64,000 bases of DNA from Streptomyces sp. NBC_01314 (GTDB lineage Bacteria; Actinomycetota; Actinomycetes; Streptomycetales; Streptomycetaceae), in NCBI RefSeq assembly GCF_041435215.1, contig NZ_CP108394.1, positions 8,060,001 to 8,124,000 on the forward strand, read 5' to 3'. Positions within the stretch are counted from its first letter, which is position 1; each line of letters starts with the position of its first letter. Shown one piece after another: positions 1 through 64,000 of this stretch. The notes under the pieces are model-generated. The model had not been told where the DNA came from. It did not search any database and worked only from the letters and a program-made list of their open reading frames with translations. The translations under genes and the position numbers were made by a program.

Positions 1-347
1 GCCGTCTCGTCCTCCCGGATCTGCACGTTCGCCGGGGATACGCCGAGCGCGGCGGCCGTGGTGAGTCGCACCTTGCCCTCCGGTATCCGGGCGACCTCCG
101 CCGATGCCCATTCGCCCGTCGACCGCGAGGCCCTGACCAGCACGTCCTTGCCGTCCAGCGCGGCCTGCCAGGTACGGCACTCGAAGAGGTACTCGTGCCG
201 GCCGTCCCATGACGAGACCCGGCGTCCCTTCGAAAGGGACACCTTCACGCCGTCCTTGGCATCGTTGCGCAACTCGGCGGCGATCTCCAGCCGGACAGCG
301 GTCAGCAGTTCATTGACCGGATGTGGACGCGTCGTTCCCTCTGCCAT
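1..347 (-). CDS. N-terminal part of an unrecognised protein, cut by the window edge
   Basis: An open frame on the minus strand starts at an ATG at 347-345 behind a strong GGGGGTGG ribosome site and runs off the left edge without a stop (115 codons visible). The protein starts MAEGTTRPHPVNELL and contains DGRHEYLFECRTWQ and VLVRASRSTGEW, ending near NVQIREDETA. No catalytic motif is visible. From memory, similar N-terminal regions occur ahead of the P-loop in large actinobacterial AAA/superfamily 1 helicase-type proteins, but this is only a guess because the diagnostic part lies outside. It is divergent from the Hsp70 operon that begins at about 611, so the two may share a control region. Confidence 0.7.
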   Translation of the reverse strand, partial: MAEGTTRPHPVNELLTAVRLEIAAELRNDAKDGVKVSLSKGRRVSSWDGRHEYLFECRTWQAALDGKDVLVRASRSTGEWASAEVARIPEGKVRLTTAAALGVSPANVQIREDET

Positions 348-610
348 GGAACCACCCCCGAGGTGATCGGCCGAACGTCGATGTCGTGCGCGGAACGACG
401 GGACCTTACGCATGGCATGTGATGTCGGGAATGGATCCGGCCAGCGGCACAATTTACCTTGCGGAGGAGCGCTCCTGTGCTGTGAATCGCTCTGCCGCGA
501 ACTGAGCGACCGGCGCTGGTGGGACACTTCGAGGCGGGGCTCTTGAGCACGGCTGGCGGCACCACGGTTGAGCTCACCGGCAGTGCGGACCCCTCGGAGC
601 TGCGGAACGA
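348..610. promoter_or_regulatory. Divergent intergenic region upstream of the Hsp70 operon
   Basis: These 263 bases separate the minus-strand gene ending the window on the left from the plus-strand Hsp70 operon. Promoters for both directions must lie here. I see no clear -35/-10 pair or HAIR/CIRCE-type heat-shock operator. Confidence 0.4.
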
Positions 611-2476
611 GTGGTCCCTGACAGATACGTATGCCGAAGTGCGGCGATGTCCCATAACATCCATGCCATCGCCCGCCACAGGGCGCATACATGGAGCAGG
701 TGGGGGGCCACCCAATTGGCTGTCGATTTCGATGACGAACCCGATCTCGAAGAACTACGTCGCCGAGAAATGGCGCAGCGTGCACGAAGGCGTCTGGCTC
801 GGGAACGAGGTGAGATCCCCGTACTGAGTGCGCGGTTCAGGAAGATTTCCTCTTCTTCTGAGAACGACGCGACGCCCTCACCGCAGTCCGAGCCGGTCAC
901 GCTGTCGGCACGCGCCGACCAGGCACTGAGGCGCATAGCGGAAGAGGCGGGCGACCCGGATTCTTTCGTGGAGGTGCTGGCGCGGGCCGGAGCGGAGGAA
1001 GATCCCCATGCTGTGGTCGTGGAGGCCGTTCGTGAGCATCTTCTGAACTGCTCTCCTCTGGTGGCGCTGCGCCATCTCGTCGAACTGACCCATGGCGGAC
1101 TGCCCATGCTCGCCGATGACGAGCTCTCCCGAGGTGAAGCCCTGCTGGCGGAGCGGCTTCCGGCTCCTTCCGCGTCGCCCCTTCACCCGGACGCGTGGCA
1201 GATACATGTGGAGGCTGTGGAAGCGTCCGGCCGGGGTGTGCTTTCGGGCGAGGCATGGCATCGGCTGGCCGGGACGCTGCCGTTGCCGGTGGTCGACGAT
1301 CTCATCGATGCCGGAACCTTGGACCGGCGAGTCCTTCCGGCGCTGCGAGGGCTGGAGGATCGCGAGGCTTATCTCGTCGCGCGACTGGAGCCCGAGGACT
1401 TGACCGAGGCCGAGCTGTCGGTGCTGGGGTGGCAGGACGAAGCGAGAAGAAGGGCCCTCCACAGAGGAGAGGCGATTGACGCGCTCGACGGTTGCCACGA
1501 CCGATGGAGCCTGCGCTCGGCGCTGCTCGGCGGAGAGACCGCCGGACTCGATTCTGTCACCAACACGCTGGCGCCCGGGCAGAGCCTTCCGTCGGCTCTC
1601 GCGCAGTTCCTGCACTCTCTGCAGTCGATCCGGCGAGGTGGCGCCGTGGACCGAGAACTGGGCAACGACCGCGGCCTGTTTGCTGTACTGGAGGACTGGC
1701 TGCCCGCAGGTCGTCTCGTTGCCGGGCGTGCGGCATTCCACTACTGGGCGGGCACAAGGCGTCTCTACCGGCTGCTGGACGAGCTCCACTGGGCCATGGC
1801 CGTCGAGCCGGAGACGGTTCCGGACACACTGCGGGGAGTTGTGCAACAGGCAAGTGCCCTGCGCAACGAGCAGGGAGGGGCGACCGCAGGGCGTGCGGAT
1901 CGGGAAGCGCGCGTGGTACTTGCCTACGTGTACTTCCTGACAGCCCGCCCAGGCGAGCGAGACCGGCTCGATCACGCCGTCGGGCTGTTGGAGGAGCTGA
2001 TCAGGAGCGGTACTGGGCGTCCCGGTGGAATGGGCGGTCAGACACGCTCGGCGCTCAAGAAGCTCAGTGCACTACTCCAGGCCCTGCGTCAGAAGCACAG
2101 AACCCAGGACGTGCTCAATCCCTATTTTGCCCTGTGCGTGGAACACGGGTCGACCGAATGGCGGCATGGATGGCGGAACTTGCGGCGCCAGGTGTCGGGC
2201 GAGCGGCTGGAGTACATCAACAGCGCCAAGGACCGGATCCAGCGTCTTGATGCGGCCAAGCGCCTCGGCACAGCCTCTGCGTCGCTGTACACGATGCCGC
2301 TCGACGAACGGCTCCTGTGGGTGCCGCGTGAACGGTCACCCCTGCTGTATCCGCCCGCACAGCCGCTGGAACGTCGGACGGACACCAGCACGGAAGAAGA
2401 ACTCCAGTGGTCCGCGTCCGAAGCGGCCCGCGAACTGATCGGCCGAAGTGCCGGGAGCACAAGGAACAACGACTGA
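611..2476 (+). CDS. Hypothetical protein, first gene of the Hsp70 operon
   Basis: A long open frame (up to 621 residues) with Streptomyces-like codon use. I do not recognise the family. The N-terminal part is charged (DEPDLEELRRREMAQRARRR), and the rest looks alpha-helical and leucine-rich with no visible signal peptide, membrane segment or nucleotide-binding motif. The start is uncertain: GTG 611 gives the longest form, while ATG 647 or later in-frame starts are possible and none has a convincing ribosome site. Its TGA (2474-2476) overlaps the ATG of the next gene by one base, so it is probably translated together with the GrpE-like and Hsp70 proteins and may be a partner or client of the chaperone. 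Confidence 0.75.
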   Translation: MVPDRYVCRSAAMSHNIHAIARHRAHTWSRWGATQLAVDFDDEPDLEELRRREMAQRARRRLARERGEIPVLSARFRKISSSSENDATPSPQSEPVTLSARADQALRRIAEEAGDPDSFVEVLARAGAEEDPHAVVVEAVREHLLNCSPLVALRHLVELTHGGLPMLADDELSRGEALLAERLPAPSASPLHPDAWQIHVEAVEASGRGVLSGEAWHRLAGTLPLPVVDDLIDAGTLDRRVLPALRGLEDREAYLVARLEPEDLTEAELSVLGWQDEARRRALHRGEAIDALDGCHDRWSLRSALLGGETAGLDSVTNTLAPGQSLPSALAQFLHSLQSIRRGGAVDRELGNDRGLFAVLEDWLPAGRLVAGRAAFHYWAGTRRLYRLLDELHWAMAVEPETVPDTLRGVVQQASALRNEQGGATAGRADREARVVLAYVYFLTARPGERDRLDHAVGLLEELIRSGTGRPGGMGGQTRSALKKLSALLQALRQKHRTQDVLNPYFALCVEHGSTEWRHGWRNLRRQVSGERLEYINSAKDRIQRLDAAKRLGTASASLYTMPLDERLLWVPRERSPLLYPPAQPLERRTDTSTEEELQWSASEAARELIGRSAGSTRNND

Positions 2477-3252
2477 TGTCCAACAGGCAGCGAAGGCAAG
2501 TGACTCCCCCCTCGCAGTACCAGGGAGTCCGTGAGCGCCCCAAGACCCAGCGCAGTACGGAGGAGGCCTTCCGCGCCAGGGAGACGGGTGGAGAGCGGAC
2601 CGCGCCCGGCACCGACCCCGACGGCACGACTTCGGAACCTCCGTCCAATGCGAACGAGGAGATTCCCACCGACGTTCTGGCGCGTCCCGATATTCTCTTC
2701 GCCAAGCTCAGCGAGAAGCTCGCGACGAAAGTGGACAAAGCGGCTTCCAAGGCGGGGCAGAAGGCCGCACAGGAACTCTCGTTGAGACTGCGTACCCAGC
2801 TCGACGAGTCGATCCGGGAAGCGATGTCGACCGCGGACAAGATGGGATCCGTGGTCAGGCAGGCCGTGCAGGCGGCGGTGGACGACGCCCTGCGTACCGC
2901 GGCTCTCGACGAGACGCGTGCGAGGGAGCGGCAACTGGCGCAGCTGGCCCTCATCGATCGCACCGCGCACACGACACAGGACCTGAAAGCGGTGCGTCTT
3001 CGCGTCGATGCGGAGATGTCCCGGTCGGGTCTGAAGAGGGTGACCGATCCTGACGACCTCGGAGTGTTCGACGTCGACAATCCTGCTGAGCACACCCGGA
3101 ACGGTCGTTACGAGGTGATCGTTCCGGCGTACGTCGACACGGCGACCGGACGTGTCGTCCAGCGGGGCACGGTGCATCACATCGCCTCACCGCCCGCTGC
3201 CGACGGGGAAGACGGGCAAGACGTCGAAGCGAGGGAGGGGAGGCCGGCATGA
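2476..3252 (+). CDS. Helical protein with a possible GrpE-like C-terminus
   Basis: 258 residues from ATG 2476, chosen because it overlaps the previous stop by one base. Residues 1-65 are polar and probably disordered. About 70-175 form long charged helices. The last ~60 residues (DLGVFDVDNPAEH..., then YEVIVPAYVDTATGRVVQRG) read like the compact beta domain that ends GrpE, the nucleotide-exchange factor of Hsp70: an FD-x-x-x-H-type segment, then a strand ending in a return to V-x-R/Q. This assignment is inference from the pattern and from the next gene being an Hsp70. The ATGA overlap (3249-3252) couples it to that gene. Confidence 0.6.
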   Translation: MSNRQRRQVTPPSQYQGVRERPKTQRSTEEAFRARETGGERTAPGTDPDGTTSEPPSNANEEIPTDVLARPDILFAKLSEKLATKVDKAASKAGQKAAQELSLRLRTQLDESIREAMSTADKMGSVVRQAVQAAVDDALRTAALDETRARERQLAQLALIDRTAHTTQDLKAVRLRVDAEMSRSGLKRVTDPDDLGVFDVDNPAEHTRNGRYEVIVPAYVDTATGRVVQRGTVHHIASPPAADGEDGQDVEAREGRPA

Positions 3253-5306
3253 CCTTCGGAATCGACTTCGGTACCAGCAACTCGGTCGTGGCCCGCTGGA
3301 ACGGTCATGGCACCGAGGTGCTCCGCGTGGACAACGAGGGACTGCCCGCGGAGTGGAACAGGCCAGGCTTCGACGAACTTTTCCCGTCCGTAGTCTCCAT
3401 GAGGGATGTTCAGCGCACCCTCTGCTTCGGCTGGGACGCCAAGTGCTCCACGACGGAACCCCAGGACGCGGTCAAACGCATGCTCGCCTCCAAGCACAGG
3501 GCGGCGGCCGACGAGGGAGATGTCGCCCGCGGTGTGACGCCCGAGGAGCACCAAGTGTGGCTTGGGGACGAGCCCTTCCGCAGTACTACGGTCGCCGCCG
3601 CGCTCTTCGACCGGATGCGTGAGGGCGTCCGCAGGAACCTGCGGGAGATGGACGAAGCGGTGGTCACAGTGCCGGCCAACGCGACGGGCGCCGCCCGCTA
3701 CCGCACCCGCGCCGCCGCCCGCCTCGCGGGCATCAGGGTCAAGGCGTTGATCAACGAGCCGACGGCAGCAGCCATCAGCTACGCGCACGAGTACCCGGGT
3801 GAGGGCCGTTTCCTCGTCTTCGACTGGGGCGGCGGGACGATCGACGTCACCGTGCTCGAACACTACGACGGCATCTTCGACGAGGTCGCCTCACGGGGCA
3901 TTCCCGCACTGGGCGGCCTGGAGTTCGACTGGGCGCTCGCCCGGCTGGTGCTCTCCAGGCTCGGCAAGCACCCCGACGAGCTGACCCGGCGGGAAGCGCG
4001 CCGCTGGCGGCGGCATGTAGAGCTCACCAAGATCGCGCTCTCGCAGCCGGGCGTGACGGAAGAGCTGTTCGACCCGCCGGGAGGGGGCGCGCCCGTCGTC
4101 ATCCACCGTGACGAGTTCGAGACAGTCACGGAGCACCTCGTGCGCCAGGCGCTAGTGCCGCTGAAGGAGTGCCTGGGGGACGTTGGCCTGACTCCGGATT
4201 CGCTGGACGCCGTCCTCATGATCGGAGGCACGTCACAGATCCCGCTGGTACGCAGGGAAGTGGAGCGTGTGCTCGGGCGGGAGGCCGTTCACCCGCGCTT
4301 GTGCAATCCGATGACTGCCGTGGCACGCGGGGCGGCGATCACCGCGGCGGAGATCGACGGGCTGTTGCCGGACACCACCATCTCCGTCGCCGCCAGTCAC
4401 GACCTCGGGCTGTCGTTCGAAGCAGGAGGCCGCCGCGGGTTCGCGACGGTCATCCCGCGTTACTCGACGCTTCCCGCACGTGGCAGTCGCAGTGCCATGC
4501 CTGCCCGTCGCGATGCGCGCACGGTGGTCCTGGAGATCGTCGAGGGCGACAGCGCCCGAGCCGCGGACGACGAACGGACCTTCCCGCTCGCACGCCTCGA
4601 ACTGCCCGTTCCCCAGCCCGGAGCGGAACCGAGCGCGAACCTCTTCGACGTCGACTACCGATACGACCGCAACGGCATCCTCAAGGTACGCGCCGTCCAC
4701 CGACACGGCGGGCGGGAGATCCTCAACGAGGAAATCGACTGTTTCGGCCCGGACGGCACACCGATCGTCAACGGGCTGGACCGAGAGCTGGAACGCCTTC
4801 TCCGCCGCATCACGGAACCGGCCCCGCAGGTCGAACAGGCCGGTCTCCGCGTACCTTCCGACCCACTGCGCTCGGGGGAGCAGGAGACGGAGGACCGCAG
4901 TGACGGGACGACGTCCACCGTCGTCATCGACGGAAGTCGCATCATGACGGCGGGCCGCACTGCTGCCTCGCCCCGTCCGCCGAGCTACGCGCTGCTCACC
5001 TCCGCCTTGGCCGCCGCCCGCAAAAAGTACCCGGGCCACCGGCTCGTGACGGTGGTCAAAACGGACATCGTCGACTCGGTGGAGCACTTTGAGCGAGACC
5101 TCCTGGACCGGGCCATCGGCGAAGGGGAAGTGATCGCGGTGCCGTCGGCGTCTCCGCACGCTCTCCTCAACATCGCGACCCAGCTCGACGCACCGGTGGT
5201 GTCCATGGAGAACCTGATGAGGTTCCGCACCCCCTACCCGTGGCTGGCAGATCCGGGACGGTATGTGCAACTGGCGCGGGTCGAGAGGGAGTGGCTTTTC
5301 CCCTGA
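3249..5306 (+). CDS. Hsp70-family protein with C-terminal NYN/PIN-like domain
   Basis: 685 residues. The Hsp70 ATPase domain is complete: phosphate-1 motif GIDFGTSNS near residue 4, phosphate-2 FDWGGGTIDVT near 191, adenosine motif MIGGTSQIP near 323. A beta-rich substrate-binding-like part follows (about 395-515). The helical lid expected in DnaK is missing. Instead, after a linker, residues ~556-685 run VVIDGSR, ALAAARKKYPGHRLVTVV, a helix, GEVIAVPS, ALLNIATQLDAPVVSMENL and WLADPGRYVQ. This is the order of elements in Zc3h12a-type NYN/PIN ribonucleases, whose usual signatures are DGSN and VSND. Here DGSN has become DGSR and VSND has become VSME, so nuclease activity is doubtful. Coupled to the two genes before it and followed by a hairpin terminator. 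Hsp70 call certain, NYN-like call moderate. Confidence 0.9.
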   Translation: MTFGIDFGTSNSVVARWNGHGTEVLRVDNEGLPAEWNRPGFDELFPSVVSMRDVQRTLCFGWDAKCSTTEPQDAVKRMLASKHRAAADEGDVARGVTPEEHQVWLGDEPFRSTTVAAALFDRMREGVRRNLREMDEAVVTVPANATGAARYRTRAAARLAGIRVKALINEPTAAAISYAHEYPGEGRFLVFDWGGGTIDVTVLEHYDGIFDEVASRGIPALGGLEFDWALARLVLSRLGKHPDELTRREARRWRRHVELTKIALSQPGVTEELFDPPGGGAPVVIHRDEFETVTEHLVRQALVPLKECLGDVGLTPDSLDAVLMIGGTSQIPLVRREVERVLGREAVHPRLCNPMTAVARGAAITAAEIDGLLPDTTISVAASHDLGLSFEAGGRRGFATVIPRYSTLPARGSRSAMPARRDARTVVLEIVEGDSARAADDERTFPLARLELPVPQPGAEPSANLFDVDYRYDRNGILKVRAVHRHGGREILNEEIDCFGPDGTPIVNGLDRELERLLRRITEPAPQVEQAGLRVPSDPLRSGEQETEDRSDGTTSTVVIDGSRIMTAGRTAASPRPPSYALLTSALAAARKKYPGHRLVTVVKTDIVDSVEHFERDLLDRAIGEGEVIAVPSASPHALLNIATQLDAPVVSMENLMRFRTPYPWLADPGRYVQLARVEREWLFP

Positions 5307-5329
5307 GACCGAGCCACCCGGCGTCGTCC

Positions 5330-5360
5330 CGGGCGGCCACACGCATGGGGTGGCCGCCCG
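5330..5360 (+). terminator. Hairpin terminator after the Hsp70 operon
   Basis: A perfect 11-bp stem, CGGGCGGCCAC (5330-5340) with GTGGCCGCCCG (5350-5360), and a 9-base loop, 23 bases past the Hsp70 stop. No T-run follows, which is common for Streptomyces terminators. Confidence 0.75.
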
Positions 5361-5467
5361 AGCATCTTCTGAACCCGGGAGCTGGGGTTCGGCAGAAGGT
5401 CCTCAGCCGCTGCCGGACGATGAAGGGTCAATCGGCGGGGTGTCTCCCGATCGGTGTGCCCCATGTC

Positions 5468-5739
5468 CTACAGGCTCATGACCACTACGCGGTCGCCGCA
5501 GAGCTCGTGCAGGTCGTCCTCGTCGGAGGTGAAGACGGATCATGCACCGGCCCCGGCTGCGGCAGGGTCACGGCGGCCAGGGCCGCGTCGATGGCGTACT
5601 TGTAGCCGTGGAGACCGGCCTCTTTGAGGAGGTCAATGGCTTGTACGGCTGTCGGCCCGCGTGGCCGGGAGCGCCCGATTCCGATCATGCGGGCCGTATG
5701 TACCGTAGTCCCGTCCTTCGTCACCTCTTCGCATGTCAC
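5468..5739 (-). pseudogene. Frameshifted remnant of a PIN-domain protein
   Basis: Read from 5739 leftwards, the frame gives GLHGYKYAIDAALAAVTLPQPGP, then leaves the family pattern. One frame over it continues VFTSDEDDLHELCGDR and stops at 5468. Together these make the C-terminal half of a PIN-domain (VapC-like) protein with its conserved Asp-rich TSDEDD segment. One base appears to be lost near 5543-5549. The N-terminal half, with the first catalytic Asp, is not found. No antitoxin gene is visible beside it. It is probably dead, although a sequencing indel could explain the shift but not the missing start. Confidence 0.6.
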
Positions 5740-5820
5740 ATGCAGCCACTAGGATCTGCGTCGAGGGCCTGACCATGGGGAACGGTGACCCTCGTGGGAC
5801 ACGAGGAGCGGGGAACAGGC

Positions 5821-8800
5821 ATGCGGGAAGGCCGGTGGGTCACGGTCACCGAGTCCGAGTTCGATCACGAACGTCGCGGCCTGGAGGCGATCCGGGAGAG
5901 GCTGCCGGACTCCGATCCCTGGCGCGCCTGGTCGAACTTCACCTTCACCGCGAACACCGGCCACGTCCGCGAGGTCGACCTGCTGGTCGTCGCGCCCGGC
6001 GGCGTGTACATGATCGAGTTGAAGGACTGGCACGGCTCGGTCACCTCCGAGAACGGCACCTGGGTGCAGACCACGCCCGGCGGCCGGCGTCGCACGCACG
6101 GCAACCCGCTGCACCTGGTCAACAAGAAGGCCAAGGAGCTGTCCGGCCTGATCGGACAGGGCCAGGGCCAGGGCGGCCGGCGTGTGTGGGTCGGCGAGGC
6201 GGTCTGCTTCACGGACGACGGGCTGCGCGTGCGCCTGCCCGCCCACGACCAGAACGGCGTGTACACCGTCGCCGAGCTGGTCGAGATGCTGGGGCAGCCC
6301 CCGCGCGACGAGCGGCGCCGCGTCACCGCGATCGACTCCCGGCACATCAAGACCGAGCTGGACCGGATCGGTATCCGCCGCAGCGAGGCCGAGTACAAGG
6401 TCGGCCCCTACGAACTGAAGCGCCGCCCCTTCGACTCCGGCCAGACCTGGGCCGACTACGAGGCCAGCCACAGCGAGCTGCCCGAGCGCGCCCGGGTCCG
6501 CGTCTACCTGAGCGAGCGCGGCTCGGACTCCTCGCTGCGGCAGTCCGTGGAGAACGCCGCCCGCCGCGAGGCGGCCGTGCTGCAGCGTTTCCGGCACCAG
6601 GGTGTCGTCCCCTACCGGCAGTACTTCCCGACCGGGCACCCGGCGGGCCCCGCGCTGGTCTTCGACTACGACCGGCGGACGATGAAACTGGACGCGTACC
6701 TGGTCCAGTACGGCGCGAAGCTCGACATCCTCGGCCGGATGGCGCTGGTCCGGCAGCTCGCCGAGACCATGCGGTCCGCGCACGCCAGGCGCATCCACCA
6801 CCGGGCCCTGGCCGCCCGCTCCATCCACGTCCTGCCCCGTCTCGACAGTGGCCCGGGGAAGGCGGTCGGCGAGGAGGCCGCCTGGCTCAGCCCGAGGCTG
6901 CAGATCTCCGACTGGCAGATCGCCACCCAGCGCAGCGCGGACTCCTCCCAGGGCGGGGGCGCGACGCGTCTGGCGCCGACCGCCCTGTCCGCGATGAACC
7001 TGGCCGACGACGAGGACCCCTACCTCGCGCCCGAGCTGACCGCGCTCCGCCCCGACCCGGTCTCCCTGGACGTCTACGGCCTCGGTGTCCTCACCTATCT
7101 ACTGGTCACCGACAAGGCCCCGGCCGCCAGCCAGGCCGAGCTGCGGGCCCGCCTGGAGGCCGGGGAGGGCCTGCGGCCCAGCTCCCTGGTCGACGGGTTG
7201 TCGGAGGACGTCGACGAACTGGTGCAGGCGGCCACGGCGTACAACCCGGACAAGCGTCTGCTCAGCGTCGACGACTTCCTGGAGATGCTGGAGGTCGTCG
7301 AGGACTCCCTCACCGCCCCCGCGTCCGCCACCCCGCCCGAGACCGCCGACGTACCCGAGAAGGACCCGCTGGAGGCGGTCCCCGGTGATGTGTTCGACGG
7401 CCGCTGGGAGGTCCGCCGCCGACTCGGCACGGGCTCCACCAGCCGCGCCTTCCTCGTCCGTGACCTCCAGGCGGAGGCCCGCAGGACCCGTCCGCTGGCC
7501 GTGCTGAAGGTGGGGCTGTCCGACAACCGGGGCGACATCCTCGTCCGCGAGGCCGAGATGATGGGCCGCCTGCGCCCCCACTCCGGCATCATCCGCCTCG
7601 TCGAACCCGAGCCCCTGCGCATCGCGGGCCGCACCGTCCTCGCGCTGGAATACGTGGGCGACGAGCGGGACGACAGCGGGGAGCCGGGCGAGCGGAAGGC
7701 GCCCCGCCGCCGCGAGGAGACGGTGGCCCGCCAGCTCCGCGACGACGGCAGGCTCCCCGTCGACCAGCTGGAGGCGTACGGCGACTACCTCTTCGGCGCC
7801 GTCGACTTCCTGGAGGGCGAGGGCATCTGGCACCGCGACATCAAGCCGGACAACATCGCCATCCGTATCCGCCCCAACCGCACCCGCGAGCTGGTCCTCA
7901 TCGACTTCTCGCTCGCCGGATACCCCGCCAAGAACACCGACGCGGGCACCGACGGCTACCTCGACCCGTTCGTCGACGTCATCACACGCGGCACGTACGA
8001 CTCCCACGCCGAGCGGTACGCGGTCGCCGTCACCCTGCACCAGATGGCCTCCCGCGAACTGCCCAAGTGGGGCGACGGCAGCGTCCTGCCCCGGATGACG
8101 GACCAGAAGGAGTGGCCGTACCCGATCATCGCGGCCGAGGCCTTCGACCCTGCCGTACGGGACGGGCTCGTCGCCTTCTTCCAGAAGGCCCTGCACCGCG
8201 ACGCGGGCAAGCGGTTCCCCGAGCTCAAGCCCATGCGGGACGCCTGGCGCAAGATCTTCCTCGACGCCTCGCAGACCGTCCCCTCCAGCCACCGCACCCG
8301 CCACCCGGCACCGGCCGGCACCGATTCCACCGCCGCCCCCGCCGCGGGCTCCGCCGGAGCGGAGGAGACCCCCCGGGGTGCTCGGGGCACCATCGCGGAC
8401 GCCGAGCCGGAGACCGCCGAGCAGCAGCGCGACCGCCTCGCCGCCGAGGCGACCCGCGACACCCCGCTGACCGTCTCCGGTCTCACGGGCGCGGCCCAGT
8501 CCTTCCTCTACGGCCTGGGCATCACCACCGTCGGCGAACTCCTCGACTACAGCCGCCGCAAGCTCGTCAACGCCCCCGGCCTCGGCGCCAAGACCCGCAA
8601 CGAGGTGCAGAAGCGGCAGCGGGAGTGGGGCGAGAAGCTGCGCGCCACGCCCGTCTCGCCGCTCACACCCGAGGGCCGCGCGGAGGCCAAGGAGGAGCTG
8701 GAACAGCTCACCGCCGCCGAGTCCGCCCTCGTCGGCACCCTGGCCACGACCGACGCTGCCGGCGGCCTGTCCCCCCGCGCCCTGCGCTCCGTCAGCCTCG

Positions 8801-10554
8801 ACGCCCTCGCCACGATCCTCGTACCGGTCGTCAACAACAACGGCTCCAACCGCAACAAGGCCGAGATGGTGCGGCTGCTGCTGCGCCTGCCCGACGAGCA
8901 CGGTGTCCTGCCGGACATCGGGGTCTGGCCCAGGCAGAAGGACGTCGCCGAGGCGCTGGGGCTCAGCGCCGGGCGCATCCCGCAGATGCTCAAGGAGGAG
9001 CGCAAGCGCTGGAAGGCCGACCCGGCCGTCCGCGCCCTGCGCTCAGAGATCCTCGACTTCCTCGCCGGTCTGGGGCGGGTCGCCTCCGCCGTCGAGATAG
9101 CCGACGCCCTCGCGGTGCGACGCGGCAGCCAGCTCGCCGAGCGCGAGCAGCGGCGCGCGATGGCCCTGGCGGCGGTCCGCGCCGTCGTCGAGGTCGAACA
9201 ACTCGCCCCCGACGAGGCCGAGTTCCAGCACCAGCCCAACCGCAAGGCCACCGAGGAGGCGCTCGGCGCGGGCCTGCTGGCCCTGGACGTACGCGAGGCC
9301 GACGCGCCGGACACCCCGACCGCGCCCGGCCTGCTGGACTACGCGACGAAGCTCGGCCGCACGGCCGACCGCCTCGCGGGGCTGGACACACTCCCGACGG
9401 CGGCGACAGTCCTGGCCGATCTGGGCGCGGTGACCGCACCGCCCGGCGCGATCGACTGGGACGAGCGGCGCATGGTCGAACTGGCCGCCGCCGCGTCCCT
9501 GAACGCCGCCGCCACCCCGCGCCTGGAGATCTACCCGCGCGACCTGCCCCTCGTACGGGCACTGCGGCTCGCCCAGGCCGGCCTCGTGAGCCGCGTCCCG
9601 GCCATGCCGGAGGGCCGGCAGCCCGGCCTGACCGGGCAGGCCGTGCACGAACGGGTCCGCTCCCGCTTCCCGGAGCTGGTCGTCCCCGACGGGCACGGCG
9701 GCACGACCCACGACCTGCCGACCGGCGGCCCGCTCACCAAGGCCCTGCGCGACGCGGGCTTCGAACTGTCGCTCAGCATGCACGAGCGCGACGGCATCCT
9801 GCGCTACCTGCCGACCCGCGTGGACGACGCCTCCAGCTACCTCACGACGGGCGCGTGGCGTCAGTCCACCCGTACGGGCGCGGTGACGCGGTACGCCGAC
9901 GACCCGCAGCTCGCGGGCGCCGTGCGCGCGGAGGAACGGCTGCTCGCGTCGGCTCGCCGGGACGGCTACCGGGTACTGACGGTCGGGCAGCGGTCCGTGC
10001 GCCAGGCCGTGGCCGGGCTGGGCGGCGAACGGCTGGGGGCGGAGGCGGTCTCGGTGACCGAGCTGTTCCTGGATGCCCTGCACGGACTGGTCACGCCGGG
10101 TACCAAGCCCACCTGGGAGACCCTGCTCAAGGCGGACGCCGCCGAGCCGGGTTCGAAGGGCGCGGTGCATTTCAGGGAGTACGCGCGGACGGCGTGGGGC
10201 TCGGTCGAGCCCCGGATCGTCGAGCTGCTGGGCGGCGGTGGCAACGGTGGTGGTGGCGGTGCGTCGGGTTCGGGTCCCGTGCTGCTGACGGAGGCCGGGG
10301 TGTTCGCCCGGTACGACGCGATGGGCGTCCTGGACCGGCTGGCGTCGGCGGCCCGGCAGGGCGGGCGGGGGCTGTGGCTCCTGGTCCCGCAGAGTGACCC
10401 CTTGCGCGAGCCCCGGCTCGGGCAGGTGGCCGTGCCGTACCAGGCCGGCCTGGGGGAGTGGATCCAGCTTCCGGACACGTGGGTGGGCAACGCCCATCGC
10501 GGGTCCGGCGAGGTTGTGGCTAGTGCCAGTGGTGTCGAGGGAGACGTCAAGTGA
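5821..10554 (+). CDS. pglW: PglW, Ser/Thr kinase of type 2 BREX
   Basis: 1577 residues from ATG 5821, preferred over GTG 5785 because GGAGCGGGG lies 9-18 bases before it. Domains in order: NERD nuclease-related domain (~25-125, VDLLVVAPGGVYMIELKDW); a degenerate kinase (~215-490) where the catalytic loop reads HHRALAARSIHV instead of HRDxKPxN; a second, intact kinase (~522-800) with glycine loop RLGTGSTSRAF, lysine in AVLKVG, HRDIKPDN near 670 and DFS replacing DFG near 694; a helix-hairpin-helix/alpha-CTD-like segment (~882-936, LVNAPGLGAKTR); and a long C-terminal region. This matches PglW of the phage growth limitation system, known to autophosphorylate. Its stop overlaps pglX (GTGA). Confidence 0.93.
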   Translation: MREGRWVTVTESEFDHERRGLEAIRERLPDSDPWRAWSNFTFTANTGHVREVDLLVVAPGGVYMIELKDWHGSVTSENGTWVQTTPGGRRRTHGNPLHLVNKKAKELSGLIGQGQGQGGRRVWVGEAVCFTDDGLRVRLPAHDQNGVYTVAELVEMLGQPPRDERRRVTAIDSRHIKTELDRIGIRRSEAEYKVGPYELKRRPFDSGQTWADYEASHSELPERARVRVYLSERGSDSSLRQSVENAARREAAVLQRFRHQGVVPYRQYFPTGHPAGPALVFDYDRRTMKLDAYLVQYGAKLDILGRMALVRQLAETMRSAHARRIHHRALAARSIHVLPRLDSGPGKAVGEEAAWLSPRLQISDWQIATQRSADSSQGGGATRLAPTALSAMNLADDEDPYLAPELTALRPDPVSLDVYGLGVLTYLLVTDKAPAASQAELRARLEAGEGLRPSSLVDGLSEDVDELVQAATAYNPDKRLLSVDDFLEMLEVVEDSLTAPASATPPETADVPEKDPLEAVPGDVFDGRWEVRRRLGTGSTSRAFLVRDLQAEARRTRPLAVLKVGLSDNRGDILVREAEMMGRLRPHSGIIRLVEPEPLRIAGRTVLALEYVGDERDDSGEPGERKAPRRREETVARQLRDDGRLPVDQLEAYGDYLFGAVDFLEGEGIWHRDIKPDNIAIRIRPNRTRELVLIDFSLAGYPAKNTDAGTDGYLDPFVDVITRGTYDSHAERYAVAVTLHQMASRELPKWGDGSVLPRMTDQKEWPYPIIAAEAFDPAVRDGLVAFFQKALHRDAGKRFPELKPMRDAWRKIFLDASQTVPSSHRTRHPAPAGTDSTAAPAAGSAGAEETPRGARGTIADAEPETAEQQRDRLAAEATRDTPLTVSGLTGAAQSFLYGLGITTVGELLDYSRRKLVNAPGLGAKTRNEVQKRQREWGEKLRATPVSPLTPEGRAEAKEELEQLTAAESALVGTLATTDAAGGLSPRALRSVSLDALATILVPVVNNNGSNRNKAEMVRLLLRLPDEHGVLPDIGVWPRQKDVAEALGLSAGRIPQMLKEERKRWKADPAVRALRSEILDFLAGLGRVASAVEIADALAVRRGSQLAEREQRRAMALAAVRAVVEVEQLAPDEAEFQHQPNRKATEEALGAGLLALDVREADAPDTPTAPGLLDYATKLGRTADRLAGLDTLPTAATVLADLGAVTAPPGAIDWDERRMVELAAAASLNAAATPRLEIYPRDLPLVRALRLAQAGLVSRVPAMPEGRQPGLTGQAVHERVRSRFPELVVPDGHGGTTHDLPTGGPLTKALRDAGFELSLSMHERDGILRYLPTRVDDASSYLTTGAWRQSTRTGAVTRYADDPQLAGAVRAEERLLASARRDGYRVLTVGQRSVRQAVAGLGGERLGAEAVSVTELFLDALHGLVTPGTKPTWETLLKADAAEPGSKGAVHFREYARTAWGSVEPRIVELLGGGGNGGGGGASGSGPVLLTEAGVFARYDAMGVLDRLASAARQGGRGLWLLVPQSDPLREPRLGQVAVPYQAGLGEWIQLPDTWVGNAHRGSGEVVASASGVEGDVK

Positions 10555-13500
10555 TCGACCGCAAGGCTCTGTTGAACGACCTGAAGCAGCAGGTCAAGGC
10601 GGTCGAGACCGACCTTGGGCGCCAGGTGAAGGCGCTGGAGGACGTCGGTACGCGGCTGAGGGCCGAGTACGACCAGGCCCGCAAGCTCGGGCGTACGGCG
10701 GCGACGTGGACCTCGTGGCTGGACGAGCGGGTCACCCAGGTCGCGGTGGCGTGGGTGCTGGGCTCTGTCTTCGTACGGTTCTGCGAGGACAACCGCCTGA
10801 TCCCCGAGCCGTACCTGACGGGCGCGGACGGTGACCGGCGCGAGCTGGCGGAGTCCCGGTACGACGCGTACGTGGAGTCGGACGACAACCCGACGTACCG
10901 CGGCTGGCTGGAGAAGGCGTTCGACGAGCTGGGCCAGGGCCAGGCGGGACGGCTCCTCTTCGACAAGCGGCACAACCCGCTGTACCAGGTCCCGCTCTCG
11001 CACGACGGTGCGCGGGAGTTGGTCGAGTTCTGGCGGGGGAGGGACGAGGTGGGCATCCTCGTCCACGACTTCACCGACCCGCTGAACGAGGACGGTACGG
11101 AGGGCTGGGACACACGGTTCCTGGGCGACCTGTACCAGGACCTGAGCGAGGCCGCCCGGAAGACGTACGCGCTGCTGCAGACGCCGGAGTTCGTGGAGGA
11201 GTTCATCCTCGACCGCACGATGAACCCGGCGGTGCGGGAGTTCGGGTACGAGGAACTGAAGATGATCGACCCTACGTGCGGGTCGGGGCACTTTGTGCTG
11301 GGGGCGTTTCGGCGGTTGGTTCGGCTGTGGGGGGAGGGGCAGCCGGGGCGGGATGTGCACGAGCGGGTGCGGGCTGCGCTGGATTCGGTGCACGGGGTGG
11401 ATATCAACCCGTTCGCGGTGGCCGTTGCTCGGTTCCGGCTGCTGGTTGCGGCTATGGCAGCGAGTGGTGTGCGGACGCTGGCGGAGGCGGCAAAGTACGA
11501 CTGGCCGGTGTCTCTGGCGGTAGGAGACTCGCTGATCAAGTCCCGCCGCTCGCAGCAGGGGAATTTGTTTGGCGGCCTAGACGAAGACTTTGTGGACGAC
11601 TTGGCCGAGTTCAAGTACGCCACGGAGGACGTGCACGAGCATCTGGAAATCTTGAGGCCGGGGCGGTACCACGTGGTAGTGGGGAACCCGCCCTACATCA
11701 CGGTGAAGGACAACAAGCTCAACGAGCTTTACCGGGAACTCTATCCGGCGTGTGCGGGCACTTACGCGCTCTCGGTTCCGTTTGCCCAGCGGTTCTTCGA
11801 ACTGGCCAAGCGCGGGGATTCCGAAGGGCGAGGATTTGGCATGGTTGGGCAGATCACCGCTAACTCCTTTATGAAACGTGAGTTTGGGACCAAGCTCATC
11901 GAGGGCTACTTCGGGCACGCGGTTGAACTGGCCGAGGTCATCGACACGTCGGGTGCGTACATTCCGGGACACGGGACGCCGACGGTCATCCTGGTTGGCA
12001 AGCAGCGGGGCGGGGACGCGCGATCGGCAGTGATCCGGACCGTTCGCAGCGTACAGGGAGAGCCTGCCGCGCCGGAGAACGCTGAGGAGGGTCTGGTCTG
12101 GCGAGCGATCGTTGAACAGATTGACAAGCCGGGATCAGTAAGCCAGTGGGTGTCCGTGGACGACCTGGACCGCAAGAAATACTTCGGTAAGCAGCCATGG
12201 ATTCTCGCCGACGGCGGTCTCGAAATGGTGGAGCAGATCTCCCTGACGTCAACCAGGCGGCTGGCGGATGTTCGGCGTGTTATAGGGCGATATGCTCACA
12301 CCGGTGCTGACCTGGCATATTTTGCGCCAACCGGGACTTGGCGTCGTTTTGGCGTCGCCGACCGGCATATTGTGCCCTTGGTCGAAGGGGAGGCGTTGCG
12401 AGACTGGAACGTTTCCCCGGAGACTGAGTCCATCTTTCCGTACTCTGCCGACCTGCGTCCGGAGGTGTCAGATGATGTGATTCCGTTGCTTAGGCGCTAC
12501 TTCCCTATTCTTCGCAATCGGAGAGAGCCCGGCGGAACACATGAAGAGATTGGCTTGACTTGGTATGAGTGGAGTCGTTGGCATCCTGAGCGATTCTCGG
12601 TCCCCTTGGGAATCGCATTTCCCTTTGTCTCCACTCATAATCACTTTGTTTTGGATCGTGGCGGCAAGGTCTTCAAGCAGACTGCACCGGTAATTAAGTT
12701 GCGAGAGGGGGCCAGTGAGGAAGAGCACTTGCGGTTGCTTGGGCTACTCAACAGCTCCACAGCGGGTTTCTGGCTCAAGATGGTGAGCTATCCGAAGGGT
12801 GGCGACCCGGTTGGTGACGCAGGTGCTCGGGTGAGTGTGCATCCCTGGTCCGAAAGGTACGAGTTCACCGGAACCAAAGTTCAGGAATTCCCGCTTCCTG
12901 CTGAGTACCCGGCCATCCTCGGCGCCGCCGTCGATGCTATGGCTCAGCGACTTGTGGCAGCTAGCCCTGTGTCGGTGGTTTCTGACGCTGTGCCAATTGC
13001 TGGCCTGCTTCGCGAGGCCAAAGCCCTCTGGGAATCCACCCGCGCCCGCATGATCGCCCTTCAAGAAGAACTCGACTGGCAGGTCTATTTCCTCTACAAC
13101 CTCCACCCCGAAGACCTCCGCGTCTCCGAGGACGCCGACGATCCCAACATCCCCGAACTCGCCCTCGGCGAGCGCGCCTTCGAGATCGTTCTTGCTCGCC
13201 GCGTCGCCGCTGGTGAGGCCAGTGACGAGTGGTTCAAACGGCACAGCTCCACGCCCATCACGGAGATCCCTGCGCACTGGCCCGCCCCCTACCGAGAGAT
13301 CGTCCGGAAGCGGATCGACGCCATCGAGTCGAACCGTGCCATCGGAATGGTCGAGCGCCCCGAGTACAAGCGTCGCTGGGCCACCGAAGGTTGGGACGCG
13401 CTCGAGGAGAAGGCCCTCCGGTCCTGGCTGCTCGACCGGATGGAGAACCGCGACCACTGGTTCGACGAGAACGGTCAGCCCACCATCCTCACTCTGGCCC

Positions 13501-14174
13501 GCCTCACAGACGCCCTCTCCCACGACGAGGACTTCGTCTCTGTCGCCAAGCTCTACGCACCCCGCAAAGAGCTTACGAAGGTCGTCGCGGAGCTGGTCAC
13601 CGACGAGCACGTGCCGTTCCTCTCCGCCCTGCGCTACAAGCCCTCCGGGCTGAAGAAGCGTGTCGACTGGGAAGAGGTGTGGGACCTCCAGCGCAAGGAG
13701 GACGCCGCGCCTGACGAGCCCGCCAAGCGGAAGATCCGGGACTCCATCCCCGTACCGCCGAAGTACACCTCGGCCGACTTCCTCCGCCCCTCCTACTGGA
13801 GGGCGCGCGGCAAGCTCGACGTGCCCAAGGAGCGGTTCATCTCCTACGGGCAGACCCACGCCGCCACCCCCGAGTTGTACGGGTGGGCCGGCTGGGACCA
13901 GCGGGAGCAGGCGCAGGCCCTCGCGACGTACTTCACCAACACCGCGCTGACCGCCGAGGAGATCACACCGTTCCTCGCCGGCCTGCTGGAACTCCAGCCG
14001 TGGCTGTCCCAGTGGCACAACGAGTTCGACATGCTCTACAGCGGCTCCCCGGCGGACTTCTTCGCCGGTTACCGCCAGCAGAAGCAGGGCGAGCACGGAC
14101 TCACCGACGACGACCTCCGCAACTGGCGTCCCCCGGCCGCAACCCGAGGCCGTCGCGCTGCCGTGAAGAAGTAG
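10551..14174 (+). CDS. pglX: PglX, adenine-specific DNA methyltransferase of type 2 BREX
   Basis: 1207 residues from GTG 10551, overlapping the pglW stop by 4 bases. It carries the SAM-binding motif DPTCGSGHF (~239-247) and the N6-adenine catalytic motif NPPY (~379-382), with a long C-terminal specificity and accessory region. In BREX the methyltransferase marks host DNA; in the S. coelicolor Pgl system PglX is part of the toxic/modifying activity. The stretch from about 11,570 to 13,000 is richer in A and T, with codons rare in the rest of the gene (TTT, ATA, GTT), which suggests the specificity part was exchanged by recombination. The 3' end overlaps the convergent ATP-binding gene by 74 bases. 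Confidence 0.95.
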   Translation: MIDRKALLNDLKQQVKAVETDLGRQVKALEDVGTRLRAEYDQARKLGRTAATWTSWLDERVTQVAVAWVLGSVFVRFCEDNRLIPEPYLTGADGDRRELAESRYDAYVESDDNPTYRGWLEKAFDELGQGQAGRLLFDKRHNPLYQVPLSHDGARELVEFWRGRDEVGILVHDFTDPLNEDGTEGWDTRFLGDLYQDLSEAARKTYALLQTPEFVEEFILDRTMNPAVREFGYEELKMIDPTCGSGHFVLGAFRRLVRLWGEGQPGRDVHERVRAALDSVHGVDINPFAVAVARFRLLVAAMAASGVRTLAEAAKYDWPVSLAVGDSLIKSRRSQQGNLFGGLDEDFVDDLAEFKYATEDVHEHLEILRPGRYHVVVGNPPYITVKDNKLNELYRELYPACAGTYALSVPFAQRFFELAKRGDSEGRGFGMVGQITANSFMKREFGTKLIEGYFGHAVELAEVIDTSGAYIPGHGTPTVILVGKQRGGDARSAVIRTVRSVQGEPAAPENAEEGLVWRAIVEQIDKPGSVSQWVSVDDLDRKKYFGKQPWILADGGLEMVEQISLTSTRRLADVRRVIGRYAHTGADLAYFAPTGTWRRFGVADRHIVPLVEGEALRDWNVSPETESIFPYSADLRPEVSDDVIPLLRRYFPILRNRREPGGTHEEIGLTWYEWSRWHPERFSVPLGIAFPFVSTHNHFVLDRGGKVFKQTAPVIKLREGASEEEHLRLLGLLNSSTAGFWLKMVSYPKGGDPVGDAGARVSVHPWSERYEFTGTKVQEFPLPAEYPAILGAAVDAMAQRLVAASPVSVVSDAVPIAGLLREAKALWESTRARMIALQEELDWQVYFLYNLHPEDLRVSEDADDPNIPELALGERAFEIVLARRVAAGEASDEWFKRHSSTPITEIPAHWPAPYREIVRKRIDAIESNRAIGMVERPEYKRRWATEGWDALEEKALRSWLLDRMENRDHWFDENGQPTILTLARLTDALSHDEDFVSVAKLYAPRKELTKVVAELVTDEHVPFLSALRYKPSGLKKRVDWEEVWDLQRKEDAAPDEPAKRKIRDSIPVPPKYTSADFLRPSYWRARGKLDVPKERFISYGQTHAATPELYGWAGWDQREQAQALATYFTNTALTAEEITPFLAGLLELQPWLSQWHNEFDMLYSGSPADFFAGYRQQKQGEHGLTDDDLRNWRPPAATRGRRAAVKK

Positions 14175-14715
14175 CCGGAAATGACTTGGTGTCGTGCCCG
14201 TAAGCCGATGCCGAGTCTGCCGGACGAGGGGCCACCGGCGGCGTGCGCGGGTGGCCTCCGGTCGGTACGCGCAGCGTGGCCCATACGGTCTTGCCGGGGG
14301 CGGCCGGGCGAGGGGTGACGCCCCAGTCGTCCGCGAGGGCGGCGACGAGGTACAGGCCGCGGCCGGACTCGGATGCCGAGTCGGGGGTCGGGGGCGTGGA
14401 CGGGGGCTGCTTCTCGGCGCGGGTGTCGGTCACCTCGATGCGGAAGGCGCCCTCGGCCAGGGTGAGTTGGACGTGGAAGTCCCGGCCGGGGACGTGGCCG
14501 TGGCGTACGGCGTTGGCGCTGAGTTCGGCCGTGATGAGGGTGAGTGTCTCGTTGAGCGGGGTTGTGTAGGGGTGGCCCCAGTCGTTGAGGCGGTGTGAGA
14601 CGAGTCGGCGGGCGAGGCGGGCGCCGCGTGGGGTTGAGGTGAAGCGCATGGTGAACTCGCGTTCGGGTGCGGGGTGCTGTGGCATATGCCCGTTCGGGGG
14701 AGTTGCTGACTTCAT
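14101..14715 (-). CDS. ATP-binding protein, anti-sigma (RsbW-like) kinase family
   Basis: 204 residues from ATG 14715. It shows the HATPase fold of RsbW-type regulators: ARRLVSHRLNDWG, the N-box ITAELSANAVRHG, and the G-box SESGRGLYLVAALADDWGV, ending with KTVWATL. Such proteins stand divergently beside XRE-DUF5753/DUF397 gene pairs in Streptomyces (whiJ-like loci), exactly as here, and are thought to bind regulatory partners; the substrate is unknown. The last ~25 codons overlap the end of pglX. A second, deleted copy lies at 21022-21261. Two 10-bp repeats CCCCAGTCGT (14322-14331, 14576-14585) sit inside the gene at the limits of the deletion seen in that copy. Confidence 0.88.
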   Translation of the reverse strand: MKSATPPNGHMPQHPAPEREFTMRFTSTPRGARLARRLVSHRLNDWGHPYTTPLNETLTLITAELSANAVRHGHVPGRDFHVQLTLAEGAFRIEVTDTRAEKQPPSTPPTPDSASESGRGLYLVAALADDWGVTPRPAAPGKTVWATLRVPTGGHPRTPPVAPRPADSASAYGHDTKSFPATSSRQRDGLGLRPGDASCGGRRR

Positions 14716-14721
14716 GGGGTC

Positions 14722-14923
14722 AACGGTCACGGACGCTGCGTAGCGTTGAACAGGAGCGACGGGCTGACGGGTGCGGGCTGTACACGTGGGCGGTGCGCTT
14801 GTACGCGGTGTTGGCGTGACCGGTTCTCTGGCCGTGCGTTGGGGCGGGCGGAGTCCGGTGACTGTGGTGGTCGTACGGGAGGAGTCGCGGCGTGGACGAC
14901 GAGGTTCAGCAGCCGGAGTACGA
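14722..14923 (+). repeat. Copy A of a 200-bp three-copy repeat (promoter and start of the XRE gene)
   Basis: This stretch holds the divergent promoter region and the first ~11 codons of the XRE gene. It is repeated almost base for base at 21268-21468 and less exactly at 26417-26616. Shared blocks include CGCTTGTACGCGGTGTTG and TTCAGCAG. Copies A and B precede XRE genes; copy C precedes an unrelated TPR gene. Confidence 0.9.
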
Positions 14924-15722
14924 GTTCGGGGCGGGCGTGCTGTGCGTGTTCGGGCGGCAGTTGAAGCTGTTCCGGGAGCGGGCGGGGATGGACCGCGCGA
15001 AGGTCGGTTCGCTGACCGGGTACTCGGCCTCGACGATCGCGTCGTTCGAGCAGGCAAGACGTATTCCACCGCCGAAGTTCATCGACCAGGCGGATGAAGT
15101 GCTGGACGCGGGTGGGGTGTTGAGGGCGAGCAAGGAGGAGGTGGCTCGGGCTCAGTATCCGGCGTTCTTCCGGGACGCGGCCAAGTTGGAGGCCGAGGCG
15201 GTCGAGCTTTTCGTGTACGACACCCACGTGGTCAACGGTCTGTTGCAGACAGAGGAGTACACGAGGGCTCTGTTGGGGATGCGGCGTCCACTGCTGGACG
15301 AGGCGACCATCGAGCAGCGCGTTGCAGCGCGGCTCGCACGACAGGAAATCTTCGACAGGTGGCCCGCCCCGTTGCTGAGTTTCGTCATGGAGGAGCCGGT
15401 TGTACGGCGACCGCTCGGTGGTGAGCAGGTATGGCGCGGACAGCTTGAGCAGCTGCTTTTGCTCGGCCAGAAGCGGAACGTCGAGCTTCAGATGATGCCG
15501 CTCGACCGGGAGGACAATGCTGGTGTGGATGGCGCGTTCACCTTGCTGACGCCAAGGCAGGGGCAGCAGGTCGGTTACATGGAGGCTCAAGGCCGGAGCA
15601 CACTGGTCACGGAGCGAGATGCGGTCCATGCGCTGTCCGCGCGCTATGGGATCATCCGAGCGCAGGCTCTCACCCCGAGTGAGTCCCTGGCCTTCATCGA
15701 GAAGCTGTTGGGAGAGAGATGA
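14892..15722 (+). CDS. XRE-family regulator with DUF5753 (WhiJ-like)
   Basis: 276 residues from GTG 14892 behind GGGAGGAG. The N-terminal helix-turn-helix (~15-75, LKLFRERAGMDRAKVGSLTG then STIASFEQ) is followed by the DUF5753 domain (~100-276, NGLLQTEEYTRALL ... RQEIF). Proteins of this family pair with a small DUF397 protein encoded directly downstream (ATGA overlap at 15719) and control development or act as an antitoxin-like partner. The paralogue at 21437 is nearly identical over the DNA-binding part but diverges through most of DUF5753, which suggests the same operator but different partner recognition. Confidence 0.92.
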   Translation: MDDEVQQPEYEFGAGVLCVFGRQLKLFRERAGMDRAKVGSLTGYSASTIASFEQARRIPPPKFIDQADEVLDAGGVLRASKEEVARAQYPAFFRDAAKLEAEAVELFVYDTHVVNGLLQTEEYTRALLGMRRPLLDEATIEQRVAARLARQEIFDRWPAPLLSFVMEEPVVRRPLGGEQVWRGQLEQLLLLGQKRNVELQMMPLDREDNAGVDGAFTLLTPRQGQQVGYMEAQGRSTLVTERDAVHALSARYGIIRAQALTPSESLAFIEKLLGER

Positions 15723-15922
15723 ACGCTGAAGCAAAGCGCGGTCCCGCGCCTGCGCTTGTCTGGGTCAAGAGCAGCTACAGCGGCGCTGAGGGCGGTCAGT
15801 GCGTCGAAGTGGCCACCCTCCCCGCCAGGGTCCACGTCCGCGACTCGAAGGACACAACCCGTGCCGCACTCGCCGTGGACCCCACGGCATGGACCGCGTT
15901 CGTCGAGTTCGCGGCCCTCTGA
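15719..15922 (+). CDS. DUF397 small protein, partner of the XRE regulator
   Basis: 67 residues, starting within the stop of the XRE gene. It shows the family signature WVKSSYSG, then GQCVEVA, VHVRDSKD and a C-terminal AWTAFVEF. DUF397 proteins are always next to XRE-DUF5753 regulators in Streptomyces and probably bind them; a toxin-like role has been proposed. The last 91 bases of coding sequence (15830-15920) are identical to those of the second copy (22375-22465), while the front differs. Confidence 0.92.
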   Translation: MNAEAKRGPAPALVWVKSSYSGAEGGQCVEVATLPARVHVRDSKDTTRAALAVDPTAWTAFVEFAAL

Positions 15923-15926
15923 CAAG

Positions 15927-15967
15927 GCAGGGCCCCTGGGTAGGCGGGTGCTTGCCAGGGGCCCTGC
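15927..15967 (+). terminator. Strong hairpin after the first DUF397 gene
   Basis: A perfect 13-bp stem GCAGGGCCCCTGG / CCAGGGGCCCTGC with a 15-base loop, five bases after the stop. Confidence 0.8.
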
Positions 15968-16173
15968 GCACGCCCCCAACGTCATCAGCGCGGGTTCAGG
16001 GCTCGGCGGGCCGAGTTGATGATGTTGTGGGCGTCGGCCCCGTGTACCGCCGACTCGCTGAGGGTCTTCCAGACCTTCTTGTACAAGGCGCGCTCTGCGC
16101 ACCCGGCTTGCTCCGGGCGAGAAGCTACACCGCAGATGCACGCATTCAGTGGACGCCGAGGCGCTTCTGGCGA

Positions 16174-16605
16174 ATGCTGGCCTCCATGCCCGAGTCAATG
16201 TCCGAGGATGCTGTCCGAGACCTTGCCAAATCCCCTGCCGAGGCACGGTCGTTGGGGCACTCGATCGTGTCCGCCACCCACGTACTCCTCAGCATCGCCC
16301 ACCACGAGAGCCCGGCACGCCATCTCCTGGACACAGCGGGCGCCGATTACGAGACGGTCCGCACGGCTCTGGCTGTCGGCGGGCACGCCAGCAAGGTCAG
16401 CCGCGCTCGGGATCTGCCCTGGTCACCCGCGATGGAGAAGATCCTCCACCTCTCGCAAAACCTCACCAAGAAGCCCTTCACCTCGGTCCACCTGCTCGCA
16501 CTGATCCTCGACCACGACGAACGCACCGCTGCCTTGCTCAAGGACCTCAGGGTGAACACAACCGAACTGCGGGCCGCAGTGGCCGCAGCAGTCGGGGAGC
16601 CCTGA
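16174..16605 (+). CDS. Clp N-terminal domain protein
   Basis: 143 residues if started at ATG 16174 (ATG 16186 and 16198 are alternatives; no clear ribosome site). Two tandem Clp-N-type halves are visible: LGHSIVSATHVLLSIAHHES ... YETVRTAL and MEKILHLSQNLTKKPFTSVHLLALILDHDE ... LRAAV. In ClpA/ClpC this domain binds substrates and adaptors. Here it stands alone without the AAA ATPase, so it may act as an adaptor, a decoy, or sense a Clp target. Reading frame continues upstream without a plausible start. No operon partner on this strand. Confidence 0.75.
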   Translation: MLASMPESMSEDAVRDLAKSPAEARSLGHSIVSATHVLLSIAHHESPARHLLDTAGADYETVRTALAVGGHASKVSRARDLPWSPAMEKILHLSQNLTKKPFTSVHLLALILDHDERTAALLKDLRVNTTELRAAVAAAVGEP

Positions 16606-16654
16606 CACGCTCAAGTCATCGCTTGATCGCGCTCTTCCCTCAGGACGAGCTGCA

Positions 16655-16718
16655 CCCAATGGAGTTCGCGCAGCCGCGCGCCCAACGCCGCCCGTGCCTG
16701 CTGGTAGTCAGTGCTCAC
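16655..16718 (-). pseudogene. 5' remnant of an XRE-type regulator gene
   Basis: From GTG 16718 leftwards the frame reads STDYQQARAALGARLREL, the usual opening of Scr1/XRE-type helix-turn-helix proteins, and then changes to unrelated sequence before any recognition helix. It lies directly behind the DUF6879 fragment at 16729, the normal gene order for such pairs. Too short to be functional. Confidence 0.5.
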
Positions 16719-16728
16719 CGGTCACGTG

Positions 16729-17187
16729 CTATTCGGTCGTGGCCACCTGCGCGGCGAACTGCTCGCGCGGGATCGCGTGGTGCGTCGCCGCGTCGCGCAC
16801 GATGGCGTACCGCACGACCTCAGCCGGTTCGGTGATCAGCTCGATGTCGAGCAGGTTGTCCTCGTCGTCGAAGTGCAGCAGGGCGACCAGCCGTGAATCG
16901 AAGATCCAGAAGTCCTCGGCGGGCAGGCCGGCCCGCGCGGCGTCCTCGCGCCACAGGTACCGGATGTCCTCGCCGAAGGTGGCGTTGTGCCGGGCGTAGT
17001 CGAGCAGGAACAGCTGTTCCGTGGTGGGCGGGTTGTCGGCGATGCGGACACGGCCGACCGTCTTACCGGCGCCATCCCACCATCCCCACAACAACGCCGA
17101 AGCCTTGCCGTGGGGGGCGTGACCTACGAGTTCAGCACTTCGCTTGAGCCGCACGTTCGACGGGAATCTGGTCAAGGATTGTGGCAT
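16729..17187 (-). pseudogene. 3' part of a DUF6879 gene
   Basis: The frame from about 17080 to the stop at 16729 (GKTVGRVRIADNPPTTEQLFLLDYARHNATFGEDIRYL ... IPREQFAAQV) is the C-terminal half of a DUF6879 protein, a family found beside XRE regulators in actinobacteria. The upstream 100 bases of the same open frame are the antisense-overlapping end of the neighbouring membrane-protein gene and carry no DUF6879 signature, so the front half has been lost. An N-terminal DUF6879 piece of another gene sits at 27867. Confidence 0.65.
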
Positions 17188-17959
17188 TTTCGATGGGACG
17201 CTGAAGGCTTACCTTCTGGCTTCCTTCGGGGAGCACGGCATTGGTCAGGACGGAGCTTGCGTCTTCGTGGACCAAATACACGAAGATCCAGTAATTGTCG
17301 TTCTTGGGTTTTGACACGCCGACGTTAAATGGTGCAGTCGTCCATGAGTTCCCGCCGGACGCGGCAGCTTTTTCTAGGCCGAAGAGCCGTGACGTGTCAG
17401 GGTTTCCATTGGTGTCGTTTAGGACGGCCGTCCAGATGTCGAAGTGATCCGGAATCCAGCCGGTTCCTGACACGGCAGTGGTGCACCCGATCGATGCGTG
17501 ATGGCTGGGCTTGATGCCCTTCTTGAGGCGCGCGAGGGACTTCGCCCACGCCGCTTCTGCGGATGCCTTACTCTCCGCTTTCGACCCTTCCGAATCTCCA
17601 ATTCCGGGCAAGCTCCAAATAAATGTCAGACATGTCAGTGCTGCGATTGGAGCCAACGCTTGGACTACTGTACGCCGCGCTGAAGCAGTGATCGGACTTC
17701 CGCCTGCTTGCAGATTTCGAATAGAGCGAAAAACGACGAATGCGGCAATCATGCCAAGCAGGACGATTAGCCAAGGCCGGAAATCTTCTGGAATCTTGAC
17801 TACGCCACTCAGTGCGCTTAGGGCGAAGGCTCCAATTGCTGACAGGACACCTATCATGCTTTCCGTCATGGACAGGCGGGATCCCAATCGGCTCTCCGAT
17901 GGTTCACCTTGACCCGAGCGAGGCTGGCCGGACTCGGCAGTTTCAGAGGCGTCTGTCAT
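17132..17959 (-). CDS. Membrane protein of unknown function
   Basis: 275 residues. A polar N-terminus with no signal sequence is followed by three predicted membrane segments (MIGVLSAIGAFALSALSGVV, WLIVLLGMIAAFVVFRSI, APIAALTCLTFIWSLP) and a C-terminal domain of about 140 residues (GIKPSHHASIGCTTAVSGTGW ... YWIFVYLVHEDASS). I do not recognise the family. Base composition is clearly more AT-rich than the neighbours, which points to recent acquisition. Its last 50 bases overlap the open frame of the DUF6879 fragment, which marks a recombination joint. Confidence 0.7.
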   Translation of the reverse strand: MTDASETAESGQPRSGQGEPSESRLGSRLSMTESMIGVLSAIGAFALSALSGVVKIPEDFRPWLIVLLGMIAAFVVFRSIRNLQAGGSPITASARRTVVQALAPIAALTCLTFIWSLPGIGDSEGSKAESKASAEAAWAKSLARLKKGIKPSHHASIGCTTAVSGTGWIPDHFDIWTAVLNDTNGNPDTSRLFGLEKAAASGGNSWTTAPFNVGVSKPKNDNYWIFVYLVHEDASSVLTNAVLPEGSQKVSLQRPIENATILDQIPVERAAQAKC

Positions 17960-18077
17960 GCTAGGTCTTATAGCGCAACGATCGAGTCCCTGTCTGCCAA
18001 ATGGACAATCATTCGCTCTTGCAGGGCTTCCTTGTTATGCACCTGTATGAATGGCCATCATCGGCAAGGAGCAGTCC

Positions 18078-18924
18078 TCAACTCGGCTCGGCGGTCATCC
18101 ACTCCGCCACCGTCCGGACCACGAACGCTTGCCACTCCTGGCTCTGGGGGTTGAGGTACTGCGGGTCGTCGTGGACAGCGAAGCCGTGCTGTGCGCCCTC
18201 GATCTCGACCAGTTGGCACGGTGCGCGGAACTGGGAGACGGCTGACTTGGACGACTCGAAGGGCACCAAGGTGTCCCCGGTGCCGTGCACGATGAGGGTC
18301 GGAGCCTCGACGTCGCCGAGGGCTTCATGGGGACGGAGCCAGAAGACCTCGTTGAAGATGGGGCGGCCGTGCTTGAGTGTCGGCGTGAAACTGGATGAAG
18401 CCCTCTGACGCCAACTGCTGTGCTGCCTCGTCCTGGAGGTAGTCGTTCTCCCAGAAGGGCCGGCTGTCGATGGTGCGCTTCTTGTAGTCGAGTTGGGGGT
18501 TGAAGAGCACCAGGTGGGAGACCTTGTCGGGACGCTGGGCCGCGTAGTACGCGCAGATGCCCCCGCCGAAGCTGGCCCCGAGCAGCGTGACCTCCGCGGC
18601 CCCAGTTGCCTCGCGGACGTGCGCCAGCATGACCCGGATGTCGTTGAGGATGGCCGACAAGGTGAGGTCTTCCTGACGACCCTCGCTCTGCCCATGCCCG
18701 CGGAGGTCGAAGCGAAGTGAGGCCACACCGGCCTCAGCCAGCCCGGCAGCCAGCCGCGTGAAGAAGCCGCCTTCTTCGCGGGTGACGCCTCCACCATGCA
18801 CGAGCACCACGGCCCGTGTAGCCGGTTGCTCCGGCGTGACCAAGGTGCCCGCCAGGTGAAGACCGTCGAGGGTCCGGACACTCACGTCAGTTGTCGGCAT
18901 GAGGGCGAGAGTAGTGGGGGTCAC
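18078..18924 (-). pseudogene. Alpha/beta hydrolase gene with a single-base insertion
   Basis: The first frame (from GTG 18924, overlapping the DUF6247 stop as GTGA, or ATG 18900) encodes VVLVHGGGVTREEGGF, the nucleophile elbow LLGASFGGG and lid region, but after GFIQF it becomes nonsense. The neighbouring frame continues TPTLKHGRPIF ... PTLIVHGTGDTLVPF and QLVEIEGAQHGF, with the acid and histidine of the triad, to a stop at 18078. Removing one A of the AAA at 18388-18390 restores a complete serine hydrolase of about 280 residues. Either a recent pseudogene or a homopolymer sequencing error. Confidence 0.85.
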
Positions 18925-19319
18925 GCAGCCGCCGCAGGCCGGACGAGTGGACCGGCTTCATCCGTGGCGTGATCGACGGGCAGTTCCGCGTCGGCGAGGA
19001 TGCGGCCGAGTTCGGCGGAAGCGGCGCGGCGGGTGTCTTTGTCGTCGCTGGTGGCGACGAGGTGTTCGCACTCGCGGAAGCGGGCGGCTCGTTCGGGCCA
19101 GCGCTGGACGGCGACCCATGCCCACCAGTGATCGACGAAGTGGCGGCCGGGCAGAAGGCTGAACTCGTCGCGGGCCTGGTCCATGGCTTCGGCCCAGTGC
19201 GTATCGAACCTGGGCAGGGCTTCGGGGCTGAGGCGGGCGACGGCGACACGGAGAGCGGCGGGGCTCCTGTCCGGCATGGGGATGAGCGGCCCCGCAGGGG
19301 TGTCGGTGAGCGTGGTCAT
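18921..19319 (-). CDS. DUF6247 family protein
   Basis: 132 residues from ATG 19319. The body PAALRVAVARLSPEALPRFDTHWAEAMDQARDEFSLLPGRHFVDHWW matches the DUF6247 family, small actinobacterial proteins usually found beside toxin-antitoxin or XRE genes, of unknown function. The insertion sequence to its right ends three bases before the start codon (its target duplication covers 19319-19322), so the native promoter has been separated from the gene. A 64-bp relic of the same 3' end lies at 22512-22575. Confidence 0.7.
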   Translation of the reverse strand: MTTLTDTPAGPLIPMPDRSPAALRVAVARLSPEALPRFDTHWAEAMDQARDEFSLLPGRHFVDHWWAWVAVQRWPERAARFRECEHLVATSDDKDTRRAASAELGRILADAELPVDHATDEAGPLVRPAAAA

Positions 19320-19322
19320 TAG

Positions 19323-20989
19323 CCTCGCCGTTTCGGTTGGGGTGCGGCTGAGGGTTGGGTAGAAACGCAAAAGTGCCTTCCTGAGCTGGGACGATGGACC
19401 TTGTCTAGGGGTTCTGTCGTCGCCAGAGGAAGGCACTTTCTGCGTGAAGGATATCGGTTCGCGGCCCCGGCTTGTGGTGTCCACTGACGGGTCGGGGGTG
19501 GTCGGGCACGCCGGAGCACGTTTGCTGGCGGACCTCGCCGAAGCGACCGGGCTGACGGCGGCGTATTCCACCGTGCTCCGGCCGCTTCGGCCGCGCGGCA
19601 CCGGCCACGACCCGGGCCGGATCGCCACCGATCTCGCAGTGATGCTCGCCGACGGCGGCGAGGCGATCGCGGATCTGGCCGTTCTGCGGGACCAGCGCGA
19701 GGTGTTCGGCCCGGTGGCCTCCACGCCGACGGCTTGGCGGCTGCTGGCCGCCGTCGACGAACGCATACTGGACCGCCTGCGGTCGGCCCGCGCCGCAGCC
19801 CGGGAAGTGGCCTGGCTACAGGCCGCCGAGACCCGCACCGCGATACCCGCAGTGAAGGCCGGCGGACGCGAACTGCCCGGCCTGGTCCTGGACCTCGACG
19901 CCACGCTGGTCACCTGCCACTCCGAGAAAGACCAGGCCGCACCCACTTACAAAGGCGGCTTCGGGTTCCACCCGTTGCTGTGTTTCCTGGCCAACACCGG
20001 CGAGGCGATGTCCGGGCTGCTGCGGCCTGGCAACGCCGGAGCCAACACCGCCGCCGATCACATCACCGTGCTCGACCAGGCCCTCGCGCAGATCCCCGAC
20101 GCCCATCGGCACGGCACCGACATCCTGGTCCGCACCGACAGCGCGGGCAGTGCGAAGGCGTTCCTCACGCATCTCCGCGCCTTGCGTGACAAAGGCCTTC
20201 ACCTGCGTTTCTCGGTCGGATACGCGGTCACCGCACCGGTCCGCCGCGCAATCCGCGCCCTGCCCGAACAGGTCTGGCACCCCGCCCTGGACCAGGACGG
20301 AACACTGCGTGCCGGCGCCGAGGTCGCCGAGCTGACCGGCATGGTCGACCTGAACGGCTACCCGGCCGGAACCCGCATCATCGTGCGCCGCGAACGCCCG
20401 CACCCCGGCGCCCAACTGTCCCTGTTCGACCAGGACGAGGGCCTGCGGCACCAGGTCTTCCTCACCGACACCCCGTACTCCGGCGGCGGCTCGGCCCAGT
20501 TCCTGGAGGTCCGCCACCGTGGACACGCCACCGTCGAGGACCACATCCGGTGCGGCAAGACCACCGGCTTCGGACGCTTCCCATCCCGCCTGTTCTCCGT
20601 CAACGCCGCCTGGCTCGAGCTCAGCCTCGCGGCCATCGACCTTCTGGCCTGGACCCGCGTCCTGCTGCTGGACGGCGAACTGGCCACCGCCGAACCCAAG
20701 AAACTCCGCTACCGGATCCTGCACGTCGCTGCCCGTCTCACCCGCGGCGGCCGTCGCCTCCATCTGCGGATCGCAGCAACCTGGCCCTGGCGACACCAAC
20801 TCGCCGCCGCCTTCCACCGTCTGGCCGCCCTACCCCGCCCCGCCAACTGACCAGCCACCCCGGCCACCTACGACACGAAAGACCTTGGAGAACCCGACCA
20901 CCGCGCCGGGTCCCCACCATGCCCACCGCCCGATACCGCCTCGATCAACCCCACAGCGCCACCTCGTCACCCCAAGCGAAACAGCGAGG
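19323..20989 (+). mobile_element. IS1380-type insertion sequence
   Basis: 1667 bp bounded by 21-bp imperfect inverted repeats (19323-19343 and 20969-20989, 19 of 21 positions pairing) and by a 4-bp target duplication TTAG (19319-19322 and 20990-20993). It contains one transposase gene. Both ends and the transposase frame are intact, so it may be active. It landed at the start codon of the DUF6247 gene. Confidence 0.92.
19444..20850 (+). CDS. IS1380-family transposase
   Basis: 468 residues. DDE-type transposase: LVLDLDATLVTCHSEKD holds the first catalytic Asp near 155, ILVRTDSAGSAKAF the second near 235, and the C-terminal block VEDHIRCGKTTGFGRFPS ... NAAWLELSLAAIDLLAW the Glu region. Length is normal for IS1380. 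GTG or ATG starts around 19444 are near the left inverted repeat as expected. Confidence 0.93.
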   Translation: MKDIGSRPRLVVSTDGSGVVGHAGARLLADLAEATGLTAAYSTVLRPLRPRGTGHDPGRIATDLAVMLADGGEAIADLAVLRDQREVFGPVASTPTAWRLLAAVDERILDRLRSARAAAREVAWLQAAETRTAIPAVKAGGRELPGLVLDLDATLVTCHSEKDQAAPTYKGGFGFHPLLCFLANTGEAMSGLLRPGNAGANTAADHITVLDQALAQIPDAHRHGTDILVRTDSAGSAKAFLTHLRALRDKGLHLRFSVGYAVTAPVRRAIRALPEQVWHPALDQDGTLRAGAEVAELTGMVDLNGYPAGTRIIVRRERPHPGAQLSLFDQDEGLRHQVFLTDTPYSGGGSAQFLEVRHRGHATVEDHIRCGKTTGFGRFPSRLFSVNAAWLELSLAAIDLLAWTRVLLLDGELATAEPKKLRYRILHVAARLTRGGRRLHLRIAATWPWRHQLAAAFHRLAALPRPAN

Positions 20990-21021
20990 TTAGTGGCGTT
21001 CCTTTGCGGCGGCGGCGTTCG

Positions 21022-21261
21022 TCAGGTGGCTACGGGAGTGGGTGTGGTCTGTTTGAGTTCGTCGCGCTGGATGGTGGTGACCATACGGTCTTGCTGGGGG
21101 CGGCCGGGCGAGGAGTGACGCCCCCAGGCGTCCAGGCGGTGGGAGACGAGTCGGCGGGCGAGGCGGGCGCCGCGTGGGGTGGAGGTGAAGCGCATGGTGA
21201 ACTCGCGTTCGGGTGTGGGGTGTTGTGGCATATGCCCGTTGGGGGGAGTTGCTGACTTCAT
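21022..21261 (-). pseudogene. ATP-binding (RsbW-like) gene with internal deletion
   Basis: The first ~44 residues from ATG 21261 equal those of the gene at 14715 (MRFTSTPRGARLARRLVSHRLD). The kinase core is then missing: bases corresponding to 14322-14575 of the first copy (about 254 bp) are gone and the reading frame is shifted, giving HSSPGRPQQDRMVTT. The joint lies at 21121-21130 within a CCCCAG sequence, the same place as two short direct repeats in the intact copy. No N-box or G-box remains, so the protein cannot bind ATP. Confidence 0.85.
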
Positions 21262-21267
21262 GGGGTC

Positions 21268-21468
21268 AACGGTCGCGGACGCTGCGTAGCGTTGACCAGG
21301 AGCGACGGGCTGACGGGTGCGGGCTGTACACGTGGGTGGTGCGCTTGTACGCGGTGTTGGCGTGACCGGTTCCCTGGTCTTGCGTTGGGCGGGCGGTGTC
21401 CGGTGACTGTGGTGGTCGTACGGGAGGAGTCGTGGCGTGGACGACGAGGTTCAGCAGCCGGAGTACGA
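21268..21468 (+). repeat. Copy B of the 200-bp repeat
   Basis: Nearly identical to 14722-14923: promoter region and first codons of the second XRE gene. Confidence 0.9.
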
Positions 21469-22267
21469 GTTCGGGACGGGCGTTCTGGGCGTGTTCGGGC
21501 GGCAGTTGAAGCTGTTCCGGGAGCGGGCGGGGATGGACCGCGCGAAGGTCGGTTCGCTGACCGGGTACTCGGCGTCGACGATCGCGTCGTTCGAGCAGGC
21601 GAGACGTATTCCGCCGCCGAAGTTCATCGACCAGGCGGATGAACTGCTCGATGCGAGCGGGGTGTTGAGGGCGAGCAAGGAGGAGGTGGCTCGGGCTCAG
21701 TATCCGGCGTTCTTCCGGGACGCGGCGCGGTTGGAGGCCAAGGCGGCAGCCCTGCATGTGTACGCGACCAAGGCTGTGCCGGGGCTCTTGCAGACGGAAG
21801 AATACGCGCGAGCGGTGTTCTCCATGTGGCGTCCCCTACTGAACGAGGAGACCATCAACCAGCGGGTCGCGGCTCGCCTGGCACGCCAGGAGATCTTCTC
21901 CCGGACCCCGATGCCCACCATCAGCTTTGTCATCGAAGAGTTCGTTCTGCGGCGACCACTCGGTGGACAGGCTGTGATGCAGGGCCAGTTGGAGCAGATT
22001 CTGCTGTATGGGCATCGGCGCAACGTGGAAATCCAGGTGATGCCGATCGAGCGGGTCGAGCATGCTGGGTTGGAAGGCCCTTTTACCTTGATCGAGACGC
22101 ACGAAGGACAGAGGATCGCCTACGTGGAGGCGTACAAGGACAGCCGTCTCTACACGGAGCGGAGGCAGGTACGGGAGATCGAGGAGCAGTACGGCATCCT
22201 TCGGGCCCAGGCGCTCACTCCGCGTGAGTCGCTGGCCCTCGTCGAGAAGTTGCTTGGAGAGAGATGA
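21437..22267 (+). CDS. XRE-family regulator with DUF5753, second copy
   Basis: 276 residues from GTG 21437. The helix-turn-helix part (residues 1-95) is almost identical to the protein at 14892, including LKLFRERAGMDRAKVGSLTG. From about residue 97 the DUF5753 part differs strongly (LHVYATKAVPGLLQTEEYARAVFSM, IEEFVLRRPLGGQAVMQGQ). It is coupled by an ATGA overlap to its own DUF397 gene at 22264. Because the DNA-binding halves match, the two regulators probably act on each other's promoters. Confidence 0.92.
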   Translation: MDDEVQQPEYEFGTGVLGVFGRQLKLFRERAGMDRAKVGSLTGYSASTIASFEQARRIPPPKFIDQADELLDASGVLRASKEEVARAQYPAFFRDAARLEAKAAALHVYATKAVPGLLQTEEYARAVFSMWRPLLNEETINQRVAARLARQEIFSRTPMPTISFVIEEFVLRRPLGGQAVMQGQLEQILLYGHRRNVEIQVMPIERVEHAGLEGPFTLIETHEGQRIAYVEAYKDSRLYTERRQVREIEEQYGILRAQALTPRESLALVEKLLGER

Positions 22268-22467
22268 ACGCCCAACAGCTCATGAAGCCGGTACCTGAGC
22301 CGGCCTGGTTCAAGAGCAGTTACAGCACGGGCTCGGGCGGCGAATGCGTCGAGGTCGCCGTCCGCCCCGCCAGTGTCCACGTCCGCGACTCGAAGGACAC
22401 AACCCGTGCCGCACTCGCCGTGGACCCCACGGCATGGACCGCGTTCGTCGAGTTCGCGGCCCTCTAA
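22264..22467 (+). CDS. DUF397 small protein, second copy
   Basis: 67 residues with AWFKSSYSTGSGGECVEVA and the same last 30 residues as the first copy. The 91 bases at 22375-22465 match 15830-15920 exactly, while the front is different, a pattern of gene conversion or recombination between the copies. Confidence 0.92.
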   Translation: MNAQQLMKPVPEPAWFKSSYSTGSGGECVEVAVRPASVHVRDSKDTTRAALAVDPTAWTAFVEFAAL

Positions 22468-22511
22468 CAGGGGCAGGGCCCTCGGCGGGCGAGACGGGCC
22501 CGCCTCTGCGC

Positions 22512-22575
22512 TGAGGCCGGACAGGCAGGCCGGCCTCATCCGTGGCGTGATCGACGGGCGGCTCCGCGCGCAGTC
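22512..22575 (-). pseudogene. 3' relic of a DUF6247 gene
   Basis: About 60 bases (CTCATCCGTGGCGTGATCG and flanks) match the end of the DUF6247 gene at 18935-18990 (protein segment LPVDHATDEAG). No further homology is visible. It suggests an ancestral order XRE-DUF397 followed by a convergent DUF6247 gene. Confidence 0.6.
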
Positions 22576-22588
22576 CCGTCACGCGTCG

Positions 22589-22618
22589 GCGCCCCGCTCC
22601 AACCCCGGAGCGGGGCGC
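22589..22618. terminator. Perfect 12-bp hairpin
   Basis: GCGCCCCGCTCC (22589-22600), loop AACCCC, GGAGCGGGGCGC (22607-22618). It lies between the plus-strand DUF397 gene and the minus-strand membrane-protein gene and can end transcription from both sides. Confidence 0.8.
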
Positions 22619-22742
22619 TGACACAGTGCGGGCCCGTAAAGCCTCGTGCCCGTCAGGGCACGTAGCGAGTCGTGATCATGTGGCTAGGTGCCGCAGTCGC
22701 CTCCGGTGGCGGAGCGCTCGACGCCCTTCAGCGCACCGAGGG

Positions 22743-23474
22743 TCAGTCCTGCGAGTCCTCGGGCGTCGACGGCGTGCCGTGCGTCAGCTCTGGCCATGAC
22801 GTCGGGGGCGGGCCAAACGCCCGACGACCGGCCCTCACTGCCAGAGCGGCGAGGGCGGCGTTGGCGCCGCCACCGATCACAGCGCCGATACCGAAGGGTG
22901 CCACTCGGCCGAGAACGATGATTCCCTGCTTGGTCCCGTACTTCGTGATGAAGTTCTTCCCCAGGATCTTGTTGATCTGGCGCAACGTCTCGACCGGTAC
23001 CTTGGCGACCACCTGGCGTCCCCAGTGTTGACCCGTGCGCTCGGCGACCTTGGTAATGGTGGTGGAGCCGCTCCCGCCGAGCATGATTCCCATCACGATC
23101 GTTCGGCGGCGCTCGACCTCGTCGATCGGGACTCCGTGGACTTCGGCGACCGAAAGCGCGAAGAGGGCGCTCAGCTCAAGAGACGAGAGAGTCTCGCCTG
23201 CCGACAGTGCCAGCGCGACTCCCGTGCCCACGCCGGGTGCGGCTGCGGTTGCTCCCACTGCGGCACCCGTCCCGCTCAAGGCGCTGACGTACATCCGCTC
23301 CAGACTGCGGATCACCTGTGCCGGAGTTGCCTCCGGGTTCCGCTGGCGGGCTCGGGCGATGTTCTTGCGCACCAGTGGGGTCTGGAGGTCGATCGCCTTG
23401 TCCAGAAGCGCGAGGACTCGCTGCCCACGTCCGGCTGCTTCCGGATCCGCTCCGTCGTGGGTATCTGTCGCCAT
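22743..23474 (-). CDS. Conserved membrane-associated protein
   Basis: 243 residues. The middle is hydrophobic and glycine/alanine-rich (ALSGTGAAVGATAAAPGVGTGVALALSAGE, then LELSALFALSVAEVHGV), followed by RTGQHWGRQVVAKV, INKILGKNFITKYGTKQG and a second apolar stretch VAPFGIGAVIGGGANAAL. This pattern is common in Streptomyces proteins of unknown function and recalls EcsC-like proteins, but I am not sure of that. No signal peptide. It stands alone on the minus strand. Confidence 0.7.
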   Translation of the reverse strand: MATDTHDGADPEAAGRGQRVLALLDKAIDLQTPLVRKNIARARQRNPEATPAQVIRSLERMYVSALSGTGAAVGATAAAPGVGTGVALALSAGETLSSLELSALFALSVAEVHGVPIDEVERRRTIVMGIMLGGSGSTTITKVAERTGQHWGRQVVAKVPVETLRQINKILGKNFITKYGTKQGIIVLGRVAPFGIGAVIGGGANAALAALAVRAGRRAFGPPPTSWPELTHGTPSTPEDSQD

Positions 23475-23753
23475 CCCTTTGCCCCCAGGTCATCACGTGC
23501 CAACTGAAACTGTCACTTAATCAGCCGAACGGACCTTTCGCCAGATGGAACAGGCCATCGAAGGGGCAGCCGATACTGCGGATGCCGAAGCCTCTGCGAT
23601 GTGGCTTCGAACGTGTCGGTTGGTCCCAAAGGAAAAGGAACGAGTCTGGTGGCCCCAGGTAGCGATCATGGGGGCGGGATGTGAACGAGTATTTTGGCCC
23701 CACCCGTTGTCCGTGTTCGCCTGAGCCGAGCATTCGGACGGACGGGCCAGGGG

Positions 23754-24422
23754 TCAGCCGGCCGGTGGCTGCTCGGCCGGGGTGTTCGCCTTCAGCTTCT
23801 CGAATGCGGTGGGCGTCGAGCGGTGCGGCAGGAAGTCCTTGATCTGCTGAGCGCAGTCGGCCGGACTGGCGGTGCTCGTGTCGCACTCGATGTCGTAGAG
23901 GCCGTGAGCGTGGACCTGGGTGATCTGGCGTGCGGCCAGCCCCGGTGGGCGGTCCCCGCGCTCTTGCTCGCGCCGTTCCAGTTCCGGCAAAGGGCAGTGC
24001 ACTCCGACTAGTACCACGTCTTCGGGGGCGAAGAGTGCGACGCAGTCGAGCAGGTGCCACGGCTCGCTCAGGACGTGGTCCACCACGAGGTTGTTGCCGC
24101 CCGCGGCCATGCCGGCGACCGCGCGGTGGAAGCCCATCAATGCACGCCTGAGCGCGGAGGGTAGTTCGTCCGGAGCGATGGCCCGCTGCGACCGCATGGC
24201 ATCGAGGGCGTCCACCGGCATGTGGAAGTACATGTCGTCCAGGACCGTGAGGAGCGACTTGGCGATGCTCGACTTCCCAGAACTCGATGTGCCGTTCAGA
24301 AAGATGATCAGTCCGCCGGATGGCTGCGAAGCTCCCGCCGAGCCCGCATTCCCATGGGATCCAGTTTCTGCTGGAGCTGCCATCATCTTCCCCCGCTTCA
24401 TGCGCTGCCCGTATCCGATCAT
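23754..24422 (-). CDS. Chloramphenicol phosphotransferase-like P-loop kinase
   Basis: 222 residues if started at ATG 24422; ATG 24401 and nearby are alternatives. Walker A GTSSSGKSSIAKSLL is followed by FHMPVDALDAMR, ALRRALMGFHRAV, NNLVVDHVLSE and the strand VVLVGVHCPLPELERREQERGDR, the arrangement of the CPT family whose founding member phosphorylates chloramphenicol. Family members in other species act on unknown substrates, so resistance should not be assumed. It is divergent from the broken sulfatase-like gene. Confidence 0.82.
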   Translation of the reverse strand: MIGYGQRMKRGKMMAAPAETGSHGNAGSAGASQPSGGLIIFLNGTSSSGKSSIAKSLLTVLDDMYFHMPVDALDAMRSQRAIAPDELPSALRRALMGFHRAVAGMAAGGNNLVVDHVLSEPWHLLDCVALFAPEDVVLVGVHCPLPELERREQERGDRPPGLAARQITQVHAHGLYDIECDTSTASPADCAQQIKDFLPHRSTPTAFEKLKANTPAEQPPAG

Positions 24423-24589
24423 GATGCATGCTCGGTCGTCGGCGTGCCTGGGTGCCCCCGCTGTGGTCGATTAAGAGGCTGCGGTGGCCTGTTGTCGGGC
24501 TTTGGTGTGGGCCAGGGAAGTCGTTCACAGCCAGCGATGCGATGAACTGGTGCAGCGTCTTTCTGGTGTCAGCCGTGAACGGGCGCCTC

Positions 24590-25148
24590 AGAGTCGCGCA
24601 CACCAACAACGTCGTCAACGCGGGTTCCGTCGATGCGGGCACGTTCGTCTTCGACGCGCCGAACCTCCTCACCGGGCTTGCCCAGCACGGCTACCGCACC
24701 GTGTGCGTCGGCGGCGTGACCTACTTCTCGCGGGGAGACACCGCTCGGGTCGGTGCTGCCCGAGATGTTCGACGAGGACCACTGGCGGCCCCACTTCTGT
24801 TCCCCGGAGCCCGACTCCACCCGCCACCAGGTCGACCACGCCCTGACCGTCGCCGAGCAGTACGCCGACCGGCCGCTGTTCCTGTTCGTCAACGTCTCCG
24901 CCACCCACGTCCCCCACAGCCACTACACCGGCGACAGCGGCGACTCCTGGCAGTCCCAGGCCGCCGCGCTCGCGTATGCGGACGAACGCATCGGCCGCCT
25001 CGTCGACGGGCTCACCGGCAGGAAAAGATGGCTGATCATCATGTGCGCCGACCACGGCGACGCCTTCGGTGAGGACGGCTACCACGGTCGTGGCATCGCT
25101 CACCCGACCGTGCTGAACGTGCCGTTCGCGGCCTGGCTGTCAGCGTAG
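24590..25148 (+). pseudogene. Truncated and frameshifted STM4013-type hydrolase (sulfatase fold)
   Basis: The first frame gives SVDAGTFVFDAPNLLTGLAQHGYRTVCVGGVTYFSR. Near 24741 the match moves to the next frame, TPLGSVLPEMFDEDHWRP ... PLFLFVNVSATHVPHSHY ... LIIMCADHGDAFGEDGYHGRG, ending at 25148. One base (a G in CGGGGAGACAC) must be removed to join them. The N-terminal ~100 residues of this alkaline-phosphatase-like family (metal and nucleophile region) are missing as well, so it is dead whatever the cause of the frameshift. Confidence 0.8.
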
Positions 25149-25167
25149 GCGGCTACGCTCCCGGGCC

Positions 25168-25611
25168 ATGACCGACACATCCCAACGGGGGGCGATGTGC
25201 GACGCCTCCGTCATCGTGGCCCGAGACGCGGACGGCATGGTTGCCGTCCTGACCGCCGAGTTCCCCCAGCACGGCGGCGAGTACGTGTTCCTGCCCGGGG
25301 GCCGCCGGGAGGACGGCGAGACACCGGATGAGTGCGCGCGACGCGAGCTGCGCGAGGAAGCCGGCGTCACCGCCCAGACCTGGCGGCCCCTCGGCTCGTA
25401 CGCCATCACCCTGAAATCCACTGCCCGCATCCACCTTTTCCTGGCCGAAGGTCTCACCTGCGGCCCGCAGCAGCTCACGCCCAGCGAAGAGACCTTCAAG
25501 CTCATGTGGTGGCCGATGCCTGACGCGATCCGGGCCGCCACCGAGGGACGCTTTCTGCTTCAGGGGGGTCCGCTGGCGCTGCTGCTGGCCCAGCAGGTCA
25601 TCGCGGTCTGA
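25168..25611 (+). CDS. NUDIX hydrolase
   Basis: 147 residues. The Nudix box is complete (GGRREDGETPDECARRELREEAGV fits GX5EX7REUXEEXGU). It starts 20 bases after the broken hydrolase. The substrate, usually a nucleoside diphosphate linked to another group, cannot be told from sequence. No signal peptide. Confidence 0.9.
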   Translation: MTDTSQRGAMCDASVIVARDADGMVAVLTAEFPQHGGEYVFLPGGRREDGETPDECARRELREEAGVTAQTWRPLGSYAITLKSTARIHLFLAEGLTCGPQQLTPSEETFKLMWWPMPDAIRAATEGRFLLQGGPLALLLAQQVIAV

Positions 25612-25746
25612 GAGGAGCCGATCCCGGGCGCCGACCGACAGGCCCGGTCGCGTCATTGTCTACCTCAGCGGATACACCCCTGTCTCGCATCCCGAGGCGC
25701 ACACACCCGGAGCCCAGGGGGCTGGCCCTTGCGAAGAGGACTCGCT

Positions 25747-26403
25747 TTGCCCGCACAACACGACATCGCCGCCGAGACGGAGCTGTGGGACACCTTCGCC
25801 ACTTCCGCCTTCAAGGAAGACGCGGAGCCGGGCTTCCGCTGGACCCAGTACGCCGGTCACGGACCCGGCCCGGAGCTGCTGGGCGACCCGCGCCGCGTGC
25901 TGGAGATCGGCTGCGGCACCGGCCGCGCCCTCGCCCACCTTGCTGAGCGCGGCATCGCCGCTCGGGGTGTCGACCTGTCTCCCGTCATGGTCGAGAAGAC
26001 CACCACGAAGTGGGCCGGTACCGGTGCGGAGTTCGTGTGTTGCGAGGTGCTGGAGTACCTGAGCGGGCACGAGAAGGTGTACGACGCGGTCTACTCGATC
26101 TTCGGAGCCGCCTGGTTCACCGACCCGGGCCGTCTCTTCCCCCTTGTCCGCCAACGGCTCAGGCCCGGCGGCGTCTTCGTGTTCTCGCAGCCGCCGGCCA
26201 TCCCTGGCGCGTACGGGCCGCAGGGCATGTACAAGGGAGGCTTCGCCGGAAAGGCGATGTTCACCTACCGCTACAGCTACCGCCCGGCCGTCTGGGAGCG
26301 CCTGCTCACCCGGGCCGGGTTCGCCACGGCTGAGGCGCGGGTGCTCGACGCGCCTCACCCGGGGCACATCGGGACGCTCCTCGTGCGCGCGGTCGCTCCA
26401 TGA
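25747..26403 (+). CDS. SAM-dependent methyltransferase, class I
   Basis: 218 residues from TTG 25747, preferred to TTG 25729 because AAGAGGA stands 6 bases before it. Motif I VLEIGCGTGRALAHL, the acidic end of strand 2 GVDLSP and motif IV region VYDAVYSIFGAAWF are clear, followed by the post-motif LRPGGVFVFSQPP. This is a small-molecule or protein methyltransferase type (Methyltransf_25/11) rather than a DNA enzyme. Nearby genes do not reveal its substrate. Confidence 0.88.
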   Translation: MPAQHDIAAETELWDTFATSAFKEDAEPGFRWTQYAGHGPGPELLGDPRRVLEIGCGTGRALAHLAERGIAARGVDLSPVMVEKTTTKWAGTGAEFVCCEVLEYLSGHEKVYDAVYSIFGAAWFTDPGRLFPLVRQRLRPGGVFVFSQPPAIPGAYGPQGMYKGGFAGKAMFTYRYSYRPAVWERLLTRAGFATAEARVLDAPHPGHIGTLLVRAVAP

Positions 26404-26416
26404 CGGACCCCCGTCA

Positions 26417-26616
26417 AACGGTGACGGACTCTGCGTGGTCGAACAGGAGCGATGCACTGACGGGTGTGGGCTGTACGCCTGGGTGGTGCGCTTGTACGCG
26501 GTGTTGGGCGTGACCGGGTCCCGAGCCGCGCGTTGGGCGAACGGAGTCCGGTGGCTGTGATGGTCGTAGGGGAGGAGCTGCAGCGTGGACGACGACGTTC
26601 AGCAGGCGGGGTACGA
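26417..26616 (+). repeat. Copy C of the 200-bp repeat, fused to a TPR gene
   Basis: Matches 14722-14923 and 21268-21468 with more differences (shared CGCTTGTACGCGGTGTTG, GGAGTCCGGTG, GTTCAGCAG). It supplies the upstream region, ribosome site (GGGGAGGAG), GTG start and about ten codons (MDDDVQQAGYE against MDDEVQQPEYE) of the TPR gene; homology stops at about 26616. Confidence 0.85.
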
Positions 26617-27811
26617 AGCGGCGGCCCTGCTCAGACTGCTGGCCCGGTTCGCCGCCGAGCCGCTGCCGCTGACCCTGCTCAACCACGCCGACATCGGCGC
26701 CGTACTGCCCCGTGCCCGAACCGAGACAGCCCTCAGAGCACTCCTGGACCAGTCGCTGTCCGAACTGGTCGACGCCGCCGGCGCGCGCTGCGTACAGAGT
26801 CACGGCATCCTGCTCGACAGCGTCTCGGCGGCGACCCCCGCGGACCTGGTGCCCGCCCTCGACACGACAGCCGTACGGCTGCTCGACGCGGCCGTGCCCG
26901 GCGTACCCGACGCGGGTCCGCACGATCCGCGACTGCGCCTGCTGGTACCTCACGCGCTGGCCCTGCTGCGGCACATCGGCGGGCCGTCCGCCGCCGACGC
27001 CCTGGCCGTCGCGACGCGGCTGTCGGTCGCCCTGCACCGGACCGGAGACTACCTCTCCGCCTGGGAGACCGCCCGAAGCGCGGCGGACCTCGCACAGCGA
27101 CTCCTCGGCGCGGACCACCGTACGGTCCTCGCCGCCCGCTCCAGGGCAGGGCGGGCACTGTTCCGGCTGGGCAGGTACGCCGAAGCCGAAGCGGCGCTCC
27201 GCGCGGTCCGGGACGCCCAGGAGCGCCTGTTCGGCGCCGACGACCCCGACACCACGGACAGCGGCTACGGACTCCAGCTCGTGCTGGCGAACCTCGGCAG
27301 ACGCGAGGAATCCGTCGCGCTGCTCCGCGACACCGTCGCCGGACGGCGCTCGGCACTGGGCCCCACGCATCCGCTGACCCTGCGGGCCCGCGCCAGCCTG
27401 CTGGAGATGCTGCCCGCCGCCGAAGTGGTCACCGAGGAAGGCGGCACACTGCTCACGCTGCCGTCGGAATGCGAGCGGTCCCTCGGCCCCGACCACACCG
27501 TGACACTGGGCGCCCGACACAACCACGCGTGGGCGCTGTACCTCCTGGGCCGCTTCCACGAGGCCGACCGTGAGATCCGGCGGGTCGCCGAGACGTATGT
27601 GCGGCGCTTCGGGCCCGAGTACCCGATCGTGCTCGCCGCCCGGCAACTCCTCTCCCGGACCCGGGCCGCGCTCGGACACGTGGAGGAGGGGATCGCGCTG
27701 ATGACCGATGTCGTCGAGCGGCGGGAACGCGGCCTGGGCCCCGAGCACCCCTTCACGGTCGCGAGCCGACAACTGCTGGACGCCTACCGGTCAGGGCGAT
27801 GGCGGCCGTAG
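26585..27811 (+). CDS. TPR-repeat protein, remnant of a STAND-type protein
   Basis: 408 residues from GTG 26585. The first ~11 residues come from the repeated XRE-gene start. From residue ~12 the sequence (ALLRLLARFAAEPLPLTLL) looks like the winged-helix that follows the NB-ARC ATPase in STAND proteins, and the remainder is a series of TPR_12-type repeats (YAEAEAALRAVRDAQERLFGADDPDT, RFHEADREIRRVAETYVRRFGPEYP, VEEGIALMTDVVERRERGLGPEHP). The NB-ARC and any effector domain are absent. It may be a working fragment under a new promoter or a leftover. The sensor-like TPR part could still bind a ligand. Confidence 0.8.
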   Translation: MDDDVQQAGYEAAALLRLLARFAAEPLPLTLLNHADIGAVLPRARTETALRALLDQSLSELVDAAGARCVQSHGILLDSVSAATPADLVPALDTTAVRLLDAAVPGVPDAGPHDPRLRLLVPHALALLRHIGGPSAADALAVATRLSVALHRTGDYLSAWETARSAADLAQRLLGADHRTVLAARSRAGRALFRLGRYAEAEAALRAVRDAQERLFGADDPDTTDSGYGLQLVLANLGRREESVALLRDTVAGRRSALGPTHPLTLRARASLLEMLPAAEVVTEEGGTLLTLPSECERSLGPDHTVTLGARHNHAWALYLLGRFHEADREIRRVAETYVRRFGPEYPIVLAARQLLSRTRAALGHVEEGIALMTDVVERRERGLGPEHPFTVASRQLLDAYRSGRWRP

Positions 27812-27866
27812 TGCTTACGGCGGGACGGGAGCGGCACGCACGGACGGTGCGCGAAGGGGACGAAGA

Positions 27867-28100
27867 GTGCAGACGCCGCGACCCGTCTGACCTGGAGTTG
27901 ATCTCCAGCGCCAAGCGCAACCAGCTCTTTGAGAGCTCCGCGCAGGACGCATTCCATCTGGAGCTGAGGGACGACTACTTCGTCCCCGACGAGGACAGCC
28001 CCTTCACGGACTGGCTCCGCGGAGAGAGCGTCGACTACTCCTACATTGAACCGTGGATGCAGCTCATCAGGCGTGTCACCAGCGAAGGAGAAACAGGTCT
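27867..28100 (+). pseudogene. 5' part of a DUF6879 gene, frameshifted and truncated
   Basis: GTG 27867 behind AAGGGGA opens MQTPRPV, and after removal of one T near 27888 continues DLELISSAKRNQLFESSAQDAFHLELRDDYFVPDEDSPFTDWLRGE ... PWMQLIRRVTSEG, the front of a DUF6879 protein. At about 28095 it meets the end of the toxin-immunity operon and the rest of the family domain is missing. Confidence 0.65.
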
Positions 28101-28131
28101 CCCCTCTTTCTGGCCGTCGGATGTCAAGCTC

Positions 28132-28611
28132 TTAGAAATCGTGCCTTTTGGGCTTCCCCCAGGAACTTGTGAGAAAATAGATCCACCAGATTGGATTGAT
28201 GAAATTAAGCCAATTCTTTCTGTTTTTGAGGTGGCGTTCCCAATAGGCGTCTTGCTCTTCTACGGTACCAATTTTGCGAGGCTGGGTGTAACCGAAGACG
28301 GGAACTAGATCTCGAACTGTTGAAGGGCGCCACATGTGGAGAACGTAAACCATCCAAGCGCCGTGTGATGCGGAGAGGCCTGACGGTCTGACGTTGACGC
28401 GTGCTCCGTTGCAGCAGAGAATGATGTTTCTTGCTGAGAGTTCTCTTCGCATGGATCGCAAAGCTTCAAAGACATTGTCGCCGCTCGCCGTCGACTCAAC
28501 CCCGTTGGGTGATTCGAGGCGAAGATCCCATGGGCCCTCCCCATCGACCAGCATCTTCCATTGGTCCTCCTGGTCATCTTTTTGGACACGGATCGTAATT
28601 TCTTCAGTCAT
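28132..28611 (-). CDS. Probable immunity protein of the RHS toxin
   Basis: 159 residues from ATG 28611, which overlaps the RHS stop by 4 bases (ATGA). Acidic N-terminal half (MTEEITIRVQKDDQEDQ) and an aromatic C-terminus (NWLNFINPIWWIYFLTSSW) that might be a membrane-touching helix. I do not recognise a named immunity family. The call rests on position: small gene, translationally coupled, directly behind the toxin tip, with the same low GC content (many A/T-ending codons) as that tip and unlike the rest of the operon. Confidence 0.75.
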   Translation of the reverse strand: MTEEITIRVQKDDQEDQWKMLVDGEGPWDLRLESPNGVESTASGDNVFEALRSMRRELSARNIILCCNGARVNVRPSGLSASHGAWMVYVLHMWRPSTVRDLVPVFGYTQPRKIGTVEEQDAYWERHLKNRKNWLNFINPIWWIYFLTSSWGKPKRHDF

Positions 28612-31600
28612 CCCACATACCCCGGGTTCTCGATGATCTCTCCCGTTGGCATTCCATAGCGCCATCGTTCCGCGCGGACAATGTTGCTCGGATCAATGTT
28701 TCTGAATATGACCTCTCGTTCGGACGGGAAGCCAGTGCCATTTATCCAGGCTCGGATTGCTCCCCCCAGGGACCGATTGACATCGACACCGTATCCGGCG
28801 CCGCGGATCTCGTATACCCATGTGCCACGGCCTTGGGCTGACATGGGGAAATTTCCAGCCTGGCTGGCGCTCTTGCTGGTTCCCACCCAGTTCGACGGGT
28901 CATCGTGAAGTGCGTATCGGCCGATGTCTTCGTTGGTGCCCTTGGGTGAGAATCCGTTCTGGAACATATCTTCAGGAAGTCGCGTGTCGCCACGGTAGAC
29001 CACGCGGGGTTCCACCACCGCCTTACGCGGGACATTGAAGTCGTCTGCCACAGCTTGACGGCAAGGAGTCAGACCTTCGGGGTCGATTTCCTCCAAGGGG
29101 TTCTGGACGTAGCCGACAGGGTTGGGCGCCGGCGCCAGTCCAAGGGGGTCCGGGGTGAGGTAGCGGGCTGTTTCGGGGTCGTAGTGGCGGAAGTAGTTGT
29201 AGTGGAGGCCGGTTTCGGGGTCGTAGTACTGGCCCGGGAAGCGGAGAGGGGTGTAGGTGGTGCTGTCTGTTGCCCAGGCTGTCGTGCCCCAGAGTGTGCT
29301 TCGAGTCCGCCAGGCGATCTCTCCGTGCTCGTCGATGAGTTCGCTGGGGGTGCCGACCAAGTCAGTGACGATGGCGAAGAAGCGGGAGTCGACCTGCTGC
29401 TGTGAGACACCGGCCGCTGCGATGCGCTCCGTCTGAGTGACGGGACGTAGGCCCTGGTGATCCCAAGTCAAGGTGACGGGATTCGGGAGGGCCGGGGACG
29501 TGGTGGTCTGCTCGCAGAGGGTGGTGCCGTCCCAGGTGAAGTCGACCCGCTCCACCACCGTTTCGCCGTCGTCGGCCAGGCGTAGCTTCGCGGTGCGGCG
29601 GCCCAGCGGGTCGTAGGTGTAGCGCCAGCGGGTGCCGTCGGGGGTGGTGACCGAGGCGAGGCGGTCCTCGGTGTCCCATTCGTAGCGCCAGGTGTCCGGT
29701 TTGCGGGACAGCCGGGGCTTCTGGCGGAGGGTGATGCGGCCGAGGGGGTCGTGTTCGTAGCGGACGCGTCCGGCGCGGGTGATGCGGGTGCCTTCGTACG
29801 AGCGGTCGCCTGTCGCCTCCCGGCCCGGGTGGTTCGAGGGCCAGAACGCCGAGGTCTGGTTGCCGGCCTCGTCGTAGGCGTATGTCTCCGTCCAGTTCGC
29901 GGCGTGGACCGCTGTCACGCGGCCTGTTGTGTCCAGGTTGAAGTGGCGGGTGCCGGAGAGTTGGTCGTCGATGCCGGTGAGGTTGCCGTCGGCGCGGTAG
30001 GTGTACGCGCGGTGTTGGAGCGGGCGGCCGGATGCGTCCGTCACCGCCTGGGTGGTGAGGCGGCCCACGGGGTCGAATGTGTGCGCCAGGGCGACCGTCT
30101 CGCCGATTTGGCGGGTCAGTTCGCGGCCTGCCTCGTCGTAGGTGAAGTCGATGGCGCGGCCGGCGGCGACCATCCCCGTGCGGCGGCCCGCCGCGTCGTA
30201 CGTCCAGGTCGTCGTCATGCCGGTCGGGGTCGTGCGGCCTGTTCGACGGCCCACATCGTCATACTCGTGAGTCAGTTCGCGGCCGTCGACCGTTTCCGAG
30301 CGCACCCGGCCGAAGCGGTCGCGCAGGATCGTCAGCGTCGTACCGTCCGGGCCCGTTGCCTGGGCGAGTTGGTCCGTCATGTCGTACGCGTACGTCGTGA
30401 CGTCGCCCGCCGCGTCCTTGCGGAGCAACTGGCCCAGGGCGTTGCGCTCGAAACGCACCACCTGGCCGAGCGTGTTCGTGCGGGACGTCAGGCGGCCTGC
30501 CGCGTCGTGTTCGTAGGTGAGGGTGCGGTCGTCGAAGTCGGTCTCGGCGATCAGAGAGCCTGACGGGTCGTACTCGTAACTCCAGGTCAGTCCTTGTGGG
30601 TTGGTGACCTTCGTCAGTCGCAACTCCAGGTCGTACGCGAACTCGTGGCGTACGCCGTCCGGGCCCGTGCGGGCCGTCAGCAGGTCGAAGTGGGTGTACT
30701 CGAAGTGGGAGACGCCGCCCATCGGGTCGGTGTGGGTGGTGCAGTTGCCCTCGCCGTCGTAGGTCCACGACTCCGTGGTGCCGTCGGCGACCGTGCGGCG
30801 GGCGAGGTGGCCTTCCACCGTCCACTCCAGCCGGGTCACTGCACCCGTTGGGTCCGTGATGGTGACGGGTCTGCCGAAGGGGTCACGTTCGTAGCGGGTG
30901 ACCGCGCCGAGGGGGGCCGTGATGTCCAAGGGGAGGCCGGCGCGGTCGCGGCGGACCGTCGTCGTGTGGCCGAGGGCATCGGTGACGGCGGTCAGCCGGC
31001 CCGCGTCGTCGTGGACGAAGTGGGTGGTGAGGCCTGTGGGGGCGGTCACCGATGTGCGGTTGCCGCGTTCGTCGTACGTCTGGCGGATCACCGTTCCGTC
31101 CGGGTTGACCAGGCGTGTCGGCAGGCCGAGGCCGTTGTACTCGGCTCTCGCCTCGCGGCCGTCAGGGCGTGTGACGACGGTGGGGTTGCCTGCCTCGTCG
31201 TAGCGGAACGTGGTCGTGTGGCCCAGAGGGTCCGTCAGGGACAGCAGGCGGTTGTGGCGGTCCCGCTCGTAGCGGGTGACCGCGCCCAGGGGGTCGATGT
31301 CGGCGACCACCTGCCACGCCTCGTTGATGACGAAGCGGCGGGTGTGGCCCTCGCCGGTCGTCGTGGTCGTGACGCGCAGGCCCGTGTCGGGGTCTGTGGC
31401 GTCGTACGAGACGCGCAGCGTCATGTGGCCGTCCGTGCCGCCCTCGGCGATACAGCGGTCCTGGTCGTCGTACTCGTATGCGTAGCCGCGGTTGTTGGTG
31501 TCCGTCCAGGAGGTGACGCGGCCGGCCTCGTCGTAGGTGAAGCGGAGGGGGAGGCCGGAGGAGTTGACGACCTCGGTGAGGTTGCCGTCCGTGTAGCCGT

Positions 31601-33407
31601 AGCGCTTGAGTTCCTGGTCGGCGGTGGCCAGGCGGAGGGCCGTGACCCGGCCGGCCTCCGTGGCGACGCGGACGTCGTAGCCGGCACTGGAGACGATGCC
31701 GAGCGGGGTGCCTTCGGCGTCGTATTCGAAGGTGAGCCAGTTGCCGTTGCGGTCGTCGATCTGTTCGAGGACGGCCAGATCGTCCCGGCGGTCGGTGAAG
31801 TGCCAGGTGCGGCGCGTACCGGGGTCGGTGACCGTGTAGCCGCCGTCCTCGCGGGCCAGGGGCCAGCGGGGGCCGTGGCTGGGGAGGGTCGGGGCGCCCG
31901 GCGCGGGGTGGGGGTAGGCGAGGAGCAGGCCGTCCTCGGTGATGAAGACGACGCCCTCGGAGTCGATCTCCAGGCGTTGGTCGATGGTGGAGGACCAGGA
32001 CGGGCCGAACCACTTGCCCAGGTGGTAGCCCGACTCGACGCGGCGTCTGAACACCAGGGGAAGGGCGCCGGGTAACGTCACGTCTGTCTGGGGGAGGTAC
32101 ATCCGGCCGGTGGCGAAGTCGATCGGGTCGGAGCCCCGCGACTCCACCGCGTCGGGCTGGCGCGAGTCCCGGCCGGGACCGTCGCTGACACTCTCTCGCG
32201 CCGGCATGTCCGGTTTCTTTCCCGACTCGAGCACGTCCTCGACGGTGTGTCTGAGCGTGCCTTTGATCCCGCCCGTCACCGCCCCGCGCGCGGCCCCCGC
32301 TCCCTTGGTGCCGAGCAGGTCGAGGACGACGCGGCCCCCGAACTCGGACGGGTCCTTCTTGGCGGACTGCCAGGCGTCCTTGAGGGCCCGATCGGGGTGG
32401 GCGACCGTCGATGTGAGCCCCGCGAGCGTCATGTTGACGTTCTGGTAGTACTCGGCGGGGTGGGCGATGTTGTACGGGTCGAGGGCGTTCATGCTGCGGC
32501 CGAAGGTGATGATGCCCGCGCCGCCCTTGACCACGCCTCCGACGACATGGGTGAGTTCCACGGCCGATGACGCACCCTGGTCGGCGAAGTTGGCGGCGAG
32601 TTTGAGGGCGGGGGGTAGTGCGGCGGGGGCGTGCTCCAGGGCGGCCTTGACCGAGGTGGTGGCGGTGCGGGCGGCCTCGTTGCGCTGGCGGCGGGCCTCC
32701 TTGAGGAGTTCGTGGGCGCGGGTGATGTCCGCCTTGCCGGGGTCGCTGAACTCCGCCGGCTTGGGGCCGGGGTCCTCACCGGCCTTCACCTTGGTGTTGT
32801 AGGCGTCGACCTTGGAGTTGTACGCGTCCACCGCCGCCTTGGACGCCTTGATGCCCGCCGTGTAGGCGTCGACGGCGTCCTGGGCCTGGCCCTGGGCCCA
32901 CTTGACCGTGTCCGCGTACGCGTCGAGCGCCTTGGCGGCCTTGTCGCAGGCGTCCGCCGCGTGCAGCCACTTCTTGGGGTGCATGGCGAACTTCTCGCGG
33001 AAGGTGTCGGCCGCCTGTCCCTTCCACCGGGAGGAGTCCAGCTTGCGCATGCCGTCGCCGACCTTGTCGAAGGCCGTGTGGAAGTCCTTGAGGTGTTTGG
33101 CGCTCTCCTGGATGCGCGTCGGGTTGCCGTGGATGAGTTCATTGGCCTGCTCGGTCTCGCCGAGCTGCTGCTCGCCGGGGGTGGCGCCCAGGGCGGACGC
33201 GGCGCCGTCGCCCCAGTCCTCCACCTTGTCCGCCACACCCTTGAGGCCCATGTCCTCCAAGCGCTCACCGGCGTAGTCGGTGCCCTTGTCGATGCCTTCG
33301 CCGACGAGCTTCTTGCCGTCGTCGTAGACCTCTTCGGCCTTGCCGACGACGGTGTTGGCGGCGCCCTTGAGCTTGTCTTCCACACCGTCCGGGATCCAGC
33401 CACCCAT
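28608..33407 (-). CDS. RHS/YD-repeat polymorphic toxin with pertussis-like ADP-ribosyltransferase tail
   Basis: 1599 residues. Residues 1-~270 are a helical WXG/ESX-like export region (LDSSRWKGQAADTFREKF). Residues ~410-1390 carry DUF6531 (DPIDFATGRMYLPQTDVTLPG) and many YD repeats. The core end YFRHYDPETARYLTPDPLGL lies near 1400-1425. The last ~150 residues are a separate toxin domain: VYRGDTRLPEDMFQNGF near 1467 resembles the RxDxR start of pertussis toxin S1, WVGTSKSAS near 1505 fits the S-T-S strand, and EREVIF near 1563 the catalytic Glu. So it probably transfers ADP-ribose to a host target. Tip and immunity gene are AT-richer than the shell, the mark of exchangeable toxin cassettes. 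Export probably by a type VII-like system encoded elsewhere. Confidence 0.9.
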   Translation of the reverse strand: MGGWIPDGVEDKLKGAANTVVGKAEEVYDDGKKLVGEGIDKGTDYAGERLEDMGLKGVADKVEDWGDGAASALGATPGEQQLGETEQANELIHGNPTRIQESAKHLKDFHTAFDKVGDGMRKLDSSRWKGQAADTFREKFAMHPKKWLHAADACDKAAKALDAYADTVKWAQGQAQDAVDAYTAGIKASKAAVDAYNSKVDAYNTKVKAGEDPGPKPAEFSDPGKADITRAHELLKEARRQRNEAARTATTSVKAALEHAPAALPPALKLAANFADQGASSAVELTHVVGGVVKGGAGIITFGRSMNALDPYNIAHPAEYYQNVNMTLAGLTSTVAHPDRALKDAWQSAKKDPSEFGGRVVLDLLGTKGAGAARGAVTGGIKGTLRHTVEDVLESGKKPDMPARESVSDGPGRDSRQPDAVESRGSDPIDFATGRMYLPQTDVTLPGALPLVFRRRVESGYHLGKWFGPSWSSTIDQRLEIDSEGVVFITEDGLLLAYPHPAPGAPTLPSHGPRWPLAREDGGYTVTDPGTRRTWHFTDRRDDLAVLEQIDDRNGNWLTFEYDAEGTPLGIVSSAGYDVRVATEAGRVTALRLATADQELKRYGYTDGNLTEVVNSSGLPLRFTYDEAGRVTSWTDTNNRGYAYEYDDQDRCIAEGGTDGHMTLRVSYDATDPDTGLRVTTTTTGEGHTRRFVINEAWQVVADIDPLGAVTRYERDRHNRLLSLTDPLGHTTTFRYDEAGNPTVVTRPDGREARAEYNGLGLPTRLVNPDGTVIRQTYDERGNRTSVTAPTGLTTHFVHDDAGRLTAVTDALGHTTTVRRDRAGLPLDITAPLGAVTRYERDPFGRPVTITDPTGAVTRLEWTVEGHLARRTVADGTTESWTYDGEGNCTTHTDPMGGVSHFEYTHFDLLTARTGPDGVRHEFAYDLELRLTKVTNPQGLTWSYEYDPSGSLIAETDFDDRTLTYEHDAAGRLTSRTNTLGQVVRFERNALGQLLRKDAAGDVTTYAYDMTDQLAQATGPDGTTLTILRDRFGRVRSETVDGRELTHEYDDVGRRTGRTTPTGMTTTWTYDAAGRRTGMVAAGRAIDFTYDEAGRELTRQIGETVALAHTFDPVGRLTTQAVTDASGRPLQHRAYTYRADGNLTGIDDQLSGTRHFNLDTTGRVTAVHAANWTETYAYDEAGNQTSAFWPSNHPGREATGDRSYEGTRITRAGRVRYEHDPLGRITLRQKPRLSRKPDTWRYEWDTEDRLASVTTPDGTRWRYTYDPLGRRTAKLRLADDGETVVERVDFTWDGTTLCEQTTTSPALPNPVTLTWDHQGLRPVTQTERIAAAGVSQQQVDSRFFAIVTDLVGTPSELIDEHGEIAWRTRSTLWGTTAWATDSTTYTPLRFPGQYYDPETGLHYNYFRHYDPETARYLTPDPLGLAPAPNPVGYVQNPLEEIDPEGLTPCRQAVADDFNVPRKAVVEPRVVYRGDTRLPEDMFQNGFSPKGTNEDIGRYALHDDPSNWVGTSKSASQAGNFPMSAQGRGTWVYEIRGAGYGVDVNRSLGGAIRAWINGTGFPSEREVIFRNIDPSNIVRAERWRYGMPTGEIIENPGYVG

Positions 33408-34123
33408 CAGCTGCCGCCCCCGCTCTGCTGCTGTCCCTCGGTCTGGGCCGCCTGCTCGCGTTCCTCGCGGGAGGGGCCGTACTGCTGGTCCAGCGACGCC
33501 TCGTACTCCTGGTCGGTCATGCCCATCGCCTTCTGCGGGTCGAGGGGCCCGTTCTCAAGGAGGGGCGACGTCATGACGTCACGTTGGGTGTCGTTCCAGG
33601 CCTGGTCGGTGTTCTCCTGGGCCCGTTGCCAGGACTCCGCGCTCCAGTCGGAGGTGGCGAACATGTGGTTGTCGCCGATCTCGCCCCAGGACATCTGTGT
33701 GACCTGGTCCTCGCTGAGGTGCGGGTTGCCCATCACGGAGTTCGCCGCGATCTTGAAGGTGCCGTCGACGTACTGCTCGGTCTCGTAGAACGTCCCCGCC
33801 GCCAGACCCACGGCGTCCGCGAAGCTGCTGCCCTCCAGGATCAGCGCACGTACCCCCCATTCCCAGCGCTCACAGAAGGTGTCGAGCGCCGACGTCAGTC
33901 CCCCGTGCCCCAACTCCAGGCCGGACAGGGCCAGATCGGAGAAGCCGCGGCCCACGCTCGCTTCGCCGACCATGCCGAGTTCGCGGAGCTCCGACATGGC
34001 CAGGTTGATGCCCTCGGTGATCAGGGAGAGGGCCTCTACCTGCAGGTCCTTTCCGCCGCCTCCGCCACCGCCTCCGCCTCCGCCACCGCCTCCGCCGCCG
34101 CCACCGCCTCCGCCGTCGTTCAT
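33407..34123 (-). CDS. WXG/ESX-like protein with a 21-glycine N-terminus
   Basis: 238 residues, ATGA-coupled to the gene before and one-base-overlapping the RHS start. After MND come 21 glycines in a row. The body has helices typical of type VII substrates and chaperones (LGHGGLTSALDTFCERWEWGVRALILEGSSFADAVG) and a C-terminal part WAESW-like (DWSAESWQRAQENTDQAWNDTQRD), ending in a Gln/Gly-rich tail. It probably pairs with the RHS N-terminus for export. No membrane segment. Confidence 0.8.
   Translation of the reverse strand: MNDGGGGGGGGGGGGGGGGGGGGGKDLQVEALSLITEGINLAMSELRELGMVGEASVGRGFSDLALSGLELGHGGLTSALDTFCERWEWGVRALILEGSSFADAVGLAAGTFYETEQYVDGTFKIAANSVMGNPHLSEDQVTQMSWGEIGDNHMFATSDWSAESWQRAQENTDQAWNDTQRDVMTSPLLENGPLDPQKAMGMTDQEYEASLDQQYGPSREEREQAAQTEGQQQSGGGS
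34052..34114 (-). repeat. GGN-repeat coding for 21 glycines
   Basis: A 63-bp purine-rich (in the coding sense) simple repeat of glycine codons GGC/GGA/GGT. Slippage-prone in multiples of three, so its length may vary between strains. Confidence 0.95.
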
Positions 34124-34749
34124 CGAGCCAACTCCCCGGGCGGGTCGATTCCGTTCATGTCGTTCGCGCCTGGGCCGGGGCGTGCGCCTGCGTCCACCGC
34201 CGCCACGTCCGGCACGATGCCCATGACCGGCGGGAACAGTGCGCCCTGCCCCTCACTGCCGACGTCCAGCGCCACCCCGTACGGAACCGGCATCGCCGGG
34301 ATCGCCACGTCCAGCAGCCGGGCGCCCAGGACACGGTCGTACGGCCACTCCCGCGTCCCTTCGCCCCTCGCGACGGCAAATCGGGCCAGGGAGGGCTCGT
34401 CCGAGAAGGCATAGATCCAGCGGATACCGCCGAACTCCCCGGTGAGCGGGTCGCCGTCCACCGACAGGGGCACCAGGACCGCCGTACGCCGGAACTCACC
34501 GAGCAGAGCGGCGGCTTCGCGCCGACGACGACGGCGGTGGATGGCGTCCTGGTCGGTGGCAGGCTGCTCGAGAGCGGCATCCGGAGCGCGTTCAGGAGGG
34601 GGCAGGGGGGTGACCTCGGCCGACTCTGCCGGGGCGGCCGACTCTGCCGGGGCGGTCGGCTCTGCCGGGGCGGTCGGCTCCAGGTAGTCGTAGATCCTGG
34701 ACCGGCGTGTACCCTCCGGCGCTCCACCGCCTCCCCTGTGATCGGACAT
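34120..34749 (-). CDS. SseB-like protein at the head of the toxin operon
   Basis: 209 residues from ATG 34749 (34761 is an alternative). The C-terminal ~130 residues (RRTAVLVPLSVDGDPLTGEFGGIRWIYAFSDEPSLARFAVARG) match the SseB N-terminal fold that is common beside type VII secretion effectors in actinobacteria. The front has a Pro/Ala/Glu repeat (TAPAEPTAPAESAAPAES). Role probably in secretion or regulation of the effector; not known exactly. Confidence 0.75.
   Translation of the reverse strand: MSDHRGGGGAPEGTRRSRIYDYLEPTAPAEPTAPAESAAPAESAEVTPLPPPERAPDAALEQPATDQDAIHRRRRRREAAALLGEFRRTAVLVPLSVDGDPLTGEFGGIRWIYAFSDEPSLARFAVARGEGTREWPYDRVLGARLLDVAIPAMPVPYGVALDVGSEGQGALFPPVMGIVPDVAAVDAGARPGPGANDMNGIDPPGELAR
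34619..34681 (-). repeat. 18-bp tandem repeat inside the SseB-like gene
   Basis: Three and a half copies of an 18-bp unit (GCCGACTCTGCCGGGGCG and a variant starting GTCGGC), coding for the PAE-rich linker. In-frame, so copy-number change would alter only linker length. Confidence 0.9.
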
Positions 34750-34886
34750 GCGTGCGATCATCGCATCGACGCACTACGAGCTGCAACGCCAAGCCGTCGG
34801 CGAGCGGTTCGAGGTCCTGCGGGACCTGAGCGGGTTCTGTGCCCAAGCCCGCGCGACGGTGGATGGCATGGGGATGAGCGGTGGCC

Positions 34887-35144
34887 TCAGTAGTGGTAGC
34901 GGGCCTTGAGGATCTTGACTTCCTTCTGGTCCACCCGGTAGACGAGCCGGTGCTCGTCGTCGATCCGGCGTGACCAGTAGCCGGACAGGTCGCCCTTCAG
35001 GGGCTCCGGCTTGCCGATGCCGGTGAAGGGCGTGCGCTGGATCTCGGCGATCAGCCGGGTGATCCGGCGGGCCATGGCGCGGTCAGAGCCGAGCCAGAAC
35101 AGGAAGTCCTCCCATCCGGCCGGGTCGAAGTGGACGCTCCTCAC
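34887..35144 (-). CDS. yoeB: YoeB-family mRNA endonuclease toxin
   Basis: 85 residues from GTG 35144, overlapping the antitoxin stop (GTGA). All family marks are present: [27 protein letters not shown] and the C-terminal HY of KARYHY, which are the catalytic Glu, Arg, His and Tyr of the RelE/YoeB fold. It cleaves mRNA at the ribosome when the antitoxin is degraded. Complete, so the pair is probably active. Confidence 0.95.
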
Positions 35145-35413
35145 CCGTCACCCGCCAGCTCTTCCAGCTCTGCCATGGTCCTGGTGATCACGGCCTCGCC
35201 GGCCCTGTCCCGTGCGACGGCCTCCATGAGGCTGCGCGCGTTGGCGGGAGAGCGCAGCAGGTAGACGGTCTCCTGCCAGGAGTCGTAGTCCTCGGCGGAC
35301 ATCAGCACGGCGTCGCCGCTCTTGGAACTGATGCGTACGGGGGTGTGGTCGTCGTTGACGCGCTTGATGAGGGGGAAGAGGTCCTTGCGGGCCTCGCTGG
35401 CGCTTATGGTCAT
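35141..35413 (-). CDS. yefM: YefM-family antitoxin
   Basis: 90 residues from ATG 35413. [29 protein letters not shown] is the Phd/YefM DNA-binding fold, followed by [18 protein letters not shown] and a C-terminal toxin-binding helix. It neutralises YoeB and represses its own promoter together with it. Confidence 0.95.
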
Positions 35414-35433
35414 CTGCGACACCCTCTCCTGGT

Positions 35434-35475
35434 GGTACTGGAAAACGGTACTGCAATGGTACGACATTCTGGTAC
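35434..35475 (-). promoter_or_regulatory. Repeated GGTAC operator of yefM-yoeB
   Basis: Four GGTAC blocks begin at 35434, 35447, 35458 and 35471 (spacing 13, 11 and 13 bases), 20-60 bases before yefM. Spacing near one helical turn fits cooperative binding of YefM dimers. Confidence 0.65.
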
Positions 35476-35759
35476 GGCTTGCGGAGTGAGATGTCTTCAG
35501 TAGCCCCGATCCGATTCCGGTGGCCAGGGGTGCGAGGGCCGCCGGTTGATCGATCGGTATGAAGACGGGTATACAGCGCAACGGGGAGTAAGCGCCTGCC
35601 CGGCAGCCGGACGCTTCCGGCGCGGGTGGGCAGTGGCCCGCCTTCGCTGTGGTCGGTCGGCTTCGCTGTCCCTGTTGGTCGGCCGAACAGGCAGCGGACA
35701 TCCCGCACGATCGAGGACGAGCGGTGGCGGAGACCACCAGATGGAGAGCGTGACCGGTA
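35476..35759. other. Intergenic region upstream of pglY
   Basis: No gene of its own seen. It must hold the pglY-pglZ promoter, since pglY is separated here from pglW-pglX. I see no clear operator. Confidence 0.4.
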
Positions 35760-38700
35760 ATGGCACAGCAGCCGCCCCTCCTCCGCGATGTCATCGACAT
35801 CAAAGAGAACATCTCCACCTCGGACTTCGTGCTGTCCCTCGCCGAGGCGACGACACCCGACGGCGCCCGGCACGCGCTCAAGGACTACGTCGTCACCGAG
35901 CGGCTGCTGGAGAACTTCGACGAGGCGCTGGCCCTCGTCAAGTCCGCGCTGGACGGGCACCGTTCCAAGGCGGCCTACCTCCACGGCTCGTTCGGTTCCG
36001 GTAAGTCGCACTTCATGGCCGTGCTGTACGCGCTGCTCAGCGGCGACCCGGCCGCCCGCGCCCGCAGCGAGTTCGACCCGGTGCTGACCAAGCACGAGTG
36101 GCTGGGCACGGACGGCAAGAAGTTCCTGCTCGTGCCGTACCACATGCTCGGGGCGAAGGCCCTGGAACAGCGGGTGCTCGGCGGGTACGTGCACCACGTC
36201 AAGAAGCTGCACCCGCAGGCGCCGACCCCGCAGGTGTACCGGACCGACTCCCTCTTCGCCGACATCCGCGCCATGCGCGCCAACATGGGCGACGAGGCGG
36301 TCATCCGCGGCCTGGGCAGCAGTGACACGGACGATGAGGAGGACGAGTGGGGCGAGGGCTTCGCCTGGACCCCGCAGCTCCTCGACACGGCGCTCGCCGC
36401 CGAGGAGATCCACGAGGAGGGCGCCCGGCTCGACCTCCGCAACCCCTCCACCCCGGCCGAGCTGCGGGCCAAGCTGGTCAACGACGCCAGCACCAACCTC
36501 CTCCCCGGCTTCGCCAAGAACGCCGCCGAGAACGAGCACGGCTTCATCTCCCTCGACGCGGGCCTGTCCGTCATCGCCGAGCACGCCAAGTCACTGGGCT
36601 ACGACGGACTGATCCTGTTCCTGGACGAGCTGATCCTCTGGCTCGCCACCCTCATCCACGAGCAGAAGTTCGTCGCCCGCGAGGCCAGCAAGATCACGAA
36701 CTTCGTGGAGGGCGGTGACGCCCGCCGTGCCATCCCCGTCGTGTCGTTGATCGCCCGCCAGCGCGACCTGCGCGAGCTGGTCGGCGAGGAGGTGTCGGGC
36801 GCGGCGGAGGCCTCCATCCAGGACACCCTGAACCTGGCCTCCGGGCGGTTCGACAAGATCACCCTGGAGGACCGCAACCTTCCGCAGATCGCCCACGCCC
36901 GCCTCCTCAAGCCGAAGCCCGGGACGGAACAGCTCGTCGACGCGGCCTTCGAGCAGACCAAGCGGGTCGGCACCCAGGTCTGGGACACCCTCCTCGGCTC
37001 GGACAAGGGCACGACCGGCGCGGACGCCGAGTCGTTCCGGCTGACGTACCCGTTCTCGCCCGCCTTCATGGACACCCTGGTCCACATCTCGTCCGCGCTG
37101 CAGCGCTCCCGTACCGGTCTGAAGCTGATGGGCGAGCTACTCGCCGACCACCGCAACGAGATCCGCCTCGGGCAGCTCATCCCCGTCGGCGACCTCTACC
37201 CGGTGATCGCGGAGGGCGGCGACAAGCCGTTCACCGACAGCCTGAAGGTCGTCTTCGAGGCGGCCGACAAGCTCTACAAGAACAAGCTGCGGCCGTACCT
37301 GCTCAGCTCGTACGACATCACCGAGGACGACGTCGAGCAGTACCTCAAGCGGCCCGAGGAGATCATCGACCCGCAGCACGCCAACCGCTGCCGCATGTTC
37401 GTCGGCGACAACCGGCTCGTGTGCACCCTGCTGCTGTCCGCGCTCGCGCCCAGCGTGCCCTCCCTGGCCGAGCTGACCATCCGGCGGCTCGGCGCGCTCA
37501 ACCACGGGTCGGTCCTCGCGCCGATCCCGGGCGCCGAGGTCGGCATCATCAAGAACAAGGTCGCGGACTGGGCGGCCAGGTTCCCCGAGATCAAGGAGAC
37601 CGGCACCGACGCCAACCCCGGCGTACGGCTGGAGCTGTCCGGCGTCGACGTGGACTCCGTCATCGCCAACGCCCAGGTCAACGACAACCCCGGCAACCGG
37701 GTCGCCCTCGCCCGGCGGCTGCTGTCCGAGGAACTGGGCGTCGAGCACGGGCAGTTGACCGACCAGCTCGGCTTCGTGTGGCGCGGCACCGCCCGCACCG
37801 CCGAGATCGTGTTCGGGAACGTCGCCGACGAGGACGAGCTGCCCGACCACGACCTGATGCCGCAGGAGGACGGTCGCTGGCGCATCGCCATAGACCTTCC
37901 CTTCGACGAGGGCAACTGGGGCTGGGCCGAGGATGTCGACCGCATGCGGCGGCTACGCGAACGGCAGCAGGACGAGCGCTCCCGCACCGTCGCCTGGCTG
38001 CCCGCCCGTCTGTCCGCGCAGCGCCTCATCGACTTCCGCCGCCTCGTCGTCATCGACAAGGCCCTCGCCGACGAGCACCGCTTCGACACCCAGTACGCCG
38101 GCCACCTCAACGCCGACAACCGCAGCCGCGCCAAGGGCCTCCTCGAAACCCAGCGCGAGGCCCTGCTCAAGCAGGTCAAGGGTGCCTTCAAACAGGCGTA
38201 CGGACTCGCCCAGAAGCAGCCCGCCGACGTCGTACCCGACTTCGACGACCATCTCGTCGCGCTGCCGGACGTCGACGGCCTCACCCTGTCCTTCGGGCAG
38301 AGCCTGCACGACGGCATCCGGCACGTCGCGGGCAAGCTGCTCGCCCACCAGTACCCCGCCCACCCCGACCTCGATCCCGACGCCACCGAAACCGCCGTCA
38401 AACCCACGGACACGCGCAAGGTGTTCACCCATGTACGGGCCGCCGCAGAGGCGCGCGACGGGCGGGTGGAGGTCCCGGCCGTCGACCGCAAGCTCATGCA
38501 GCGGATCGCGGGGCCCCTGCGCCTCGGGCAGCAGAAGGAGGCGTACTTCGAGCTGTCCCGCTACTGGGCCGACCACTTCCGCCGGCTCGCCAGCGCCCAG
38601 GGCGTCACCGGGGACCTGTCGCTGATCACTCTGACCGACTGGACGGACAAGCCCGACCCGCGCGGCCTGCCCGACTTCCTCGCCCGGCTCGTCGTCGCCG

Positions 38701-39641
38701 CCTTCGCCGAGATGGACGACCGGGTGTGGGTGCGCGGCGGCTCCGTCCTCGACCCCGCGCCCGAACTGTCCGCGATCAAGGACCACGACGCGCTGCGCAG
38801 CCAGCCGCTGCCCGCCGAGTCCGACTGGGACACGGCACGGCAGCGCTTCGAGACGGTCTTCGGTGAGAAACCGCCCGCTCTGCGGCGCGGACGTATGGTC
38901 AACCAGTTCGCCCGGCAGATCATCGAGGCCGCCCACGCCCACCGGGATCACACGGCCGACCTGGTGCACCAGTTGGAGGCCCACGCCTCCTTCCTCGGCC
39001 TCGACCAGACCGCCGACACCGGGCGGCTCGCTCTCGCCCGCCGCTCCCTGGAACTGCTGGACGCGCTCATGGCCGAGGCCGGCAAGGGCGCGGCCGGGGC
39101 CAAGAAGACCGTGGAGGCCCTCGCCTCATTCGACCTGGGCGAGACCAGCGCCGACCGGTACGGCACCTCCATCAAGAAGGCCCGCACCGTCGCGGAGGCC
39201 ATCGCCTCCGCGCCCTGGAGCACCTTGGAGCTCGCCGCCGGGCTAGGCCTCGAGGGCGAGACGCTGCTCGACTCGTTGCGCAACGTGGCCCGCGACGACC
39301 AGCGCACCGCGGACCTGCGCGACGCCCTGGCCCGCACCCAGCGCGAGGTCGTCGCCCTGGTGAAGCGCAGCCAGGCCGCCACCCCGCCGCCCGCGCCGGT
39401 CGTACCGCAGCCCACGGCCGACGACCTGGACCTGGGCAGGCCGACGAGCGATCCGCGGATCCCCTTCACCCCGCAGGAGACGCCCTCCTCCGGCTCTTCG
39501 GGGAGTGGCACCACGCGGAAGTCAGGGGCCCGCCGTACGACCGTGGCGCGGGCCGCCGCCGACATCCAGGCGGAACTGTCCGAACTGGCCGCCCGCCACC
39601 CCGACGCGAACATCGAGATCACCTGGAAGGTCGTCGAATGA
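35760..39641 (+). CDS. pglY: PglY, P-loop ATPase of type 2 BREX
   Basis: 1293 residues from ATG 35760. Walker [12 protein letters not shown] (~76-86) and Walker [14 protein letters not shown] (~283-295), with the large helical body typical of the BrxC/PglY family. PglY is needed for phage resistance; its ATPase is essential in the S. coelicolor system. An acidic loop ([12 protein letters not shown]) lies near 184-198. Its stop overlaps the pglZ start (ATGA), so the two are translated together. Confidence 0.95.
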
Positions 39642-42568
39642 CGGACACCGTCGACGTCGCCGCCGTCCCGGGCGCCGTCCGGCTGAACACCGCGACCGTC
39701 ACCCAGTACCTGTCCTCGCAGACACACCTTGCCGCCTCCCTGACGGGGGCGGACGGGCGGCGCAGGGTGGTGCTGCTGCGGTCCGCACCCCAGTGGGACG
39801 GCCCCGCCGAACCCGCCTGGGGCGAGGGCCGGACGGCCGGTGTCGCGGTGGCGCTTTCGCCGCTCGCCGTTCACGAACTCGTCCTCGACCACCTGGTGGG
39901 CCGCCGCCCCGGCCCCGCCGTCCTGGTGGTCCTCACCGACCGCGAGCAGAACGAACTCGACCCGGCGATCCTCGCCCGCGTCCACAGACTGCGCATCGAC
40001 ACGGTCGACAGCTGGGACGTCGTCCGCGAGGCGTTCGGTGCCCGGAAGATCGACCCGCGCCTCAAGGACGTCAACTGGGCCGCCGAAGCCCTGCTCGACG
40101 CCACCCCGCCGACCACGGGCGGCTGGCCGCCGGTGCCCGGCGGCTGGCTGTCCCGCCAGTACGCCGTCACCGCCCTCGCCCAACGTCGCCTGCGCCTCGG
40201 CCGCTACGACATCGAGGGTGCCGCACGGCGCCCCGGCGACGACAGGCTCGACGTGCAGACCCTGCTGCACTGGTCGACCCGGCCCGGCGCCCCCGAACGG
40301 TTGCTCGGACTACGTGGCCCCGAGCGCGCCGGACTGACCGCCTTCCTCGGCGAGGAGGACCAGGCGGGTCTCGCCGGACGCGCCCTGCTCGCCCTCGTCG
40401 ACGCCGAACGCGGCGCGGACGCCGCCGCCTTCGGCCTCGTGTGCGCGGCACTGTGGCAGCACGCCGAGCCCGCCCCCGAGACGTACCAGGCCCGGGGCCG
40501 AGCCGAACGCTACTTCGGCGACCGGCCCCCGGCCGTCGGCGAACAGCTCGACGCCCTGGTGGCCGTCTTCGGTCGGGCCTCCGAGGAGTACGTGACCACG
40601 CTGCTGGCGGCCGGACACCGCACCGGCGGCGCCGACGCCGACCAGGCCCGCGAGGCACGCCGCACCACCGGGACCGTGCTCGACCGGGCGGCCGCGCTGG
40701 CCCGCCAGTTCGGCGCCGAGCAGGCCGTCGGGGCCAGCCCCGTACTGCGCGGTGGACTTGAGGCCCGGTTCACCGCCGTAGGACGAGCACTCACGCTGGA
40801 CCACAGGAGCACGGTGGCGGAGGCCGTCCGGCGCCTGGAGGACCACCGGCTCGCCGACGAGCCGGAGGAGTCCGCCCGCATCGAACGCGCCCGCATGGGG
40901 CAGCGCCTCGCCCGCTGGCTGGCCATCGAATCGCCCGCCGAGTCCCCCACGGTGGCCGACGCCATACAGCGGCACATCGCCGAGACCGGCTGGGTCGACC
41001 TCGCCCTGGAGCACATCGAGGCCGGCGGCGACCCGGACCCCGTCCTCAAGACCGCCTACGACACCCTCGGCACACGCGTCCGGGACCGACGACGGCAGAT
41101 GGACGCGCTCTTCGCGCGCGCTCTGGCCGTCTGGACGGAGGCCGGCACCCAGCCCGGCAGCATGCTGACCGTCGAGACCTTCCTCGACCGCGTGGTCGGA
41201 CCGGTCGTCCGGCGCGGAGAGGAGCGGCGGGTGCTGCTGCTCGTCCTCGACGGCATGAGCGCGGCCATAGCGAACGAACTCGGCGAGGAACTACGCCGCT
41301 CGTGGGCGGAGTTCGACCCGCTGGCCGAGGGCGCCCCGCACCGGCGTGCCATGGCCGCAGCTCTGCCCACCCTGACGGCCGTGTCCCGGACCTCGCTCTT
41401 CGCGGGCACCCTGATGAAGGGCACCCAGGCCGACGAGAAGCGGCTGTTCCCCACACTGAAGCTGTGGGGCGGCGCCCCGGCCGCCGCCTTCCACAAGGAC
41501 GACCTGCGCACCGACACCGCGGGCGACGCCTTCGGCCCGGCCCTCACGGAGGCCCTCACCGACGGCAGGACGCATGTCGCCGTCGTCCTCAACGCCATCG
41601 ACGACCGCCTCGCCAAGGAACAGAAACTGGGAGACGGGACCTGGCGGGTCGACGACGTCCCCGGCCTGCGCGACCTGCTGCGGGTGGCGGCGGCACAGGG
41701 CATGGCCGTCATCCTCACCAGCGACCACGGCCACGTCGTCGACCGGCACGGCAGGAAGGTCGACACCGCCGCCGACCCCGCGTCCGCCCGGCACCGCCTG
41801 CCCGGCGACGGCCCGCTCGCCGACCGGGAGATCGCCCTCTCCGGCCCGCGCGTGGTGTGGCCCCAGCCCGGCGCGTCCATCGTCGCGCTGTGGGACGCCG
41901 ACTCCCGCTACACCGCCCTCAAGGCCGGCTACCACGGCGGTGCCTCCCTCGCCGAGTTCACCATTCCGGTACTGGCCTTCCTGCCGTTCGGGGCGGAACC
42001 CCCCAAGGGGTGGCGGGAGTTGGGGGATCAGCGGCCGGTCTGGTGGGCTCCGGAGGAGATCGGCAGGACGCTGCTGTCGAGTGAGCACACCACTCAGCCG
42101 GCGGTCGGCACGACCCTCGCCGCGCCGAAGAAGCCGACGGGGAAGTCCCAGAAGAAGCAGGCGGAACTCGAGCGAACGCACGACGCGCTCTTCGACGTGG
42201 AGCTGACCGCCGGGGGAGACGACGCCCTTCTCACCCCGACCCTCGTCAACCGGACCGAGGCGCTCGTCACGACGCTGCTCGACTCGGAGACGTATCAGGT
42301 GCAGCTCGACGGCCTGGCGCGCAAGCCGCAGCAGGAGCAGGTCCACAAGGCACTCGCCGCCCTGCTCGACGCGGGCGGCACCCTGCCCGTGACCGCGCTC
42401 GCCCAGCGCGCGGGCATGCCCACCACCCGTGGCGACGGCTTCGCGGCGGTCCTGCGGCAGCTCCTCAACTACGACGGCGTACAGGTGCTGGAGACCCTGC
42501 CGGACGGGCGCACGCTACGGCTCCATGAGGGTCTGCTCCGCGAGCAGTTCGCCCTCGGGGCGAACTGA
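39638..42568 (+). CDS. pglZ: PglZ, alkaline-phosphatase-fold protein of BREX
   Basis: 976 residues. The alkaline phosphatase superfamily core lies in the C-terminal half: [21 protein letters not shown] (~533-553) with the first metal-binding Asp, [12 protein letters not shown] (~647) and [15 protein letters not shown] (~690) with Asp-His-Gly-His metal ligands. PglZ occurs in every BREX type. In some BREX types it has nuclease activity. No membrane segment or signal peptide. Confidence 0.95.
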
Positions 42569-42654
42569 CAGCGGTCGGGGTGCCTCTGGCGTTCACCTGA
42601 AGGCATCCCGAGCTGTGTGTTCGCTGCTCGCGGATCGCTGTTCCCAGGCAGAAG

Positions 42655-42765
42655 TCTCACGCGCGTAGGCGGTGAACATGGCTTCGAGCCCCGGGCATGA
42701 ACGGTGCCGGGTGCGACGACGATCTCGACGCAGTCGGCGCCACTCGTACCTCTGGAGCTGCTGGG
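42655..42765 (-). pseudogene. Relic of a DUF397 gene
   Basis: On the minus strand one frame reads SRGTSGADCVEIVVAPGTVHARGSK, the middle of a DUF397 protein; after a loss of about a dozen codons the next frame reads AMFTAYARET, its end. No start or XRE partner is present. Confidence 0.55.
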
Positions 42766-42896
42766 CTGCAGCGAGCCCGTGGCCTGCCGTGCGCTCCGCA
42801 CGCGGTCATCCTGCGGGCCCAATGTCATTGCGGATCATTACAGTTGTTCCGCCGACCGCCCGTGCGGCTGGATCCGTTCTCGAAGGAGCTCCTAAG

Positions 42897-44207
42897 GTGC
42901 ATTTACGAAGACGTGCGGCGGGTGCCGCGCTGGTCTTAGCGGCCGCGTCGTTCAATCTGCTCGGTGCCCCTGGCACGGCAGCGGCGCAGTCCCAGGGCGG
43001 CATCGTTCTGCCTGTGCGGTCGCACTGGCAGACCCTCGCCGACAGTCGCCATGTGTATGTCAGCGCGCCCGGCGACGATGCTGTGCTGGCCACCGACCAC
43101 GACGGGCAGGTCGTGAAGAAGGTGGAGGGTCTCGACGGGGCGCGGGGCATGGCCGAGTCGGCCGACGAGTCCACCCTGTACGTGGCGCTCCCGGACGCTG
43201 ACGCGATCTCCGTCATCGACACCGCGACCTTGACCGAGACGCGGCGCATCTCCACCGGCGCCGACACCGAACCGGAGAGCGTCGCCCTCGCCGGCGACCG
43301 GCTGTTCTTCGGCTACCAGGCCACCGTTTTCGACGCCGGCATCGGGTCGGTCGCCATCGCCGAGGCGAGCCCGGCCGTCAGCCTGGACGACAACCCCGTC
43401 TGGTACGGCAAGCCGCGGCTCGCCTCGTCGTCGGGCGCGCCCGACCGGCTCGTCGCCGCGGAGAGCCAGGGCGCGGCGGGCATGCGTGTGTACGACGTGG
43501 GTTCCGGCACGCTTCGGGAGATCGCCTACAGCGACGCCGTCGGCGACGTCGAGGACGTGGTGGTGACGCCGGACGGCAGCAGTGTGATCACCGCGAACGG
43601 CTCCAACTACTACCACCAGCGGTGGCGCCTGTCGGACCTGACGGAGGAGGCCCAGTACGACACGGGCCCCTACCCCAACTCCGTCGCTGTCGACTCCCAC
43701 GGCATGGTTGCCGCGGGGATCGTGGCGGGAGGGGACTGGGACGTCTACCTCTACCGCCCGGGAGAGACCGCCGCGTACCGCACGGTCGCGTTGTCGCCGG
43801 GGTACGCGAATCTGCTCGACCGGGGCGTGGCCTGGGCGCCCGACGGCAACCGGCTGTTCGCCACCCGCTTCCCCTACTCGGGCGAGGTCATCCTCGACAT
43901 CGTCACCGACGTCGCCAAGGCATCCAGCACGATCACTCTGTCCGCCCCGCCGACGAACCCCGTCGGCACGCCGGTCACCGTGACGGGGAAACTGACCTCC
44001 CTGATCCCCTTCCCCAAGCACAGAACGGTCACGGTGACGCGGAACGGCGTGGAGCTGCCGGATGTGAAGGTCGGACGGGACGGCACCTTCCACTTCAGTG
44101 ACACCCCGCCTGACTGGAACACGTATCCCCAGTACACGGTCACCTACGCGGGCGACGCCACGCATGTGCCCGGCACGGCGACCGTCATGGTCGAGTTCGT
44201 CGGCTGA
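42897..44207 (+). CDS. Secreted YncE-like beta-propeller protein with Ig-like domain
   Basis: 436 residues from GTG 42897, behind AAGGAG at 42882-42887 and giving a normal signal peptide (HLRRRAAGAALVLAAASFNLLGAPGTAAA). The middle is a seven-blade-type propeller (VYVSAPGDDAVLATDHDGQVVKKVEG, LYVALPDADAISVIDTATLTETRRI, VVVTPDGSSVITANG). The last ~95 residues form an Ig-like domain of the type found in actinobacterial surface proteins (TLSAPPTNPVGTPVTVTGKLTS). Extracellular. No link to BREX function is evident, although it sits between pglZ and brxD. Confidence 0.85.
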   Translation: MHLRRRAAGAALVLAAASFNLLGAPGTAAAQSQGGIVLPVRSHWQTLADSRHVYVSAPGDDAVLATDHDGQVVKKVEGLDGARGMAESADESTLYVALPDADAISVIDTATLTETRRISTGADTEPESVALAGDRLFFGYQATVFDAGIGSVAIAEASPAVSLDDNPVWYGKPRLASSSGAPDRLVAAESQGAAGMRVYDVGSGTLREIAYSDAVGDVEDVVVTPDGSSVITANGSNYYHQRWRLSDLTEEAQYDTGPYPNSVAVDSHGMVAAGIVAGGDWDVYLYRPGETAAYRTVALSPGYANLLDRGVAWAPDGNRLFATRFPYSGEVILDIVTDVAKASSTITLSAPPTNPVGTPVTVTGKLTSLIPFPKHRTVTVTRNGVELPDVKVGRDGTFHFSDTPPDWNTYPQYTVTYAGDATHVPGTATVMVEFVG

Positions 44208-44239
44208 CCGGGCCGGGCAGTTTGCCGATCCCGTCACAA

Positions 44240-44269
44240 GGGGCCGGTGTCCCGGAGGACGCCGGCCCC
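44240..44269 (+). terminator. Hairpin after the beta-propeller gene
   Basis: GGGGCCGGTGTC / GACGCCGGCCCC with one mismatch and a 6-base loop, 33 bases after the stop. Confidence 0.7.
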
Positions 44270-44323
44270 ACACCGCGCCGGCGTACCGGATGTCGTTGGG
44301 CCAAGGGCGCTTAGGTTCAGGGA

Positions 44324-44581
44324 ATGGATCGTGAGAGGAGACGGCGCATCTGGAGTGATGGCCAACCAGTCCACCTGCCTGGCTCTAATCCCACCAGAGT
44401 GACGGCCACGGCGAGCACAGGCGAGTGGGAGGCTGCGATCTCGCTACCTCTCGACCAGATCGCCCGCGAAACTCTCAAAAGAGCTCATCGACGCGGCCCC
44501 CCCTGGTTCACCCTTCGCCGCGACACCTCAGCCGTCGGACCAGGCAAAGAGATTCCGACGACCTCAGTCATCTTCGGCTGA
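44324..44581 (+). CDS. Short hypothetical protein
   Basis: An 85-residue open frame (MDRERRRRIWSDGQPVHLPG ... LPLDQIARETLKRAHRRGPPWFTLRRD). Composition looks coding and basic. No family recognised and no clear partner. Low certainty that it is expressed. Confidence 0.4.
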   Translation: MDRERRRRIWSDGQPVHLPGSNPTRVTATASTGEWEAAISLPLDQIARETLKRAHRRGPPWFTLRRDTSAVGPGKEIPTTSVIFG

Positions 44582-44713
44582 TCGTCATTCCCTCGCCGTA
44601 ACCGCCAAACCTCCGCGACATGATCGGCCGGACAAGTCCTGGACGAGACGGGCACTTATCACCTCTTGCCGGTCCAACCCGACGCTCACCTCCCGAGACC
44701 GCCACCCGCTGCC

Positions 44714-45760
44714 TCAGGACACGAACGCCCGTAGCACCTTCGCGAAAGTCGTCAGCTCGTCGAGCAGCTCCTGCGGAAGCGGCTTCTCGTCGAAGTGGGC
44801 GATCCGGTTGCGGATGTCCTTCACTCGTTCCAGGCGGCCGATGAACTGTTCCCTGGGCATGTTGGGCCACTTCAGGGCTTCCCAGTTGGCGTCGGCGCGT
44901 TCGGCCAGCGCGGTCTTCGTCTGGTCGCCGTCAAGGAGTCTCAGATAGTCACCGAACATGAGGTCGGAGACCTGGCCGGTGCGGTGCTCGGCCTTCTTGT
45001 TCGTCTGAACGGCCTTGATGGTTTCCTCGTCCAGCGCCGCGCCCAGGCAGCGGCGCAGCAGGGACTCGATCTCCCCGACGATGAAGAAGGGCCGTGCCGC
45101 GCCCTCGAAGCGGTCCGTGACGTCCGCGGCGGTGACGATGCCCGAGAGACAGCCGTCGTCGCCTCGGACCAGGAGATATCCGTGTTCGCGGATGACCGGC
45201 AGGGCGGAGAAGAACTCCTGGCGGGTGTCGGCGACCGGAAAGGAGTCCTTCTCCATCGCGTTGTCCAGCGTCGGCTGCTTGCCCGCCTCGTACATCTTGG
45301 CGACGGACCCCCAGGTGACCACCCCATGGACCTGCGCCATGCCGGTGGTCACCGGGACCTGGGCGAGGCCCTTCGTGCGCATGAGGAACGTGGTCTGCGC
45401 CAGGGGCGTACCGGGACCGACGGACACCAGGCCGCGCCGCGCCGACGGGATGTCCCCGAGCAGCAGACGCTGCGGAAGGGCGGCCGAGGGCAGGGCCTCC
45501 TCCGTCTCGTCCTCCTCCGTGTCGGCGGGGGCGGCCTGCGCCGGGATGGACGCGAGCGGCACCACGTCGACGTTGCTGCGCTGGCCGCAGACGGCGAAGT
45601 CCGGCAGCGTCGTCAGCCCGGCGTCCGTGAGCGCCTGCGAGATGCGGTGCACCGTCCGGTGGTCACGGACCCTGACCTGGAACAGGTCCAGAATGTCCTG
45701 CACGGGCACGGTCCTGCCCTTGAGCGCGGCGAGGTCCTGCCCGCTCGGAGTGATCGTCAT
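44714..45760 (-). CDS. CBS-domain protein with C-terminal HEPN-like RNxxxH motif
   Basis: 348 residues, ATGA-coupled to the DUF262 gene before it. Residues ~95-215 hold a CBS pair (PGTPLAQTTFLMRTKGLAQVPVTTG then VHGVVTWGSVAKMY; EHGYLLVRGDDGCLSGIVTAADV), which in other proteins binds adenine nucleotides. The C-terminal ~115 residues are helical and include RVKDIRNRIAHFDEKPLP; RNRIAH (near 319) fits the Rx4-6H active-site motif of HEPN ribonucleases. This suggests a nucleotide-sensing RNase or a regulator of the DUF262 partner. The HEPN call is inference from one motif in a helical context. Confidence 0.75.
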   Translation of the reverse strand: MTITPSGQDLAALKGRTVPVQDILDLFQVRVRDHRTVHRISQALTDAGLTTLPDFAVCGQRSNVDVVPLASIPAQAAPADTEEDETEEALPSAALPQRLLLGDIPSARRGLVSVGPGTPLAQTTFLMRTKGLAQVPVTTGMAQVHGVVTWGSVAKMYEAGKQPTLDNAMEKDSFPVADTRQEFFSALPVIREHGYLLVRGDDGCLSGIVTAADVTDRFEGAARPFFIVGEIESLLRRCLGAALDEETIKAVQTNKKAEHRTGQVSDLMFGDYLRLLDGDQTKTALAERADANWEALKWPNMPREQFIGRLERVKDIRNRIAHFDEKPLPQELLDELTTFAKVLRAFVS

Positions 45761-47574
45761 CGGGCGTCGCCCTCCGCGAGGTCACGGAGCATGGTCCTCT
45801 TGCCCATGGCGGAGTGCACGAGATCCTGCAACTGCTTGGAACGGTCGTTGTAGAACCGTTCGTAGTCGTTCTCGCGGAGTGCTTCCGGATCGATGAGGTG
45901 GGTGGCGAGCACATCGTCGAACCACTCGGGGCGCATGTCAGAGGCGGCGACCATCGTGGACAGGTAGGACGCCGGCGCCCCGGTCATGTCCATCGCCGCG
46001 CGGTAGGACAGAGGGGTCTTGTTCACGATGGAGTTCGTGGGCAGGTCCTGGCTGTTGCCCCGCCGGAACCAGGTCTTGGGGAAGATCTGCCGGACGTCCA
46101 CGCTGTACTCGTCCAGCCTGCCGGGCTTGAGCGGGCTGTCCGTGTAGTGCCAGTCCACCGCCCCCTGCTTGACCAGCAGGGCGTAGATGCCTTTGTAGGC
46201 GGCGCTGTTGCGGGTGGTGAGGCTGTCGAGGCGGTCGGCGAAGAAGAACGCGTCCGTGACGGTGTCGGGTGCTCGGTCGCCCTGCGCGATCCAGGGGACG
46301 AGCTGCTCGACGTCACGGGTGAAGCGGGTCTCGGTGGAGCCTCCGTACATCTCGCCGAGGACTCCGCACCAGTACCACTGCTCGGTCTTCTCCTCCGCTC
46401 CCAGGCCGTCCAGCGCCGTGTCGAGGATGGCGCGGACGGCCGCGAGCGGGACGAGCTGTGTCTTGTACGGCAGATCGTTCGGACGGACGATGCACTGCCG
46501 TTCCAGGAAGTCGCCCACCCAGGCGAAGGCGTCGGTGAGTTTCGGCGCCAGCCGGACGAAGTCGGCCAGCGGGAGGTCCAGCAGATCCCGGCGCTTGCAC
46601 GACACCGTCGCCCCGGTGCCAGCCTGCTTCCGTTCCCAGGTGCGCACCAGGGCGATGGCCTGCAGGAAGTCGATGCTGCTCAGACCGGTCTCGATGCCGT
46701 TGCCCAGACGGCCGAAGACCGGGTACTTGGCCGCCAGCCCCTGCTTGATCTCCCGCCACACTTTGGGGAGCTGGTAGTAGTCCCCGGTCCGGTCCACGTG
46801 CTCGCGGTCCCCGGCGTAGGTCGCGGTGAGCAGTTCGAAGACGTTCAGGGGCACACCGCCCGTGTTGACCCGCTCGAACACCGCGCAGACGGCGTCCATG
46901 GATGTGGTGGCGGCCAGCCGGATCATCGGGACCTGGAAGGCGCGGATCTGCTGGAGGACCGACTCGTCGAACTGGCCCCACAGTTCCCAGTTCTGGTTCT
47001 CGTCCGCCTTGATGTACGACATCATCCACTGGTTCACGCGTTGGGCGTCGAAGACGAGATGCAGAGGGAAGAGACCGGCCGCGCACTCGCCCTCTGTGGT
47101 GCTCAGATCCAGCACCACCGTGCGGTTGAAGTCGGTCCGGAGCACTTTGTCCGCCGGAACGGAGAGGATGGCCTCGTCGCGGTCCGCGGACGGGCCGACG
47201 GCCTTCGCGATGTCGACGTAATACCACCGCTCGATGGGCTTGTTACGGGCGTCCGCGGTCTCCACCGGGGCGTCCAGCCACAGGGCCTGGAAGAGGGAGG
47301 TGAGGCGCTGCTGCCCGTCGAGCAGGAGGAGGTCCGCGGCCGGATCCCCGTCCGGGCGCGCTCCGGTGAGCGTTCGGGAGCGGAATCGGGTGGCGCCGCC
47401 GGTCTGCAGCGTCATCACCACGCCGAGCGGATAGTCCAGCGTCACCGTCGCGATGATCGCGCGAATCCTGTCGTCGTCCCACTTCCAGTTCCGCTGGAAG
47501 TCGGGCAACTGTAAGGAGCCCGACGCCACATCCGCGAGTACGTCCTTCAGCTTCACATTGTCGAGTGCCGCCAC
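45757..47574 (-). CDS. DUF262 (GmrSD-like) protein
   Basis: 605 residues from GTG 47574 (AALDNVKLKDVLADVASGSLQLPDFQRNWKW), chosen because the DUF262 domain starts here; the longer open frame is an unlikely extension. The DUF262 signature LLLLDGQQRLTSLFQAL (~83-99) is intact; in GmrS and related enzymes this site handles nucleotide. The C-terminal part (LATHLIDPEALRENDYERFYNDRSKQLQDLVHSAMGK) is the usual end of this family. I could not find a clear HNH (DUF1524) nuclease motif. Related type IV restriction enzymes destroy modified DNA; one (BrxU) is known from inside another BREX island. Transcribed against brxD, away from it. Confidence 0.88.
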   Translation of the reverse strand: MAALDNVKLKDVLADVASGSLQLPDFQRNWKWDDDRIRAIIATVTLDYPLGVVMTLQTGGATRFRSRTLTGARPDGDPAADLLLLDGQQRLTSLFQALWLDAPVETADARNKPIERWYYVDIAKAVGPSADRDEAILSVPADKVLRTDFNRTVVLDLSTTEGECAAGLFPLHLVFDAQRVNQWMMSYIKADENQNWELWGQFDESVLQQIRAFQVPMIRLAATTSMDAVCAVFERVNTGGVPLNVFELLTATYAGDREHVDRTGDYYQLPKVWREIKQGLAAKYPVFGRLGNGIETGLSSIDFLQAIALVRTWERKQAGTGATVSCKRRDLLDLPLADFVRLAPKLTDAFAWVGDFLERQCIVRPNDLPYKTQLVPLAAVRAILDTALDGLGAEEKTEQWYWCGVLGEMYGGSTETRFTRDVEQLVPWIAQGDRAPDTVTDAFFFADRLDSLTTRNSAAYKGIYALLVKQGAVDWHYTDSPLKPGRLDEYSVDVRQIFPKTWFRRGNSQDLPTNSIVNKTPLSYRAAMDMTGAPASYLSTMVAASDMRPEWFDDVLATHLIDPEALRENDYERFYNDRSKQLQDLVHSAMGKRTMLRDLAEGDAR

Positions 47575-47761
47575 GTTCGTCCCACTCCCACCCTGCCGTA
47601 TGTACGGAGAGTGATTCCAGCAGCGTCTACGGGTGACCGTCAACCGATTCAACGAAGTAGGCGCCCCGCCACGGTGCCCGCGCGCAGCGCGGACCGATCG
47701 ACGGCCGTCCGCCATCCGGTTCCCGTACGGGCGTGCCCGTGGAAATGGAAGACTGGCTCCT

Positions 47762-49111
47762 GTGAGCACCACCGGATCCCAGCGCCCCGCCCAGGTGAGC
47801 GCCGCCCGCCGCCGTACCGTCATCGACGCGCTGCGACGCGGTGCCGTGCCCGACAGTGGACTCGACCTGCTGGCCACCGGACTCGACCGGTTCGAAGCGG
47901 CCTTGGACGCGGAACTGGACTCGGTGGCGTCGGGCGGGTCCGTGTTCAAGGCCGTGCGGGGCGAGTACGGGTCCGGCAAGACGTTCTTCACCCGCTGGCT
48001 GGGGGAGCGGGCCAAGCGTCGCAACTTTGCCGTGGCCGAGATCCAGATCTCGGAGAACGAGACACCGCTGCACAGGCTGGAGACGGTCTACCGGCGGCTC
48101 ACCGAGCGCCTCACCACCTCCAGCTTCCCTGCGAGTGCCCTCCGCCCCGTCGTCGATGCCTGGTTCTACGCACTGGAGGAGGACGCACTCGCCGCCGGTG
48201 CGACCGAGGACCACCTTCCGGGCGAGGTGGAGAAGCTGCTCGTCGCACGGCTCGCCGAGGTCTCCCGGCACGCCCCGTCGTTCGCCACCGCTCTGCGCGG
48301 CTACCGCGCCGCCCTCGCGGACGGCGACGAGGCGACCGCGGCGGCCGTCCTGGCGTGGCTCGGCGGCCAGCCGCACGTGGCGGCCTCCGCCCGCCGATCT
48401 GCCGGCGTGCGCGGCGACCTCGACCACTTCGGTGCGCTCGGGTTCCTGCAGGGGCTCCTCACCGTGCTGCGCGACTCAGGACACACCGGGCTGTTCATCG
48501 TCCTCGACGAGGTAGAGACGCTGCAGCGGGTCCGGTCGGACGCCCGTGACAAGGCACTCAACGCGCTGCGGCAGCTCATCGACGAGGTGCACTCGGGCCG
48601 CTTCCCTGGCCTCTATCTGGTCATCACGGGCACCCCGGCCTTCTACGACGGTCAACAGGGCGTGCAGCGTCTGGCACCGCTAGCTCAGCGGCTGGCCACC
48701 GACTTCACCACTGACCCGCGCTTCGACAACCCTCGCGCCGTGCAGATCAGGCTTCCCGGCTTCAACCAGGAGTCCCTGGTAGGACTCGGCCTCACCATCC
48801 GTGACCTGTACGCCGATGCCGCAGAAGCACCCGACCGTGTGCGGAAGGTCGTCGACGACGTGTATGTCGCGGACCTCGCGGTGGCCGTCGGCGGGGCGCT
48901 GGGCGGGAAGGTCGGAGTGGCTCCCCGGCTGTTCCTGAAGAAACTCGTCGGAGACGTACTCGACCGCGTGGACCAGTTCGACGACTTCGATCCCCGGCAG
49001 CACTACCGGCTCACCGTCGCCGGCAGCGAACTCACCGACGTCGAGCGAAACCTGGCGGCCACGGTCTCCGGAGACTCCGCGTCGGCCGATGACATCGACC
49101 TGGAGCTGTGA
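47762..49111 (+). CDS. brxD: BrxD, ATP-binding protein of type 2 BREX
   Basis: 449 residues from GTG 47762, taken because the conserved protein begins STTGSQRPAQVSAARRRTVIDAL; the longer open frame has no homology-like content. Walker A GEYGSGKTFF (~67-76), followed by FAVAEIQISENETPLHRLETVYRRL, and Walker B LFIVLDEVETL (~245-255). BrxD is found with BrxHI in type 2 BREX; its activity is not established. It overlaps brxHI by 1 to 4 bases. Confidence 0.92.
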   Translation: MSTTGSQRPAQVSAARRRTVIDALRRGAVPDSGLDLLATGLDRFEAALDAELDSVASGGSVFKAVRGEYGSGKTFFTRWLGERAKRRNFAVAEIQISENETPLHRLETVYRRLTERLTTSSFPASALRPVVDAWFYALEEDALAAGATEDHLPGEVEKLLVARLAEVSRHAPSFATALRGYRAALADGDEATAAAVLAWLGGQPHVAASARRSAGVRGDLDHFGALGFLQGLLTVLRDSGHTGLFIVLDEVETLQRVRSDARDKALNALRQLIDEVHSGRFPGLYLVITGTPAFYDGQQGVQRLAPLAQRLATDFTTDPRFDNPRAVQIRLPGFNQESLVGLGLTIRDLYADAAEAPDRVRKVVDDVYVADLAVAVGGALGGKVGVAPRLFLKKLVGDVLDRVDQFDDFDPRQHYRLTVAGSELTDVERNLAATVSGDSASADDIDLEL

Positions 49112-51309
49112 TGGCGGACGCGGGACTCTCGGCCGGGAGAGACCCGGGTGGCGAGGGTGTCGATGTACTGGACCTACTCGACCCCGTCGTCCTGCATCAC
49201 ATCGTCAACACCCTCGGCTGGCCCGATCTGCGCCCTTTGCAGCGGGCGGCGATCCCCCCGCTCATGGAGGGGCAGGACGCCGTACTGCTGGCTCCGACGG
49301 CGGGGGGCAAGACCGAGGCGGCCTGTTTCCCCCTGCTGTCGGCGATGACCGAGCAGAAGTGGACCGGCACATCCGTGCTGTACCTGTGCCCGCTCAAGGC
49401 ACTCCTCAACAACCTGGTCGTCCGCGTCGACGCGTACGCCCAGTGGCTAGGGCGACGGGCTGCGCTCTGGCACGGCGACACCAAGGAATCGCAACGGCAG
49501 CGCATCCGGGCCGAGGCGCCGGACGTCCTGCTGACCACGCCCGAGTCGCTCGAAGCGATGCTGATCGGCGTCAAGACTGACCATGCCCGCTTGTTGGGGA
49601 GCGTGCGAGCCGTCGTCGTCGACGAAGTGCACGCGTTCGCAGGAGACGACCGGGGATGGCACCTGCTCGCCGTGCTCGAACGGTTGGAGCGGGTCACCGG
49701 GCGGCCTATTCAGCGCGTAGGGCTCTCGGCGACCGTTGGCAACCCGGCCGAGCTGCTGCACTGGCTGCAAGGCGCGGGCGTCGGCAGCCGCAACGGTCAG
49801 GTCGTCGCCCCTGGAGTGCATCTGTCGGCCACCGACGGCAGCGGGCGAGGCGACGAAGCGATCCCCGAGCCGTCCCGCAGGCCTGCGGGCGAAGTGGAAC
49901 TCGACTATGTCGGTTCCCTCGACAATGCGGCCAAACTCATCGCGGCGCTGCACAGGGGAGAGAAACGGCTCGTCTTCTGCGACTCGCGCCGCCAGGTCGA
50001 GGAGTTGGGCGCGGCGCTCCGCGCGCGCGAGGTCACCGTCTTCCTGTCCCACGCCTCGCTCTCCGTCGATGAACGTACCCGTTCCGAGCAGGCGTTCGCC
50101 GAGGCCCGCGACTGCGTCATCGTCTCCACGTCAACCCTCGAGCTCGGCATTGACGTCGGTGACCTGGACCGCGTCATTCAGATCGACTCACCGGCCTCCG
50201 TTGCCTCGTTCCTGCAGCGTATCGGCCGCACCGGTCGGCGTTCCGGCACCGTGCGGAACTGTCTGTTCCTCACGACCCGCAAGGACACACTGCTGCAGGC
50301 GGCGGGCCTGTTGCTGCTGTGGTCGCGGGGCTGGGTGGAACCGGTCGTCCCCCCGCCAGAGCCGCGTCACTTGGTGGCCCAGCAACTGCTCGCTGTCACC
50401 CTGCAACAGCACAAGCTCGGCGACCAGTTGTGGGACCGGCAGTGGAACGGCCTCGCCCCCTTCGACAAGTCGGCTGCTCCCATCCTGCGTTTCCTCACTG
50501 AGGAGGGTTTCCTCGACAGCGATGGTGGGATGCTGTTCGTCGGCCCTGAGGCGGAACGCCGTTTCGGGAAACGGCACTTCATCGAGCTCACCGCCTCCTT
50601 CACCGCACCTCCGCAGTTCACCGTCCTGTCCGGACGCACGGAGATCGGCCGCACCGACCCGAGCGTGCTCACGGAGGAACGTCCCGGCCCCAGGCGTTTG
50701 CTACTCGGTGGACGCAGTTGGCAGGTCACGTACATCGACTGGCTGCGCAAACGCGTCTTCGTCGAGCCGGCCGACGGCGGTGGCATCGCCAAGTGGATGA
50801 ATGGCGGCGTCGCCGGGCTGTCGTACGCGCTGACGCGTGCCATGCGTGAGGTGCTGCTCGGCACGAATCCGCCCGTCTCCCTCACCCGGCGGGCGGAGAC
50901 ATGCCTGACCGAACAGCGCGAGACCGACGCACCTGACACCGTCCACCCGGGCGGCACGTTGATCACGCGCGTCGGCTCAGACGTCCGCTGGTGGACCTGG
51001 GCCGGCTACCGCGCCAACGCCACCCTGGCAGCCACCCTCCAGTCGGTCACCGACCCTCTGCAACGCCCCACCGACAGCTGGCTGCGCCTGCGCGAGAACC
51101 TCGCCCCGGCCGACTGGCGTGCGGCCCGTGACGACGTCGCCGAGAACCTCGTCCTGCCAGATGTGGACCGCCGGGCCGTACGCGGCCTGAAGTTCTCCGC
51201 CGCCCTCCCGGAACGCCTCGCCGTGGCCACGGTGGCGGCCCGCTTGGCCGACTTCGAGAGCGCCGGCATGGTGCTTGGCGAGCCGACGCGCTTTCAGCAC
51301 GACGGCTGA
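49111..51309 (+). CDS. brxHI: BrxHI, Lhr-like superfamily 2 helicase
   Basis: 732 residues from ATG 49111 (GTG 49108 is also possible). Helicase motifs are complete: APTAGGKTEA (~62-71), TPESLEAML, DEVH (~171), SATVGN (~206) and QRIGRTGRRSG (~369-379), with the Lhr-type C-terminal extension. It is the last gene of the BREX set. ATP-driven nucleic acid remodelling is expected; the role in defence is unknown. Confidence 0.94.
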   Translation: MADAGLSAGRDPGGEGVDVLDLLDPVVLHHIVNTLGWPDLRPLQRAAIPPLMEGQDAVLLAPTAGGKTEAACFPLLSAMTEQKWTGTSVLYLCPLKALLNNLVVRVDAYAQWLGRRAALWHGDTKESQRQRIRAEAPDVLLTTPESLEAMLIGVKTDHARLLGSVRAVVVDEVHAFAGDDRGWHLLAVLERLERVTGRPIQRVGLSATVGNPAELLHWLQGAGVGSRNGQVVAPGVHLSATDGSGRGDEAIPEPSRRPAGEVELDYVGSLDNAAKLIAALHRGEKRLVFCDSRRQVEELGAALRAREVTVFLSHASLSVDERTRSEQAFAEARDCVIVSTSTLELGIDVGDLDRVIQIDSPASVASFLQRIGRTGRRSGTVRNCLFLTTRKDTLLQAAGLLLLWSRGWVEPVVPPPEPRHLVAQQLLAVTLQQHKLGDQLWDRQWNGLAPFDKSAAPILRFLTEEGFLDSDGGMLFVGPEAERRFGKRHFIELTASFTAPPQFTVLSGRTEIGRTDPSVLTEERPGPRRLLLGGRSWQVTYIDWLRKRVFVEPADGGGIAKWMNGGVAGLSYALTRAMREVLLGTNPPVSLTRRAETCLTEQRETDAPDTVHPGGTLITRVGSDVRWWTWAGYRANATLAATLQSVTDPLQRPTDSWLRLRENLAPADWRAARDDVAENLVLPDVDRRAVRGLKFSAALPERLAVATVAARLADFESAGMVLGEPTRFQHDG

Positions 51310-52260
51310 GGCGGAAAGCCGTCAAGGCCGCTTCAGACGGACGCCAGGGGTTACGCCCGCCCCAACTGCTCCGTCACCACTTGATGCGCACGCCGCCCAG
51401 CAAGTGCGTGAAGCCCGCGCGGGTTACCACGGCGCAGACAATGCGGCGGCAGGAGCAGGACGTGCAGGCGCCGATCTTCCGGCGCAATGTGGCGGCGTCG
51501 TGAGGGCGGGAGAGGGAGTGCTGAACGAGGGTTGCATCGAGCTCGCCACTCTGGAGGCGGATGGCGGTGTCCACCGTGGTGGCCTTGAAGCTGCGTGCGG
51601 CGAGTCGAGAACGGATCGTGTCCGGCTGCCGATATCGCGCAGGTACCGCATTGTCCAGCCATCGATGTGATTGCGGTCCACGCGGCCACCGTCGGGGTCG
51701 GCTGCAGCATGCGAAGGCGGCTGCACGGAGATACGCTCGGACGTCTTCGGGCGCATCGGGTAGCCTGCCCGACCCCAATAGTGACGAAGCCCCGTCCGGA
51801 CTGCTCCGGGGCAGGATCTCGTCTTGCGTGGCCATCAAGGTAGCTACATGGGTGCCCTCCCCGCACCTTTGCGCAGGTCATAGCGCTGTGGTGACACTCC
51901 CCGGCGTACAGCCCGACTCGTCTGCCGCCAAGGACCCTGGACAGCGAATATGCTGGTCAGTGGCCCTTCTTGTCGCGTCGGGGGCTTGATCGGACCCCGA
52001 TCCGCACCGGTTCGAGTGGGGCCGTTCGGCCTCGATACCTGGCGGTCGGCAACGAAGACGCCATCGCACGCCACGAGCCGCTTCGTACCCGCCCCGGCTT
52101 CCCCGGTCTGCGACCTCCCGCCCTGCTCCTTCGCCGTTCTGCGCACCCGCACGGAGGGCGCGACCGCCGTGCGGGTGGAGCAGCCGGGGCTGCTAGGGCG
52201 CCAGCGTCACGGGGCTCACTCCTTTCCTGTACGACCACTCGGCTGCGGCTACTCGGCCTG
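51310..52260. other. Long region without a convincing gene
   Basis: About 950 bases. Open frames exist on both strands (for example minus 51838-51374) but none has a recognisable domain and codon use is weak. It could hold degraded genes. A 33-bp repeat lies at 51888-51920, and a short G-rich array at its right end. Confidence 0.5.
51888..51920 (+). repeat. 33-bp repeat, left copy, flanking the Ser/Thr kinase gene
   Basis: Matches 54103-54135 at 29 of 33 positions (shared TCCCCGGCGT and CAGCCCGACTCG), same orientation, on either side of the kinase gene. Confidence 0.7.
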
Positions 52261-52290
52261 GGGCGGGGTCGGGGTCGGGGTCGGGGTGGG
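52261..52290 (+). repeat. GGGGTC tandem array, G-quadruplex candidate
   Basis: Five G-runs separated by TC, TC, TC and T in 30 bases, on the coding strand about 160 bases before the kinase start. Four runs of GGGG with 2-base loops fit a stable quadruplex. Confidence 0.7.
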
Positions 52291-52445
52291 TCGTCACGCG
52301 GTTCGGCGCGACATCGCTGAGCGGTCGGCACAGCATGGAAAGAGGCGGAATCCTCGACCGCATGACGGCGGAAGTGAGGAGCTATGACGATGCGTACACC
52401 TTCCGCGCGGTGCCCACGTCTGCCCGATCATGGCTCGGGAGCACC

Positions 52446-54071
52446 ATGAGTGGCGTCGAAGAGCGGCTGTTGGCCGGCCGATATCTCCTCGTCGAGCAGC
52501 TCGGTCACGGCGGGATGGGCACCGTGTGGCGGGCCCAGGATCAGGTGCTGAGCCGTGAGGTGGCGGTGAAGGAGCTGACGGTCAGCGGCCTGCCGCGCGA
52601 AGAGCTCACGGTGTTGCACGCTCGCATGGAACAGGAGGCGCGGGCTGCGGCGCGGGTCAAGCACCCGGGGGTCGTCACCGTGTTCGACGTGCTGGAAGAG
52701 GACGGCCGACCGTGGATCGTGATGGAGCTGATCGACGGCCAGTCACTCGCCGACGTCATTGCCACGGAGGGCACACTGCTGCCACGAGACGCGGCCCGAC
52801 TCGGAGCGCAGTTGCTGTCGGCGCTGGACCGGGCGCATCAGCTGGGGGTTCTCCACCGGGATGTCAAACCCGCAAACGTGCTGCTTGAGCGCGGCGGACG
52901 AGTAGTGCTCACCGATTTCGGCATCGCCGTCATGGGCGGCTCCAGCGGCCTGACCCGCACCGGCGACGTCATCGGTTCGCCGGACTACCTCGCCCCGGAG
53001 CGTGCCACGGGCCACCGTCCGGGCCCGGAGTCCGATCTGTGGTCGCTCGGCGTGACGCTGTACGCCGCGGTGGAGGGCCAGTCACCGTTCCGCCGCACCA
53101 CGACGATGAGCACCTTGCAGGCGGTGGTCGCCGAGGAGCTTCCGGAACCCCGACACGCGGGCCCGCTCGCCCCTGTCATAGAAGCGCTGCTTCGTAAGGA
53201 CCCGAACGAGCGGGCGACGGCTGAGCAGGCCCAGCGGATGCTGGGCGACGTGGCGGCCGGGGCGGCGGTGAGTGCCCCCACGCCCCGAACAGAGGAGCAT
53301 CCGCCCACGCAACTGGCGCCGCCGACTCCCAGCACCGGCAAGGAGCGCGCCCGAGAACCGACCCGGACGACACCGCCCACACCGGTGCCGTCATACGGCT
53401 CGGGCAACCGGGCCGAGCCCGTCCCGCAGGCCTACGACGAGAACCGGGCGCCCACCCCGCCGACCGTACGGGTACCCTCCGCCGGCCACTACGCCCACCC
53501 GGGCGGCGCGGACGACGGCCGGTCCAGGCGGCGCAAGTCGCTGCTGATCGCCGGAGCGGCACTCGCGGTGGCACTGGTGGGTGGCGGCGCCGCAGCCGTG
53601 GTGATGACCAGCGACTCGCGAGACACTCCGCAGTCCGCACCCACTACCTCGCAGAGCACGGTCACTTCGCAGAGCACCGTCACCCGGACGGCCACGCAGA
53701 GCCCTCCCAGCAAGGCCGGCAAGACCCCGGCACCGGCACCATCCACGACCGCACCGACATCAGCCCCTCCGACCACCGCCGCCGTCGCGCCTGCCCAACA
53801 GGTCGTCGAGGACTATTTCGCCGCCATCAACGCCGGGGACTACGCACGCGCATGGGACCTTGGGGCGAAGAACCTGGGCGGGACCTACGACTCCTTTGTC
53901 GCGGGCCTCTCCGACACCGTCTCGGACACGGTCACCATCGAGTCCGTCTCGGGCGACACCGTGGCCGTGCGACTCGACGCGCTGCAGACGGACGGAACGC
54001 ACCTGCTGTTCGCCGGGACTTACACCGTGCGGGACGGCGAGATCGTCTCGGCCGACGTCGAAAAGCTGTGA
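52446..54071 (+). CDS. Membrane Ser/Thr protein kinase, PknB type without PASTA domains
   Basis: 541 residues from ATG 52446 (GGGAG four bases before). Kinase domain ~10-270: glycine loop QLGHGGMGTVW, VAVKEL, HRDVKPANVL, DFG, GSPDYLAPE. A Pro/Thr-rich linker leads to one membrane segment (SLLIAGAALAVALVGGGAAAVVM, ~360-385), then an outside Thr/Ser-rich stalk and a small C-terminal domain (VVEDYFAAINAGDYARAWDLG ...) of the NTF2/DUF4878 kind that may sense a ligand. It stands alone, probably not part of BREX, although PglW is also a kinase. Confidence 0.93.
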   Translation: MSGVEERLLAGRYLLVEQLGHGGMGTVWRAQDQVLSREVAVKELTVSGLPREELTVLHARMEQEARAAARVKHPGVVTVFDVLEEDGRPWIVMELIDGQSLADVIATEGTLLPRDAARLGAQLLSALDRAHQLGVLHRDVKPANVLLERGGRVVLTDFGIAVMGGSSGLTRTGDVIGSPDYLAPERATGHRPGPESDLWSLGVTLYAAVEGQSPFRRTTTMSTLQAVVAEELPEPRHAGPLAPVIEALLRKDPNERATAEQAQRMLGDVAAGAAVSAPTPRTEEHPPTQLAPPTPSTGKERAREPTRTTPPTPVPSYGSGNRAEPVPQAYDENRAPTPPTVRVPSAGHYAHPGGADDGRSRRRKSLLIAGAALAVALVGGGAAAVVMTSDSRDTPQSAPTTSQSTVTSQSTVTRTATQSPPSKAGKTPAPAPSTTAPTSAPPTTAAVAPAQQVVEDYFAAINAGDYARAWDLGAKNLGGTYDSFVAGLSDTVSDTVTIESVSGDTVAVRLDALQTDGTHLLFAGTYTVRDGEIVSADVEKL

Positions 54072-54102
54072 TGCGTCGCTGTGTGCACCGCGTGGTGGGG
54101 CC

Positions 54103-54135
54103 GCGGTGATTCTCCCCGGCGTGCAGCCCGACTCG
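54103..54135 (+). repeat. 33-bp repeat, right copy
   Basis: Same sequence as 51888-51920 with four differences, 32 bases after the kinase stop. Confidence 0.7.
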
Positions 54136-54257
54136 GCCGCGGAAAGGTCGTGTTTCCGCGCCCAAGCCGCATGACAACTCCCGGGAAGGCCTCGGGACTT
54201 CGTGGAAACGAGGCCGCGATGTGTCATGCTGTGGCCGTTTTCGAAGGGGAGGGCGAA

Positions 54258-54485
54258 ATGACCGAGAAACCACTGACGCACAAGCAAGCGCTCGCAAAGG
54301 TGATCCAGGCGCTGGGCGGCACCTGGGACACGGAACGCGCCGTGCTGGCCCTGCGGGTCGCCGGATACGAGCCGACAAGCGACGAAGCCGCCGGCAAGGA
54401 GGCCCGAAGCAACCTGCGTGAGCTGGCCAAGGACGGCCTGATCGTGAGACCGGACCCGGACCAGGCCGTGTATCGCCCGGCGTAG
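54258..54485 (+). CDS. Small winged-helix-like protein
   Basis: 75 residues from ATG 54258 with a strong GGGGAGGG site. QALAKVIQALGGTWDTERAVLALRVAGYEP ... SNLRELAKDGLIVRPD has the helix-helix-helix-wing look of a small DNA-binding or adaptor domain. No named family recognised. Confidence 0.6.
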   Translation: MTEKPLTHKQALAKVIQALGGTWDTERAVLALRVAGYEPTSDEAAGKEARSNLRELAKDGLIVRPDPDQAVYRPA

Positions 54486-54538
54486 TCGTCACCCTTGAGT
54501 TCGGATCCGCTTCGAGCAGGACCTCCGGCGCTGCCCCA

Positions 54539-54811
54539 TCAGCAGATGACGGGCTCCTGGAAGCCCCTGGCTGTGATGTGAGCGATGGCTGCTGGGTGAC
54601 TGGGCAGCCACTCATCGCACACCCGCCGGCGAGGGCTGGTGCCGTCGCTGAATTCGGGGCGTACCACTGCGATGAGTATGTGGTCGCAGCCGCCGTGCGA
54701 AACCATGGAACAGATCACCTCGCCGCGTTGCTCAAGGGCGGGCACGTACGGATGAATCGACGGAATCGGAGAGCGCATCTCCCGCACCATGCACCGCATG
54801 TGCTGGTGCAT
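54539..54811 (-). CDS. Short hypothetical protein
   Basis: A 90-residue open frame on the minus strand (MRCMVREMRSPIPSIHPYVPALEQRGEVICSMVSHGGCDHILIAVVRPEF). It looks protein-like, with a balanced composition and several cysteines, but no family is recognised and its start is uncertain. Confidence 0.4.
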   Translation of the reverse strand: MHQHMRCMVREMRSPIPSIHPYVPALEQRGEVICSMVSHGGCDHILIAVVRPEFSDGTSPRRRVCDEWLPSHPAAIAHITARGFQEPVIC

Positions 54812-54946
54812 GGTGCGGAGGGTAACAACGTGGCCCTACCGTCCGCTGGGGGCCCCGAGCCTGAGGGCGTTGAGGCTCGCCCTGCATGAGGAGGCGGCGC
54901 TGGAACCCCTCTTGGAAGACGTCGAGCAGGACAGGGAAAGAAAAGA

Positions 54947-56626
54947 ATGGTGGACGGTTTCACCGAGGCGAACCTCAAAGCGCTGGCCGGCCCCCGCTCC
55001 TTCGAGCGGGGGCTCGGTTACCTCGACGCGGTGTCAGGGGTCGAGGTCGGTGATGGCTGGGTGACCGCGAGTGTGCACGGTACGGAGCGGTACGAGGTGG
55101 AGCTGGCCCTGGAGGGGCCCGGCGGGCTGGGCGGTGAGTGCGACTGCCCGTACGGGATGGAGGGCAACTTCTGCAAGCATCTGGTGGCCCTCGGCCTGAC
55201 CGTGCTCGGCCGGGGGACGAGCCTGCCGCGGCAGCGGAAGGCGGCCCGGGACCGCGCCCAGGACCTCGACACATGGCTGTCCACCCTGTCCAAGGGCGAG
55301 TTGCTCACCCTGGTGAAAGAACAGGTGGGCGAGGACCGGCAGTTGCGGCGACGTCTGGAGCTGCGGGCGGCGGGCGCCCGTGGCGACCTCGCCGGGGTTC
55401 GGGCGAGCGTTCGTGAGCTGCTCGACGTACGCCCGTTCGCGCGGTACGGACACGTCGAGTACGCCGACGCCCGAGCCTACGCCGACCAGGCAGGGCAGGC
55501 GGTGTCGGCGATCGGGGCGCTCACCGGCTCCGGACGGGCCGCCGAGGCGGTCGACCTGGCGCGGGAGGCGATGCGGCTGCTGGCCGAGGCCGCGGAGAGC
55601 GTCGACGACTCCGACGGATGGCTCGGACAGGTCGGTGCCGACCTCGCCGCCGCCCATCTCGAAGCATGCCGCTCGGCATCTCCGGACCCGGAGGAACTCG
55701 CGCGCTGGCTGGTCGGCCAGGCACTCGGTGACGTCGACGAAGGCCTCACCGAGATCGATCCGCTCGATTACCGGGATGTCCTCGGCGACGAGGGGATGGC
55801 CGCCGTGCGGAAGCTGGTGGTCGAGGCATGGCGGGGCAACCGCACCGGGTGGGCCGAGAAGTACCTGATGGAACGCCTGGCCAAAGCGGGAGGCGACATC
55901 GACATGGTGATCGCCGTGCACGCGGCCGACCTCACGCCGAACGGCCACACACATCTGCTCATCGCCCGCGAGCTGGACACCGCCCGGCGCCCCGACGAGG
56001 CCCTGACCTGGGCGGAGCGCGGCATCCGGGAAACCCAGGACCTCGCCGCCGTCGACACCGCCCTCGTCGACCACCTCTGCGAACGTTACGCTCAGGCGGC
56101 CCGGCTCCCCGACGCCGTCGCCCTGCGCCGCGACCACTTCGGCGCCCGCCGCTCCCTGCTCACGTACCAGCAACTGCGCGTCGCCGCACGGGCCGCCGAC
56201 TGCTGGCCGGCCGAGCGCGAGATGGCGCTGGCTCTGCTGCGCGCCGACGCGGAGCGGCAGGGACAGGGCTGGTACGGAGGCCCCGTCCTGGTCGACGCCC
56301 TGCTCGACGACCAGGACGGAGCCGCCGCGTGGCAGGCCGCCGTGGAGACCGGCGCCCACGACAGACAGTGGCTCACTCTCGCCGACCAGATCCGTCCCGA
56401 CCGCCCCGCCGACGCGCGCGACATCTACCTCCGCCTGGCCGAGCCGCTGACCGCCCAGACCGGCAACACGGTCTACGAGCAGCTCGTCGCCCTGCTGCTG
56501 AGCATCCGGGACTGCCACAGCCGCCTGGGCACACCGGACGCCTTCACGGAGTACGCCACCGGCCTGCGCGCTTCCCAGAAACGAAAGCGGAACCTGATGC
56601 GGCTGATGGACGAGCACGGTCTGTGA
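54947..56626 (+). CDS. SWIM zinc-finger protein
   Basis: 559 residues from ATG 54947 (AGGGAAAG site). The SWIM motif CxCx(n)CxH is clear in CDCPYGMEGNFCKHLVALGL (~65-84). The rest is a long helical repeat region (DEALTWAERGIRETQDLAAVDTALVDHL ...) like TPR or HEAT repeats. SWIM proteins bind DNA or proteins; this architecture is common in Streptomyces but its function is unknown. Confidence 0.9.
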   Translation: MVDGFTEANLKALAGPRSFERGLGYLDAVSGVEVGDGWVTASVHGTERYEVELALEGPGGLGGECDCPYGMEGNFCKHLVALGLTVLGRGTSLPRQRKAARDRAQDLDTWLSTLSKGELLTLVKEQVGEDRQLRRRLELRAAGARGDLAGVRASVRELLDVRPFARYGHVEYADARAYADQAGQAVSAIGALTGSGRAAEAVDLAREAMRLLAEAAESVDDSDGWLGQVGADLAAAHLEACRSASPDPEELARWLVGQALGDVDEGLTEIDPLDYRDVLGDEGMAAVRKLVVEAWRGNRTGWAEKYLMERLAKAGGDIDMVIAVHAADLTPNGHTHLLIARELDTARRPDEALTWAERGIRETQDLAAVDTALVDHLCERYAQAARLPDAVALRRDHFGARRSLLTYQQLRVAARAADCWPAEREMALALLRADAERQGQGWYGGPVLVDALLDDQDGAAAWQAAVETGAHDRQWLTLADQIRPDRPADARDIYLRLAEPLTAQTGNTVYEQLVALLLSIRDCHSRLGTPDAFTEYATGLRASQKRKRNLMRLMDEHGL

Positions 56627-56691
56627 GCCGTCCGCTCGGCGATGCCGTGCACGCACCGGTTCGCTGGGGCACCTGCGGCGCGGCAGACGCG

Positions 56692-56720
56692 TGACCCGCA
56701 CGACAAAGCCGTGCGGGTCA
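56692..56720. terminator. Bidirectional hairpin between convergent genes
   Basis: TGACCCGCACG / CGTGCGGGTCA, an 11-bp perfect stem with a 7-base loop, between the SWIM gene and the GH43 gene that faces it. Confidence 0.8.
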
Positions 56721-56745
56721 GTCGGCGCGGAGCGAGGGGACGTGG

Positions 56746-59073
56746 TCAGGCCCAGGGGTTGACCGGCGTGAAGGAGCTGTCGGCGCGGAAGGTGGTGGTG
56801 TTCTGGAAGGGGTCGATGCGCAGCTCGTAGTTGTAGTGGCGGAGGTAGCGGCCGGGGTAGTTGAACGATTCCAGGCTGACCGAGCCGGTGGCTGAACCCG
56901 GCCGGGCGCAGTAGGTGGCGTCCTTGTCGAAGGTCGCCGTGCCGTTGCTCGCGTCGAAGCGGACCCGGAAGTCCATGTGGCGCAGGTAGCGGCCGGACGA
57001 GTCGCGGAACGAGTAGCAGGTGGGGTCGGCCAGGCCGGGGACGATGGTGAAGGTGGCGTTCTGCTTGACCGCCGTGGTGCTGGAGGAGGTCACCGGGTCC
57101 ACGTAGCCGAGGTTGTCGGCGCGGACGGAGGCGTAGCGGCCGGTGAAGTTGACCGACTGGAGCGAGCGGTTGGTGTGCGTCGGCAGGGTGGCGCCTACGG
57201 TGACCGGGTCGATGCTCTCCAGGGTGGGGACGACCTTCTTCAGCAGGCCGGCGGAGTCGAACTCCAGCTTGTCGATGGTGGTTTCGCGGTGGGTGCCGTC
57301 ACCGCCGGGCATGGCGAAGCGGTGGTAGGCGATGTACCAGTCGTCGGTGCCCGGGACGTGGACCACGGAGTGGTGGCCGGGGCCCTTGATGCCGAGGGCG
57401 AGGTCCTTCTCCAGGATGACGCCGCGCTTGGTCCAGGGGCCGGTGGGCGAGGAGCCGGTGGCGTAGGCGACGCGGTAGTTCTCGTCACGTGTGTCGTTCT
57501 CCGACCACATGAAGTAGTAGGTGCTGTTGCGCTTGATGACGAAGGTGCCCTCGTTGTAGCCGCTGGGGGTGATGTTGGTGACCTTCGAGGCGTCGAAGGA
57601 GACCATGTCGTCGTTCAGAGGGACTACGTACGCCCTGCCATTGCCCCAGTAGAGGTACGTCTTGCCGTCGTCGTCGGTGAAGACCGCCGGGTCGATCATC
57701 TGGCCGGTGAAGGCGCCACGGGCGATCAGTGGCTTGCCCAGGGGGTCTGTGAACGGGCCGGTGGGCGAGTCGGAGACCGCGACACCGATGTTCGTGTCGG
57801 CGGAGTAGTAGAAGTAGTACTTCCCGTTCTTCTCGGTCATCGTCGGGGCCCAGGCCCGGGCGTCGGCCCAGCTGACGTCGGGTCCGAGGTCCAGGATGAC
57901 GCCGTGGTCCGTCCAGTGGACCAGGTCCTTGGAGGAGTACGCCTTGAACTTCGTGCCGCTCCAGCCCGCGAAGCCGTCGGTGGTCGGGTAGACGTAGAAG
58001 GTGTCGCCGAACCGGACGATGTTCGGGTCGGCGGTGAGCCCCGGCAGGACCGGGCTCTTCATGATCAGCGCCTCGACCGTCCAGGTGCGCTTCTGGCCGT
58101 CGGAGCCGGTCACCTCGTACGTCACGGGGTCGGTGAAGTCGCGCGGGGCGCCGGAGGCCGGGCTGATGGCCGCGCCCTGGGCGATGGTGAACTGCGGGGC
58201 GAGCGTGGTGAGGTCGGTGCCCTCGGTCAGCGGGAGGGTGATCTTGCTGTTGGCGTTGTCGACGATGGCGTCGATCTTCAGCCTGGGGTGGGTGGCCGCG
58301 CCGATACCCGTGCTGTTCCCGCTGACTTCGAGGACCTCGGTGGGCGCCAGCGCGCGGTCGTAGACCCGGAAGTCGCGGATCTTGCCCTTGAAGAGCTTGT
58401 CACTGGTGTAGACCGACTTGCCGATGTAGTTGGCCGTGGTGATGCCGGACCCGATGGAACCGGGGGTGAGGGTGACCGACGTGTTACGGGCCTTCTCCAC
58501 GCCGTCCTCGTAGAGGACGCCCGTGGTGCCGGTCTGGGTGTAGGTGATGTGCTTCCAGACCGAGCGCTGCAACGCGGTGGAGGTCCGGGTGTTCTGCTCG
58601 GTGGACGAGTTCCCGGAGGCGATCGCGGTCCTGTACGAGTTGCCCGTGGTGAACAGGTACCCGTTGCCGGCGCCGCTGCTCGCGGTGTTGCCGAAGCCGT
58701 AGATGAAGTAGGGCGTGGCCTGGGCGGCGTCGATCTGCACGTCCATCGAGACGGTGATCGCGTTCATGCCGCTCATGATGTTGTCCGGCACCTTGACGTA
58801 GGTGCTGGACCCGTTGAAGGTGAGCCCCTCGCCGTTGCCCGACCAGCCCGCGGTGCCGTTGACGGTGCCGTTGCGTCCGTTGCCGGAGGCGTCCACCGCC
58901 ACGGTGCCCGAGGTGGCGTCGAGTTTGTACCAGAGAGCCAGGCCGTCGGTGATCTCCGCCGCCTGGGCGGGGGCCGCCGGGCCGACGACGCCCACCATGA
59001 GCGAGGCGGCGGCCACGGCGGCCAGGGCGCCCTGCCGGAATCTTCGGCGGCACTGAAGTCGCACGCTGTGCAT
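56746..59073 (-). CDS. Secreted GH43 glycosidase with LamG and AbfB domains
   Basis: 775 residues from ATG 59073 (AGGGGA site). Signal peptide ending PAQAA (~39). LamG domain ~42-230 (ALWYKLDATSGTVAVDASGNGRNG ... KGKIRDFRVYDRAL), a small Ig-like linker domain, then GH43 five-blade catalytic domain ~345-625 with LTADPNIVRFGDTFYVY (base Asp), MIDPAVFTDDDGKTYLYWG and YNEGTFVIKR (acid Glu near 506), and a C-terminal AbfB carbohydrate-binding domain (~632-770, SLQSVNFTGRYASV ... SGRYLRHMDF). It probably releases arabinose or xylose from plant cell-wall arabinan or arabinoxylan. Outside the cell. Confidence 0.93.
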   Translation of the reverse strand: MHSVRLQCRRRFRQGALAAVAAASLMVGVVGPAAPAQAAEITDGLALWYKLDATSGTVAVDASGNGRNGTVNGTAGWSGNGEGLTFNGSSTYVKVPDNIMSGMNAITVSMDVQIDAAQATPYFIYGFGNTASSGAGNGYLFTTGNSYRTAIASGNSSTEQNTRTSTALQRSVWKHITYTQTGTTGVLYEDGVEKARNTSVTLTPGSIGSGITTANYIGKSVYTSDKLFKGKIRDFRVYDRALAPTEVLEVSGNSTGIGAATHPRLKIDAIVDNANSKITLPLTEGTDLTTLAPQFTIAQGAAISPASGAPRDFTDPVTYEVTGSDGQKRTWTVEALIMKSPVLPGLTADPNIVRFGDTFYVYPTTDGFAGWSGTKFKAYSSKDLVHWTDHGVILDLGPDVSWADARAWAPTMTEKNGKYYFYYSADTNIGVAVSDSPTGPFTDPLGKPLIARGAFTGQMIDPAVFTDDDGKTYLYWGNGRAYVVPLNDDMVSFDASKVTNITPSGYNEGTFVIKRNSTYYFMWSENDTRDENYRVAYATGSSPTGPWTKRGVILEKDLALGIKGPGHHSVVHVPGTDDWYIAYHRFAMPGGDGTHRETTIDKLEFDSAGLLKKVVPTLESIDPVTVGATLPTHTNRSLQSVNFTGRYASVRADNLGYVDPVTSSSTTAVKQNATFTIVPGLADPTCYSFRDSSGRYLRHMDFRVRFDASNGTATFDKDATYCARPGSATGSVSLESFNYPGRYLRHYNYELRIDPFQNTTTFRADSSFTPVNPWA

Positions 59074-59089
59074 GGTTCACATCCCCTGA

Positions 59090-59152
59090 GAAGACACGTC
59101 TGAAGAAGACACGTCTGAAGAAGACACGTCTGTGATGAAGACATGCCTGAAG
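59090..59152. repeat. 15-bp tandem repeat upstream of the GH43 gene
   Basis: Three copies of GAAGACACGTCTGAA (59090, 59105, 59120) and a decayed fourth. They lie 17 to 80 bases before the start of the GH43 gene, inside its 5' untranslated or promoter region. Confidence 0.85.
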
Positions 59153-59205
59153 AGGGGGACGCGACGCCTCGGCCGAGGTGCCGCGTTCCGCCCGAATGAC
59201 ATCTG

Positions 59206-59256
59206 GAGTCGACGAGTCGAGTCGAGTCGAGTCGAGTCGAGTTGTGTCGTGTCGTG
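59206..59256. repeat. GTCGA pentamer tandem repeat
   Basis: About seven tandem GTCGA/GTCGT units between the two GH43 genes, the later ones mutated. Simple-sequence DNA prone to slippage. Confidence 0.85.
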
Positions 59257-59347
59257 GCGCGCTCGCGCGTGGGATGCCGACGCCCTCCTCGCTTGAGGGC
59301 GGGTGGCGGGTGGGGCGCCGCCTGAGGGCGCCGGCATCCCGGTCGGG

Positions 59348-60778
59348 TCAGCTCGTCAGACGGAAGGTGGCGTCACTGCGTCCCGTCGCGTTGGTGATCG
59401 TTTCGAGCTTCAGCTGGAACGCGTAGTGGCGGATGTACCGGTCGGGGTGGTTGTACGACTGGAAGGAGGACCATGTCGAGTCGGCGAGTCCGGCGACCTG
59501 GCGGAAGGTGGCGTCCTCGGCGAACTGGGTGGTGCCGTCGTTGTAGACGAGCTGGAAGTCGGCTCCGTCGCTGCGCAGGTAGTAGCCGGGGAAGTTGACC
59601 GACTCGAAGGAGACGGTGCCGGAGCCTGCCAGGCCGGGGCGCGGGCGGAACTTGGCGTCGTCGTTGGTGATGTTCTGGTCGATGCGCACATCGAAGTTGG
59701 TGTGCCGTACGTAGCGGTCCTGGAAGTTGAAGGACTGCAGCCGCTTGGCCGGGACGTTGGCCCAGCGCGCCTGGATCCGGGCGTCCTCGGCGGCCGTCAG
59801 GTTCAGGATCGAGCCGTGGCGCTTCTTGTTGCCGCCCAGGGAGTACGTTCCCGACGTGGGGAGCTGGTAGCTGCCGGAGACGGACGGGTTGGTCGTCGAG
59901 ACCGGCATGTATCCCTTCCCGGCCGCGTACTGGTCGAGGTAGAGGGTCCACTCGTTGCGGTCGCGGAACTTCATCCACATCGGGCCCTCGACCTGGGAAC
60001 CGGTCAGGCCGATGCCGGAGAGGTTGCCGAGGTTCGTCCAGGTGCCGAGGACCGAGTTGCTGCCTTCGAGGGTGATCTGGCCGTCGCCGGAGGCGCGTAC
60101 GAAGCGGTAGTTGCCGACGCCGGAGGGGACCTCGACGATCTGGGTGTCGATGATGCCCTGGGTGCCGGCGCGGTCGATGTAGATCTGGGGGGTGGTGATG
60201 GTGCGGAAGTCGGTGGTGCGGGCGTAGTAGATGCGGTGCTTCAGTACGCCGTTGAGGGTGGCGTTGGTCGCCCAGTACAGGACGTAGTCGTTGGTGGCCG
60301 GGTTCCAGATCGCTTCCGGCGCCCAGGCGTTGCGTCCGTCGGGGATGGCGCCGGCGACGTTGAGCAGCCACGGAGCAGACCAGGTGACCAGGTCGGTGGA
60401 CTCCCACACCACGAGGTTACGGCTGCCGTTGGAGGTGGAGTCGCTCCATGACTGGCCGCAGCCGATGCACAGGTCGGTCGCGATGATCCAGTACTTGCTG
60501 CCGTCGGGTGAGCGCACCAGTGCGGGGTCGCGCACACCGCGCGTGCCCACGGTCGAGCGCAGGGTCATCCCGCCGCCGTTGAGGTCGGTCCAGTTCAGAC
60601 CGTCCGCGCTGTACGAGAAGTACATCTGCTGACCGGTCGCCCCCTCCCCGATGAAGTGCGTCATCAGGTACCCCGGGTCCGCGGCGGCGGCCCGTTGAGG
60701 TGTGGTCACGACTTGGGCGGTGAAGAGCAGGCAGGCGGCGACGAATATCGCCGCCAGCCGAGCGAGGACCGCGCGCAT
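59348..60778 (-). CDS. Secreted GH43-type glycosidase with AbfB domain
   Basis: 476 residues from ATG 60778 (AGGAA site). Signal peptide MRAVLARLAAIFVAACLLFTAQ ending near AAA-AD (~33). Five-blade propeller catalytic domain ~36-335 (YLMTHFIGEG ... RDPALVRSPDGSKYWIIATD, NAWAPEAIWNPATNDYVLYWAT, SQVEGPMWMKF), close to the arabinofuranosidase branch. C-terminal AbfB domain ~344-476 (KRLQSFNFQDRYVRHTNF). Same strand as the other GH43 gene, 274 bases before it, so the two are probably co-regulated. Confidence 0.92.
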   Translation of the reverse strand: MRAVLARLAAIFVAACLLFTAQVVTTPQRAAAADPGYLMTHFIGEGATGQQMYFSYSADGLNWTDLNGGGMTLRSTVGTRGVRDPALVRSPDGSKYWIIATDLCIGCGQSWSDSTSNGSRNLVVWESTDLVTWSAPWLLNVAGAIPDGRNAWAPEAIWNPATNDYVLYWATNATLNGVLKHRIYYARTTDFRTITTPQIYIDRAGTQGIIDTQIVEVPSGVGNYRFVRASGDGQITLEGSNSVLGTWTNLGNLSGIGLTGSQVEGPMWMKFRDRNEWTLYLDQYAAGKGYMPVSTTNPSVSGSYQLPTSGTYSLGGNKKRHGSILNLTAAEDARIQARWANVPAKRLQSFNFQDRYVRHTNFDVRIDQNITNDDAKFRPRPGLAGSGTVSFESVNFPGYYLRSDGADFQLVYNDGTTQFAEDATFRQVAGLADSTWSSFQSYNHPDRYIRHYAFQLKLETITNATGRSDATFRLTS

Positions 60779-61069
60779 ATGTGTTCCTGTCTTTGTGGAG
60801 TGCCATGATCAGGTGCGAGTGAGGTCGAGGGTGAGGCCCGGCCTCCGTACCGCTGGGGCGGGACCTGCTCCCGCGCGCCGTGGACGTCGCGTGATACGCG
60901 GTCAGCGGCCGGAAAGCCGCGGTTTCCGCGTGGGTGTGGCAGTGACCGGAGACCCCGCCGCAGTGGCGGGCCGGGTGACTAAGGCAGCTGAGCGGGCCGA
61001 CAGAGGAGCCGACTCAGGAGTGCGCCGGAGGCGTATGCGCAGCACGGGCTGTCTCCTTTGACGGCCGTG

Positions 61070-61103
61070 GTTCGAAAAATCGAACATTGTTCGCAAGTTC
61101 GAG
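61070..61103. promoter_or_regulatory. Cluster of overlapping GTTCGA palindromes
   Basis: GTTCGAAAAATCGAAC (61070-61085) is a perfect 6-bp inverted repeat. CGAACATTGTTCG (61081-61093) is a second, sharing a half-site, and GTTCGCAAGTTCGA follows. The regular spacing suggests a repressor operator with several half-sites. Confidence 0.7.
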
Positions 61104-61321
61104 CAGAAGATAGATGTCAGCCAGGGGTGAGTCAATGGAACTGGCCAGTTCGATCTCCGGCGCTCGCGTCCGTGGCCGCTCATGATGGCAGGCCTTCTCC
61201 GCTCCGCCCCCTTGTGCGGCGGAGCCTCTCCGCGCACTCGGGCCCTTTGTGAGGAATCCGGCCGCACAACCATTGACACAGCACTGCGAACAGGACAAAG
61301 ATCTCGCCTGCAACCACGTTA

Positions 61322-61335
61322 TTGAATCGTTTCAA
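61322..61335. promoter_or_regulatory. LacI-type operator before the rhamnosidase gene
   Basis: TTGAATCGTTTCAA has the CG centre and TTGAAnCG symmetry of LacI/GalR-family sites, with one mismatched pair. It lies 87 bases before the rhamnosidase start, where a sugar-responsive repressor would be expected. Confidence 0.65.
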
Positions 61336-61422
61336 AAGCGCGGAATCTATAATTCCGATTCCTCCCCCTCCGGGCTGCCGACGCGGTTGCCACCCTCCCC
61401 GCACCTCTCCTAGGAGCCCGCG

Positions 61423-64000
61423 ATGCACGATGTGACGCGCCGGTCCGCTCTGCGTTCGGCCATAGCCGTGGCCCTGGCCCCCACCCTGGGCTCACTCGTC
61501 CTGCCCGGCTTCGCGCCCACCGCGTCCGCCGCGGTCTCGTGGACCGCCAAGTGGATCTGGGCATCCTCCAGCTCGGCGAACCAGTGGGTGGCCTTCCGCA
61601 GAACGATCACCCTGGACTCCGCGCCCTCGAAGGCCGTGACCCAGATCGCGGCGGACTCGAAGTACTGGCTGTGGGTCAACGGCACCCTCGTCGTCTTCGA
61701 AGGCGGCCTCAAGCGCGGCCCGAACCGTACGGACACGTACTACGACGAGATCGACCTCGCCCCGTACCTGACCAGCGGCAGCAACACGGTGGCGCTGCTG
61801 GTCACGTACTTCGGAAAGCAGGGCTTCTCGCACAGCAGCAGCGGCAAGGGCGGACTGCTGTTCCAGTCCGACATCGAGACCGGTTCCACCACCACCCGGC
61901 TGGTCAGCAACACCGGCTGGAAGCACAAGGTCCACCCGGGCTACTCGAACAACACCAGCGGCACCCAGGTCAACTTCCGGCTGCCGGAATCGAACGTCTA
62001 CTACGACGCCCGCAACGCCACCGCCATGGCCGACTGGCAGTCCTCCGGCTTCGACGACAGCTCCTGGAGCGCACCCACCGACTTCGGCGCCGCCGGCGCC
62101 GCGCCCTGGAACGGCCTCGTCGAACGGCCGATCCCGCAGATCCGCTACTCCGGCCTGAAGTCCTACACCAACAACGCCTCGCTCCCGGCCACCGGCCAGG
62201 GTTCCACCGCGATCTGGGCCACCCTGCCCTCCAACATCCAGGTCACCCCCTACCTGAAGGTCGACGCCCCGGCCGGCACCGTGATCGGAATCCAGACCGA
62301 CCACTACGACGACGGCAAGGGCCTGGTCGGCATCGACCAGGCCACCATCTTCAACGTCCGCGCCACCTACGTCTGCACCGGCGGAGTCCAGGAGTTCGAG
62401 GCGCTGGCCTGGATGAGCGGTACCGCCGTGCGGTACATCATCCCGGCGGGCGTGACCATCATCGACCTCAAATACCGGGAGTCCGGCTACGACACCGACT
62501 TCGACGGCTCGTTCACCAGCAACGACGCCTTCCTCGACACCGTGTGGACCAAGGCCGCCCGCACCATGTACGTCAACATGCGGGACAACTACATGGACTG
62601 TCCCACCCGCGAGCGTGCCCAGTGGTGGGGCGATGTGGTCAACCAGCTCAAGGAAGGCTTCTACACCTTCGACACCAACTCCCACGCCCTGGGCAAGAAG
62701 GCCATCGCACAGCTGGCGGCCTGGCAGGAGCCCGGTGGCGTGCTGTACTCCCCGATGCCCTCGACCATCTGGACCGCCGAACTGCCCAACCAGATGCTCG
62801 CCTCCATCTGGTCGTTCTGGACCTTCCACCTCTACACCGGCGACACCAGCACGGTCACCGCCGCCTACCCGGCGGTCAAGAAGTACATGGACCTGTGGAG
62901 CCTGGGCAGCGACGGCCTGGTGGCCCACCGCACCGGGGACTGGGACTGGCAGGACTGGGGCACCAACATCGACACCCGGATCCTGAACAACTGCTGGTAC
63001 TACCTGGCCCTCGACACCGCCGCCAAGCTCGCCGACCTCAGCGGCAACACCGGTGACGTCGCCGGATGGCAGGCCCAGCGCGCCAGCATCAAGGCCAACT
63101 TCGACACCCTGCTGTGGAACTCCACGAAGAACGAGTACCGCTCACCCGCCTACAACGGCGACACCGACGACCGCGCCAACGCCCTCGCCGTCGTCGCGGG
63201 CCTGGCCACCCCCAGCCACTACCCGGCGATCACCGAGGTACTGCGCACCCACCTCAACGCCAGCCCCTACACCGAGTTCTACGTCCTGGAAGGGCTGTAC
63301 CTGATGGGCGCGGCCACCGTCGCGGAGGAGCGGATGCGCAACCGCTTCGCCGCCCAGGTCGCCGACCCCGCCTGCCACACCCTGTGGGAGGTGTGGGTCA
63401 AGTCCGAGGGCACCGACAACCACGCCTGGAACGGCGGCCCGCTGTACGCCCTGTCCGCCTACGCAGCGGGTGTCCGCCCCACCACGGCGGGCTGGGAAAC
63501 CTACGAGGTCATCCCGCAGACCGGCACCCTCACGAAGATCAACACGGTGACGCCGACCGTCGAGGGTGAGATCCGCTTCGGCATCACCCGCGACGGCACC
63601 CAGGCGACCCTCACCCTCACCTCGCCGAGCGGGACGACGGCCCGTGTCGGTGTGCCCACCTACGGCGGCTCCCAGCCCGTCATCAAGGCCAACGGCACCA
63701 CCGTCTTCACCGGCGGCTCCTCCACGGGCAGCGTCAGCGGTCTGAGCTACGACGGCAAGGACTCCTCGTACGTCTACTTCAAGGTCCAGCCGGGCACGTG
63801 GACGTTCACGGCGACGGGCACCGGCCGCCTGGACAACCTGGCCCTGGGCCGGACGGTCACCAGCAGCAACAGCCTGGAGAACACCAACTGGGGCAGAAAC
63901 CGCCTCACCGACGGCAAACTCACCAGCGTCAGCGGCGCCAGGGGCTACACCAGCAACGACTTCGCCTCCGCCGACGTCAGCGCCACCCCCGTCTGGGTCG
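61423..64000 (+). CDS. Secreted alpha-L-rhamnosidase, GH78, cut by the window edge
   Basis: 859 codons visible from ATG 61423 (AGGAG six bases before), open at the right edge. A twin-arginine signal (TRRSALRSAIAVALAPTLGSLVLPG ... ASA) leads to beta-sandwich domains (~40-370), then the (alpha/alpha)6 catalytic domain with the family motif DCPTRERAQWWGD (~392-404), where Asp and Glu/Asp act in catalysis, and WDWQDWG near 508-514. From ~800 a discoidin-like (F5/8 type C) domain begins (NLALGRTVTSSNS). It removes terminal rhamnose from rhamnogalacturonan or glycosides, complementing the two arabinose-releasing enzymes. Confidence 0.93.
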   Translation, partial: MHDVTRRSALRSAIAVALAPTLGSLVLPGFAPTASAAVSWTAKWIWASSSSANQWVAFRRTITLDSAPSKAVTQIAADSKYWLWVNGTLVVFEGGLKRGPNRTDTYYDEIDLAPYLTSGSNTVALLVTYFGKQGFSHSSSGKGGLLFQSDIETGSTTTRLVSNTGWKHKVHPGYSNNTSGTQVNFRLPESNVYYDARNATAMADWQSSGFDDSSWSAPTDFGAAGAAPWNGLVERPIPQIRYSGLKSYTNNASLPATGQGSTAIWATLPSNIQVTPYLKVDAPAGTVIGIQTDHYDDGKGLVGIDQATIFNVRATYVCTGGVQEFEALAWMSGTAVRYIIPAGVTIIDLKYRESGYDTDFDGSFTSNDAFLDTVWTKAARTMYVNMRDNYMDCPTRERAQWWGDVVNQLKEGFYTFDTNSHALGKKAIAQLAAWQEPGGVLYSPMPSTIWTAELPNQMLASIWSFWTFHLYTGDTSTVTAAYPAVKKYMDLWSLGSDGLVAHRTGDWDWQDWGTNIDTRILNNCWYYLALDTAAKLADLSGNTGDVAGWQAQRASIKANFDTLLWNSTKNEYRSPAYNGDTDDRANALAVVAGLATPSHYPAITEVLRTHLNASPYTEFYVLEGLYLMGAATVAEERMRNRFAAQVADPACHTLWEVWVKSEGTDNHAWNGGPLYALSAYAAGVRPTTAGWETYEVIPQTGTLTKINTVTPTVEGEIRFGITRDGTQATLTLTSPSGTTARVGVPTYGGSQPVIKANGTTVFTGGSSTGSVSGLSYDGKDSSYVYFKVQPGTWTFTATGTGRLDNLALGRTVTSSNSLENTNWGRNRLTDGKLTSVSGARGYTSNDFASADVSATPVWV

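Follow-up and report, generated by a model that had tools for sequence, protein, structure and literature searches.

The window analysed here is a stretch of 64,000 nucleotides from an 11.3 Mb genome, and its nearest named homologues are from Streptomyces. Within a type 2 BREX (Pgl) locus it carries two adjacent minus-strand genes, one encoding a DUF262 protein and the other a protein with a CBS pair and a HEPN-like domain (hereafter CBS-HEPN), with pglZ on one side of the pair and brxD on the other. The features are as follows.

35760 to 39641: PglY/BrxC (strong PADLOC match)
39638 to 42568, plus strand: PglZ of type 2 BREX, left side of the slot (PADLOC PglZ, 8.1e-267)
42672 to 44207, plus strand: beta-propeller/Ig-like gene between pglZ and the pair (weak Pfam matches)
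44714 to 45760, minus strand: CBS-pair and HEPN-like gene, second gene of the pair (348 aa, ATG start)
45757 to 45760, minus strand: ATGA overlap of the DUF262 stop and CBS-HEPN start, read from the sequence and pointing to translational coupling
45757 to 47574, minus strand: DUF262 (GmrSD_N) gene, first gene of the pair (605 aa, GTG start)
47512 to 47514, minus strand: codon 21 of the DUF262 gene, a TTA (leucine) in frame, read from the sequence (likely bldA dependence)
47633 to 49111, plus strand: BrxD, right side of the slot (PADLOC BrxD, 4.2e-207; Pfam BrxC_BrxD, 8.7e-144)
49108 to 51309: BrxHI (strong PADLOC match)

The DUF262 open reading frame as listed mechanically extends to 48024; the GTG start was chosen because close homologues are 605 aa long and begin at the same GTG point. 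The original prediction had placed the pair on the opposite strand between pglZ and brxD within a BREX locus, which agrees with the annotation except that the gene at 42672-44207 had been omitted. That beta-propeller/Ig-like gene is probably not part of the unit. It has a relative in 3/74 pair loci (L072, L073 and L097), and it contains two TTA codons (78 and 89).

Elsewhere in the window, ORFs at 5785-14174 are named PglW/PglX-like from their size and position, and about 21 kb of other genes (14175-35759) lie between them and PglY. Three ORFs in this region inserted between pglX and pglY have near-identical starts, VDDEVQQ or VDDDVQQ (14892-15922, 21437-22467 and 26585-27811), and behind two of them comes a small, overlapping ORF that is similar in kind; together these look like paralogous regulator pairs. 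A minus-strand group of three ORFs at 28608-34761, one of them 1599 aa long and another (33407-34123) opening with a long glycine run, gave no PADLOC match.

DUF262 and CBS-HEPN form a conserved two-gene unit

The pairing is a regular feature of actinobacterial genomes. In a scan with one genome per species, using an alignment (A3) of eight context-blind homologues and two picked from known pairs, the DUF262 gene lay directly upstream of CBS-HEPN in 74/74 loci. The implied spacing was -1 in 34/74 and +2 in 22/74, with an overall range of -23 to +26, and a single locus (L094) had an early stop within the DUF262 gene. The coupling of the two genes claimed by the original prediction is borne out by the ATGA overlap in the window, and the adjacency of homologues by the wider scan. 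Protein distances of the two partners correlate at 0.97 over 72 loci, and a quick tree places the paired CBS proteins in one group, at a weaker support (80).

A reverse test over 394 genomes of the class gave CBS-HEPN adjoining DUF262 in 12/12 fetched loci at identities of at least 47%, the window not being counted and one place at 52% DUF262 identity being left out, and in 0/17 fetched loci at 45% identity or less. Among 150 Streptomyces genomes, CBS-HEPN matches occurred in 21. In ten of them the match was full-length, with an identity of at least 40%, and always had DUF262 beside it; three genomes (G029, G115 and G080) had CBS-HEPN fragments alone at 40% identity or more, the fetched piece being without DUF262; and eight had a match of at most 32% identity with no DUF262 within about 1.5 kb. 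At the level of the phylum, 396 genomes were scanned with at most five candidates scored in each, and at least two genomes besides that of the window had relatives. DUF262 and CBS-HEPN are a conserved two-gene unit. A different arrangement was seen in a Streptomyces locus (L062:4509-7109), where an HsdM-type N6 methylase that has a RAMA domain carries a fused CBS-HEPN module at its end.

The CBS-HEPN protein carries an invariant candidate RNase site

The CBS pair of the 348-aa protein spans about residues 95-223 (Pfam CBS, 6e-8) and is followed by a helical domain at about residues 211-347, with RNRIAH at 317-322 near the C-terminus. Across the paired loci the arginine of this motif is kept in 74/74 and the histidine in 73/74, the exception being a frameshifted copy, and a motif search found R-x4-6-H in 114/114 close homologues. 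Among diverse C-terminal domains, R, N, H and F are kept in 19/19, and a chance motif match was rejected on that ground.

For the window protein the best HEPN match is HEPN_Swt1, at 0.056 when the whole protein is searched and at 0.0065 for the C-terminal piece, neither reaching the curated Pfam cut-off. Weak matches of the same kind recur among the 19 domains, HEPN_Swt1 in 8 and HEPN_RiboL-PSP in 5, again all below cut-off, and the unrelated DUF6548 was weakly matched in 6/19. Residues 21-342 match the NCBIfam family DS11_antiphage (NF053863) at 233 bits, below its cut-off of 260. The predicted model (pLDDT 87.5) shows a CBS pair, and its C-terminal part is helical; fold searches with it listed CBS proteins alone and gave no match covering the HEPN-like domain, a result that still allows a HEPN fold, and a profile search of solved structures with the C-terminal domain returned two unrelated weak matches (0.44 and 0.79) and no HEPN. 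The original prediction's reading of RNRIAH as a HEPN RNase motif gains from the relation to DS-11 and the recurrent Pfam matches, but no structure match covered the domain. Because R, N, H and F do not vary and weak HEPN matches recur, but fold searches gave CBS proteins alone, we regard a HEPN fold as likely, not proven.

The CBS pair itself varies at a position of known importance in DS-11. At the site of DS-11 Tyr157 the window protein has Leu132, and the 74 paired loci have Y in 36, L in 20, V in 6, F in 6, I in 3, C in 2 and H in 1; the site is Y or F in 11/11 unpaired or fused relatives. The nearest BREX copies, like the window protein, are without the CBS aromatic residue that DS-11 needs. 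No relative was found in 50,697 phage records, and of 33 pattern matches in viral contigs none was a relative.

Probable loss of the HNH nuclease in the DUF262 protein

As the original prediction had stated, the DUF262 protein has an intact DGQQR motif (residues 86-90, within LDGQQR) and a GmrSD_N domain (Pfam, 8.4e-25). DGQQR is invariant in 87/87 CBS-HEPN-linked copies. The full-length structure model has a predicted BrxU-like fold, a sequence search of solved structures found none, and the N-terminus matched the PADLOC names PDC-M55C, HEC-05 and NsnA.

The HNH site, however, is degenerate in the window protein, with R495, Q496 and A527 where unpaired relatives have H, H and N; N518 is kept. 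The triad was counted in 113 DUF262 sequences with a length of 540 aa or more (106 once identical ones were removed). Excluded were L081, at a contig end, L094, whose DUF262 gene stops early, the partial L045, L172 and L174, and L031, which repeats the window; copies were termed unpaired when no CBS-HEPN match lay within about 1.5 kb. The H, H, N triad is intact in 0/87 CBS-HEPN-linked copies, compared with 18/19 relatives without CBS-HEPN, and one unpaired relative (L173) likewise has no intact triad. The tree places triad loss and partner gain in a single event, so the link between them rests on one origin.

A rival view, in which the DUF262 protein still works as a BrxU-type type IV restriction enzyme and the CBS protein does no more than regulate it, draws on the overall BrxU-like model, the conserved DGQQR and the one of two triad histidines that remains in 11/87 paired copies. 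The triad is nevertheless complete in none of them, its positions being taken by varied residues (R/Q, L, M or Y), and the CBS partner carries an invariant RN-x3-H site of its own. We consider this reading very improbable. Because the HNH nuclease has probably been lost, the proposal that DUF262 acts as a BrxU-like cutter of modified DNA did not survive.

A dead nuclease site would also fit a purely binding role, as in a toxin-antitoxin pair where a DUF262 antitoxin holds a constitutively active CBS-HEPN RNase that is freed by phage infection or by loss of labile DUF262. The order of the genes, with the would-be antitoxin first, their tight overlap and their constant association agree with such a pair. 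A protein of 605 residues with an invariant NTP pocket nevertheless exceeds the needs of a simple antitoxin, and DS-11 relatives exist without any DUF262 neighbour, and we judge a toxin-antitoxin role unlikely.

The pair occupies a preferred slot in type 2 BREX

BREX genes occur in the fetched flank of 54/74 pair loci, and in 51/74 the pair lies between pglZ and brxD. Of these 51, 49 are convergent with pglZ and 2, in Nocardia, have the opposite orientation. Most type 2 BREX loci lack the pair: at 34 pglZ places in 150 Streptomyces genomes it lies beside brxD in 7, while 21 are closed up, 3 have an AIPR gene, 1 a remnant (G080), 1 a 1.8-kb gap (G144) and 1 no brxD (G057). Given 7/34 pglZ places and 51/74 loci in the slot, the pair is thus an accessory in a preferred slot and not a core part of BREX.

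The G080 remnant (L051, C1:421500-425000) is a short piece of CBS-HEPN with 83% identity across about 40 residues; it lies in a gap of 900 bases between pglZ and brxD and suggests an earlier loss of the pair. The slots of G133, G068 and G011 (L048:684-2426, L049 and L050) hold one gene of about 582 aa, which in G133 matches AIPR (PF10592, 2.9e-37) and in G068 and G011 starts almost identically. The slot appears to serve type 2 BREX as a cargo site.

Cargo of this kind might have no functional link to BREX, the junction being a mere landing site for an independent passenger. The 20/74 loci with no BREX gene in the fetched flank, some of them on contigs that end early, speak for this, as does a slot that is empty in most genomes and holds an AIPR gene in three. 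The sharing of one slot by 51/74 loci from Streptomyces, Streptantibioticus and Nocardia, with the pair found in either orientation, speaks against it, and so do three examined non-BREX neighbourhoods that adjoin other modification or helicase systems: a kinase with a DrmD-like helicase and a type IIG-like methylase near L117 and in G105 (by L052), a DruE-like protein near L135, and an SNF2 helicase with an HsdM-like methylase near L054. In L178 and L179, from a putatively Pseudonocardiaceae-like family (f90), the pair occurs without detectable BREX genes. Overall an independent passenger appears quite improbable.

A TTA codon suggests control by bldA

The core BREX genes of the window contain no TTA codon. 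Over the 74 loci TTA was counted in 37 DUF262 matches and in 1/74 CBS-HEPN genes, and in the BREX genes of the same loci in PglZ 1/52, PglY 1/50, BrxD 0/53 and BrxHI 5/52. Codon 21 is TTA in 24/29 loci with a DUF262 at least 84% identical, and in 3 further loci. A rare TTA codon early in the DUF262 gene suggests that the pair in the window strain may be under bldA control.

A parallel is found in S. coelicolor, where SCO6638 is reported to contain a TTA codon and to overlap, by its stop, the SCO6637 start; both genes are reported to give less RNA and less protein in a bldA mutant (PMC2000904). Proteomic work detected both proteins (PMC1934918), and pglZ of this species is given as SCO6636 (PMC3017869). 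Judged by position and features, SCO6638-SCO6637 is very probably the same pair as in the window.

A model for an accessory arm of type 2 BREX

We consider it rather probable that the pair is an accessory defence unit, usually carried by actinomycete type 2 BREX loci, in which a nuclease-dead DUF262 sensor gates a CBS-HEPN RNase. The DUF262 protein would be a GmrSD/BrxU-type NTP-binding protein that has kept its pocket and overall fold, with a decayed HNH, and could serve as sensor, guard or scaffold. Having given up cutting, it may detect a feature of invading DNA or nucleotides via its NTP pocket and control the co-translated RNase, presumably within a physical complex. The R-x4-H site would cut RNA once the CBS pair, itself possibly nucleotide-gated, and the DUF262 partner release or dimerise CBS-HEPN. 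The resulting RNA damage would stop growth and so back up BREX, and such an abortive backup is probably the role of the pair.

Several observations count against this model. The HEPN matches lie below the Pfam thresholds, and neither profile nor fold searches matched a solved HEPN structure. Triad loss and partner have a single origin, and L173 is unpaired yet has lost the triad. The window protein has Leu132 at the aromatic site of DS-11, and the pair is present at only 7/34 pglZ places.

The Pgl genes of S. coelicolor have been studied for decades, and the Pgl phenotype is puzzling. SCO6638-SCO6637 adjoins these genes, so part of the phenotype could stem from RNA cleavage and growth arrest. 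It is conceivable, though doubtful, that Pgl/BREX type 2 has an unrecognised second arm, with a nuclease-dead GmrSD-type sensor arming a CBS-HEPN RNase under the rare leucyl-tRNA bldA, and that the phenotype would then not be due to PglX/PglZ alone. If the model of a sensor gating an RNase is right, a type IV restriction protein would have turned from enzyme to sensor, its killing function shifted to a partner RNase, and DS-11-type CBS-HEPN proteins would gain a dedicated input partner. The old question of RNA-level abortive defence within the Pgl/BREX type 2 response would become testable in existing S. coelicolor strains, and the question would arise why such a unit should depend on a developmental tRNA.

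Comparison with known systems

A CBS-gated HEPN defence protein had seemed unfamiliar in the original prediction, and is already published as DS-11, described in 2026 as a one-protein system of CBS and HEPN domains whose defence is abolished by alanine at CBS Tyr157 or by changes at HEPN catalytic residues (DefensePredictor, Science 2026, PMC13092281). The window protein resembles it in having a CBS pair followed by an RN-x3-H domain, with a family match over residues 21-342. It differs in scoring 233 bits, below the cut-off of 260, where E. coli and Rhizobium relatives score 405 and 382, in having Leu132 at the site of Tyr157, and in the DUF262 gene directly upstream in 74/74 loci, DS-11 being described as one gene. 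The window unit as DS-11 itself was rejected on these grounds. The E. coli protein of 405 bits, present in 127 of 5,426 E. coli genomes, has a tyrosine at 157 (in YSQLPV) and RNDVMH near its end, and had no DUF262 gene annotated alongside in 3 records examined; it may be DS-11 itself.

The DUF262 partner shares GmrSD_N, DGQQR and a BrxU-like predicted fold with BrxU/GmrSD enzymes. It was rejected as a working BrxU homologue with the HNH triad lost, the nuclease role having apparently moved to the separate CBS-HEPN protein, and the window has a two-gene unit where BrxU is described as one protein (PMC10952713). The same source describes PD-T4-2 as DUF262 and HEPN in one system, a combination common to both and one that further lessens the novelty first supposed. 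As far as its available text goes, a CBS domain is not mentioned for PD-T4-2, whose HEPN is listed as PF18735, whereas the best weak match here is PF18731; neither protein of the pair matched the PADLOC PD-T4-2 model among the matches listed.

A survey of BREX effectors lists ParB-HNH GmrSD-family enzymes and HEPN RNases as accessory effectors with proposed backup roles (NAR 2026, PMC12839542), although CBS and DUF262 do not occur in its main text. A 2013 listing has HEPN fused to CBS and HEPN with ParB(DUF262)-HNH (PMC3710099), but describes no coupled DUF262 and CBS-HEPN genes in its available text. A search of the open-licence literature on DUF262 with CBS or HEPN found no paper describing the coupled pair. 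What is novel looks to be the pairing of DUF262 with CBS-HEPN, and not CBS-HEPN itself.
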